Positions 1-38,115 of a stretch of DNA of 38,115 nucleotides are shown in pieces. The stretch comes from Clostridia bacterium. GTDB lineage: Bacteria; Bacillota; Peptococcia; DRI-13; SM3-B62. The position numbers and the translations under genes are program-made. The number at the start of each line of letters is the position of its first letter. The first letter of the stretch is position 1. Location: contig JAHDSQ010000051.1 in NCBI GenBank assembly GCA_018432615.1, forward strand, positions 1 to 38,115, read 5' to 3'. The notes under the pieces were generated by a model. That model did no database searches. It saw only the letters and a list, made by a program, of their open reading frames with translations, and had not been told where the DNA came from.

Positions 1-73
1 ATTGATATATTGCTTATATTATAACACGTTGCTACGCATTGCGCAATTATAAACCATAATATTTGACAAAAAA

Positions 74-104
74 ATAATAAAAAAAGCCCTGTTTTTAAGG
101 CTTT
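74..104 (-). terminator. Possible leftward intrinsic terminator
   Basis: AAAGCC (83-88) and GGCTTT (99-104) pair around a 10-nt loop. Read on the minus strand, the hairpin is followed by a T-run (the A-run at 74-85). It would stop transcripts moving leftwards out of the window. No minus-strand gene lies just to its right, so its client is unclear. The rest of 1-240 is AT-rich with no gene. Confidence 0.3.
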
Positions 105-184
105 CAGAAAATCCACTATTTATTCAACTGTCAAAGACCCGAAAAAATTAGAAAAATAATTGGAATAATTATTAAAACAAAAAT

Positions 185-213
185 TTGACAAATAGTTAAT
201 ATTAATGTAAGAT
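185..213 (+). promoter_or_regulatory. Sigma-A promoter for the antitoxin-like gene
   Basis: TTGACA at 185-190 and TAAGAT at 208-213 are separated by 17 bp. This is a near-consensus housekeeping promoter about 60 bp upstream of the start at 274. Confidence 0.6.
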
Positions 214-273
214 AAAGGTGAGATATAATCGTTTTTAAATATGCAGCAGAGAAAAAAGTCAGGAGAGATAGAA

Positions 274-555
274 ATGAACATTTCAACGAAAGCAATAGTC
301 TCGAACTCTGAAATGATAAAGAACTATAAAGCCTGCAGGGAAAAGGCAGAAACCTTCGGCAAGATATTTATTTTAAAGAACAACCAACCGGATGCAGTAT
401 TGTTTTCTGTTACCGAATATGAACGCCTCTCTGTGTTTATTGAGTACATGGAGAGCCTTGAGGAAAAAGATATTGCAAAAGTTGTTGAGTTGCTGCCAAA
501 GGAAGGAGCTAGGAAACAATACTCCATTGATCATTTAAGAAATGATATGAAGTAG
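274..555 (+). CDS. Orphan Phd/YefM-family antitoxin
   Basis: Ninety-three residues. The N-terminal half has the Phd/YefM pattern: an early STKAIVSNSEM strand-helix, then ILKNNQPDAVLFSVTEYERL, which in this family dimerises and binds DNA. The C-terminal half is variable and acidic/basic, as in toxin-neutralising tails. An in-frame ATG at 241 exists, but AGGAGA at 261-266 lies 7 nt before the ATG at 274, so 274 is preferred. A good sigma-A promoter precedes it. No toxin gene follows: the next 180 bases are non-coding and the next gene is unrelated. It may be a solitary regulator, a leftover of a decayed module, or able to act on a toxin encoded elsewhere. Confidence 0.7.
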   Translation: MNISTKAIVSNSEMIKNYKACREKAETFGKIFILKNNQPDAVLFSVTEYERLSVFIEYMESLEEKDIAKVVELLPKEGARKQYSIDHLRNDMK

Positions 556-640
556 TCCTAATAAAGTTGCGTTTTATGGTATATCCCTGTAACGTTTTGA
601 TGGTGATAAAAAAACAAACAACAAATATCAAGTAACAAAT

Positions 641-674
641 AACTCCAGTCGAGCCATGCACTGGAGTTTAGTTT
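641..674 (+). terminator. Possible intrinsic terminator after the antitoxin
   Basis: A perfect 9-bp stem, AACTCCAGT (641-649) with ACTGGAGTT (660-668), has a 10-nt loop and is followed by TAGTTT. The T-tract is short, so termination is probably partial. It lies between the antitoxin gene and the next gene. Confidence 0.4.
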
Positions 675-739
675 CCCAGCAAGAAGGATAACCTTCCTAA
701 GGTAACCAAGATTAAATTGATGTGCAAGAGGTGGATACC

Positions 740-1237
740 ATGCTAATTGCGAGAAAATTAATTCATTATATATTATTCGCACAAATTGTTGTTCTAATGT
801 TGGTTTGCTCGTCTACCGTTTTAAAAGCAGTTGGGGTATCCTCTTGTGATTACGAAATTCCTCTTTATAAAATACATATTTCAGAAAATACGCAACGTGA
901 TATTTGGGAATTGTGTGAGAATAATCATTTATCGTATGAACTGGTTTTGGCAATATTCCTAACAGAAGGCAAAAATGATATTCAAATTGATAGCATTAAG
1001 GCAGAAATTGAAGAGTTGGCTTATTTCCGGGATTATTGGACTGAGCAAGGATATCCGGACGAGTATGTTTTTGATCTCTTGCTGTTATCCAGACAAAGAG
1101 GAATTGAAGGATGCATAATGTTTATGAAAAATACCGACCCTGATGAGCGCGATGAATATGTTGAAAAAGTTACTGAATGTAAATATTTTCTTGAGAAAAA
1201 TGATAGCAGCAAAATAACAGATTATATCAGAGTATAA
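740..1237 (+). CDS. Membrane-anchored small protein, weakly lytic-transglycosylase-like
   Basis: About 165 residues. An N-terminal hydrophobic stretch (roughly residues 8-32) is a signal peptide or anchor, so the rest should lie outside the membrane. The segment ISENTQRDIWELCENNHLS followed by YELVLAIFLTEG resembles the opening helix of soluble lytic transglycosylases, where a Glu after LAI is catalytic. The expected downstream motifs are not recognisable and the protein is short. An in-frame GTG at 722 is possible, but the AAGAGG at 726-731 favours the ATG at 740. It sits just upstream of the mannoside operon, with 14 nt between its stop and the next start. Function is not assigned; the transglycosylase resemblance is only suggestive. 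Confidence 0.55.
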   Translation: MLIARKLIHYILFAQIVVLMLVCSSTVLKAVGVSSCDYEIPLYKIHISENTQRDIWELCENNHLSYELVLAIFLTEGKNDIQIDSIKAEIEELAYFRDYWTEQGYPDEYVFDLLLLSRQRGIEGCIMFMKNTDPDERDEYVEKVTECKYFLEKNDSSKITDYIRV

Positions 1238-1238
1238 A

Positions 1239-1254
1239 GGGAGGTTATTTTATT
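1239..1254 (+). promoter_or_regulatory. Shine-Dalgarno placing the GH130 start at an ATT codon
   Basis: GGGAGG at 1239-1244 (inside AAAGGGAGGT, 1236-1245) is followed after 7 nt by ATT at 1252. That frame is open from the TGA/TAG pair at 1201-1206 through to 2254. No ATG, GTG or TTG in this frame lies between the ribosome-binding site and 1420, and family-typical sequence is already present before 1420. Confidence 0.65.
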
Positions 1255-2256
1255 AATAATAAACAATTTAAGAACAGTCAGAAAAGTGACCACAATAATT
1301 TCAAGGAGCTTTTTCATAGGAATCCGAACAACCCGATATTAACTGCAAAGGACTGGCCGTATACCGTAAACACGGTATTCAATCCGGGGGCAACTGTTTT
1401 TCAAGGCAAGGTTCTGCTATTGGCTCGAGTAGAGGATAGACGAGGATTATCTCACCTTACCAAGGCCATCAGCGAAGATGGGATTGGCGGTTGGCAGATT
1501 GAAAAAACACCGACGCTGAAGGCTGAACCGGACAAGCATCCGGAGGAACTGTGGGGGATTGAAGACCCGCGAATATCTTGGCTCGCTGAATTGGACAGGT
1601 GGGCTATCACCTATACTGCATATTCTCATGGCGGCCCCCTTGTGGCTATTGCGCTAACGGACGACTTTATTCATTTCGACCGACTCGGGCCGGCGATGCC
1701 GCCCGAAGATAAAGACGCTGCGCTTTTTCCACGGAGAATAAATGGAAAATGGGCGCTCATTCATCGTCCGATTGTCCCCAGCTGCGTACCGGGCGCGCAT
1801 ATTTGGTTGTCGTATTCCGACGATTTGGTGCATTGGAGTAATAGCCAGGTACTGATGTACGCCCGTCGGGGTGGCTGGTGGGATGCCAGTAAAATTGGCC
1901 TTTGTGCTCCTCCCTTGGAAACTGCTGAAGGCTGGCTCATGCTCTACCACGGGGTACGCAAGACTGCTGCCGGAACAATTTATCGCCTTGGTTTGGCACT
2001 GCTCGACTTGGAAAATCCTCTGAAGATCTTGCATCGCAGCGATGAATGGGTCTTCAGTCCGATAGAGGGCTATGAAAGGCAGGGAGATGTGGACGATGTG
2101 GTCTTTTCAGGTGGCTGGGTACTGGACGATAAGACCGGACTGCTAAAAATGTACTACGGGGGGGCGGACACATGCATTGCTTTGGCTACGGCTTCCATCA
2201 GCGACCTGCTGGAGTATATTCGAAAATGTCCTGAACCGAAAATAGAGTCGGTGTAG
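1252..2256 (+). CDS. GH130 beta-mannoside phosphorylase
   Basis: A 334-residue glycoside phosphorylase of family GH130. These enzymes cleave beta-mannosides with phosphate to give mannose 1-phosphate. Starting at 1420 (TTG) would give 278 residues and lose the first blade. Read from 1252, the frame supplies residues 1-56, including FNPGATVFQGKVLLLARVEDR, a typical GH130 opening. The catalytic Asp is in WGIEDPR (about residue 105). Other family signatures are KDAALFPRRINGKW, the GWLMLYHGV strand and the late MYYGGADT. No signal peptide is seen, so it is cytoplasmic. It begins an operon with a glycosyltransferase and GDP-mannose genes, which favours turnover of an internally made mannoside over import of plant mannan. 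Linkage specificity (beta-1,2 or beta-1,4) cannot be read from the sequence. Confidence 0.88.
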   Translation: MNNKQFKNSQKSDHNNFKELFHRNPNNPILTAKDWPYTVNTVFNPGATVFQGKVLLLARVEDRRGLSHLTKAISEDGIGGWQIEKTPTLKAEPDKHPEELWGIEDPRISWLAELDRWAITYTAYSHGGPLVAIALTDDFIHFDRLGPAMPPEDKDAALFPRRINGKWALIHRPIVPSCVPGAHIWLSYSDDLVHWSNSQVLMYARRGGWWDASKIGLCAPPLETAEGWLMLYHGVRKTAAGTIYRLGLALLDLENPLKILHRSDEWVFSPIEGYERQGDVDDVVFSGGWVLDDKTGLLKMYYGGADTCIALATASISDLLEYIRKCPEPKIESV

Positions 2257-2312
2257 TGTTAAGTCCTCTTGATGGCGGAAACAAATTTAGGAAAAGGAGG
2301 GAAATAACGAAG

Positions 2313-3485
2313 ATGGAAATGACAAACAAACCAAGGAGGATAACTTTTTTAAGCACATATCCTCCGCGAGTGTGCGGGTTAGCTACATTTACGGAGGACT
2401 TGGTAAACGAAATTGAGAAAACGACATTATTTCGCCCGAACGTGATTGCGGTTACTAATACGGAAGAGTACGAAGGCTCGAGAGTGGTAGCAAAACTCGG
2501 TCAGCACAACCGTGCAAGCTATTCCCGGGTTGCCCGCTGGGCGAACAACAATACCGATTTACTGATTATCGAGCATGAATATGGGATATTCGGTGGGGAG
2601 TGCGGCGAATACATTATTGATTTAGCCAAGAACTTGACGATACCATTTATCCTTACAACGCATACAGTACTGATGTCCCCTACACGAAAACAACAGACAG
2701 TTCTGCACGAACTCGGACAACTTAGCACAATGGTGGTGACAATGGCAGAGAGCACTGTCCCGCTATTGACTAAGACCTACGGTATCGAACCGAGCAAAAT
2801 AGCAGTCATTGCCCATGGTGTTCCAACCTTGACTGTTAGGCCGCGAGGAAAACTAAAAGTAAGATATGGATTAAATGACAAACAGGTCATCAGCAGTTTC
2901 GGTCTCATAAGTCCGGCCAAGGGGTTAGAATATGGTATTGAAGCGGTTGCCAAGGTCGTGCCGGAATTCAAGAACCTAGTATATCTCATTCTTGGCAAAA
3001 CCCATCCCTGCGTCAAGGAGCGATATGGCGAAAGCTACAGGGATAGTCTCATTACCTTGGCAGAACAGCTAGGTGTAAGGGATAATATATGTCTTATCGA
3101 CAAGTATCTGACTAAAGAAGAGGTAATTACTTATCTGAAATTGTCTGACATCTACATGACCCCTTATTTGTCCAAAGAACAGGCAGTCAGCGGAACATTG
3201 GCATATGCAGTGGGATGTGGGCGAGTCGTCGTTTCTACTCCGTACCGCTATGCTCGGGAACTGCTGGGGAACGGTCGGGGAATGCTGGCGGAATTTAGCG
3301 ATTCCGACTCCCTGGCGTCGTGCATTAGTAATATACTTCAGAATCCCCTATTAAAAAAAGATATGGAAAGAAAGACCTTAGCGGTTGGACAGACGATGAC
3401 CTGGACTAAGGTAGCCGGGAAATATGCAGAACTGGTTTCCAAAACTATTGATGCAACTCTGAAGCGAGGAGTGCTGGTGGGATAA
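2313..3485 (+). CDS. GT4-like (GT-B) glycosyltransferase, probable mannosyltransferase
   Basis: A 390-residue cytoplasmic glycosyltransferase. The N-terminal domain opens with STYPPRVCGLATFTEDL, the usual first strand and glycine loop. The middle has a FGLISPAKGLEYGIEA segment like the GT4 second domain, and YLSKEQAVSGTLAYAVGCG is the donor-binding region. An in-frame GTG at 2256 would add 19 residues, but AAAGGAGGG (2294-2301) fits ATG at 2313. Its neighbours make GDP-mannose, so GDP-mannose is the likely donor. Together with the GH130 enzyme it could build and phosphorolyse the same beta-mannoside. The acceptor and linkage are unknown. The partner domain encoded next is, as I recall, often fused to transferases of this type. 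Confidence 0.8.
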   Translation: MEMTNKPRRITFLSTYPPRVCGLATFTEDLVNEIEKTTLFRPNVIAVTNTEEYEGSRVVAKLGQHNRASYSRVARWANNNTDLLIIEHEYGIFGGECGEYIIDLAKNLTIPFILTTHTVLMSPTRKQQTVLHELGQLSTMVVTMAESTVPLLTKTYGIEPSKIAVIAHGVPTLTVRPRGKLKVRYGLNDKQVISSFGLISPAKGLEYGIEAVAKVVPEFKNLVYLILGKTHPCVKERYGESYRDSLITLAEQLGVRDNICLIDKYLTKEEVITYLKLSDIYMTPYLSKEQAVSGTLAYAVGCGRVVVSTPYRYARELLGNGRGMLAEFSDSDSLASCISNILQNPLLKKDMERKTLAVGQTMTWTKVAGKYAELVSKTIDATLKRGVLVG

Positions 3486-4550
3486 ATGGATCAATTCGCA
3501 AAAGACTTTGATGACGCGCACATTTTCAGAATGACCGATGATACCGGCATCTTCCAGCATGCATGTTTTAGTCTGCCTAACTTAACAGAGGGATACACAA
3601 CTGACGACAATGCCCGAGCTCTGATCATGGCGGTGATGCTCTATGAACAATACCCAAAAACTGCTTATCTAGGACTGGTCTATCGCTATCTTAGCTTTGT
3701 GTTGCACGCTCAGAATCAAAGCGGCGGATTTCGGAACTTTATGACATACGATCGTCAATTTACGGAAAAGGAAGGCTCAGAGGATTGTTTTGGCCGTTGC
3801 CTATGGGCTTTGGGTTATTCACAAGCCTCATCGGCAATGCCTCATGGCATTAAGGAAGCTTGTACCGTTGCTATCAGCCGAGCCCTTCCCCGTGTCCCCA
3901 ACCTTTTCAGGCTACGTGGCCAGGCTTACGCTTTAATTGGTCTTGCTTACCTCGAAGATTCCCATGCCCGGATTCTCCTGACCGAGTTGGCCGACTCGCT
4001 GATCAACAGTTTTGAACACAATGCCGACGATGTGGACTGGCACTGGTTTGAGAACAGTCTCACATATGACAATGCGGTGTTGCCGTGGGCACTGTTTGCC
4101 GCTTATCAACATCTTGGAGAAGATCGTTTGTTGCACGTAGCGCAAGCGAGTTTGCAATTCTTTGACAAGGTTGCATTTCGAGACGGTTATTTTCGGGCGG
4201 TAGGCTGTAAAGGATGGCTGCTGCGAGGCTCGAAACCCGCGCGGTATGACGAACAGCCTCTCGAGGCAAGTACAGCTACATTGGCCCATCTGGCCGCTTA
4301 TGAAGCCACCGGCGACCAGAAAATGTTGGAACTGGCCCAAAAAAGTTTTGCTTGGTATCTAGGTAAAAATTCCCGAGGCGAATCCTTGATCGATAGTGAG
4401 AGCGGTGGCTGTTGTGACGGCATTACTGTTGACGGTCTCAACAAAAACCAGGGATCTGAAAGCATCATCGGATACTGTATTGCCAAACTGGCTTTGGCAA
4501 AATATGAAGCAGATTCTATCAGTTTGGAAAGGGAAGTGGTTCCTATATGA
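3486..4550 (+). CDS. Alpha/alpha-barrel-like protein partnered with the GT4 enzyme
   Basis: 354 residues, starting immediately after the stop of the glycosyltransferase and overlapping manC by 4 nt (ATGA), so translation is likely coupled. The N-terminus has RMTDDTGIFQHACFSLPN and then EGYTTDDNARAL, with repeated helical segments such as QNQSGGFRNF, WHWFENSLTYDNAVLPWALF and EASTATLAHLAAYEATGD. That pattern of paired helices with aromatic and acidic loops resembles (alpha/alpha)6 barrels that bind glycans. I recall this domain as a C-terminal extension of GT4-like enzymes, here a separate gene. It may be a glycan-binding or hydrolytic partner. The catalytic activity is unknown. Confidence 0.65.
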   Translation: MDQFAKDFDDAHIFRMTDDTGIFQHACFSLPNLTEGYTTDDNARALIMAVMLYEQYPKTAYLGLVYRYLSFVLHAQNQSGGFRNFMTYDRQFTEKEGSEDCFGRCLWALGYSQASSAMPHGIKEACTVAISRALPRVPNLFRLRGQAYALIGLAYLEDSHARILLTELADSLINSFEHNADDVDWHWFENSLTYDNAVLPWALFAAYQHLGEDRLLHVAQASLQFFDKVAFRDGYFRAVGCKGWLLRGSKPARYDEQPLEASTATLAHLAAYEATGDQKMLELAQKSFAWYLGKNSRGESLIDSESGGCCDGITVDGLNKNQGSESIIGYCIAKLALAKYEADSISLEREVVPI

Positions 4551-5935
4551 AGATAATTATTCTCGCGGGTGGTGGAGGTAATCGCTTGTTCCCTCTGTCA
4601 CGGACGAAATTCCCTAAACAGTTTTTAAAGCTTGGCGTTGGCAAATCTCTTCTGGCACAGACCATAGAGCGCTTTCTGATGCTGGTTGAACCAGCGGATA
4701 TAGTCGTCGTTACCAATCAGGACTATTCGTACCATGTAAGAAGTGAGCTTGTCGCGGCTAATGCGGGTCAGGCCCATATCCTTTTGGAGCCTGTGGCCCG
4801 TAACACCGCACCGGCTATTGCCCTGGCCGTTAAATACTGCATAGATAAGCTGGGTTGCGGCATAGATGAGGTGTTGTTTATAACCCCCTCAGACCATATC
4901 ATCAGTCCTTTGGATGCATTTGCGTCCGCAGCCCGGTTGGCGGAGAACATGGCGTGTCAAGACAGGATCGTGACCTTTGGGGTAACACCCTATCGGCCGG
5001 AAACAGGTTATGGCTATATCCAGACCGGTGATCCCTTTGGCAGCGGTTATGTTGTAAATTCTTTCCATGAAAAGCCGGACAGAACCACCGCAGAGGGTTA
5101 CCTTGCTGTGGGTAAATACTATTGGAACTCAGGTATGTTTGCCTTCACTATCGATCGTATTATGCACGAGCTGTCCGCTCACCAGCCGGATATTTGCGTC
5201 CAGGTCGATAAAAGCTGGGAGGAATTGATAGAAAACTTCAGTGAGATGCCCAATATCTCCATCGATTATGCCGTGATTGAGAAATCCAAGCAGGTAGTCT
5301 TGCTGCCGCTCAATGCAGAATGGAGTGACATCGGTTCTTGGGATGCGATTTATGATTTATTAGACAAGGATGCAAAGGGCAATGCCATCAAGGGGGATTG
5401 TATTCCTATTGCTTGTTCGAATACCTTGATGTTGGGACAGAGCCGTCTCGTGGCCGGTATCGGCCTGGAAGATTTATTAGTAATAGAGACGGACGATGTG
5501 GTCGTGGTAGCCAAAAAGGGCGAGTCCCAGAAGGTAAAGGACCTGGTGAACCAGCTCAAAAAGGACGGGCGGACGGAAACAAGTGAGCACGCTACGGTGT
5601 ATAGGCCTTGGGGGCAATATTCCCTGCTGTCCGGAGGAAGGGGCTATCAGATGAAAAAAATCACTGTCAACCCAGGGGAAACACTTAGTTCGCAGATGCA
5701 TTATCACCGCAGCGAACACTGGATTGTCGTCGGCGGCACAGCGAAGGTGACCATTGGTGAAACAGAACAGATATTGCATGAGAACGAGAGCGTATTCATT
5801 CCGCAAACAACAAAGCACCGTTTGGAGAACCCCGGCAAGTTATTACTTGAAATCATCGAACTACAGAACGGCAGGTACCTGGAAGAGGACGATATCGTTC
5901 GTTTTGAAGATATCTATGGTCGGGTAAATGCATAG
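4547..5935 (+). CDS. manC: Mannose-1-phosphate guanylyltransferase / mannose-6-phosphate isomerase
   Basis: A bifunctional 462-residue enzyme of the ManC/AlgA/XanB type. The nucleotidyltransferase half begins with LAGGGGNRLFPLSR and FPKQFLKL (residues about 6-27), the signature GTP-binding loop. YGYIQTG and FHEKPD follow in the usual order. The C-terminal third is a type II phosphomannose isomerase cupin with QMHYHRSEHWIVVGGTAKV, which carries the metal-binding histidines. It converts fructose 6-phosphate to mannose 6-phosphate and mannose 1-phosphate to GDP-mannose. With the mutase downstream, it supplies donor for the glycosyltransferase two genes upstream. Length is normal for the bifunctional family. 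Confidence 0.92.
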   Translation: MKIIILAGGGGNRLFPLSRTKFPKQFLKLGVGKSLLAQTIERFLMLVEPADIVVVTNQDYSYHVRSELVAANAGQAHILLEPVARNTAPAIALAVKYCIDKLGCGIDEVLFITPSDHIISPLDAFASAARLAENMACQDRIVTFGVTPYRPETGYGYIQTGDPFGSGYVVNSFHEKPDRTTAEGYLAVGKYYWNSGMFAFTIDRIMHELSAHQPDICVQVDKSWEELIENFSEMPNISIDYAVIEKSKQVVLLPLNAEWSDIGSWDAIYDLLDKDAKGNAIKGDCIPIACSNTLMLGQSRLVAGIGLEDLLVIETDDVVVVAKKGESQKVKDLVNQLKKDGRTETSEHATVYRPWGQYSLLSGGRGYQMKKITVNPGETLSSQMHYHRSEHWIVVGGTAKVTIGETEQILHENESVFIPQTTKHRLENPGKLLLEIIELQNGRYLEEDDIVRFEDIYGRVNA

Positions 5936-5956
5936 CATGTTAACAGGAGGCTTAAT

Positions 5957-7357
5957 ATGATAAGATTTGGAACCGACGGCTGGCGGGGGATTATTAGTGA
6001 AGATTATACCTTTAATAATGTGCGCCTGGTTGCTGAAGGCATTGCAAACTATATTAATGATCGTAAAGAGACAGACAAAGGTATCGTTGTTGGATATGAT
6101 GCGCGTTTTTTGTCGGCGGAGTATGCAGCCGAATGTGCGGCTGTGCTTGCAAATCATGGGGTTAAGGTCTGGCTGGCTGACAGTATCATGCCAACGCCGG
6201 CCTTAAGTTGGCAGGTAAAAGATTATGCTGCTGCCGGCGGCGTAATGATTACCGCCAGTCATAATCCGGCGATATATAACGGCTTTAAATTCAAGGCATC
6301 CTATGGCGGCTCTGCTTCACCGGAAATCATAGCGGAGCTTGAAAAATATATCCGACCCTTGGAAGCCAGCGGGAGAATATTCCCCAAGGTAGCCATGCCG
6401 CAGGACATGGAATACTTTGCACCCCGTGCGTCATATCTGGAACACGTCAAGGCCATGTTGAACCACGATACGCTGGCCGGTTTTAAAGGAAAAATCGTTT
6501 TTGACGTTATGCACGGGGCCGCCATGAGTTACCCAAGTGAACTGGGGAAAAGCTATGGACTGGATATCGTCGAACTGCACAACGAGTACAATCCCTCCTT
6601 TGGCGGCATAAATCCTGAGCCGATAGAGAAAAACCTGGATTCATTGAGAAAGGCGATGAAGGAGCATAATGCTTACATTGGTCTGGCAACTGATGGTGAC
6701 GGTGATCGCATCGGAGCGATGGATGCTGATGGCTGCTTCATTAACCCCCATCAGATTATAGCCCTCTTGATAAAGTATTTAGTCGAGCAACGCGGATGGA
6801 GTGGTGGTGTCGCACAAACATTGACGGTATCCGAGTTGGTGAAACGGGTGGCACAAAAGTACGGTCTCAAGCTTTATGAAACACCGGTAGGTTTTAAATA
6901 TATTACAACGTTGATGCAAAGCGAAGATATTCTCATCGGTGGTGAGGAGTCGGGCGGCATAGGTCTAAAAAATTATATCCCTGAACGGGACGGCGTAATG
7001 CTGGGTTTTCTTTTGATTGAGATGGTCGCTGCTTACGGCAAGACGTTAGGGCAATTACTTAGCGAGATGATGGAGGAATTGGGTTGGTACTATTATGACC
7101 GCGAAGACCTGCATCTTGAAATAGAAAAAAAAGAAAAGTTAATGAAGGCAATGACTGATAATCCACCGCAGATGATGGATGAGTCAAAAGTTTTGTCATG
7201 CAATATATCAGATGGATGCAAGCTATATTTGGAGGACTGTTGGGTGATGTTTCGAGCGTCCGGAACGGAGCCTGTTGTCCGCATCTACGCAGAGGCCAAT
7301 ACTCCCCAGCGGTTGCGTGAAATACTTGATAAAGGGCTAGCCTATGCTAAAGGCTAG
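5957..7357 (+). CDS. Phosphoglucomutase/phosphomannomutase
   Basis: A 466-residue alpha-D-phosphohexomutase. The phosphoserine loop is TASHNPAIYNG (Ser about 101), the magnesium loop is TDGDGDRIG (about 246-252), the sugar-specificity loop is GGEESGGIG and the phosphate-binding loop is RASGTEPVVRIYAE. All four family loops are intact. AGGAGG at 5945-5950 supports the ATG. It closes the GDP-mannose operon and probably interconverts mannose 6-phosphate and mannose 1-phosphate. It could therefore also return the mannose 1-phosphate made by the GH130 phosphorylase to central metabolism. Strict preference for glucose or mannose phosphate cannot be told from the sequence. Confidence 0.9.
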   Translation: MIRFGTDGWRGIISEDYTFNNVRLVAEGIANYINDRKETDKGIVVGYDARFLSAEYAAECAAVLANHGVKVWLADSIMPTPALSWQVKDYAAAGGVMITASHNPAIYNGFKFKASYGGSASPEIIAELEKYIRPLEASGRIFPKVAMPQDMEYFAPRASYLEHVKAMLNHDTLAGFKGKIVFDVMHGAAMSYPSELGKSYGLDIVELHNEYNPSFGGINPEPIEKNLDSLRKAMKEHNAYIGLATDGDGDRIGAMDADGCFINPHQIIALLIKYLVEQRGWSGGVAQTLTVSELVKRVAQKYGLKLYETPVGFKYITTLMQSEDILIGGEESGGIGLKNYIPERDGVMLGFLLIEMVAAYGKTLGQLLSEMMEELGWYYYDREDLHLEIEKKEKLMKAMTDNPPQMMDESKVLSCNISDGCKLYLEDCWVMFRASGTEPVVRIYAEANTPQRLREILDKGLAYAKG

Positions 7358-7366
7358 CCCTTTATC
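7331..7366 (+). terminator. Hairpin overlapping the mutase stop codon
   Basis: A perfect 12-bp stem, AAAGGGCTAGCC (7331-7342) with GGCTAGCCCTTT (7352-7363), has a 9-nt loop and contains the TAG stop (7355-7357). The T-tract is short. It ends the mannoside operon and faces the convergent yoeB gene. Confidence 0.55.
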
Positions 7367-7417
7367 GGGGGTTGTTTACGCTAAGATGGATTTAAGCAAG
7401 ACTGTTAAAAAACATGA

Positions 7418-7687
7418 TTAAAATTTATAATGTGTCCACATACTGATGATCTTTACAATTTGCTGTTCTTCCAAGACCGCATAAACAAGCCGATGTTTGA
7501 TGTTGATCCTACGGCAGTATGCTCCGTGTAAATCACCTTGCAACTTTTCATATGGTGGGGGTGACTGGAATGGATTCTCTCTGATAATATTAATAAGAGC
7601 TTTTGCTTTGCCGGTAAGTTTTGCAGCTTTCAGCTTTGGTATATCCTTTAATGCCTTTTTATCGAAGACTATAGAATACATTACCAT
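7418..7687 (-). CDS. yoeB: YoeB/Txe-family mRNA interferase toxin
   Basis: 89 residues on the minus strand. The C-terminal half has the YoeB signature ENPFQSPPPYEKLQGDL followed by a RRIN-KHRLVYAV segment. These supply the glutamate, arginine, histidine and terminal aromatic residues used for ribosome-dependent mRNA cleavage, and the last residues HYKF match the usual tail. Translation is coupled: the start at 7687 overlaps the antitoxin stop (TAA at 7683-7681) by 7 nt, with GAGGT just upstream. A second in-frame ATG two codons in is possible. It appears intact. The toxin is held inactive by the antitoxin encoded just upstream. Confidence 0.93.
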   Translation of the reverse strand: MVMYSIVFDKKALKDIPKLKAAKLTGKAKALINIIRENPFQSPPPYEKLQGDLHGAYCRRINIKHRLVYAVLEEQQIVKIISMWTHYKF

Positions 7688-7929
7688 TCAACCTCATTTT
7701 CAGGTACACACTCAGAAATAGGTGTTTTTAAACCCTCCATAATTCGTTCTCTCATATTTGGGATAGAGCAAAGGTAGAGAGTTTCCATTAAACCATTGTA
7801 ATCTTCTTCGCTGATCATCACGGCGTTTCCGTCTTTCGTGCTGATATTGACAGGCTCGTTATATTTTATAGTTTGTTCCAGTATAACGAAGATGTTTTTT
7901 CTAAAATTAGTAGCATTGGTGTTAATCAT
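7681..7929 (-). CDS. yefM: YefM/Phd-family antitoxin
   Basis: 82 residues on the minus strand. INTNATNFRKNIFVILEQTI followed by YNEPVNISTKDGNAVMISEEDY is the YefM DNA-binding and dimerisation domain. The shorter C-terminal part ending PENEVEW should wrap the toxin. An AGGAGGT lies just upstream of the start. It is the first gene of a two-gene operon and, with the toxin as co-repressor, probably binds the palindrome at 7949-7965. It is only distantly similar to the orphan antitoxin at 274-555. Confidence 0.92.
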   Translation of the reverse strand: MINTNATNFRKNIFVILEQTIKYNEPVNISTKDGNAVMISEEDYNGLMETLYLCSIPNMRERIMEGLKTPISECVPENEVEW

Positions 7930-7948
7930 TGTTTATCAACCTCCTACA

Positions 7949-7965
7949 TGTACATTATAATGTAC
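7949..7965 (-). promoter_or_regulatory. YefM operator palindrome
   Basis: A perfect 16-bp palindrome (GTACATTA/TAATGTAC, 7950-7965) sits about 20 bp upstream of the antitoxin start. It contains TGTACA (7949-7954), the core known for E. coli YefM operators. The TATAAT-like centre suggests it also overlaps the promoter, as expected for autorepression. Confidence 0.65.
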
Positions 7966-8122
7966 GCGAAGGATATTGTCAATGAGCATGCACATCATGG
8001 TGTGGGTTTTGCTATATTTCAGATGGAGTAAAAAATTCATCTAAAGTAAGTTTTTTTATTAATATATAGAGATTTATGGTAAAATGGTCAAATAAGGTGA
8101 CAGATAGGAGAGTGAATAAATA

Positions 8123-9361
8123 ATGGAGTTTTCGATGATGGCTTCCCACGCCAGAGGCAAAGGCACGAAACCGGATGCTGTGTTTGCTGTTTTAAAGAGA
8201 GCCAATGATGCTATGGCTAAGTATGGCAAGGAAAAGGTTGTTAACGCTACGATAGGTGCGATCTACGATGATGACGGGAAATTCGTGGCCCTTTCATCCG
8301 TAAGTGAGTATTATCGCAAAATGGCGGATGAAGAGATGATGAGTTACGCCCCTATCGCCGGAATACCTGAGTTCTTGCAGGCTGCAATAGACTACGCCTT
8401 TCAGGGTAATCAGCCTGAGAATACATATACGGCTGCGGTGGCAACGCCCGGGGGGACCGGTGGCATACGTCATGCTTTTTACAACTATTTGGAGCAAGGG
8501 GACAAAGCCCTTATTCCGGATTGGTTCTGGGGCCCTTATAAAACGATTGCCGATGAACACCTGCGTGGTGTGGAAACTTATAAGATGTTTGACGAAGATT
8601 ATAACTTTACCCTGGAGGATGTCAAAGTCAAAACCGGTGAGCTTTTGGCGGCACAGGACAATGTCGTGGTGGTTTTCAACACACCGGGTCATAATCCCAC
8701 CGGGTACAGCATGACTGATGAAAACTGGAGCGAGATTTTGGAGTTTTTCAAAACCCAAGTGTCGGATAAGCAGAAGAAAATAACGGTAGTTGTTGATATG
8801 GCCTATATTGACTTTGTGGGTTCGTCCCAGAAAACCAGAAACTTTATGAAGCTGTTCGGGGGACTGCCGGAAAACATTCTAATCACACTGGCCTTTAGCA
8901 TGTCAAAATCATTTACAAGTTATGGTATGCGTTCCGGAGCTTTGATTGCCGTAAGCTCCTCGGCTGAGGTTGTGCGTGAGTTCGCTAACGGCTGTCAGTT
9001 TTCCAGCCGGGGTGTATGGTCCAATGGTACCCGGGCTTGTCAGAGATTATTGGCGGATATGATGAAGGATCCGCAGTTAAAAGCTAAGATGGATAAAGAA
9101 AGAGAACAATACAGCAGTCTGATACTCAAAAGGGCAGATATCTTCATTAAAGAAGCACAAGAGGTAGGGTTGAAGATGTTGCCATATCACGGAGGATTTT
9201 TCATTACCGTGCCTGCGGCGGATCCTAAAGCTACAGCGGAAAAGCTGGAAGCGGATAATATCTTTGTGGTTCCTTTGAAAAAGGGTATTCGTTTTGCCGT
9301 ATGTGCTCTACCGACACAACAAATGTCCGGTTTAGCGGCTAAGACAAAGGCTGCTCTCTAA
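8123..9361 (+). CDS. Class I/II PLP aminotransferase
   Basis: 412 residues of fold-type I aminotransferase. The PLP lysine is in SMSKSFTSYGMRSG (Lys about 262), the substrate-cofactor loop is NTPGHNPTG (Asn about 191), and VVVDMAYIDF gives the Asp and Tyr that hold the pyridine ring. The N-terminus is close to aspartate/aromatic aminotransferases. ATAGGAGAG at about 8105-8113 precedes ATG 8123, and TGGTAAAAT at 8077-8085 could be an extended -10. It stands alone between the toxin-antitoxin pair and the palindrome, so the context does not identify the amino acid. A role in aspartate or aromatic amino acid turnover is a reasonable guess only. Confidence 0.85.
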   Translation: MEFSMMASHARGKGTKPDAVFAVLKRANDAMAKYGKEKVVNATIGAIYDDDGKFVALSSVSEYYRKMADEEMMSYAPIAGIPEFLQAAIDYAFQGNQPENTYTAAVATPGGTGGIRHAFYNYLEQGDKALIPDWFWGPYKTIADEHLRGVETYKMFDEDYNFTLEDVKVKTGELLAAQDNVVVVFNTPGHNPTGYSMTDENWSEILEFFKTQVSDKQKKITVVVDMAYIDFVGSSQKTRNFMKLFGGLPENILITLAFSMSKSFTSYGMRSGALIAVSSSAEVVREFANGCQFSSRGVWSNGTRACQRLLADMMKDPQLKAKMDKEREQYSSLILKRADIFIKEAQEVGLKMLPYHGGFFITVPAADPKATAEKLEADNIFVVPLKKGIRFAVCALPTQQMSGLAAKTKAAL

Positions 9362-9383
9362 ACCGAGTTAATGAAGTAATGAA

Positions 9384-9445
9384 GGGGTCAGGCTTGAATA
9401 ATTCACTTATTCCATGGAATAAGTGAATTATTCAAGCCTGACCCC
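9384..9445. repeat. 62-bp perfect palindrome of the REP/RAYT kind
   Basis: From GGGGTCAGGCTTG at the left end to CAAGCCTGACCCC at the right end, every base pairs with its mirror. The centre is CCATGG. The GGGGTCAGGCTTG ends are a sequence I associate with dispersed REP-like elements mobilised by IS200-type (RAYT) transposases. No transposase is present here. In RNA it would form a very stable hairpin and could end aminotransferase transcription, although no T-run follows. Confidence 0.75.
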
Positions 9446-9522
9446 ATGTTTTATTTAAAAGCGGAAATGGTAAGAATAGTACTATGTTTTTTATTGTGCA
9501 GCCAAGGAGGATGTGTTTAACA

Positions 9523-10575
9523 ATGAGGACAAAAATAGGAATTCCCCGGGCTCTTTTTTCTTACCTGTATTTTCCGTTTTGGTACACTTTTTTTTCTAAG
9601 CTGGGGCTGGAGGTAATTATATCGTCTTCTACAAGCAAACAAAGTCTTGATTTCGGTGTTAAGGAGGCCGTAAACGATGCTTGTTTGCCGATTAAGCTTT
9701 ATCATGGTCATGTCGTTGAATTAAAAGACAAGGTGGATGTGTTGTTCCTACCCCGGTTGGTGAATGTGAAAGGGTCCGGCAAGGAAACCTTTTGCCCGAA
9801 ATTTCTCGGGCTGCCGGATATGATAAGAAATTCCATTGCAGGGCTGCCGGAAATTATTGATGAAAATATCGAATTAGTACACGATATTTTCCCCCTCAAC
9901 AAGGCTTGTCATAAAATTGCGCGAAGGCTGGACAAAAGCGGCTTCGTTGTATGGCGGGCCATAAACAGCGGGAAGAAAAGCCAACAAGCATTTCTGAAAC
10001 ATCTGGCACAGGGAATTTCTGCCGACAGGGCCATTGACATGATGATAGCAGGAAAAACGCTGCAGCTTCCAGAGGAAAAGCCCTCATCTGCGGATATTAG
10101 TCTTGCCGTTTTAGGTTATCCCTACTTAGTATATGATTCTTTCATCAATGCAGACTTGTTTGCTAGAATGCAAGAAATGGGGGTAAATCTTCAGACGGTG
10201 GAAATGGTACCGCCCCAATGCCTTAAGAAACAAGGCAAGCATTTGGTAAAGAATCTTTTTTGGCATTTCAGCAATCGTACTGTTCGTGCAAACTTATTTT
10301 ACCTCACAGAACATAAGGTTGACGGCATTGTACACGTAACCGCCTTTGGCTGCGGGCCGGACACCATGGTCAATAAGCTCATGGAGCTTGAGGCAAAAGA
10401 CTATGAAAGAACGCCCTTCATGACGCTTTCCCTTGATGAACACACGGGCGAAGCCGGGGTAGCAACCAGGGTGGAGGCCTTTGTGGATATGCTGAGACTG
10501 CGGAAAAACAAAGGACATGTTAAAAACATGAATAATTGGGGAAACATATGGAGAGACAGAGACATATGGGTATGA
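9523..10575 (+). CDS. Activase-related protein (DUF2229/HgdB-like), first partner
   Basis: 350 residues. The start KIGIPRALFSYLYFPFWYTFF and the following NDACLPIKLYHGHV and ETFCPKFLGLPDM are typical of the DUF2229/COG3581 group related to the HgdB subunit of 2-hydroxyacyl-CoA dehydratases. Cysteines in these motifs and in AFGCGPD could bind an iron-sulfur cluster. The ATG at 9484 is rejected because AAGGAGG (9504-9510) and family alignment favour 9523. It precedes the activase by 33 bp and belongs with it and the third gene. No dehydratase subunit with a clear substrate pocket, CoA-transferase or acyl-CoA dehydrogenase is nearby, so the reaction is unknown. Confidence 0.75.
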   Translation: MRTKIGIPRALFSYLYFPFWYTFFSKLGLEVIISSSTSKQSLDFGVKEAVNDACLPIKLYHGHVVELKDKVDVLFLPRLVNVKGSGKETFCPKFLGLPDMIRNSIAGLPEIIDENIELVHDIFPLNKACHKIARRLDKSGFVVWRAINSGKKSQQAFLKHLAQGISADRAIDMMIAGKTLQLPEEKPSSADISLAVLGYPYLVYDSFINADLFARMQEMGVNLQTVEMVPPQCLKKQGKHLVKNLFWHFSNRTVRANLFYLTEHKVDGIVHVTAFGCGPDTMVNKLMELEAKDYERTPFMTLSLDEHTGEAGVATRVEAFVDMLRLRKNKGHVKNMNNWGNIWRDRDIWV

Positions 10576-10608
10576 CCTGATGACAAGGCAAAATGTTAGG
10601 AGGACCGT

Positions 10609-11592
10609 ATGGTGAAAGCATATTTAGGTGTTGATGTGGGTTCGGTAAGTACTAACTTTGTAGTGATGAATGAGGATGGTGCAGTGATTGATTGCTTGTA
10701 TTTGCGGACCCTTGGGCAACCGGTGAAGGCTATTCAAAATGGTTTAAGAAAACTAGGAGAAAAGCTAAGTAATGAAGTAAAAATTGCGGGAGTCGGGACT
10801 ACGGGAAGTGCTCGTAATTTAACAGGGGTTTTAGTGGGGGCTGATATTGTTAAAAATGAGATTACCGCACATGCCGTAGCGGTATCCAACATGGTGCCCG
10901 GTGCCCAAACAATAATTGAAATCGGGGGACAGGATTCTAAAATCATTATCATGCGTGACGGTATTGTCACCGATTTTGCCATGAATACGGTGTGTGCGGC
11001 AGGTACCGGATCTTTTTTAGACCAACAGGCTTCTCGCCTGAGTATACCTATTGAAAGCTTTGGGGAACTTGCCTTAAAAGCAAAAACCCCGGTAAGGATT
11101 GCCGGGCGCTGTGCGGTGTTCGCCGAATCGGATATGGTCCATAAACAGCAGTTAGGGCATTCTACCGAGGATATTATTGCCGGTCTGTGTGAGGCCTTAG
11201 TGCGAAACTATCTGAACAATGTGGGCAAAGGGAAGGAGATTCTTGCCCCGATAGTATTCCAGGGTGGGGTTGCCGCAAATATGGGGATCAAGGCTGCCTT
11301 TGAAAAAGCCCTAGGTGCAAAAATGATTATTCCGCGATATTTTAATGTCATGGGTGCGGTAGGCGCCTGTTATCTTGCCATGGATGCCGTGCAGGGAAAA
11401 CAAACCGTTTTTAAAGGGTGGAAGGCCGCAGGCTTCAGTTTCCGTCCCAGCAGCTTTGAGTGTAAGGGCTGTCCGAACAGGTGTGAAATAATACAGATAT
11501 TCGAAAATGATGTCCTCATTGCCCGCTGGGGCGATAGGTGCGGGAAATGGTCGGATCTGGGTGTCAAGACTGAGGACGTAAAAGCTGGATAA
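10609..11592 (+). CDS. HgdC/BadF-type ATP-dependent activase
   Basis: 327 residues of the ASKHA-fold activase family. YLGVDVGSVSTNFVV is the phosphate-1 loop, GVGTTGSARN and IIEIGGQDSK are the other ATP-binding loops, and NTVCAAGTGSF (Cys 129) and IAGRCAVFAESD (Cys 168) match the two cysteines that hold the bridging [4Fe-4S] cluster in HgdC. The protein is about 60 residues longer than HgdC. The extra tail carries CKGCPNRCEI and GDRCGKW, a possible second metal site. Such proteins use ATP hydrolysis to fire a low-potential electron into a partner iron-sulfur protein. The two flanking genes are the probable partners. Confidence 0.88.
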   Translation: MVKAYLGVDVGSVSTNFVVMNEDGAVIDCLYLRTLGQPVKAIQNGLRKLGEKLSNEVKIAGVGTTGSARNLTGVLVGADIVKNEITAHAVAVSNMVPGAQTIIEIGGQDSKIIIMRDGIVTDFAMNTVCAAGTGSFLDQQASRLSIPIESFGELALKAKTPVRIAGRCAVFAESDMVHKQQLGHSTEDIIAGLCEALVRNYLNNVGKGKEILAPIVFQGGVAANMGIKAAFEKALGAKMIIPRYFNVMGAVGACYLAMDAVQGKQTVFKGWKAAGFSFRPSSFECKGCPNRCEIIQIFENDVLIARWGDRCGKWSDLGVKTEDVKAG

Positions 11593-11625
11593 AAAGATGG
11601 ATATTTTTAGGGAGTGAAAAGTTTT

Positions 11626-12735
11626 ATGCTGGTTTCTTTTCCACACATGGGAGAGTTGTACCTGGCTGTAGAAAAAATGTGTAATCTTATGGCTATACCG
11701 TGTGTCGTACCTGCTCGTCCGGGGCCAACGACCCTGAAAAAGGGTAGTGAACTGGCACCGGAAGGTTCCTGTTTGCCCTTTTGCCTTATCCTGGGTAATA
11801 TGCAAGAAGCGCTGGAACTGGGAGCCGATACTTTGATGATGCTGGGCGGAAGAGGGCCCTGCCGCTTTGGCTATTTTATTTATTTGGCCGAAAAGATACT
11901 TAAAGAGGCAGGTTATGATTTTCAAACATTAATTATTGACAGAGGCCATATATATCAAAGCTATAGAACTATTAGAAATAACACAGATGCTTCTTGGTCT
12001 CGCTTGATTCGGGCTGTGAGTTTTTCTTGGCGTCTTTTGGCCTGTGAAGAATTTTTAAGAAAGATAAAAAGAGAAGGTCGGGCCTATGCGGTAGATAAAA
12101 AGGGTTTTGATGAGGCGATGTTATACTGGGAAGAAAAAATTAAGGGGATATCCGACGAAAGAGAAATACAAAGGATAGAGCAAGAAATCTTTAAATATGT
12201 CGGGGAAATGGCAAGGCATCCGGAAGAAAGGATTCTCAAAATAGGATTAGTCGGAGATATTTATACTTTGCTGGAACCTTATGCTAATCATGGCATAGAA
12301 GAATTCCTCATGGAGAGAGGAGTAAGTGTGTATAAGGAAATATCCGTCGTAAACTGGTTACCGAATGCTTTATTTCCCTGGAGGAAGGGGAGGTACAGAG
12401 AAACGCTGTTGCAACAAGCTTTTCCGTATTTAAAAAATCATGTGGGAGGCTTTGGCCTTGAGTCGGTTGCCGGTGCCAGGAGGATGAGGGAACTGTCTGT
12501 AGACGGCGTGCTCCAATTGTTTCCTTTGGGATGCATGCCTGAAATAGTGGCCCATAGTGCCTTGAATAGAATGTGTGTTCAAGAGGGAATTCCCATAATG
12601 AGCATGGCCTTGGACGGGCATCAGAGTGCAACGGGTCTGGAAACGCGTCTGGAGGCCTTCCTTGATATGGTAAACAGTAAACACAAATACGCCGGTCCTT
12701 GCTTGAGGAATAAGGTATCTTCATGTATAATGTGA
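11626..12735 (+). CDS. Activase-related protein (HgdB/COG3580-like), second partner
   Basis: 369 residues from the ATG at 11626. A GTG at 11614 is possible, but its only ribosome-binding sequence overlaps it. Motifs are SFPHMGELY, PEGSCLPFCLILGNM, GGRGPCRFGYF and LFPLGCMPEIVAHSAL. Cysteines in each resemble the cluster ligands of HgdB-like subunits. The second half, VGDIYTLLEPYANHGIEEFL and MSMALDGHQSATGLETRLEAF, is characteristic of this group. It completes a three-gene set with the activase. Large clostridial proteins of this family carry the same parts in one chain, so this set looks like the split form. The substrate is unknown. Confidence 0.75.
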   Translation: MLVSFPHMGELYLAVEKMCNLMAIPCVVPARPGPTTLKKGSELAPEGSCLPFCLILGNMQEALELGADTLMMLGGRGPCRFGYFIYLAEKILKEAGYDFQTLIIDRGHIYQSYRTIRNNTDASWSRLIRAVSFSWRLLACEEFLRKIKREGRAYAVDKKGFDEAMLYWEEKIKGISDEREIQRIEQEIFKYVGEMARHPEERILKIGLVGDIYTLLEPYANHGIEEFLMERGVSVYKEISVVNWLPNALFPWRKGRYRETLLQQAFPYLKNHVGGFGLESVAGARRMRELSVDGVLQLFPLGCMPEIVAHSALNRMCVQEGIPIMSMALDGHQSATGLETRLEAFLDMVNSKHKYAGPCLRNKVSSCIM

Positions 12736-12741
12736 CCACAA

Positions 12742-13011
12742 TTACCTTTGAGGTGAGATGACAACAGTGATGCTGCTGATGATCATTTCTGTGCTGCAGC
12801 TTCCCGGATGTTCATGAGAGCATTGATGACGGTATTCCGCACGAGGCAGGATTACGGATAGTTCGGCAGGAGTATCAGAGGTGGTTTCACGCAAGACAGA
12901 TAAGTTTATACCCCAAAGGTTCAAGCTAACACAATCTCTGGTGTAGTTGTTTTTGTTCTCCGTGTTGTTTTGAGGCTTTCCATAATGGATTTTGAAAAAA
13001 GGTTTTTGCAT
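12742..13011 (-). CDS. Small uncharacterised minus-strand protein
   Basis: 89 residues, opening MQKPFFKIHYGKPQNNTENK. I do not recognise it. The best support is a strong ribosome-binding site: read on the minus strand, AGAGGAGG is followed 7 nt later by the ATG at 13011, and AT-rich promoter-like sequence lies before that. There is no signal peptide or membrane segment. It has three cysteines, two of them in the QCSHEHPGSC stretch. It lies convergently against the HgdB-like gene, ending 6 bp from it, and fills most of a roughly 400-bp gap that otherwise holds nothing I can identify. It could be a chance open frame. Confidence 0.4.
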   Translation of the reverse strand: MQKPFFKIHYGKPQNNTENKNNYTRDCVSLNLWGINLSVLRETTSDTPAELSVILPRAEYRHQCSHEHPGSCSTEMIISSITVVISPQR

Positions 13012-13137
13012 TTTTATTCCTCCTCTTATTATATATATGGGGTAAGGCTCAAACCTGCTAAAGTATGTTAATACGAATGATGATTTCCGGGTGGATATCA
13101 CTACAAATACTTATTGGACGTGAAAGGGGAGATTGTT

Positions 13138-14826
13138 TTGCCGAGAAGAAGCGTTAGCAGAGAACAAATGATTACAGTGAATTACCGTGGGAAATCATTT
13201 AAGGTGACAGCGGGAGTAACTTTTTTGTCGCTTGTCGAGCGTTTGTCTGATGGGGGCTTATCGCCTATCGTTGCCGTAAGATACAACAATGAATTGTTGG
13301 GATTGCATGAAGAAGTGAAAGAGTCCGGCAACTTGGAATTTTTGGATTTAACAACAGAGGATGGTTTGAGGGTATATCGCCAGAGCCTGGTCATGCTTTT
13401 GACAAAGGCTGTTTTTGAGGCGTTCCCACGCTATAGGGTTATCGTGAGGCATTCCATGGGTAAAAGCTATTACTGTGAAATAGAAGGACTTCAGTCCATG
13501 CCGGCTTTAGAGATTGTTGCCTTGGAAGCAAAAATGCGCGAGTTGGTGAAAGAAAATATTTCAATTGTTCCTCAATTATTACCAAAAGAAGAGGCTAAAA
13601 AGCTGCTGAAGCAGTCCGGCCATGATGATACCGTCGAACTATTGCATGAATTGGACCTAGAGAATGTAACCCTGTACTCTGCCGGTTCGTATTCTTACTA
13701 TTCCCACATTGTTTTGGCCGCCGGGACAGGGGCTTTAGGTGTGTTTAAGCTTGAATTGTATCAGAATGGCTTCTTACTGCGTTTTCCTGCTGCAGACGAT
13801 CCGTCAGTTGTTGCGCCCTGCCTTTACCTGCCTAAGTTGGGGCAAATATGGAATGAATCTGCAAAATGGGCAGAAATCCTAGGCGTTTGCAACATGTCTG
13901 GACTCCTAAGCAAACTGGGAAACGATACCAACGGAGGGAGAGAGCTTATTCATGTGAATGAAGCCTTGCATGAGAAAAAAATTGCACAAATAGCCGATGT
14001 TATTTATGCCCACCGCGACAGGCTTCGCCTTATCTTGATTGCAGGCCCTTCCTCGTCGGGAAAAACCACCTTTGCTCAGAGACTGGCCATACAACTGCGC
14101 GTTTTAGGGTTAAAGCCGGTGGCCCTCTCCACAGACGACTATTTTGTCGATCGTGACCTAACCCCGTTGGACGAAAAAGGAGAGTACGATTTTGAAGCGT
14201 TAGAAACCGTGGATGTTACTCTTTTCAACGAACATTTGCAAAGGCTGATGGCTTCCGAAGAAGTAGAGTGCCCCTTTTTTAATTTTCAAAGGGGTGTACG
14301 GGAAAAGGGCGGACAAAAGTTGCAGGTGGAGGAGAATAATCCAATAATTATCGAGGGAATTCATGCCCTGAACGAAAAACTAACGCCGTCCGTTCGGCGC
14401 GAGAATAAGTATAAGATCTATATCAGCGCCTTAACACAGCTTCTCATTGATGACAGTAACCGCATTAAAACTACCGATACTCGTCTTCTGCGGCGTATTG
14501 TCAGAGACAAGAACTATCGTTCCCAGAACGCGCTGGATACTCTAAAACGCTGGCAGTCTGTGCGGCGCGGTGAGGAAAAAAACATTTTTCCATATCAGGA
14601 AGATGCGGATATTATGTTCAATTCCGCCTTGGTATATGAGATTCCCGTTCTGAAAAAATACGCCTATCCGCTGCTGAAAGCAATTGACCGAAACGAGAGC
14701 GAATATTCAGATGCCAAGCGGTTATTAGATTTGATTGCCATGTTCCCGGAGTTATCCCCTGAGGCTGTTCCCCTTAATTCTATTATGCGGGAATTTATTG
14801 GTGGCAGTTCAATCCACAAAAACTAA
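13138..14826 (+). CDS. Nucleoside (uridine) kinase with N-terminal TGS and tRNA-synthetase-like domains
   Basis: 562 residues from a TTG at 13138. AAGGGGAG at 13124-13131 lies 6 nt upstream of it, which beats the TTG at 13114. The N-terminus (about residues 10-75) is a TGS-like ubiquitin fold. The middle resembles the second additional domain of threonyl-tRNA synthetase. The C-terminal half is a P-loop kinase of the uridine kinase/phosphoribulokinase family: Walker A GPSSSGKTT (about 303-311), STDDYFVDR and IIEGIHALNE. It would phosphorylate a nucleoside, probably uridine or cytidine. The TGS fusion is a known Firmicute arrangement whose purpose is unsettled. It is monocistronic here. Confidence 0.88.
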   Translation: MPRRSVSREQMITVNYRGKSFKVTAGVTFLSLVERLSDGGLSPIVAVRYNNELLGLHEEVKESGNLEFLDLTTEDGLRVYRQSLVMLLTKAVFEAFPRYRVIVRHSMGKSYYCEIEGLQSMPALEIVALEAKMRELVKENISIVPQLLPKEEAKKLLKQSGHDDTVELLHELDLENVTLYSAGSYSYYSHIVLAAGTGALGVFKLELYQNGFLLRFPAADDPSVVAPCLYLPKLGQIWNESAKWAEILGVCNMSGLLSKLGNDTNGGRELIHVNEALHEKKIAQIADVIYAHRDRLRLILIAGPSSSGKTTFAQRLAIQLRVLGLKPVALSTDDYFVDRDLTPLDEKGEYDFEALETVDVTLFNEHLQRLMASEEVECPFFNFQRGVREKGGQKLQVEENNPIIIEGIHALNEKLTPSVRRENKYKIYISALTQLLIDDSNRIKTTDTRLLRRIVRDKNYRSQNALDTLKRWQSVRRGEEKNIFPYQEDADIMFNSALVYEIPVLKKYAYPLLKAIDRNESEYSDAKRLLDLIAMFPELSPEAVPLNSIMREFIGGSSIHKN

Positions 14827-14954
14827 AGAATTGTCGAAACACGTGTAAAAAGACTATATTAAGCTAAATAGAATGGGTTTATCATGGACATGGTCAGTGG
14901 AGGGCGATATAATAGGAAATGGAGTAAATATATATAAAGGGAGATGGTTAAAAG

Positions 14955-16463
14955 ATGGCTCGAGATCAATGGGGCACTAGGGTAGGCTTTATCCTTGCCG
15001 CTATAGGCTCCGCAATCGGACTGGGGAACATCTGACGATTTCCGTATGCATGTGCATCAAATGGAGGCGGTGCGTTTCTAATTCCTTATTTCTTTGCAAT
15101 TATAACTGCAGGTATTCCCATTATGATTTTGGAATTCACTATTGGGCATAAGTTTAGGGCAGGAGCTCCCGTGGCCTTTGCAAAAATGAATAAAAAATGG
15201 GAATGGCTGGGATGGTTCCAGGCTGCGGTTGCCTTCTTTATTACCGTGTATTATGTGGCTGTCGTTGCCTGGTCGTTAAGCTATATATTCTTTGCTTTTA
15301 CTCAGGCTTGGGGCGCTGATACCAGCGGGTTCTTTTTCGGTGAATATCTGGGATTAAGCGATGGGCCCTTACAGTTGGGAGGATTCCAATGGAAGGTGCT
15401 TATCCCGCTTTTGTTTGTATGGGTTTTGAACTTTTCTATCCTTTCTAAGGGTGTTAAAAGCGGGATCGAGAGAGCCAACAAGTTTCTGATTCCCGCATTG
15501 GTGGTGTTGGTTGGTATTATCGGGATTCGTGGTCTTACTCTGCCCGGAGCTGTCGACGGTTTAAATTATCTTTTTACCCCGGACTGGTCACAGATTGCCA
15601 ATCCTAAGGTATGGGTCGCTGCTTACGGACAGGTCTTTTTCAGTTTGAGTATCGCCTTTGCGATTATGATCGCCTACTCCAGCTATTTGCCGGAAAAGAC
15701 GGATATAGTCAACAACGCATTTATTACAGCCTTCAGTAACCATGGATTTTCACTTTTTGCCGCGTTTGGTGTTTTCAGCATTCTGGGTTATATGGCTCAG
15801 GCACAGGGGGTTCCCGTGGAGGAAGTAGCTACTGCGGGTGTAGGTCTTGCCTTTGTTGTGTTCCCGCAGGCCATCAGTACTTTGCCGGCTATGCAAGGAG
15901 TCATCGGGGCGGTTTTCTTCGGTACCTTATTGTTTGCGGGACTGTCCTCCAGCATGTCGATCATCGAGGCTTTTCTGGCGGGGGTCAGGGACAAGTTTGA
16001 TATGCCCAGACAGAAGGCACTTAACATTTGTTGCGGCGTTGCGTTTGTTATCAGTCTCTTATTTGCAACAAAGGCCGGGTTATATCTTTTGGATATTGTT
16101 GACTACTTTATTAACAATATGGGTATTGTTATCGGTGGCTTGATTGAGGTTATTCTAATCGGTTGGTTCTTTAACCTTGAAGACCTCAGACAACATGCCA
16201 ACAAGAACTCCGATTTTACGGTCGGTGGATGGTGGAATGTTATGATTAAGTTTGTAACTCCCCTGGTTCTTGGTGTTATGGTAATCATGACCATTATAGA
16301 AAATATCAGAGTGCCTTACGAAGGGTATTCATCCACTGCCTTGCTTATTTTTGGGTGGGGAGTCGTGATTGCTTGCTTTGTTCTTGGAATCATTTTCTCT
16401 AACCTGAAAAGCAAAAACAATGTGATGCTACAGCCTAATGAGGAGGTAAGCAAAGATGAATAG
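14955..16463 (+). pseudogene. MetP-like NSS sodium symporter interrupted by in-frame TGA
   Basis: From ATG 14955 (AAGGGAG at 14937-14943) the frame reads MARDQWGTRVGFILAAIGSA, then IGLGNI-stop-RFPYACASNGGGAFLIPYF. The TGA (15033-15035) replaces the nearly invariant Trp of GNxWRFPY in the sodium-binding first helix of neurotransmitter:sodium symporters. The following 475 codons are open and family-like to the stop at 16461-16463. ATG 15123 is only an internal Met; starting there would lose helix 1 and destroy sodium and substrate binding. The full protein would be about 502 residues, normal for the family. An intact metS overlaps its end, implying methionine/alanine-type uptake. It is most simply a recent G-to-A nonsense change. 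Readthrough or recoding is not excluded. Confidence 0.85.
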
Positions 16464-16551
16464 CGGCGCGATTATCATGATGGTTGTCGGATGCGGTTTT
16501 TTGTGGGGTGGCTTGGCCGTTTGTCTTAACATAGCGATGAAGAAGAAATAG
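16456..16551 (+). CDS. metS: MetS-type small subunit of the NSS transporter
   Basis: 31 residues, starting MNSGAIIMMVVGCGFLWGGL and ending in three lysines. It is a single hydrophobic helix with a positive C-terminus, matching the tiny MetS subunits that follow MetP-type methionine/alanine symporters. AGGAGG at 16441-16446 lies inside the end of the transporter gene, and the start overlaps the transporter stop by 8 nt, so translation is coupled. In characterised systems the small subunit is needed for uptake. It appears intact although the transporter carries a premature TGA. It is shorter than most gene finders report. Confidence 0.85.
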   Translation: MNSGAIIMMVVGCGFLWGGLAVCLNIAMKKK

Positions 16552-16559
16552 CATAGTTA

Positions 16560-16594
16560 ATAGTCCCGGGTTTATCCCGGGACTATAATTTTTT
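16560..16594 (+). terminator. Intrinsic terminator after metS
   Basis: A perfect 11-bp stem, ATAGTCCCGGG (16560-16570) with CCCGGGACTAT (16576-16586), has a 5-nt loop and is followed by AATTTTTT. This is a strong rho-independent terminator. Confidence 0.92.
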
Positions 16595-16690
16595 CAAAGG
16601 AGATGTTCCCAATAAATGATAATTTCGCAAATGCGAGGCATCCCGGATAAATTGGATATATTCAGCAATAGCTTAATTAAAGCAATATTA

Positions 16691-16719
16691 TTGACAATTA
16701 AAATAAAAACAACTAAGAT
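16691..16719 (+). promoter_or_regulatory. Sigma-A promoter for the first sigma-54 activator
   Basis: TTGACA at 16691-16696 and TAAGAT at 16714-16719 are 17 bp apart, about 100 bp upstream of the regulator start. The boxes and spacing are the same as in the promoter at 185-213. Confidence 0.6.
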
Positions 16720-16817
16720 AAGGTAAGAGGATTATATATATATTATAGTTGGTGGTAGTGTGCCTGTTTGTATTGTTAATGTATGATGGTGACCAAAATA
16801 ATGAGTGGGAGTAGGAG

Positions 16818-18803
16818 GTGGTTGATATTTCCGTTAACATTGCGCCGATAACTAGGAAAGAGAAGATCACTTTGGACGATGAATGGTTTAGTTTTATCCA
16901 AACCGGGAAAGAACCACATTACATTCGTTCCAATATTTTGGCATCTTGGAAAAGGTGTAGGGCTTGGGGAATCGATCCCTATTTAAGGAAAACAAATAAG
17001 GTCATGGAAGGCGAGAAATTACAGCAAAGGCTTAGGGAGAAATATCCTTTGCTGCAAGTTGTTAAACCTTATATGCAGAACATTTACAATATAGTTGAAG
17101 GTTCGGGATTTATCATTTTCCTTTCCGACAATGATGCAACTGTCCTACACGTGGTGGGGGAAGAGAAGGTTCTGGAGGAATATAAATCAGATTCTAATTT
17201 TCAAGTGGGGGCAAACTGGAGTGAAGACTGTGTCGGAACAACGGCTGTGAATATGGTTTTAAAAGAAGAAAGGCCTATTCAAATCTCGGGTAAGGAACAC
17301 TACTGTTATGAGCAAAGGAAATGGACTTGCTCGGGAGTCCCGATTAAGGATGCTTCCGGGAAGCCGCTTGCTGTCTTGAGTATGGCGGGAAGGAGCGAAC
17401 AGTTTCACCTGCATACTTTAGGAATGCTTGTGGCGGCTGAAATGGCCATCGAGAATCAGCTGCAGGTCATGGAGGCTTCCGAAAAGATGATGCTTACCGC
17501 TCGCTATCATCGTGCGGTAATGGACGCGGTGACAGAAGGGATTTTGTCGATTGATCGCAACGGGATTATTACATACATGAATAAAAGTGCCAGCAAGATT
17601 TTACTGTATGACGCAAAGAAGGCTATCGGCAAACATGTCACTGAAATCGTAGATTTCCGACCTGTTATTCTTGATGTTTTAAACGCAGGCAAAGGTTATA
17701 AGAATAAAGAGTTTATCATAAACTCAAAGAGAGGCAGACTACATTTCGTGAAGAGCGCCATCCCCATAGTGGATGAAAACGGAGAGATTGACGGAGTTGT
17801 AGACGTATTCCGAGAAATCAAGGAAATAAAGAGCTTGGTTAACCAGATGGTTGGTGCCCAAGCCCAATTTGATTTGACCGATATTGTTGGGGAAAGCAAA
17901 GAAATACTCGAGGCCAAGCGACAAGCAGTAACCGCTGCACATTGTTTTTCCAATGTGCTATTAATGGGAGAGAGCGGAACGGGAAAGGAGCTTTTTGCCC
18001 AGGCGATCCACAACGAAAGCAGTCGTGCCTGCGGTCCATTTATTGCGGTCAATTGCGGTGCCGTACCTCGGGATCTGATAGAGGCAGAATTTTTTGGTTA
18101 CGAAGAGGGTGCATTTACCGGCGCGCGACAGGGTGGACGTCCGGGTAAGTTCGAGATGGCCGCCGGTGGAACTATTTTTCTGGATGAAATAGGGGAAATG
18201 CCTATTGATATGCAGGTTAAACTCTTAAGGGTATTGCAAGAAAAAAGGGTAACGAGAGTAGGGGGAAATAAAACAATACCTGTTGACGTTCGGGTAATAG
18301 CCGCTACCAATAAGCAACTGAGAAGGGAAATGGAAGAGGGCACGTTTCGCAAAGATCTTTTTTGGAGGCTCAATGTTATAACGATAAATATCCCCCCTTT
18401 ACATCAAAGAAAGGGAGATGTTCTCCTTTTAGCCGGATACTTTTTGAGAAAGTATGTTAAGGAAGACGGAGTATGCAGACTGGACGAAAAGACATCCGAA
18501 ATCCTGGAGAACTACAGTTGGCCGGGGAATGTCCGGGAATTGGAAAATGCGTTAGAACGAGCCGTTATTTTTGCTGAGAATCAAGTGATTCTTCCCGAGC
18601 ACCTACCTAAAAATATACTTAATAATCATAAGAAAAGAATAAGCATGTACTATCATTTCGGTACTTTAAAACAGGTCGAAGAGGAGGCAATTCGTGAAGT
18701 ACTGGAATTTTGCAGGGGTAATATCAGTCAAGCAGCAAATTTATTGGGAATAGCGCGCAACACCTTGTATTGCAAAATGAGAAATTATGGTATTAAGTGT
18801 TAG
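16818..18803 (+). CDS. AcoR-like sigma-54-dependent activator (system 1)
   Basis: 661 residues. The N-terminal region has SWKRCRAWGIDP, the AcoR/DhaR-type opening, then a GAF-like sensor (about 85-215) with GANWSEDCVGTTA and HYCYEQRKWTCSGVPI. A PAS domain covers about 230-335. The AAA+ domain has Walker A GESGTGKE (384-391), the sigma-54 contact loop GAFTGA (431-436) and the Walker B region GGTIFLDEIGEM. A Fis-type helix-turn-helix ends the protein (NISQAANLLGIARNTLYCKM). It should open the -24/-12 promoter at 18954 in response to a small ligand. The GTG at 16818 has GGGAG 6 nt upstream; an ATT at 16827 is better spaced from AGGAGG (16813-16818), so the exact start is uncertain. Confidence 0.92.
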   Translation: MVDISVNIAPITRKEKITLDDEWFSFIQTGKEPHYIRSNILASWKRCRAWGIDPYLRKTNKVMEGEKLQQRLREKYPLLQVVKPYMQNIYNIVEGSGFIIFLSDNDATVLHVVGEEKVLEEYKSDSNFQVGANWSEDCVGTTAVNMVLKEERPIQISGKEHYCYEQRKWTCSGVPIKDASGKPLAVLSMAGRSEQFHLHTLGMLVAAEMAIENQLQVMEASEKMMLTARYHRAVMDAVTEGILSIDRNGIITYMNKSASKILLYDAKKAIGKHVTEIVDFRPVILDVLNAGKGYKNKEFIINSKRGRLHFVKSAIPIVDENGEIDGVVDVFREIKEIKSLVNQMVGAQAQFDLTDIVGESKEILEAKRQAVTAAHCFSNVLLMGESGTGKELFAQAIHNESSRACGPFIAVNCGAVPRDLIEAEFFGYEEGAFTGARQGGRPGKFEMAAGGTIFLDEIGEMPIDMQVKLLRVLQEKRVTRVGGNKTIPVDVRVIAATNKQLRREMEEGTFRKDLFWRLNVITINIPPLHQRKGDVLLLAGYFLRKYVKEDGVCRLDEKTSEILENYSWPGNVRELENALERAVIFAENQVILPEHLPKNILNNHKKRISMYYHFGTLKQVEEEAIREVLEFCRGNISQAANLLGIARNTLYCKMRNYGIKC

Positions 18804-18815
18804 AAATAATGACAC

Positions 18816-18928
18816 TGTTCAAAATCATAGCAACTCTGTTTCTTGAAGGGCTCAGGTTGCCGGGCTCTGGAGTGTGCAAAAATTGAACAAACCCTCACTT
18901 CGGCTTTTCTTTCAATATGCGTTGAAAG
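18816..18928 (+). promoter_or_regulatory. Candidate activator-binding sites upstream of the TRAP/aco operon
   Basis: TGTTCAA (18816-18822) is mirrored by TTGAACA (18883-18889), and CTTTCAA (18909-18915) is mirrored 6 nt later by TTGAAAG (18922-18928). These lie 26-140 bp upstream of the sigma-54 promoter, where enhancer sites are expected. The TTTCAA-N6-TTGAA form recurs at 27005-27022. The remainder of the 310-bp gap between the regulator and dctP holds no gene. Confidence 0.45.
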
Positions 18929-18953
18929 CCTTGCTATTACGGGATTCTTATAA

Positions 18954-18970
18954 TTGGCACAGTAATTGCA
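18954..18970 (+). promoter_or_regulatory. Sigma-54 (-24/-12) promoter of the TRAP-aco operon
   Basis: TGGCAC (18955-18960), 5 nt, then TTGC (18966-18969) is an exact match to the core consensus. It follows a sigma-54 activator gene and precedes dctP by about 145 bp. Confidence 0.88.
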
Positions 18971-19114
18971 AGCTATTAATATGTATGTGTGGCGAGGTCT
19001 TTTACGAAGATAACTAAAAAAATATTCAACAAGCTATATGGGAGGTGAAGGAAAACAGGACAGAAAATTATTTTATATTAGCGTATTTAATAAAAATTAG
19101 GAGGTAAGAAAAGA

Positions 19115-20140
19115 GTGAGAAAGACTTGGATTGTTTTATTAGTAGCGCTGCTATGCGTATCGCTGGTGTTTGTGGGCTGTAACAAAAGCCAGGAAGAACC
19201 GGCCGCCGGAGGCCAAGAGGAAGTTAAGCCTGTTAAATTAAAAATGAGTGTCACAACTGCCGATAGTTCCACCTGGACAATCGGGGCTAAGAAATTTGCC
19301 GAGTTGGTAAAAGAGCGTTCCGACGGCAAAATCGAAATCACCGTATATCCCAATGAGCAGCTCTCCGGCGGGAACCAGCCGAAGGGTATTGAAATGCTAC
19401 AGGCGGGTGCAACTGACCTTACTCTCCACTCCAACATAATCTACTCGGTTATCGATCCGAAGTACGGAGTTATCAGCTTACCGTGGCTTTTGACAACCGA
19501 AGAACAGGTTGATGAGAAATTAATCAATGGCGCTGCCGGTGAAAAATTCAAAGAAATGCTGAGAGAAAAAGGTGTTGAGTGTCTGGCCTACGGTGAAAAC
19601 GGTTTCAGGCAGATAACCAACAGCAAGAAAGAAATTAAGAGTCCGGCTGACATGAGTGGACTTAAAATCAGGATACCGGGAATACAGATGTATACCGATT
19701 TGTACAAAGCACTTGGAGCAGATCCTACCGTTATGAACTTTGCTGAAGTATTTACGGCATTACAGCAGAACACCATAGACGGACAGGAGAACCCCACAGA
19801 CGTTATTTATTCCTCCAAGCTTTACGAAGTTCAAGACTACATTTCTCTCTGGAACTACTCTTATGATGCTTTAATCCTTGGAATCAACAAGGAACTGTTT
19901 GACGGTTTCGATGCAGACACTCAAAAACTGCTGAGTGATGCTGCGGAAGAAGCCATGGATTTCCAGCGTGACCTCAACAGGGAAAAAGTCGGCGACCAGG
20001 TCAAGTTCTTTGAAGAACAGGGTATGACGGTAACCACGCTTACTGACGATGAGATTGCTGCCTTCCAGAAGCAGGTAGAACCTGTGTATGAACAATATGG
20101 ACCCATTATTGGCGAGGATGTCATCGACCTCTTTAGATAA
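19115..20140 (+). CDS. dctP: TRAP transporter substrate-binding lipoprotein
   Basis: 341 residues. The hydrophobic signal ends in a lipobox (VFVGC, Cys 22), so the protein is lipid-anchored outside the membrane, followed by a low-complexity Gln/Glu/Gly linker. The mature part has DctP features: LKMSVTTADSSTW, QLSGGNQPKGIEMLQAGATD, the carboxylate-binding region GLKIRIPG, and FTALQQNTIDGQENP. TRAP systems of this kind carry organic acids with sodium. The GTG start at 19115 follows AGGAGG (about 19101-19106). It is the first gene after the sigma-54 promoter, and its two membrane partners and the dehydrogenase operon follow. The substrate is probably a carboxylate metabolised by that dehydrogenase. 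Confidence 0.92.
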   Translation: MRKTWIVLLVALLCVSLVFVGCNKSQEEPAAGGQEEVKPVKLKMSVTTADSSTWTIGAKKFAELVKERSDGKIEITVYPNEQLSGGNQPKGIEMLQAGATDLTLHSNIIYSVIDPKYGVISLPWLLTTEEQVDEKLINGAAGEKFKEMLREKGVECLAYGENGFRQITNSKKEIKSPADMSGLKIRIPGIQMYTDLYKALGADPTVMNFAEVFTALQQNTIDGQENPTDVIYSSKLYEVQDYISLWNYSYDALILGINKELFDGFDADTQKLLSDAAEEAMDFQRDLNREKVGDQVKFFEEQGMTVTTLTDDEIAAFQKQVEPVYEQYGPIIGEDVIDLFR

Positions 20141-20151
20141 TATGTGCTTAA

Positions 20152-20192
20152 GAGGAGCCTTGGCCGAAGTTATCTTCGAGCCGAGGCTCCTC
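20152..20192 (+). other. Long hairpin between dctP and dctQ
   Basis: GAGGAGCCTTGG (20152-20163) pairs with CCGAGGCTCCTC (20181-20192) apart from one G-U, and an inner CGAAG/CTTCG stem closes a TTAT loop. There is no T-run. In operons encoding a binding protein, such hairpins commonly protect the upstream mRNA or reduce read-through, raising binding protein relative to permease. Confidence 0.65.
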
Positions 20193-20211
20193 ATGACTAG
20201 GAGTGATAATA

Positions 20212-20676
20212 TTGAAAATATTGGAATATACAGAAGAAACTTTAATCGGTATCTGCCTAACAGTGATGACCTCTATTGCTTTTTGCAATGTTGTTTCTCG
20301 TTATATACTGCATGCTTCTTGGGCCTTCACCGAAGAAATCACTTGTATTCTTTTCGTGTGGGTTACTTTTTTGGGAGGGGCTGTTGCCGTTAAAAGGAAG
20401 GGTCATTTGGGATTTAGTGCTTTAGCGGATTTGTTAAGTCCCAAAATGCAGAAGATAGTTACTATTTTTGGTGTGGTGTGCTCTGTGGTGTTATTCGTGA
20501 TACTGTGCAAATATGGTGTAGATATGGTTATATCGCAATATAATTACGGACAAACCACTGCCGCAATGGGCTTCCCGGAATGGATATTTGGCCTTTCAAT
20601 TCCGATTGGTTCGATTTTTATGATAATCAGATTTATTGAACTTGGCTACAATGAACTAAGAGGAGGGAAGGAATAA
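20212..20676 (+). CDS. dctQ: TRAP transporter small permease
   Basis: About 154 residues with four predicted transmembrane helices, the normal DctQ layout. Family features are RYILHASWAFTEEIT, FVWVTFLGGAVAVKRKGHLGF and a C-terminal helix with SIPIGSIFMIIRF. The GTG at 20203 overlaps its only ribosome-binding sequence, while AGGAG (20199-20203) is 8 nt from the TTG at 20212, so 20212 is chosen. It ends 1 nt before dctM. It forms the membrane complex with DctM and receives substrate from DctP. Confidence 0.88.
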   Translation: MKILEYTEETLIGICLTVMTSIAFCNVVSRYILHASWAFTEEITCILFVWVTFLGGAVAVKRKGHLGFSALADLLSPKMQKIVTIFGVVCSVVLFVILCKYGVDMVISQYNYGQTTAAMGFPEWIFGLSIPIGSIFMIIRFIELGYNELRGGKE

Positions 20677-20677
20677 G

Positions 20678-21958
20678 ATGTCACCAGCAGTCGGATTATT
20701 TGTCGTATTTGCAATTTTACTGATCTTGAACGTGCCTATTGCCGTAGCCTTAGGAGGATCAAGTTTAGTTGCACTTTATTTGATGGATATGCCCTTTTCG
20801 ATGTTCCCAATGATTATGTATTCTTCCATATCAAGGTTTACACTCTTGGCGATACCCTTCTTCATTATGGCGGGTATTATTATGGAAAAGTCGGGTATTT
20901 CCAAAAGACTAATTAATTTAGCAAATAAATCAATTGGACACTTGCCGGCAGGCTTGGCGATAGTAGCGGTTATTACGTCTTGCTTTTTTGCCGCTATTTC
21001 GGGCTCAGGTCCGGCAACAGTTGCGGCCTTGGGGATCATCTTGATTCCTGCTATGGTGAAGGCCGGTTATGATGTAGGAATGTCTTCAGCGCTTTTGTCC
21101 ATTTCAGGGGCCATCGGTATCATCATTCCTCCCAGTATAGCCTTTGTAGTATATGGCGTTGTTGCCGAAGTTTCCATCGGAAAGCTTTTTATCGCCGGTA
21201 TTGTCCCCGGATTGATGATTGGAGCCGGATTGATACTTACAAGTTTGGTTCTTACGTTAAAAAAGCAATATGGTTTGCAAGACAAGGCTCCATTTAGGGA
21301 AACGCTTGCGGCTTTTAAAGATGCATTTTGGGGATTAATGACTCCTGTAATCATTTTAGGGGGTATCTACGGCGGCATCTTTACGCCGACGGAAGCGGCA
21401 GCCGTGGCTGTGGTTTATGGTTTGATCATAGGTATATTTGTATACAGGGAAATAAAGATCAAGGATCTATTTAAGGTATTAGTCGATTCAGCGGTTTCCT
21501 CGGCCGTTGTCATGGTTATTGTCGCTAATGCCAGTCTGTTCGCTTGGGTGGTTACCACGGAAGGCATAGCAACCACTGCGGGAGAATTAATATTAAGTAT
21601 TAGTTCTAACCAATATGTCATCTTACTACTGATCAACATACTTCTTTTAATCACAGGTTGCTTCATTGATGCCATATCTGCATATTATATTCTTGTTCCG
21701 ATACTCTTGCCGGTCATCATGCAATTGGGTTATGATCCCCTGGTTTTTGGGGTTGTCATGACTGTTAACCTGGCAATCGGACAGGTTACGCCTCCGGTAG
21801 GAGTTAACCTTTATGTGGCTTGTAATATCGCAGACGTACCGCTTAAGAGAATTGCCAGGTCGGTTGTTCCGTTTATACTGGCTTCCATAGCTGTATTGCT
21901 CTTAATAACTTACATACCTTCTATTTCACTCTGGTTACCAAATCTCATGGGTATGTAG
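20678..21958 (+). CDS. dctM: TRAP transporter large permease
   Basis: 426 residues and about 12 transmembrane helices. DctM signatures include AIPFFIMAGIIMEKSGIS, SGSGPATVAALG, GAIGIIIPPSIAFVVYG, GIFTPTEAAAVAVVYG and GQVTPPVGVNLYVACNIA. It is the ion-coupled transport subunit of the DctPQM system. AGGAGGGA at 20661-20668 sits in the end of dctQ. Complete, with no oddities. Confidence 0.92.
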   Translation: MSPAVGLFVVFAILLILNVPIAVALGGSSLVALYLMDMPFSMFPMIMYSSISRFTLLAIPFFIMAGIIMEKSGISKRLINLANKSIGHLPAGLAIVAVITSCFFAAISGSGPATVAALGIILIPAMVKAGYDVGMSSALLSISGAIGIIIPPSIAFVVYGVVAEVSIGKLFIAGIVPGLMIGAGLILTSLVLTLKKQYGLQDKAPFRETLAAFKDAFWGLMTPVIILGGIYGGIFTPTEAAAVAVVYGLIIGIFVYREIKIKDLFKVLVDSAVSSAVVMVIVANASLFAWVVTTEGIATTAGELILSISSNQYVILLLINILLLITGCFIDAISAYYILVPILLPVIMQLGYDPLVFGVVMTVNLAIGQVTPPVGVNLYVACNIADVPLKRIARSVVPFILASIAVLLLITYIPSISLWLPNLMGM

Positions 21959-22176
21959 GCATGTAGCATAAAAAAACAGGATAAGAGAAAAAGAAGAGTC
22001 CTGTTGCTAATCTTGATAAAAGAATATTTTTCGGCAGTGCCGATAACTGTGATGCAATGTTGTTGTGCGGCAATATTTTGCTTCCATATATTTTTTTTGT
22101 CTATTTTGAGCCTAAAAAGGCCCATAAATTAACAGCATGTGGTATATGACACCAATAAATAACAGGAGGTAGTGAA
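21959..22176. other. Gap between dctM and the first E1 alpha gene
   Basis: 218 bases without a gene. AACAGGA/TCCTGTT (21975-21981 and 21999-22005) can pair, with an A-run on its left that would make a leftward terminator. GTGCGGCAATATTTTGCTT near 22075 looks like a -24/-12 promoter but has only 9 nt between GG and GC. I see no convincing promoter, so the dehydrogenase genes are probably read from the upstream sigma-54 promoter. Confidence 0.4.
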
Positions 22177-23142
22177 ATGGATAAACTCAATAGCAAGGTA
22201 GTTAAGTACTTTTACACTACTATGATTCGCATTAGAAAGTTTGAAGAAACAATTAATGAATATTTTCTCAAAGGGGAAATACCTGGCTTTGTGCACCTCT
22301 ATATAGGTGAAGAAGCCATCGGAACAGGGGTGTGTGCTAACCTGCGTGATACCGATTTCATCACCAGTACCCACCGTGGACATGGACACACCATTGCCAA
22401 AGGTGCAAAAGTCAAATACATGATGGCGGAAATATTTGGTAAAAGGACCGGTTACTGCAAAGGAAAAGGCGGATCGATGCATATTGCCGATTTCAGTGTC
22501 GGAATGTTGGGAGCCAACGGAGTTGTTGGTGGAGGCTATACCCTGGCGACAGGTGCTGCCTTAGCCAGTAAACTGCAAAACAAAGATAATGTCTCGGTGT
22601 GCTTTTTCAGTGATGGAGCTTCCAACAGAGGTACTTTTCATGAGGCTATTAACATGGCTGCAGCTTGGAAATTACCGGCGATTTTTGTTTGCGAAAATAA
22701 TCAGTGGGCCTCTACGACTCCGTACCGGACGACAACCGCAATTGAAAACATTGCGGATCGGGCCATAGGTTACGGTATTCCGGGAGTAATAGTAGATGGC
22801 AATGATGTATTTGAGGTATACAAAGAGGCCGAAAAGGCAGTGGATAGAGCTAGGTCAGGTGGGGGACCGACTTTGATTGAAGCCAAGACGTATCGGATTA
22901 AAGGACATTTTGTAGGAGACCCCGAAATGTACCGCACCAAAGAAGAAGTAAAGAAAGTAATGGAAGAAAATGATCCGATAGCGCGGTTCAAGGAAAAAGC
23001 AACGGAAAAAGGTCTCATGACTGAAAAAGAAATGCAGGAAATAGATAAAAAGATTGAAAAGGAAATCAACGAAGCACTTAAATTTGCCAGTGAAAGTCCA
23101 AGTCCCGAGCCTGAAGAATTATATCAGGACTTATACGTATAA
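22177..23142 (+). CDS. acoA: Acetoin-dehydrogenase-like E1 alpha (system 1)
   Basis: 321 residues of the thiamine-diphosphate-dependent E1 alpha family, closest in style to AcoA. Shared signatures are GFVHLYIGEEA, STHRGHGHTIAKG and GYCKGKGGSMHIAD. The TPP/magnesium motif reads SDGASN (145-150) and ends ENN (173-175); most relatives have GDG, so a Ser replaces the first Gly. The N-terminus is short, as in AcoA and unlike large pyruvate dehydrogenase subunits. It pairs with the beta subunit 14 bp downstream, cleaves a 2-oxo acid or diketone-like substrate and passes the acyl group to lipoamide. Acetoin is the usual substrate of the family; the TRAP transporter upstream raises the possibility of a carboxylate instead. 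Confidence 0.85.
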   Translation: MDKLNSKVVKYFYTTMIRIRKFEETINEYFLKGEIPGFVHLYIGEEAIGTGVCANLRDTDFITSTHRGHGHTIAKGAKVKYMMAEIFGKRTGYCKGKGGSMHIADFSVGMLGANGVVGGGYTLATGAALASKLQNKDNVSVCFFSDGASNRGTFHEAINMAAAWKLPAIFVCENNQWASTTPYRTTTAIENIADRAIGYGIPGVIVDGNDVFEVYKEAEKAVDRARSGGGPTLIEAKTYRIKGHFVGDPEMYRTKEEVKKVMEENDPIARFKEKATEKGLMTEKEMQEIDKKIEKEINEALKFASESPSPEPEELYQDLYV

Positions 23143-23156
23143 AGGAGGAACAGCAA

Positions 23157-24131
23157 ATGCGTGAAATAAGTTTTTCAGAAGCAACCTTAGAGGCAATGAA
23201 GGAAGAAATGGAACGTGATGAAAAAGTCTTTATCATGGGTGAAGATATAGCCCGGCAAGGAGGAATCTTCGGCCAATTTAGGGGTTTGCCGCAGTTGTTT
23301 GGAACAGAGAGGGTGAGGGACACACCTATTACCGAGACAGCCATTGTCGGTGCCGGTGTTGGAGCAGCAATGGCTGGCATGCGTCCTGTTGTTGACATGC
23401 ACTTCGCCGATTTTCTTGGTGTGGCCATGGACGAAGTATTCAATCAAATGGCCAAGATCCGTTACATGTTTGGTGGACAAACAACGATGCCCCTGGTATT
23501 AAGAGCACCGGATGGTATTGCGCGTTCTGCGGCAGCACAGCATTCCCAAAGCATTGAAGCGTGGTTTTTACACGTACCGGGACTTAAGGTGGTAATACCT
23601 TCAAATCCTGCAGATGCCAAGGGTCTTCTCAAATCCGCCATCAGGGATGATAACCCCGTAATATATTTCGAGCACAAAGGGCTTTTCCCCATGAAGGGGA
23701 AAGTTCCTGATGGTGAACATTTTGTGCCGATCGGTAAAGCGGATGTGGCTAAAGAAGGAACAGATTTGACCATAGTTTCCTATTCGTTGATGATGAACAG
23801 GGTGAAGGAAGCAGGGAAAATATTAGAGGATAAAGGAATCAAGGCAGAGCTGATAGACCTGCGTACAATATCCCCTATTGACAAGGAGACCATCTTTGAA
23901 TCTTTGGCAAAAACAAAGAAACTGATGGTTGTTCATGAGGCCGTGAAGATTGGTGGAGTTGGTGCTGAAATAGCGGCTATGGCTGCCGAGGAAATGCTGG
24001 ATTATTTGGATGCTCCCATAAAAAGATTGGGTGCTCCATTTGTACCGGTACCTTTCAGTCCGGCTTTAGAGAAACTTGTTAAGATACAGACTGATGATAT
24101 CGTACAGGCCGCTGAAGAACTTTGTCGCTAG
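23157..24131 (+). CDS. acoB: Acetoin-dehydrogenase-like E1 beta (system 1)
   Basis: 324 residues, transketolase-type pyrimidine-binding domain plus C-terminal domain. Features are FIMGEDIARQGGIFGQF, TPITETAIVGAGVGAAMAGMRP, RAPDGIARSAAAQHSQS (with the catalytic-site histidine) and LIDLRTISPIDKETI. AAAGGAGGA precedes the ATG by about 6 nt. It forms the alpha2beta2 E1 with the preceding gene. Its paralogue in system 2 is at 30640-31614. Confidence 0.88.
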   Translation: MREISFSEATLEAMKEEMERDEKVFIMGEDIARQGGIFGQFRGLPQLFGTERVRDTPITETAIVGAGVGAAMAGMRPVVDMHFADFLGVAMDEVFNQMAKIRYMFGGQTTMPLVLRAPDGIARSAAAQHSQSIEAWFLHVPGLKVVIPSNPADAKGLLKSAIRDDNPVIYFEHKGLFPMKGKVPDGEHFVPIGKADVAKEGTDLTIVSYSLMMNRVKEAGKILEDKGIKAELIDLRTISPIDKETIFESLAKTKKLMVVHEAVKIGGVGAEIAAMAAEEMLDYLDAPIKRLGAPFVPVPFSPALEKLVKIQTDDIVQAAEELCR

Positions 24132-24150
24132 GAGGAGGGAAAGGAAATAA

Positions 24151-25473
24151 ATGGCAACTAATATTGTAATGCCTCAATTGGGGCTGACGATGACAGAAGG
24201 AACAATAATGAAGTGGTATAAAAAGGAAGGGGATCAGGTCAAAACAGGGGAAGTGCTGGCGGAAATCGCAACCGACAAAATAACTAATGAGCTGGAAGCC
24301 CCTGAGGACGGAGTGCTGTTGAAGATAACAGCAGAGGAAGGCCAATGTGTGGCTGTTAAAGCCACCATAGCTGTGATTGGTGCTGCCGGTGAAAGTGTAT
24401 CGCAGGAAGAGCCGGTAGAGGGAAAAGTTCAGAATGAAGTGGAAGATTCCCCTCAACGTGCTGAGACTGCTGCTCCGGAAAAAGAAACCACTAAGGCAAG
24501 GACGAATGCGGGTGAGTGGATCAAGGCCTCACCGGCAGCCCGCAAGCTTGCAAGAGACAAAGGTATAGAGCTTGCGGATATTGTAGGAACAGGACCGGGT
24601 GGCCGGATAGTGGAAAGAGACGTTCTGTCGTGCGAAGAAAAGGGTGCAAGCAGTGTAACTGCTACTCCCTTGGCTAGAAAGACAGCCAAGGAGTACGGTT
24701 TGAAGTTAGAGGAAATAGCGAAGGAAGGCAGAATAACCGAGGAAGACGTACTTGCTGCGGTAAGAAGAAGTATGCCTTCAGCCGAAACGGGGGCCGGAGA
24801 AGGTCAGGTTGTGGCGTTGACACCAATTCGGAAGGTTATTGCCCAGAGGATGAGTGAAAGCTGGAATACGGCTCCTCATGTGACCTTGAGTGTAGACGTG
24901 GATATGACTATGGCCGGAAAACTTAAAGATAACCTGCAAAAGGCCACAGAAAAGAAATACTCCTACACAGAAATAATCGTCAAGTGTGTGGCTCAGGCTC
25001 TACAGGATTACGAGGAAGTGAATGCCAGTTGGACCGCCGAAGGCATCAAGAAGCATAAAAACGTCAATGTTGGTGTTGCCGTCGCGATAGATAGCGGACT
25101 GGTTGTGCCTGTAATTAGGGATGCTCAAAGGAAGAACATCAGCAGCATCAAGGAAGATCTGGCAACAATTGTGGAAAGAGCACGTAGCGGGAATATGTTG
25201 CCCGATGATATGCAGGGCGGCACATTTACCGTAACTAACCTAGGGATGTTTGGGGTGGATCATTTTACACCTATCATCAATCCTCCTGAGAGTGCTATCC
25301 TTGGAGTATGCAGGATAGTGAAGAAACCGGTGGTTATAGGGGAGAATATTGAAATACGCCCAATCATGACACTTTGTCTTTCCTTTGACCATCGTATGAT
25401 TGACGGTGCTCTGGCTGCGAAGTTCATGCAAAGGGTACGGCAGTACCTGGAAGAACCGATGTTGTTGATATAA
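24151..25473 (+). CDS. acoC: Dihydrolipoamide acyltransferase E2 with two peripheral-subunit-binding domains (system 1)
   Basis: 440 residues. The lipoyl domain covers 1-78, with the lipoylated Lys 43 in EIATDKITNE. After an acidic linker come two E3-binding-like domains: about 124-160 (SPAARKLARDKGIELADIVG, then GGRI) and about 169-205 (TPLARKTAKEYGLKLEEI, then EGRI). The catalytic domain (about 220-440) ends in the active-site DHRMIDG (His about 414). It moves the acyl group from lipoamide to CoA. Having two binding domains is unusual; the system 2 E2 has one. An extra domain could bind E3 and E1 separately, or help supply E3 to both complexes. Confidence 0.88.
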   Translation: MATNIVMPQLGLTMTEGTIMKWYKKEGDQVKTGEVLAEIATDKITNELEAPEDGVLLKITAEEGQCVAVKATIAVIGAAGESVSQEEPVEGKVQNEVEDSPQRAETAAPEKETTKARTNAGEWIKASPAARKLARDKGIELADIVGTGPGGRIVERDVLSCEEKGASSVTATPLARKTAKEYGLKLEEIAKEGRITEEDVLAAVRRSMPSAETGAGEGQVVALTPIRKVIAQRMSESWNTAPHVTLSVDVDMTMAGKLKDNLQKATEKKYSYTEIIVKCVAQALQDYEEVNASWTAEGIKKHKNVNVGVAVAIDSGLVVPVIRDAQRKNISSIKEDLATIVERARSGNMLPDDMQGGTFTVTNLGMFGVDHFTPIINPPESAILGVCRIVKKPVVIGENIEIRPIMTLCLSFDHRMIDGALAAKFMQRVRQYLEEPMLLI

Positions 25474-25500
25474 CCGGGTCATATTAAGGAGGGAACACTG

Positions 25501-26895
25501 TTGCAGAAAACGATAATTGTTATAGGCGGAGGACCGGGTGGATACGTAGCGGCTATTCGCGCGGCTCAATTAGGAGCAAAAGTGCATCTTATCGAAAAGG
25601 GAAACCTAGGAGGAACCTGTCTTAATGTGGGCTGTATTCCCACCAAAGCACTGCTTCATACGGTTGAACTTTATGAAGCTGTGAAATCAGCATCCCCGAT
25701 CGGACTCAAGGTCGAAAAATGCAGTATTGATTGGTCTGGCTTACAAAAGCATAGACAGGTGGTTGTGGATCGCTTAGTCGGTGGCGTAAAAGGCTTGTTA
25801 AAAGCTAACGGTGTCGAGGTGCACCAGGGAGAAGGAGTCCTGAAAGATAAAAACACGGTTTCGGTCGTTGGGGCTGCTAGTAAAGAGCTTCCTGCCGACT
25901 ATATAGTACTTGCCTTAGGTTCAAGCCCCGTTAAGTTGAACTTCCCGGGTTCCGAACTGCCGGGAGTGATATACAGCGCGGCTGCCTTAAGCTTGGAGAA
26001 GATTCCCGCCTCAATGGTAATCGTCGGAGGAGGGGTAATCGGTATAGAGTTGGCGGCTCTTTACAACTCAGTAGGTTGTAAGGTTACGGTTGTCGAAATG
26101 CTACCGGAGATTTTACCCCCCGTAGACAGTGAGTTGGCGATTCAGGTGCGGGAAGAATTGAGCCAAAGAGGCGTTACGTTCATGAATGAAGCCAAGCTGA
26201 CCGAGGCGGTGCGTGGGCAAAACGGGTTAATCGCCAAAGTGGAAAAGGCGGGGAAAGTACATGAGCTTGAGGCCGAAAAAATACTGATGGCAGTGGGGCG
26301 CAGGGCAAATTCGACAGGTGCCGGTTTGGAAAAACTGGGGATAGCAACGGAAAGAGGAAGGATCAAAGTGAATAGTTTATTTGCCACCAATATCCCCAAC
26401 ATTTACGCAATCGGCGATTGCAACGGAGAGTTGATGTTGGCTCATGCCGCTTCAGCTCAGGGAGTCGCGGCTGTTGAGCATGCCCTCGGTCATGAACCTG
26501 CGTATTATCGCCAGACGGTACCGTCCTGTATCTACATACAGCCGGAAGTGGCCGGGGTAGGCATGACGGAAGACGAATTGAAAAAGAAAAACATACCTTA
26601 CAAGGTGGGGAGATTTCCTCTGGCGGGTAACGGAAAATCTGTCATTGAGAACAATGGCAAAGGCCAGATAAAGATCCTTGCAGGAGCCAAGTATGAAGAG
26701 ATTCTTGGTGTTCATATGATAGGACCGCGGGTTACAGATCTGATTGCCGAAGCTGCAATGGCAATCAGGCTGGAAGCAACTGTAGATGAATTGATTTCAA
26801 CAGTACACGCCCATCCCACAGTCAGTGAAGCGGTAGCCGAAGCTGCCTTGGCCGTGAATAATCAAACCATACATTGGCCACCGACAGCCAGGTAA
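25501..26895 (+). CDS. lpdA: Dihydrolipoamide dehydrogenase E3
   Basis: 464 residues. The FAD-binding motif is VIGGGPGGYVAAIRAAQLGA, the redox disulfide is GGTCLNVGCIPTKA, the NAD-binding motif is IVGGGVIGIELAALYN and the C-terminal active-site motif is HAHPTVSEA. It reoxidises dihydrolipoamide and makes NADH. The TTG start at 25501 follows GGAGGG (25490-25495). It is the last gene of system 1. There is no second E3 in system 2, so this protein probably serves both. A strong terminator follows. Confidence 0.93.
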   Translation: MQKTIIVIGGGPGGYVAAIRAAQLGAKVHLIEKGNLGGTCLNVGCIPTKALLHTVELYEAVKSASPIGLKVEKCSIDWSGLQKHRQVVVDRLVGGVKGLLKANGVEVHQGEGVLKDKNTVSVVGAASKELPADYIVLALGSSPVKLNFPGSELPGVIYSAAALSLEKIPASMVIVGGGVIGIELAALYNSVGCKVTVVEMLPEILPPVDSELAIQVREELSQRGVTFMNEAKLTEAVRGQNGLIAKVEKAGKVHELEAEKILMAVGRRANSTGAGLEKLGIATERGRIKVNSLFATNIPNIYAIGDCNGELMLAHAASAQGVAAVEHALGHEPAYYRQTVPSCIYIQPEVAGVGMTEDELKKKNIPYKVGRFPLAGNGKSVIENNGKGQIKILAGAKYEEILGVHMIGPRVTDLIAEAAMAIRLEATVDELISTVHAHPTVSEAVAEAALAVNNQTIHWPPTAR

Positions 26896-26925
26896 AGCTA
26901 AGTAAAGATGGAATGTGAGTATAAA

Positions 26926-26972
26926 GAAAAAGGAATGGCACCTCGTCAGTTGACGATGCACCATTCCTTTTT
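26926..26972 (+). terminator. Intrinsic terminator after E3
   Basis: GGAATGG and CCATTCC form the base of an imperfect hairpin whose tip is CGTC-AGTT-GACG, flanked by A- and T-runs (T6 at 26967-26972). It ends the TRAP-aco operon. Confidence 0.85.
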
Positions 26973-27004
26973 TGATGTGTGCAGTAAAACCTCTTGCAGG
27001 ATTT

Positions 27005-27022
27005 TTTCAATATATATTGAAT
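27005..27022. promoter_or_regulatory. Palindrome upstream of the second activator
   Basis: TTTCAA-TATATA-TTGAAT contains a perfect 16-bp palindrome (27006-27021), about 40 bp before the start of the second regulator. It matches the site at 18910-18927 (TTTCAA-N6-TTGAAA) in half-sites and spacing. It may be an operator for one of the two AcoR-like proteins. Confidence 0.5.
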
Positions 27023-27061
27023 AGTTACTAAAATAAGAAAAGTCCGTGGGGGTGTTGTAAG

Positions 27062-28993
27062 ATGGCTGCGGGACACAATTTCTTTGAACACTGGAGCCAC
27101 AGCCACGCAATGGTTATTAAAGAGTCCTGGGACAGGAGCTATACTGCCAAGGTCAGGCAGGAAGACGGGCGCTGCAGGAATATCTTGGAGGGCAGCGAGA
27201 TTAAGAGGGTATTGGAGGAAAAGCATAGTCTGCTCGAAACTGCCAAGCCGGTAATGAAAGATACTTATGATTGGGTAAAAAACTCCGGTTGTTTGCTGGT
27301 GCTGACGGATGAAAACTGTCGGGTTATCGAAAGCTTTGGAGACCGGGAAATCATCGATAATGCGAGAAGAATTAATTTTATTCGTGGTGCAAGCTGGCTG
27401 GAGGAGGACGTAGGAACCAATGCTATCGGTACGGCAGTCCGTATCGAAAAACCGATTCAGGTTAACGGGGAAGAACACTATTGTCAAAAACACCAGTTAT
27501 GGACCTGTACGGCTTCACCCGTCTTTGACGACAGCGGCAAAATCGTAGGGATAATTGATATCTCAGGACCTTCCGGTAGCTTTCATCCTCATTCCTTAGC
27601 TTTGGTGACAGTGCTTGCTAAAACAATTACCATGCAATATCAGACCATGAGACTCACTCGCAGTCATTACTTGATCAACAAACGGATATCCAGTGTATTC
27701 GAAAGAATGTCCGACGGCTTAATTGAATTAGATGAAAATGATCGTGTTATCAGTATCAATCCGGTGGTTAGGGAGATACTGGGCAGGCATGAGAATGAAA
27801 TAATGGGGCAAAGACTGCAGGAACTGTTAAAAACGGAAGATGTTCTAACGAAAAATTATACCGAAAATTTCGGAAATATCACTATTAAGGACAAAAAATC
27901 CCAAAAGTACCAAGTTATTGGGGAAAGGCTTGACAACAGTAGCTATGAAAGGGGAGGCGGTCTCGTTATCTTAAAGAGGCTCAGCGAAACGAAAAGGCAA
28001 TATAAAGGCTTTTCAACCCAAAACGAACTATATAATTTCATAGATATAATCGGAGAAAGCAAGGAACTGACGGAAGCGAAGCTTAAGGCGTGTTCGGCTG
28101 CCCAAAGCAAGGCTAATATCTTGCTATTGGGAGAAAGCGGTACAGGGAAAGAGCTTTTTGCACAATCCATTCACAAAAACAGCCTGCGGCAGAAGGGTCC
28201 GTTCGTGCCGGTCAATTGCGGCGCTATACCGCGAGAATTATTGACAAGCGAACTTTTTGGCCATGATGAAGGAGCTTTTACCGGAGCTTGCAGGGGTGGA
28301 AAAGCCGGCAAATTTGAACAAGCCGAGGGAGGAACCCTCCTGCTTGATGAAATAGGGGAGCTGCCAAATGAGCAGCAGGTAGCCTTGCTTCGTGTGATCC
28401 AAGAAAAAAAGGTCACTCGTTTGGGAAGTAATAGGACAATTCCGGTTGATGTGCGGATAATTTGTGCCACTAACAAGGATCTTGCCGTGGAAACAGCCAG
28501 AGGCCATTTCAGACAAGACCTTTACTATCGTCTCAATGTGCTGAAAATATATATCCCTGCTCTCAGAGAACGCAGGAGCGATATCCCTTTGCTTTTTCAT
28601 CACTTTCTGGAGAAATTCGAGGCTCAGTACGGGAGAAAGATGCAAATAGACGAAGAAGTGTTGCCATATCTGCATGAGTACGATTGGCCGGGGAATGTCA
28701 GGGAACTGCAAAATGTGGTGGAAAGGCTTGTTTGCTTAGCTGAGGACAGGGAAATCACGGTAGCGGATTTGCCCGAGGAAATCAAGCATGCTGCAGGGAC
28801 AGAGGGAAAGGAATATCATGGGGATTTAAAGAGCAGAATAGAACGGAAAGAAGTTACGGCCAAGGAAGAGAAGAAAAAAATAGTAGTCTGCCTGAATAAA
28901 AACGGAGGTAATGTCAGTCAGACGGCAAAAGAAATGGGGATTTCACGCAATACACTTTATCGGAAAATGAAGGCTTATCAGATTAAAAATTAA
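27062..28993 (+). CDS. AcoR-like sigma-54-dependent activator (system 2)
   Basis: 643 residues, paralogous to the protein at 16818-18803. A GAF-like sensor (about 60-195) holds GASWLEEDVGTNAIGTA and EEHYCQKHQLWTCTASPV, and a PAS-like region covers about 205-310. The AAA+ domain has Walker A GESGTGKE (357-364), GAFTGA (404-409) and GGTLLLDEIGEL. The helix-turn-helix at the end is NVSQTAKEMGISRNTLYRKM. The N-terminal SWxRC motif of classic AcoR is altered to ESWDRSY. It lies directly before the second -24/-12 promoter and should control the second dehydrogenase operon. The sensor sequence differs clearly from the first activator, so the two probably answer different ligands. Confidence 0.92.
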   Translation: MAAGHNFFEHWSHSHAMVIKESWDRSYTAKVRQEDGRCRNILEGSEIKRVLEEKHSLLETAKPVMKDTYDWVKNSGCLLVLTDENCRVIESFGDREIIDNARRINFIRGASWLEEDVGTNAIGTAVRIEKPIQVNGEEHYCQKHQLWTCTASPVFDDSGKIVGIIDISGPSGSFHPHSLALVTVLAKTITMQYQTMRLTRSHYLINKRISSVFERMSDGLIELDENDRVISINPVVREILGRHENEIMGQRLQELLKTEDVLTKNYTENFGNITIKDKKSQKYQVIGERLDNSSYERGGGLVILKRLSETKRQYKGFSTQNELYNFIDIIGESKELTEAKLKACSAAQSKANILLLGESGTGKELFAQSIHKNSLRQKGPFVPVNCGAIPRELLTSELFGHDEGAFTGACRGGKAGKFEQAEGGTLLLDEIGELPNEQQVALLRVIQEKKVTRLGSNRTIPVDVRIICATNKDLAVETARGHFRQDLYYRLNVLKIYIPALRERRSDIPLLFHHFLEKFEAQYGRKMQIDEEVLPYLHEYDWPGNVRELQNVVERLVCLAEDREITVADLPEEIKHAAGTEGKEYHGDLKSRIERKEVTAKEEKKKIVVCLNKNGGNVSQTAKEMGISRNTLYRKMKAYQIKN

Positions 28994-29083
28994 GACCTAA
29001 GACCAACTGTCATTTTGGTGTTCCGAGCAAGTTACACATAGGTGACGGTTATGTTACAAGAGAATTACAAAGGCACATGATAA

Positions 29084-29131
29084 AGAAAAGCAGATGTCCG
29101 ATTTATACGGGACACGGGCTTTTCTTTTTTT
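29084..29131 (+). terminator. Intrinsic terminator after the second activator
   Basis: AGAAAAGC (29084-29091) pairs with GCTTTTCT (29118-29125), with an inner TGTCC/GGACA stem, followed by a T-run to 29131. Confidence 0.85.
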
Positions 29132-29139
29132 ATCTAACA

Positions 29140-29157
29140 TTGGGCATGGTTTTTGCT
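29140..29157 (+). promoter_or_regulatory. Sigma-54 (-24/-12) promoter of the second aco-like operon
   Basis: GG at 29143-29144 and GC at 29155-29156 are 10 nt apart, in the context TGGGCATGGTTTTTGCT. It differs from consensus at two less conserved positions. The location, between a sigma-54 activator and the operon it should serve, supports it. Confidence 0.72.
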
Positions 29158-29248
29158 GTCAATGAAGACTAAGGAATAAACAGTAGTGGGCATATTGTTT
29201 TAGACGTCAGAATATAGTTTGTATTACGGGGAAAAGGAGGTGTTAGAA

Positions 29249-29608
29249 GTGGGCCGCAAGCGGTTAATTATTGAAATGGGTGTAGGTATCGATATGCACG
29301 GTGAAGATGTGACGAAGGCGGCACAACGTGCTGTTAAAGATGCGGTATCAAAATCATGTCTGTGCGGATTGAAGGATATTTTCGAAATTACTGATCCACA
29401 CGAGATGCATATCAAGGCCAAGATCGGTTCGCCGTATCCTGAACAGGCAGATACAAGAAAGATAAAAGAAGCCATTCCCTTTGGCACTGCTGATATTGAG
29501 GTTGTTCAAGGCGGTTTGATTGTTCAGGGGCTGCATCTGCCGCAGCTGGCAAAAGGCAGTAATATTGTAATGGCTGTGGCGGCCTTGACGGTTTACATTG
29601 AAGTCTGA
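29249..29608 (+). CDS. Lin0512-family protein
   Basis: 119 residues. KRLIIEMGVGIDMHGEDVTKAAQRAVKDAV matches the opening of the Lin0512 family; the later VVQGGLIVQGLHLP and IVMAVAALTVYIEV fit its second half. No member has a biochemical role that I know. The GTG at 29249 follows AAAGGAGG (29233-29240) and is preferred over the upstream start at 29219. It is the first gene after the second sigma-54 promoter, ahead of E1 alpha. That position suggests a role with the substrate or in assembly of this dehydrogenase. The His and Asp in GIDMHGEDV could bind a ligand or metal, but this is a guess. Confidence 0.8.
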   Translation: MGRKRLIIEMGVGIDMHGEDVTKAAQRAVKDAVSKSCLCGLKDIFEITDPHEMHIKAKIGSPYPEQADTRKIKEAIPFGTADIEVVQGGLIVQGLHLPQLAKGSNIVMAVAALTVYIEV

Positions 29609-29650
29609 GCATAAGGTGTGTGGAGTATTAACAAAAGGAGGAGCGAAGAG

Positions 29651-30613
29651 ATGGAAGTTACAAAGGAGACATTATTAGGCTTTTATGAAACCATGGTTAC
29701 CATCAGGACCTTTGAAGAAAAGGCGATGGAATTGTTTGCCGCAGGATATATTCCGGGTTTTGTGCATTTGTATATAGGGGAAGAAGCGGTAGCAACAGGG
29801 GTTTGTGCCAATCTAACGGAAAGAGACTTTATTACCAGTACCCACCGGGGGCACGGACACCTCATCGCCAAGGGCGGCAAAATAGACCTGATGATGGCGG
29901 AACTAATGGGAAAGGTTACGGGATATTGCAAGGGCAAGGGAGGGTCCATGCACATTGCTGATGTTGACTTAGGGATCTTGGGAGCGAACGGTATTGTCGG
30001 AGCGGGACAACCGATAGCGGCAGGTGCGGCTTTTGCCTGCAAATATAAAAAACAGGATAATGTTTGCGTCTGCTTTTTCGGTGACGGCGCTTCTAACCGG
30101 GGAACTTTTCACGAGGCTCTTAACTTAGCTTCAATTTTCAAACTGCCCGTGATATACGTGTGTGAGAACAACCTTTACGGGATATCAAATTGTCAAAGAG
30201 ACCATATGAATGTCAGCGATATTTCCGACCGAGCCGCCTCTTACGGAATACCGGGGGTATCGGTGGACGGCAATGATGTTATGGCTGTATATGAGGCAGC
30301 CGCTGAAGCAGTCAAGAGGGCCAGAAAGGGTGAAGGCCCCAGCATGATTGAATGCAAGACCTGGAGGCATCGCGGTCATTTCGAGGGAGACCCTGGAATA
30401 TATAAGAACGCTAAGGAACAGGAAGCCTGGATCAAAAAAGATCCTATCATAAAGCTGGAGAAGAAGCTTGTAGAATATGAATACGCCGCCGAAGATGAGC
30501 TTAACGCGATAAAAGATGCGGCGAAAGAAAGAATAGAAGCTGCCGTCGAGTTTGCCAAAAACAGTCCCGATCCTGAGCCGGAAGACGTTCTGAGGGATGT
30601 ATACGCCGATTAA
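29651..30613 (+). CDS. acoA: Acetoin-dehydrogenase-like E1 alpha (system 2)
   Basis: 320 residues, paralogue of the gene at 22177. It has GFVHLYIGEEA, STHRGHGHLIAKGG, GYCKGKGGSMHIAD and the complete TPP motif GDGASN (144-149) ending in ENN. ATG 29651 follows AAGGAGG (29634-29640); the upstream in-frame start at 29618 has no such site. It makes E1 with the next gene. The full GDG motif contrasts with the SDG of system 1. The substrate may be acetoin or a related diketone or 2-oxo acid. Confidence 0.87.
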   Translation: MEVTKETLLGFYETMVTIRTFEEKAMELFAAGYIPGFVHLYIGEEAVATGVCANLTERDFITSTHRGHGHLIAKGGKIDLMMAELMGKVTGYCKGKGGSMHIADVDLGILGANGIVGAGQPIAAGAAFACKYKKQDNVCVCFFGDGASNRGTFHEALNLASIFKLPVIYVCENNLYGISNCQRDHMNVSDISDRAASYGIPGVSVDGNDVMAVYEAAAEAVKRARKGEGPSMIECKTWRHRGHFEGDPGIYKNAKEQEAWIKKDPIIKLEKKLVEYEYAAEDELNAIKDAAKERIEAAVEFAKNSPDPEPEDVLRDVYAD

Positions 30614-30639
30614 TATTACTATAAGAAAGGGTGAGAAGA

Positions 30640-31614
30640 ATGAAAACAATGACGTATGTTGAGGCCTTAAGGGACGGTATGCGTTTTGAAATGAACAAAG
30701 ACCCTAATGTTTATCTAGCCGGAGAAGATGTTGGTATTTTTGGAGGCTGTTTCGGTCAGACGGCGGGTTTGTATCAGGAATTCGGCCCGGAGCGAGTTAT
30801 AGACACCCCTATCACCGAGACGGCAATAATCGGTCATGCTGTCGGCGCGGCGGCCAGCGGTCTGCGTCCGATAGTAGAAATAATGTTCATAGACTTTACA
30901 GGTGTTTGTATGGATGAAATCCTTAACCAGGCAACGAAAATGAGATACATGTTTGGGGGTAAGGCTAAGGTTCCCATGGTAATCAGGACGCCGTGTGGCG
31001 CGGGCGTAGGGGCTGCGGCACAGCATTCGCAAAGCCTGGAGGCATTTTTCACCCATATCCCCGGTATCAAGGTAGTTATGCCGTCTGTGGCTGCAGATGC
31101 CAGGGGTTTAATGATAGCTGCCATCCGCGACGACAACCCGGTAATGTATATAGAGCATAAAGGGTTGTTAGGGGTAGAAGGCGAGGTGCCGGAAGGGGAT
31201 GTGGTCGTTCCCCTGGGTAAGGCCGATATTAAAAAGGAAGGTTCGGATGTAACAATAGTAGCTTGGTCGGCGATGGTCGGGAAAGCCATGAATGCTGCCG
31301 CTTCTTTGGAAAAAGAAGGAATCAGCGCGGAGGTACTGGATCCACGCACCTTGAAACCCCTGGATATTGACAGTATTCTGAGTTCGGTAGCCAAGACCGG
31401 TAAGCTGGTTATCGTCCATGAGGCTAATAAAACAGGAGGATTTGGCGGGGAAATAGCCGCCCTGGTTGCGGATCAGGGCTTTGACTATCTTAATGCTCCT
31501 ATTAAGCGCGTTACAGCTCCTGATTCGCCTGTGCCCTTCAGTCCTGTGCTGGAGAAGGCTTATGTGCCCGGTGAGGAAAAAATCATTGCGGCAGTTAAAG
31601 AACTGTTTGCTTAG
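30640..31614 (+). CDS. acoB: Acetoin-dehydrogenase-like E1 beta (system 2)
   Basis: 324 residues. Features are YLAGEDVGIFGGCFGQT, TPITETAIIGHAVGAAASGLRP, RTPCGAGVGAAAQHSQS and VLDPRTLKPLDIDSI. ATG 30640 is preferred to the GTG at 30631 because AAAGGGTGAG lies at 30626-30635 and the family usually begins MKTMTYVEAL. In the region where system 1 has DGIARSAA, this copy has CGAGVGAA, closer to AcoB of acetoin dehydrogenases. It is the partner of the preceding E1 alpha. Confidence 0.88.
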   Translation: MKTMTYVEALRDGMRFEMNKDPNVYLAGEDVGIFGGCFGQTAGLYQEFGPERVIDTPITETAIIGHAVGAAASGLRPIVEIMFIDFTGVCMDEILNQATKMRYMFGGKAKVPMVIRTPCGAGVGAAAQHSQSLEAFFTHIPGIKVVMPSVAADARGLMIAAIRDDNPVMYIEHKGLLGVEGEVPEGDVVVPLGKADIKKEGSDVTIVAWSAMVGKAMNAAASLEKEGISAEVLDPRTLKPLDIDSILSSVAKTGKLVIVHEANKTGGFGGEIAALVADQGFDYLNAPIKRVTAPDSPVPFSPVLEKAYVPGEEKIIAAVKELFA

Positions 31615-31635
31615 GGAATAACGAGGGAGGCAGAG

Positions 31636-32637
31636 ATGGCAACGGTAGGGATTATTGCAAACCCGGCTTCAGGCAAGGACATTAGGAGACTGGTGTCTTA
31701 TGGTACAGTATTCGACAATCAGGAGAAGGTCAATATTGTCCGGAGGATCATACTGGGCTTATCAGCGGTGGGAGTCGCCAGGATACTATATATGCCGGAT
31801 TATTACGGTATTGTTCCTCAAGCTCTGGACGGCCTGAAACAAGAGGATAAAGTTTCGCTTGAAGTGGAAAGGGCCGATATCGAGCTGACCGCTGATCAGC
31901 AGGATTCCTTGAATGCAGCAATATTTATGCGAGAAAGCGGTGTGGGCTGTATTGTAACCCTGGGAGGAGACGGTACTAACCGAATGGTGGCTAAAGGCTG
32001 TGGCAATATCCCTCTTTTGCCGGTATCGACCGGAACTAATAATGTGTTCCCTGGGATGATTGAGGGAACAGTGGCAGGAATGGCGGCGGGGGTTGTGGCT
32101 TTGGGAATTGCCGATGGCCCCCCTGCGGTGATGCCTTCAAAGAAGCTGGTAATATATAAAAATGGGCAACCGGTTGATATTGCCTTAATTGATGCCGTAA
32201 CTTTGCGCGATAGGTTTGTAGGAGCCAGAGCGATTTGGGAGACGGAACGATTGCTGCAGGCGGTTGTTACCAGGGGAGAACCGCACAATATCGGCATTGC
32301 TTCGGTAGTAGGAAATATTGAGCCTGTGATTCCTGAGAGTGATGAGGGGATGGCCCTGGAGTTTGGCGGCGAAGGAAGGTCCGTTTTATCACCCATTGCC
32401 CCCGGTTTGATAGTGAAGGTAGGAGTTAAGGGGCACAAAAAAATCATGATTGGTGATGAGGTGAGAATAATCCGTAAACCCTGTATTATCGCCTTAGATG
32501 GGGAACGGGAGGTAGAGGTGAAGGAAGACGAAGAGGCCTGCATTAAACTTACCTTCGACGGTCCCAGGGTTGTGGACGTGAGAGGCGTCTTGCATGAAAG
32601 GGTCAAAAAATGGGCCGGAGAAAGATCAGAGGGGTGA
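31636..32637 (+). CDS. acoX: AcoX-like protein, NAD-kinase fold
   Basis: 333 residues of the ATP-NAD kinase/AcoX group. VGIIANPASGKDIRRLVS and TLGGDGTNRMVAKG are the nucleotide-binding motifs, and PVSTGTNNVFP follows as in NAD and diacylglycerol kinases. The C-terminal half is the beta-rich domain of this group. AcoX genes sit in acetoin catabolic operons of several bacteria, yet the reaction is not established. Its position between E1 beta and E2 strengthens assignment of this operon to the acetoin type. System 1 has no AcoX. GGGAGG precedes the ATG by 9 nt. Confidence 0.85.
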   Translation: MATVGIIANPASGKDIRRLVSYGTVFDNQEKVNIVRRIILGLSAVGVARILYMPDYYGIVPQALDGLKQEDKVSLEVERADIELTADQQDSLNAAIFMRESGVGCIVTLGGDGTNRMVAKGCGNIPLLPVSTGTNNVFPGMIEGTVAGMAAGVVALGIADGPPAVMPSKKLVIYKNGQPVDIALIDAVTLRDRFVGARAIWETERLLQAVVTRGEPHNIGIASVVGNIEPVIPESDEGMALEFGGEGRSVLSPIAPGLIVKVGVKGHKKIMIGDEVRIIRKPCIIALDGEREVEVKEDEEACIKLTFDGPRVVDVRGVLHERVKKWAGERSEG

Positions 32638-32644
32638 AGGATTA

Positions 32645-33841
32645 ATGTCATTTAAGATAACAATGCCAAAAATGGGCTTAACGATGAGTAAAGGAACATT
32701 GGGTAAATGGCTAAAAAAAGAAGGGGATAAAGTAAAAAAGGGTGAGGAGATTTTGGAGGTAACAACCGACAAAATTGCCAACATGGTCGAAGCTCCCTCC
32801 GAAGGGGTGCTCCTGAAAATCCTGGTAAAGGAAGGTGAAGAAGTTCCTATAGGCTTCACTCTGGGAGTTATCGGTGAACCGGGGGAGGAAATTGATTTAT
32901 TGACAGAAGTCCCCCAGGTTGTGCAGGAAACTGCACAAGAGTCTATTCAAAGTAACGAATCCCCCGAAAAAAGAAATGAGTATTCCGAAGAGAGAATAAA
33001 AATAACACCGGCAGCCAGGAAAATAGCCCGTGAAAAAGGAATTGACTACAAAGGCGTAAAAGGAACAGGCCCGGGAGGGCGTATTACCAGAGAAGACATT
33101 GAGAAAGTTACAGCTAACGAGATTACAGCGAAGACAGAGCAAGAGGCACCGGGCGTGCTGGAAACCATCCCTTATACAGGTATGCGCAGGAGTATCGGCG
33201 AGAACATGCTCGACAGCTGGGGTTCGATACCAAAGGTAACGCATCATGTAAGTGTTGATGCAGCAAATCTCATAGCCTTCAGGAGAATGCTCAATGAAGA
33301 TAGTGATGAGCATGAGAAAATATCCTTGACCGATATATTGGTTAAAATTGCCGCCAAGGCTCTGGAAATGAGGCCGAAGGTTAACATTGTTCTGGCAGAA
33401 AATCTGATTAAGGTCATGGGGAATATTAACATTGGAGTAGCCGTAGCTTTGGAAAACGGCTTAGTTGTTCCCGTCATTAAAGATGCCAATAAAAAGAGTC
33501 TTTCAAGGGTCAGCAGAGAAATTAAGGAATTAGCAGATAAGGCCCGAGGGAATAAAATCGAAAGGGAAGACATCAGCGGTGGTACATTTACCATCACCAA
33601 TTTAGGAGCATACGGTTCTGTCGATTGGTTTACTCCGATCATCAACCGACCGGAATCTTCAATCTTGGGTATTGGCAGGATAGTTGAGAAACCGGCCATA
33701 ATAGAGGGACAGTTGCTAAATCGTCCCACCCTGGGTCTTTCTTTTGCCTTTGACCATAGGGTGTTGGACGGAGCACCGGCGGCGGAATTTTTGGCTGTTA
33801 TCCTGAAGCTGATCGATTCACCGGCCAAAGCTCTGATTTAA
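32645..33841 (+). CDS. acoC: Dihydrolipoamide acyltransferase E2 (system 2)
   Basis: 398 residues. The N-terminal lipoyl domain carries Lys 43 in EVTTDKIANM. A single E3-binding domain follows (ITPAARKIAREKGIDYKG, then GPGGRI, about 117-155). The catalytic domain ends with DHRVLDG (His about 371). An upstream in-frame start at 32594 lies inside acoX and is rejected; the ATG at 32645 follows GAGGGGTGAAGG just past the acoX stop. No E3 gene follows, so lipoamide must be reoxidised by an E3 from elsewhere, most likely the one at 25501. Confidence 0.9.
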   Translation: MSFKITMPKMGLTMSKGTLGKWLKKEGDKVKKGEEILEVTTDKIANMVEAPSEGVLLKILVKEGEEVPIGFTLGVIGEPGEEIDLLTEVPQVVQETAQESIQSNESPEKRNEYSEERIKITPAARKIAREKGIDYKGVKGTGPGGRITREDIEKVTANEITAKTEQEAPGVLETIPYTGMRRSIGENMLDSWGSIPKVTHHVSVDAANLIAFRRMLNEDSDEHEKISLTDILVKIAAKALEMRPKVNIVLAENLIKVMGNINIGVAVALENGLVVPVIKDANKKSLSRVSREIKELADKARGNKIEREDISGGTFTITNLGAYGSVDWFTPIINRPESSILGIGRIVEKPAIIEGQLLNRPTLGLSFAFDHRVLDGAPAAEFLAVILKLIDSPAKALI

Positions 33842-33891
33842 AAAATATATGCGAGCGAAACCATAAAATTATGAGATAAGGAGGGTGAAAA

Positions 33892-34197
33892 ATGGCCTTA
33901 AAAGCAGCTTTTATCTTTTTAGCACCTGAGGCTGATCCGGCAAAAGATCAGGCCGTGATCGATACGAAAGCGGTATCCTTAACTACTGTCGGCGTAAAGG
34001 ATTACAATGAGGCGGTAGTGACTGCCCAAAAGCTGGTGGCTGAAGGGATAGCGGCAATAGAATTATGCGGAGGGTTCGGCATTGAAGGGACAGCAGCGGT
34101 AAAAAAGGCGGTTGCAGGTAAAGCCGCGGTGGGAGTGGTACATTTCGACATACACCCCGGACTGGAAAATAGAAGCGGGGATGAATTGTTTAAGTAA
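33892..34197 (+). CDS. DUF6506-family protein
   Basis: 101 residues, compact and soluble. KAAFIFLAPEADPAKDQAV, the central VTAQKLVAEGIAAIELCGGFG and the end GVVHFDIHPGLENRSGDELF fit the DUF6506 family. I know of no assigned function. The conserved CGGFG and HFDIHPG segments could form a small ligand site. AAGGAGG at 33879-33885 is well placed. It ends the second operon, 50 bp after E2 and before a strong terminator, so it is regulated with the dehydrogenase. Confidence 0.8.
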   Translation: MALKAAFIFLAPEADPAKDQAVIDTKAVSLTTVGVKDYNEAVVTAQKLVAEGIAAIELCGGFGIEGTAAVKKAVAGKAAVGVVHFDIHPGLENRSGDELFK

Positions 34198-34210
34198 AGG
34201 AACGTTATAC

Positions 34211-34254
34211 AAGGAGAAGTCTCATTATAAAATGAGATGCTCTCCTTTTTTTTT
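34211..34254 (+). terminator. Intrinsic terminator of the second aco-like operon
   Basis: GGAGA and TCTCATT pair with AATGAGA and TCTCC around an ATAA loop, with one small internal loop, followed by T9. Strong. Confidence 0.93.
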
Positions 34255-34258
34255 ATCA

Positions 34259-34287
34259 ATTACAAACCGAATTAATAATGGTATAAT
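34259..34287 (+). promoter_or_regulatory. Promoter for the chemoreceptor-like gene
   Basis: ATTACA (34259-34264), 17 bp, then TATAAT (34282-34287) preceded by an extended TG at 34279-34280. It lies just after a terminator and about 60 bp before the start at 34349. Confidence 0.6.
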
Positions 34288-34348
34288 AGGAAAAAAGGAT
34301 ATAATATAAAAATTCGGAATATAGAATTAAATACAAGGAGGCTTTTTA

Positions 34349-35179
34349 ATGGAAGAACTAACCATGCTCGATTATATTTTAAAGGTTAGCCCCATGATCA
34401 ATCAATTTACCCAGGCTGATTTAGGAGTTGCTGTTTGCGACTGCGAGAAATGGTTGCTGTATATACCTGCGGAAACATTAGATCTCAAAGCAAAGGTCGG
34501 AGACCCTGTTAAGGAAGGAGCCGCCGCATATATCGCAATGCGGGAGAAACGGAGAGTGGTGCAGGAGATTGATGCCGGTCTTTACGGTGTACCTTATATA
34601 GCGGTGGGAATTCCAATTTTTAACGAAGCGGGAGAGGTCATCGGCGGAATGGGGGTTTCGGAAAATACACAGCGCAGGGATAACCTTGTAGGAATAGCTA
34701 AAGAACTAGAGGGAGCCCTGCACAATATCCAAGCCACCATGCAGGAAATAGCGGCCGAAGCGCAAGAGCTTTCGGCAACAAGCCAGGAAATGAAAGCCGT
34801 ATCCGATGATGCTGATACTCAGGTAAAAGAAACGGCAGGTATCCTTGAAGCAGTCAGACAAATTGCTAAACAGACCAACCTAATTGGTCTTAACGCCTCG
34901 ATTGAGGCAGCCCGGGCCGGTGAAATGGGGAGGGGCTTCAATGTGGTTGCCAACGAAGTGCGTAACCTTTCGGGTATGACAAGTCAATCCACTGGGGAAA
35001 TTGAAGCTATTATTGGGAAAATCAAAGAAGCTATAAAAACGAGTGTTTCCGCCGCAAACGTTGTCAGCAGAATTTCAAATGGACAAGCGGAAAAATTACA
35101 ATCTATTAACTTTCTTCTCGACGATTTAGTCAAGCTTACCGACAAACTTCTTTCTTCTGCGGAAGAATTAACAGTTTAA
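34349..35179 (+). CDS. Short soluble methyl-accepting-type sensor
   Basis: 276 residues with no membrane segment. The first half (about 1-120) is a small sensor domain with [41 protein letters not shown] and a PAS/GAF-like [20 protein letters not shown]. The second half is coiled coil and carries the chemoreceptor hairpin tip: [21 protein letters not shown] followed by [15 protein letters not shown]. The signalling helices are shorter than in full receptors and usual methylation sites are not evident. A cytoplasmic sensor feeding CheA or a similar kinase is likely. No che genes are in the window. The Cys pair in VCDCEK might sense redox or metal. Confidence 0.85.
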
Positions 35180-35209
35180 TTTATAAAAAACGCACAAAAA
35201 GCATTTTAT

Positions 35210-35238
35210 TTGACTATTAATAAAAATCAAGATATTAT
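35210..35238 (+). promoter_or_regulatory. Sigma-A promoter for the LytTR operon
   Basis: TTGACT (35210-35215), 17 bp, then TATTAT (35233-35238). Transcription would begin near 35245, about 158 nt ahead of the response regulator start and exactly where the structured leader begins. Confidence 0.7.
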
Positions 35239-35244
35239 ATAAAT

Positions 35245-35365
35245 ATGGCCTAGCTACACTACATAGTGTCGCATTACTGCTGAAACGATATTGATTATAC
35301 ATATACCGGTGCGGAAACCAAATAGGCCGGGGACTACTAAAACGCGTCGGGCAACGGCGCTTTTT
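35245..35365 (+). ncRNA. Candidate cis-regulatory leader RNA with intrinsic terminator
   Basis: GGCCTA (35247-35252) pairs with TAGGCC (35323-35328), closing a domain near the predicted transcript start. Inside are a perfect hairpin ACACT-ACAT-AGTGT (35256-35269) and a CGCA/TGCG stem (35270-35273 with 35310-35313), forming a multi-branched fold. Downstream, GCGTCG (35344-35349) pairs with CGGCGC (35355-35360), with one G-U, followed by T5: an intrinsic terminator 38 nt before the LytTR gene. GTGC at 35310-35313 could alternatively pair with GCGC of the terminator stem, giving a switch. I cannot match it to a known riboswitch class with confidence. Confidence 0.55.
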
Positions 35366-35402
35366 CATCCTGAAGAAATACATTTTCAAGGGAGATGAAA
35401 TT

Positions 35403-36149
35403 ATGGCATTAAGGGTCGTAATAGCCGAAGATGAGGAATTATTGAGAAGGCAAATTGTGAAAATAGTATCTTCGTTTGAAGATTTCGAAGTGGTTGCCTC
35501 ATGCGAGACGGGAGCGGAGTTCCTCAAGACGATTAAAAGAATCAAGCATGAGATTGCCCTTGTTGATATTTTCATGCCCGGGATGACAGGGATAGAAGTA
35601 GTCAAAGCAGTCAGGGACAGCCTGCCTGAGACGGAATTTATCTTCATTACGGCACACGAGGAATTCATCAGAGATGCCGTAGAACTCTATGCGGCTGATT
35701 ATATCCAGAAACCTTTCGACGAGGAGAGGTTGATTAAAACATTGAATAGGCTGAGAAAAAGACTGATCATCGGCGAGAAGTCTGTTGAGTTCAAGGTAGG
35801 GAAAGAGATGGCAATGGTGCGTGAACGGGATCTCTACTTTGTCGAAGCCTTTTACAAAAAGACGAAAGTCTATACGGAAGATGATGAATTTGTTTCAGAC
35901 TACACCCTTGGACAGGTCGAGGAAATATTGGATATGGACAGGTTCTTTAAAACAAGCCGCTCGTTTCTTGTCAATGTCAATAAGGTCAATATCATCAGAC
36001 CTTATAACAGGAGCTCTTATGAGGTGATATTCAAGAATAAGAATTACAGTGCTTTTTTGTCGAAATGGAGATATGAAGATTTTCGTGCAAGAATTAAGGC
36101 AAAAAATGCGGCGAAGGAAGAGATAGTCTCAACAAACAAAGAAATTTGA
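35403..36149 (+). CDS. LytTR-family response regulator
   Basis: 248 residues. The receiver domain (1-120) has the acidic pair EDEE, the phospho-acceptor Asp in ALVDIFMPGMTG, Thr in FITAHEE and Lys in IQKPFDEER. The LytTR DNA-binding domain (about 130-235) has FKVGKEMAMVRERDLYFVEA, FFKTSRSFLVNVNKVNII and the final YEVIFKNKNYSAFLS. This is the layout of AgrA/LytR proteins that regulate autolysis, peptide signalling or surface properties. GGGAG precedes the ATG at 35403. It is followed by the small membrane-protein array, its probable target or signalling partners. The matching histidine kinase is not in the window. Confidence 0.92.
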   Translation: MALRVVIAEDEELLRRQIVKIVSSFEDFEVVASCETGAEFLKTIKRIKHEIALVDIFMPGMTGIEVVKAVRDSLPETEFIFITAHEEFIRDAVELYAADYIQKPFDEERLIKTLNRLRKRLIIGEKSVEFKVGKEMAMVRERDLYFVEAFYKKTKVYTEDDEFVSDYTLGQVEEILDMDRFFKTSRSFLVNVNKVNIIRPYNRSSYEVIFKNKNYSAFLSKWRYEDFRARIKAKNAAKEEIVSTNKEI

Positions 36150-36190
36150 TGGTTAACGATTACTCTGAAAACAAGGAAGGAAGGTGAATA

Positions 36191-36664
36191 ATGAGGGTAT
36201 TGAATATCTATCAGGTATTGATGTATTCAATTCCTGAGGCGATCGTGGTAACAACCATTGCTTTCGCTTTGGCCGGAGCAAAGTTGCAGTGGAGGAAGGT
36301 TCTTTTAGTAGCAATTCCAACATCATTGATAACAGTGACTCTTCGTCCGTATCTAAGCAGTATATCGGTAAATAACATTCTGTATTATTCTCTTTTGGCT
36401 TTAATGCTTTATATTACTAAAACTGCAGGGTTTCTTGAAAGTTTTGCAAGTGCAGGTTTGACCGGCGGTATTTATCTTATGAATGAGATTATTTACTTTC
36501 TAGCATTGGAAGCTTTTTTTGGAATAGATTTTGACGCCGTATTTGCCGATGGGAAAAGAGCATATCTCATATTCTTAATAGAATTCACAATAGTAACTTT
36601 GATTTCTGTATTTCTCAACAAAAGAAAAATATCGATTTTCCCGAAAAACAAGGAGGTATCATGA
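36191..36664 (+). CDS. Small polytopic membrane protein, array copy 1
   Basis: 157 residues with about five hydrophobic helices. It begins MRVLNIYQVLMYSIPEAIVV, then has the conserved ALAGAKLQWRKVLLVAIPTS and TLRPYLSS. The last part is FLNKRKISIFP, a short basic cytoplasmic end. The YSIPEA...G.KL.W.K..L...P pattern recalls, from memory, the N-terminal membrane sensor of some clostridial GHKL histidine kinases, but no kinase domain is attached. GGAAGGAAGGTGAATA precedes the ATG, and nearly the same sequence precedes copy 3. Its stop overlaps copy 2 by 4 nt. Function is unknown; a signal-sensing or kinase-modulating membrane partner of the LytTR system is plausible. Confidence 0.7.
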   Translation: MRVLNIYQVLMYSIPEAIVVTTIAFALAGAKLQWRKVLLVAIPTSLITVTLRPYLSSISVNNILYYSLLALMLYITKTAGFLESFASAGLTGGIYLMNEIIYFLALEAFFGIDFDAVFADGKRAYLIFLIEFTIVTLISVFLNKRKISIFPKNKEVS

Positions 36665-37158
36665 TAAAGTTAACCTTATTGCAAACTTTGATCTATTCAA
36701 TCCCGGAAGCCATTGTATTTACTACGATGATTTTTCCCCTGGCCGGAGCGGAGCTTAAGTGGAAAAAGGTAATCTTGGTAGCAGTACCGGCAGCGTTGAT
36801 TATTGTGCAACTAAGACCTCATCTTGGAAGCATGATGATGAATGCATTTGTTTACTACGTTCTACTTATTATTTTACTTCGTTTAAACAAAGTAGCGGGA
36901 TTGATTGAAAGTATTGCGGGGACAATCCTGGCGGGAGCGTTTTATTGTGCGTTGGAAAACATCAACATAAGGATGCATTGCGTATTTTTCGGAATCAATT
37001 ACGAGTCAGTTCTTACGGATGAAAGAATAAGGTACATTACTTTTTTAACACAGCTTGCGGTAGTAATAATCTTTTCCGTATTTCTTAACAAACGGAAGGT
37101 ATCGATCTTTTCGAAGAAAGATTTAGCAGAACAGGGGGATGATAACAAAAAATGCTGA
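36661..37158 (+). CDS. Small polytopic membrane protein, array copy 2
   Basis: 165 residues, diverged paralogue of copy 1. It shows MIKLTLLQTLIYSIPEAIVF, PLAGAELKWKKVILVAVPAA, LRPHLGS and the ending FLNKRKVSIFSKKDLAEQGD. About five membrane helices are expected. It starts within the end of copy 1 (ATGA overlap), so the two are translated together. The longer tail DLAEQGDDNKK is shared with copy 3 but absent from copy 1. No enzyme motif is seen. Confidence 0.7.
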   Translation: MIKLTLLQTLIYSIPEAIVFTTMIFPLAGAELKWKKVILVAVPAALIIVQLRPHLGSMMMNAFVYYVLLIILLRLNKVAGLIESIAGTILAGAFYCALENINIRMHCVFFGINYESVLTDERIRYITFLTQLAVVIIFSVFLNKRKVSIFSKKDLAEQGDDNKKC

Positions 37159-37202
37159 TGGTTTTGGAAAGTTCCCATGAAAATAAGGAAAGAAGGTGAA
37201 TA

Positions 37203-37709
37203 ATGAGGGTACTGAATATCTATCAGGTATTGATATATTCAATTCCTGAGGCGATTGTGGTAACAACCATTGCTTTTGCTTTGGTCGGGGCAAAGCTCAA
37301 ATGGAGGAAAGTTTTACTGGTAGCAATACCTACCTCGCTGATAACGGTAACTCTTCGTCCGTACCTTGGGAGTATTGTGCAAAACATCTTATTGTACTAT
37401 TTAATTATTACAATAATGCTTTATGTGAGCAAAGCGGCTAGTTTGATTGAGAGTTTTGTAGGATCCTCTGTGAGTGGTGCGATTTATCTTATGATAGAGG
37501 GCCTCAAGTTTTCGGTGTTGGAAGCTTTTTTTGGGATTGATCATAATATGTCTTTCGCGAACGAAAAGACAGCATTTCTTATATTTCTAATACAAATGAT
37601 AATAGCAATCATATTATCCATATTTCTTAACAAACGGAAGATATCGATCTTTCCGAAGAAAGATTTAGCAGAAAAGGGGGATGATAACAATAAAAAAGAA
37701 TCTGCTTGA
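37203..37709 (+). CDS. Small polytopic membrane protein, array copy 3 (mosaic)
   Basis: 168 residues. The N-terminal half is nearly identical to copy 1 (MRVLNIYQVLIYSIPEAIVV, ALVGAKLKWRKVLLVAIPTS, TLRPYLGS), and so is the 20 bp upstream. The tail, FPKKDLAEKGDDNNKK, follows copy 2. This mosaic points to recent duplication or unequal exchange within the array. Helix layout is as in the other copies. Function is unknown. Confidence 0.7.
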   Translation: MRVLNIYQVLIYSIPEAIVVTTIAFALVGAKLKWRKVLLVAIPTSLITVTLRPYLGSIVQNILLYYLIITIMLYVSKAASLIESFVGSSVSGAIYLMIEGLKFSVLEAFFGIDHNMSFANEKTAFLIFLIQMIIAIILSIFLNKRKISIFPKKDLAEKGDDNNKKESA

Positions 37710-37748
37710 AACAGCACTTGTTAATATCACTTAGAAAGTAGGTGTGTC

Positions 37749-37985
37749 ATGCTTGAATTAAGTTTATCGGAAATCTGTATTTATTCAATTCCAGAAGCTC
37801 TGGTTTTAGCGAGTATAGCTTTTGCCTTCGCCGGGGAAAGGATAGGTTGGGGGAAATTACTGCTGGTAGGTATTATCACCGGTGCAACGATGGGATTGCT
37901 TCGTCCACATCTTGATAATCTGATAGTACATATGCTGTGTTATAATGTTTTTTTGGCTTTAATGATGTATTTAAATAGGGGCTGA
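37749..37985 (+). pseudogene. Truncated fourth array copy
   Basis: 78 residues: MLELSLSEICIYSIPEALVL, AFAGERIGWGKLLLVGI, LLRPHLDN, then LMMYLNRG and a stop. It covers only the first two to three helices of the 157-168-residue paralogues and ends where they continue with an ESxAG helix. No continuation is seen in the other frames after 37985. GTAGGTGTG precedes the ATG. It could be a decayed copy or a functional short form. Confidence 0.55.
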
Positions 37986-38115
37986 TGAATAACGCAGTTT
38001 TTCCATCAAGTCAAAAAAACAGGTCTTAACCAGCTCCAATATATTGATTCCAAAAATGAGCGTAAAAAGGCTCTTAACCTTTTCTCCAAGTTCATTACCA
38101 AAAATACAAGATGTA
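37986..38115. other. Window end, possible partial coding sequence, strand unclear
   Basis: Both strands have an open frame to the window edge. Plus-strand codons give QVKKTGLNQLQYIDSKNERK with no start; minus-strand codons give LFTLIFGINILELVKTCFF, ending in a stop at 37971-37973. I cannot choose between them or name a family. Confidence 0.25.

Follow-up and report, generated by a model that had tools for sequence, protein, structure and literature searches.

Among the closest described counterparts of the locus reported here is the MetP/MetS methionine-alanine importer of Corynebacterium glutamicum, an NSS-family system in which the gene of an SNF-family large subunit overlaps that of a MetS_like_NSS small subunit placed after it. 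The family also includes solved transporters such as MhsT (PDB 4us3 and related). In a stretch of 38,115 nucleotides from a Clostridia bacterium (contig JAHDSQ010000051.1; hereafter the window), we found the same order of a large and an overlapping small subunit. Unlike in C. glutamicum, however, the large subunit is broken by a TGA at codon 27, and the 31-aa small subunit stays far under the cut-off of the methionine/alanine-specific equivalog NF033494 (20.4 bits, cut-off 70). The premature stop likewise sets the gene apart from MhsT and the other solved NSS transporters, to which its product is similar in sequence over residues 2-442 (E 1.1e-62 for chain 4us3_A, MhsT). The interruption is probably a recent single G to A change (TGG to TGA), giving a nonsense allele in a metP-like gene for a Na+/amino-acid symporter that is normal in other respects.

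The symporter frame runs from an ATG at 14955 to a TAG at 16461-16463 and is 502 residues long, with the TGA as its sole internal stop, positioned within the GNxWRFPY motif (GLGNI*RFPY). When the TGA is read as Trp, the product scores 402 bits against the Pfam family PF00209 (SNF; cut-off 27), which places it in the SNF/NSS family. The 3' end of the frame overlaps the metS-like gene by 8 bases, and the product of the latter scores 54.6 bits against the NCBIfam model NF033493 (MetS_like_NSS; cut-off 25), which marks it as a MetS-like small subunit, as in MetPS-type importers. An earlier note on this DNA, made from the letters alone, had described a frame that is good on both sides of one TGA and an intact overlapping metS; both descriptions stand, the frame being open at every codon except the 27th and the small gene being whole. 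Both hexamers of the predicted promoter are identical in the sister species, and a search of the window for RNA families found none. Within the genome the interrupted gene is the only SNF gene (n=1), so that an SNF backup copy is absent, and no MetQ-type lipoprotein was found. The immediate upstream neighbour of the operon (13114-14826) encodes a uridine-kinase-like protein, the N-terminal region of which bears a weak resemblance to threonyl-tRNA synthetase.

Table 1. Features of the interrupted metPS-like operon, in window coordinates
Feature	Position	Strand	Remarks
Sigma-70-like promoter (TGGACA-17-TATAAT) for the metPS-like operon	14885..14913	+	consensus scan, 11/12; predicted function
SNF/NSS-family Na+-dependent amino-acid symporter gene (metP-like)	14955..16463	+	502 codons and a stop; broken at codon 27
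Premature in-frame TGA, codon 27	15033..15035	+	TGG (Trp) in every relative examined
Weak hairpin of the earlier note	15036..15069	+	-10.6 kcal/mol, z = -0.10; not credible as SECIS
metS-like small-subunit gene, 31 aa, intact	16456..16551	+	own GAGGAGG Shine-Dalgarno; nearly identical in sister species
Rho-independent terminator-like hairpin, operon end	16560..16586	+	

Downstream of the operon, the window carries acetoin-dehydrogenase-like genes (E1 alpha, E1 beta, E2) in two separate clusters, one at 22177-26895, which also holds an E3-like gene, and one at 29618-33841. A sigma-54 activator-like gene lies upstream of each cluster (16818-18803 and 27062-28993, respectively); the genes of these clusters were named from their translations, with a Pfam check on the first activator (16818-18803) only. 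Further along, a response-regulator-like gene (35403-36149) is followed by three tandem copies of a gene for a small membrane protein (36191-37709; ~157-168 aa), each starting with a similar ...YSIPEAIV... segment.

Codon 27 was compared across relatives of increasing distance. The sister species (G001), which was the only other genome of the same genus in the comparison, carries the symporter at 96% amino-acid identity and in the same gene order, with TGG at codon 27. TGG (Trp) was found in 33/33 homologous loci covering the codon, at identities from 96% down to 30% (two of these loci, L004 and L005, are one gene). An exact degenerate-DNA search for TGA within the motif among 46 genomes of the class returned the present genome only, and the same pattern gave the same result among 398 genomes of the phylum, 158 of which contain a match to the protein. 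The earlier note had read the change as a replacement of Trp and had proposed that TGG in all relatives would reduce the case to an error or a strain-specific mutation. The residue is Trp throughout, and it is to this outcome that the sister, the homologs and the phylum search all point. Broken copies of related symporters do occur elsewhere in the phylum (L070, L075, L076), with a single TGA at position 348 in G083, stops plus a frame break in G136, and a frame break in G161; as the breaks lie at unrelated positions, it is nothing out of the ordinary for this family to have an isolated broken member.

Between the symporter and its sister ortholog there are 114 synonymous and 20 non-synonymous differences, which gives a dN/dS of 0.042 (0.041 downstream of the TGA), inside the range of 13 neighbour genes (0.018-0.19). 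Such a low value is indicative that the TGA is very young, or that the real DNA lacks it, or that it is suppressed effectively; loss of constraint over any large share of the branch should have left many more amino-acid changes, and an older pseudogene was rejected, since dN/dS shows no relaxation. As a rough upper limit, obtained from a simple Poisson argument with the background rate and the split of changes assumed, the gene could have been a pseudogene for ~2-10% of the branch, the spread being set by the number of changes assigned to the present lineage. The sister was compared over the window and over 56 kb of a sister contig, both syntenic, and among ~53 orthologous genes (~20,600 residues) the TGA at codon 27 is the sole internal premature stop. 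Stop differences elsewhere are few and lie <=17 codons from a start or <=6 from an end.

Conceivably, the TGA could be decoded as an amino acid. A reassignment of TGA to Trp throughout the organism would explain why the codon sits at a Trp position, but the one tRNA-Trp of the genome has the anticodon CCA, and 118 Trp codons in the 36 listed window genes are TGG. As 9/36 of these genes end in TGA, it is an ordinary stop in the window. Among the tRNAs typed by ARAGORN (nearly all of 47 matches; a weak match at C59:29292-29375 was left out), none other than tRNA-Sec has a UCA anticodon, which counts against reassignment and for which reason a suppressor tRNA was rejected as well. General TGA-to-Trp reassignment is thus excluded, as had been argued beforehand from the use of TGA as a normal stop. 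Selenocysteine is not to be dismissed for want of machinery, since the search for sel genes advised at the outset, which covered selB, selC and selD, recovered tRNA-Sec (selC, 71.9 bits), selB and also a selD (L092, G000:C8:38669-39589) that has an in-frame TGA where Sec usually stands, in the classic motif KAAG*AAK, followed by a 7-bp hairpin with the loop CGGGU. The organism uses selenocysteine, and the TGA-containing selD means that it makes at least one likely selenoprotein. Against Sec at codon 27, however, Cys was found at 0/33 homologous loci, no related genome in the class or phylum searches shares the TGA, and this site is not a redox centre in symporters. The rules for a bacterial SECIS ask for a G in loop positions 1-2 and a loop 16-37 nt from the UGA (PMC13188914), together with a minimum free energy of <= -7.5 kcal/mol. 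The weak hairpin pointed out in the earlier note does appear in the minimum-free-energy fold, with its loop 14 nt past the TGA as described, but this spacing and the loop AUGU, without G at positions 1-2, break two of the rules. Its strength is that of chance, as it folds no better than shuffled sequence, and the predicted fold of the sister differs. A second weak hairpin (15062-15080) has the G at the loop start and a spacing within 16-37 nt, which favours Sec, but it contains several G-U pairs and reaches just -5.6 kcal/mol, and of the Trp/Cys codons in the window 8% are accompanied by a hairpin at least as good. Scored alone by the same crude measure, the hairpin of selD itself is also weak (-4.6 kcal/mol), so that folding energy alone does not discriminate and the comparative evidence decides. 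Selenocysteine at codon 27, disfavoured from the beginning, therefore appears very unlikely from sequence comparison and was rejected despite the machinery, the homologs being uniformly Trp, the TGA unshared and the hairpins unspecific.

Functional leaky decoding, in which the normal tRNA-Trp misreads UGA enough to give a useful amount of wild-type symporter while the TGA is tolerated or sets a low dose, is improbable, although several observations agree with it. Among the stop codons of E. coli, readthrough is easiest at TGA, and the amino acid then inserted is most often Trp (PMC11126739). As the residue lost here is Trp, a readthrough product would be wild type, and selection on the symporter shows no visible relaxation. 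Nevertheless, the TGA is confined to one genome, so that conservation gives no argument for selection on readthrough, and a very recent change explains the data equally. That ordinary tRNA-Trp decodes the UGA often enough for a functional symporter, with the stop acting as a translational volume control, we consider slightly less probable again. A wrong consensus base, whether from sequencing (an error that the earlier note had allowed for), assembly or strain mixture, would mean that the real gene has TGG; this is a serious possibility, though less probable than a mutation. It would agree with the lack of decay outside codon 27, with the intact promoter, metS and terminator, with the conserved and single-copy nature of the gene and with the draft state of the genome (70 contigs, estimated contamination 3.36%), and a base-calling or consensus error fits equally well as a mutation. 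On the other side, the assembly looks clean, given that neither a frameshift nor a further internal premature stop occurs in the ~53 compared genes, and G-to-A transitions are frequent among real mutations. General assembly trouble in the window was rejected because the other orthologs are clean.

A recent nonsense change is favoured, as it had been in the earlier note, because TGG stands in the sister and in every homologous locus, the low dN/dS shows purifying selection up to recent times, the stop is the only internal one in the compared genes, tRNA-Trp carries CCA with UCA in tRNA-Sec only, and isolated broken copies of the family exist elsewhere. The sister comparison, the tRNA set and the lack of the TGA elsewhere together indicate a private single-base change. 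We counted against the nonsense allele that the promoter, metS and the codons past the TGA are all intact and that neither an SNF backup nor a MetQ-type lipoprotein was found. If the nonsense allele is accepted and the base is, as we presume, real, ribosomes stopping at codon 27 would release a 26-residue peptide ending inside the first transmembrane helix, and a restart at 15123, where the frame has its next ATG, would yield a protein lacking this helix. In LeuT-fold transporters, the first helix holds sodium- and substrate-site residues. As a truncated or restarted product would be without the helix bearing them, the allele is most likely null or nearly so, and the symporter has presumably lost its function. 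A functional short protein from a restart at 15123 was rejected, given the missing first helix and no evident Shine-Dalgarno. The normal tRNA-Trp may misread UGA at a low level and so yield traces of a protein identical to the wild type. Should the base be real, the one SNF-family symporter of the strain was probably lost very recently.

In essence, the finding is of an ordinary kind, and it serves mainly as a caution that a lone TGA can mimic recoding when the frame around it is perfect and the genome uses selenocysteine. Bacterial selenoprotein genes have in common with this locus the in-frame TGA and the Sec-using genome, whereas here the homologs have Trp and not Cys, a convincing bSECIS is absent and the TGA is not conserved. 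Recent nonsense alleles and young pseudogenes in bacteria share with it the one substitution, the otherwise intact frame and the relatives without the change; the sole difference is that the residue lost here coincides with the residue usual at a leaky UGA.
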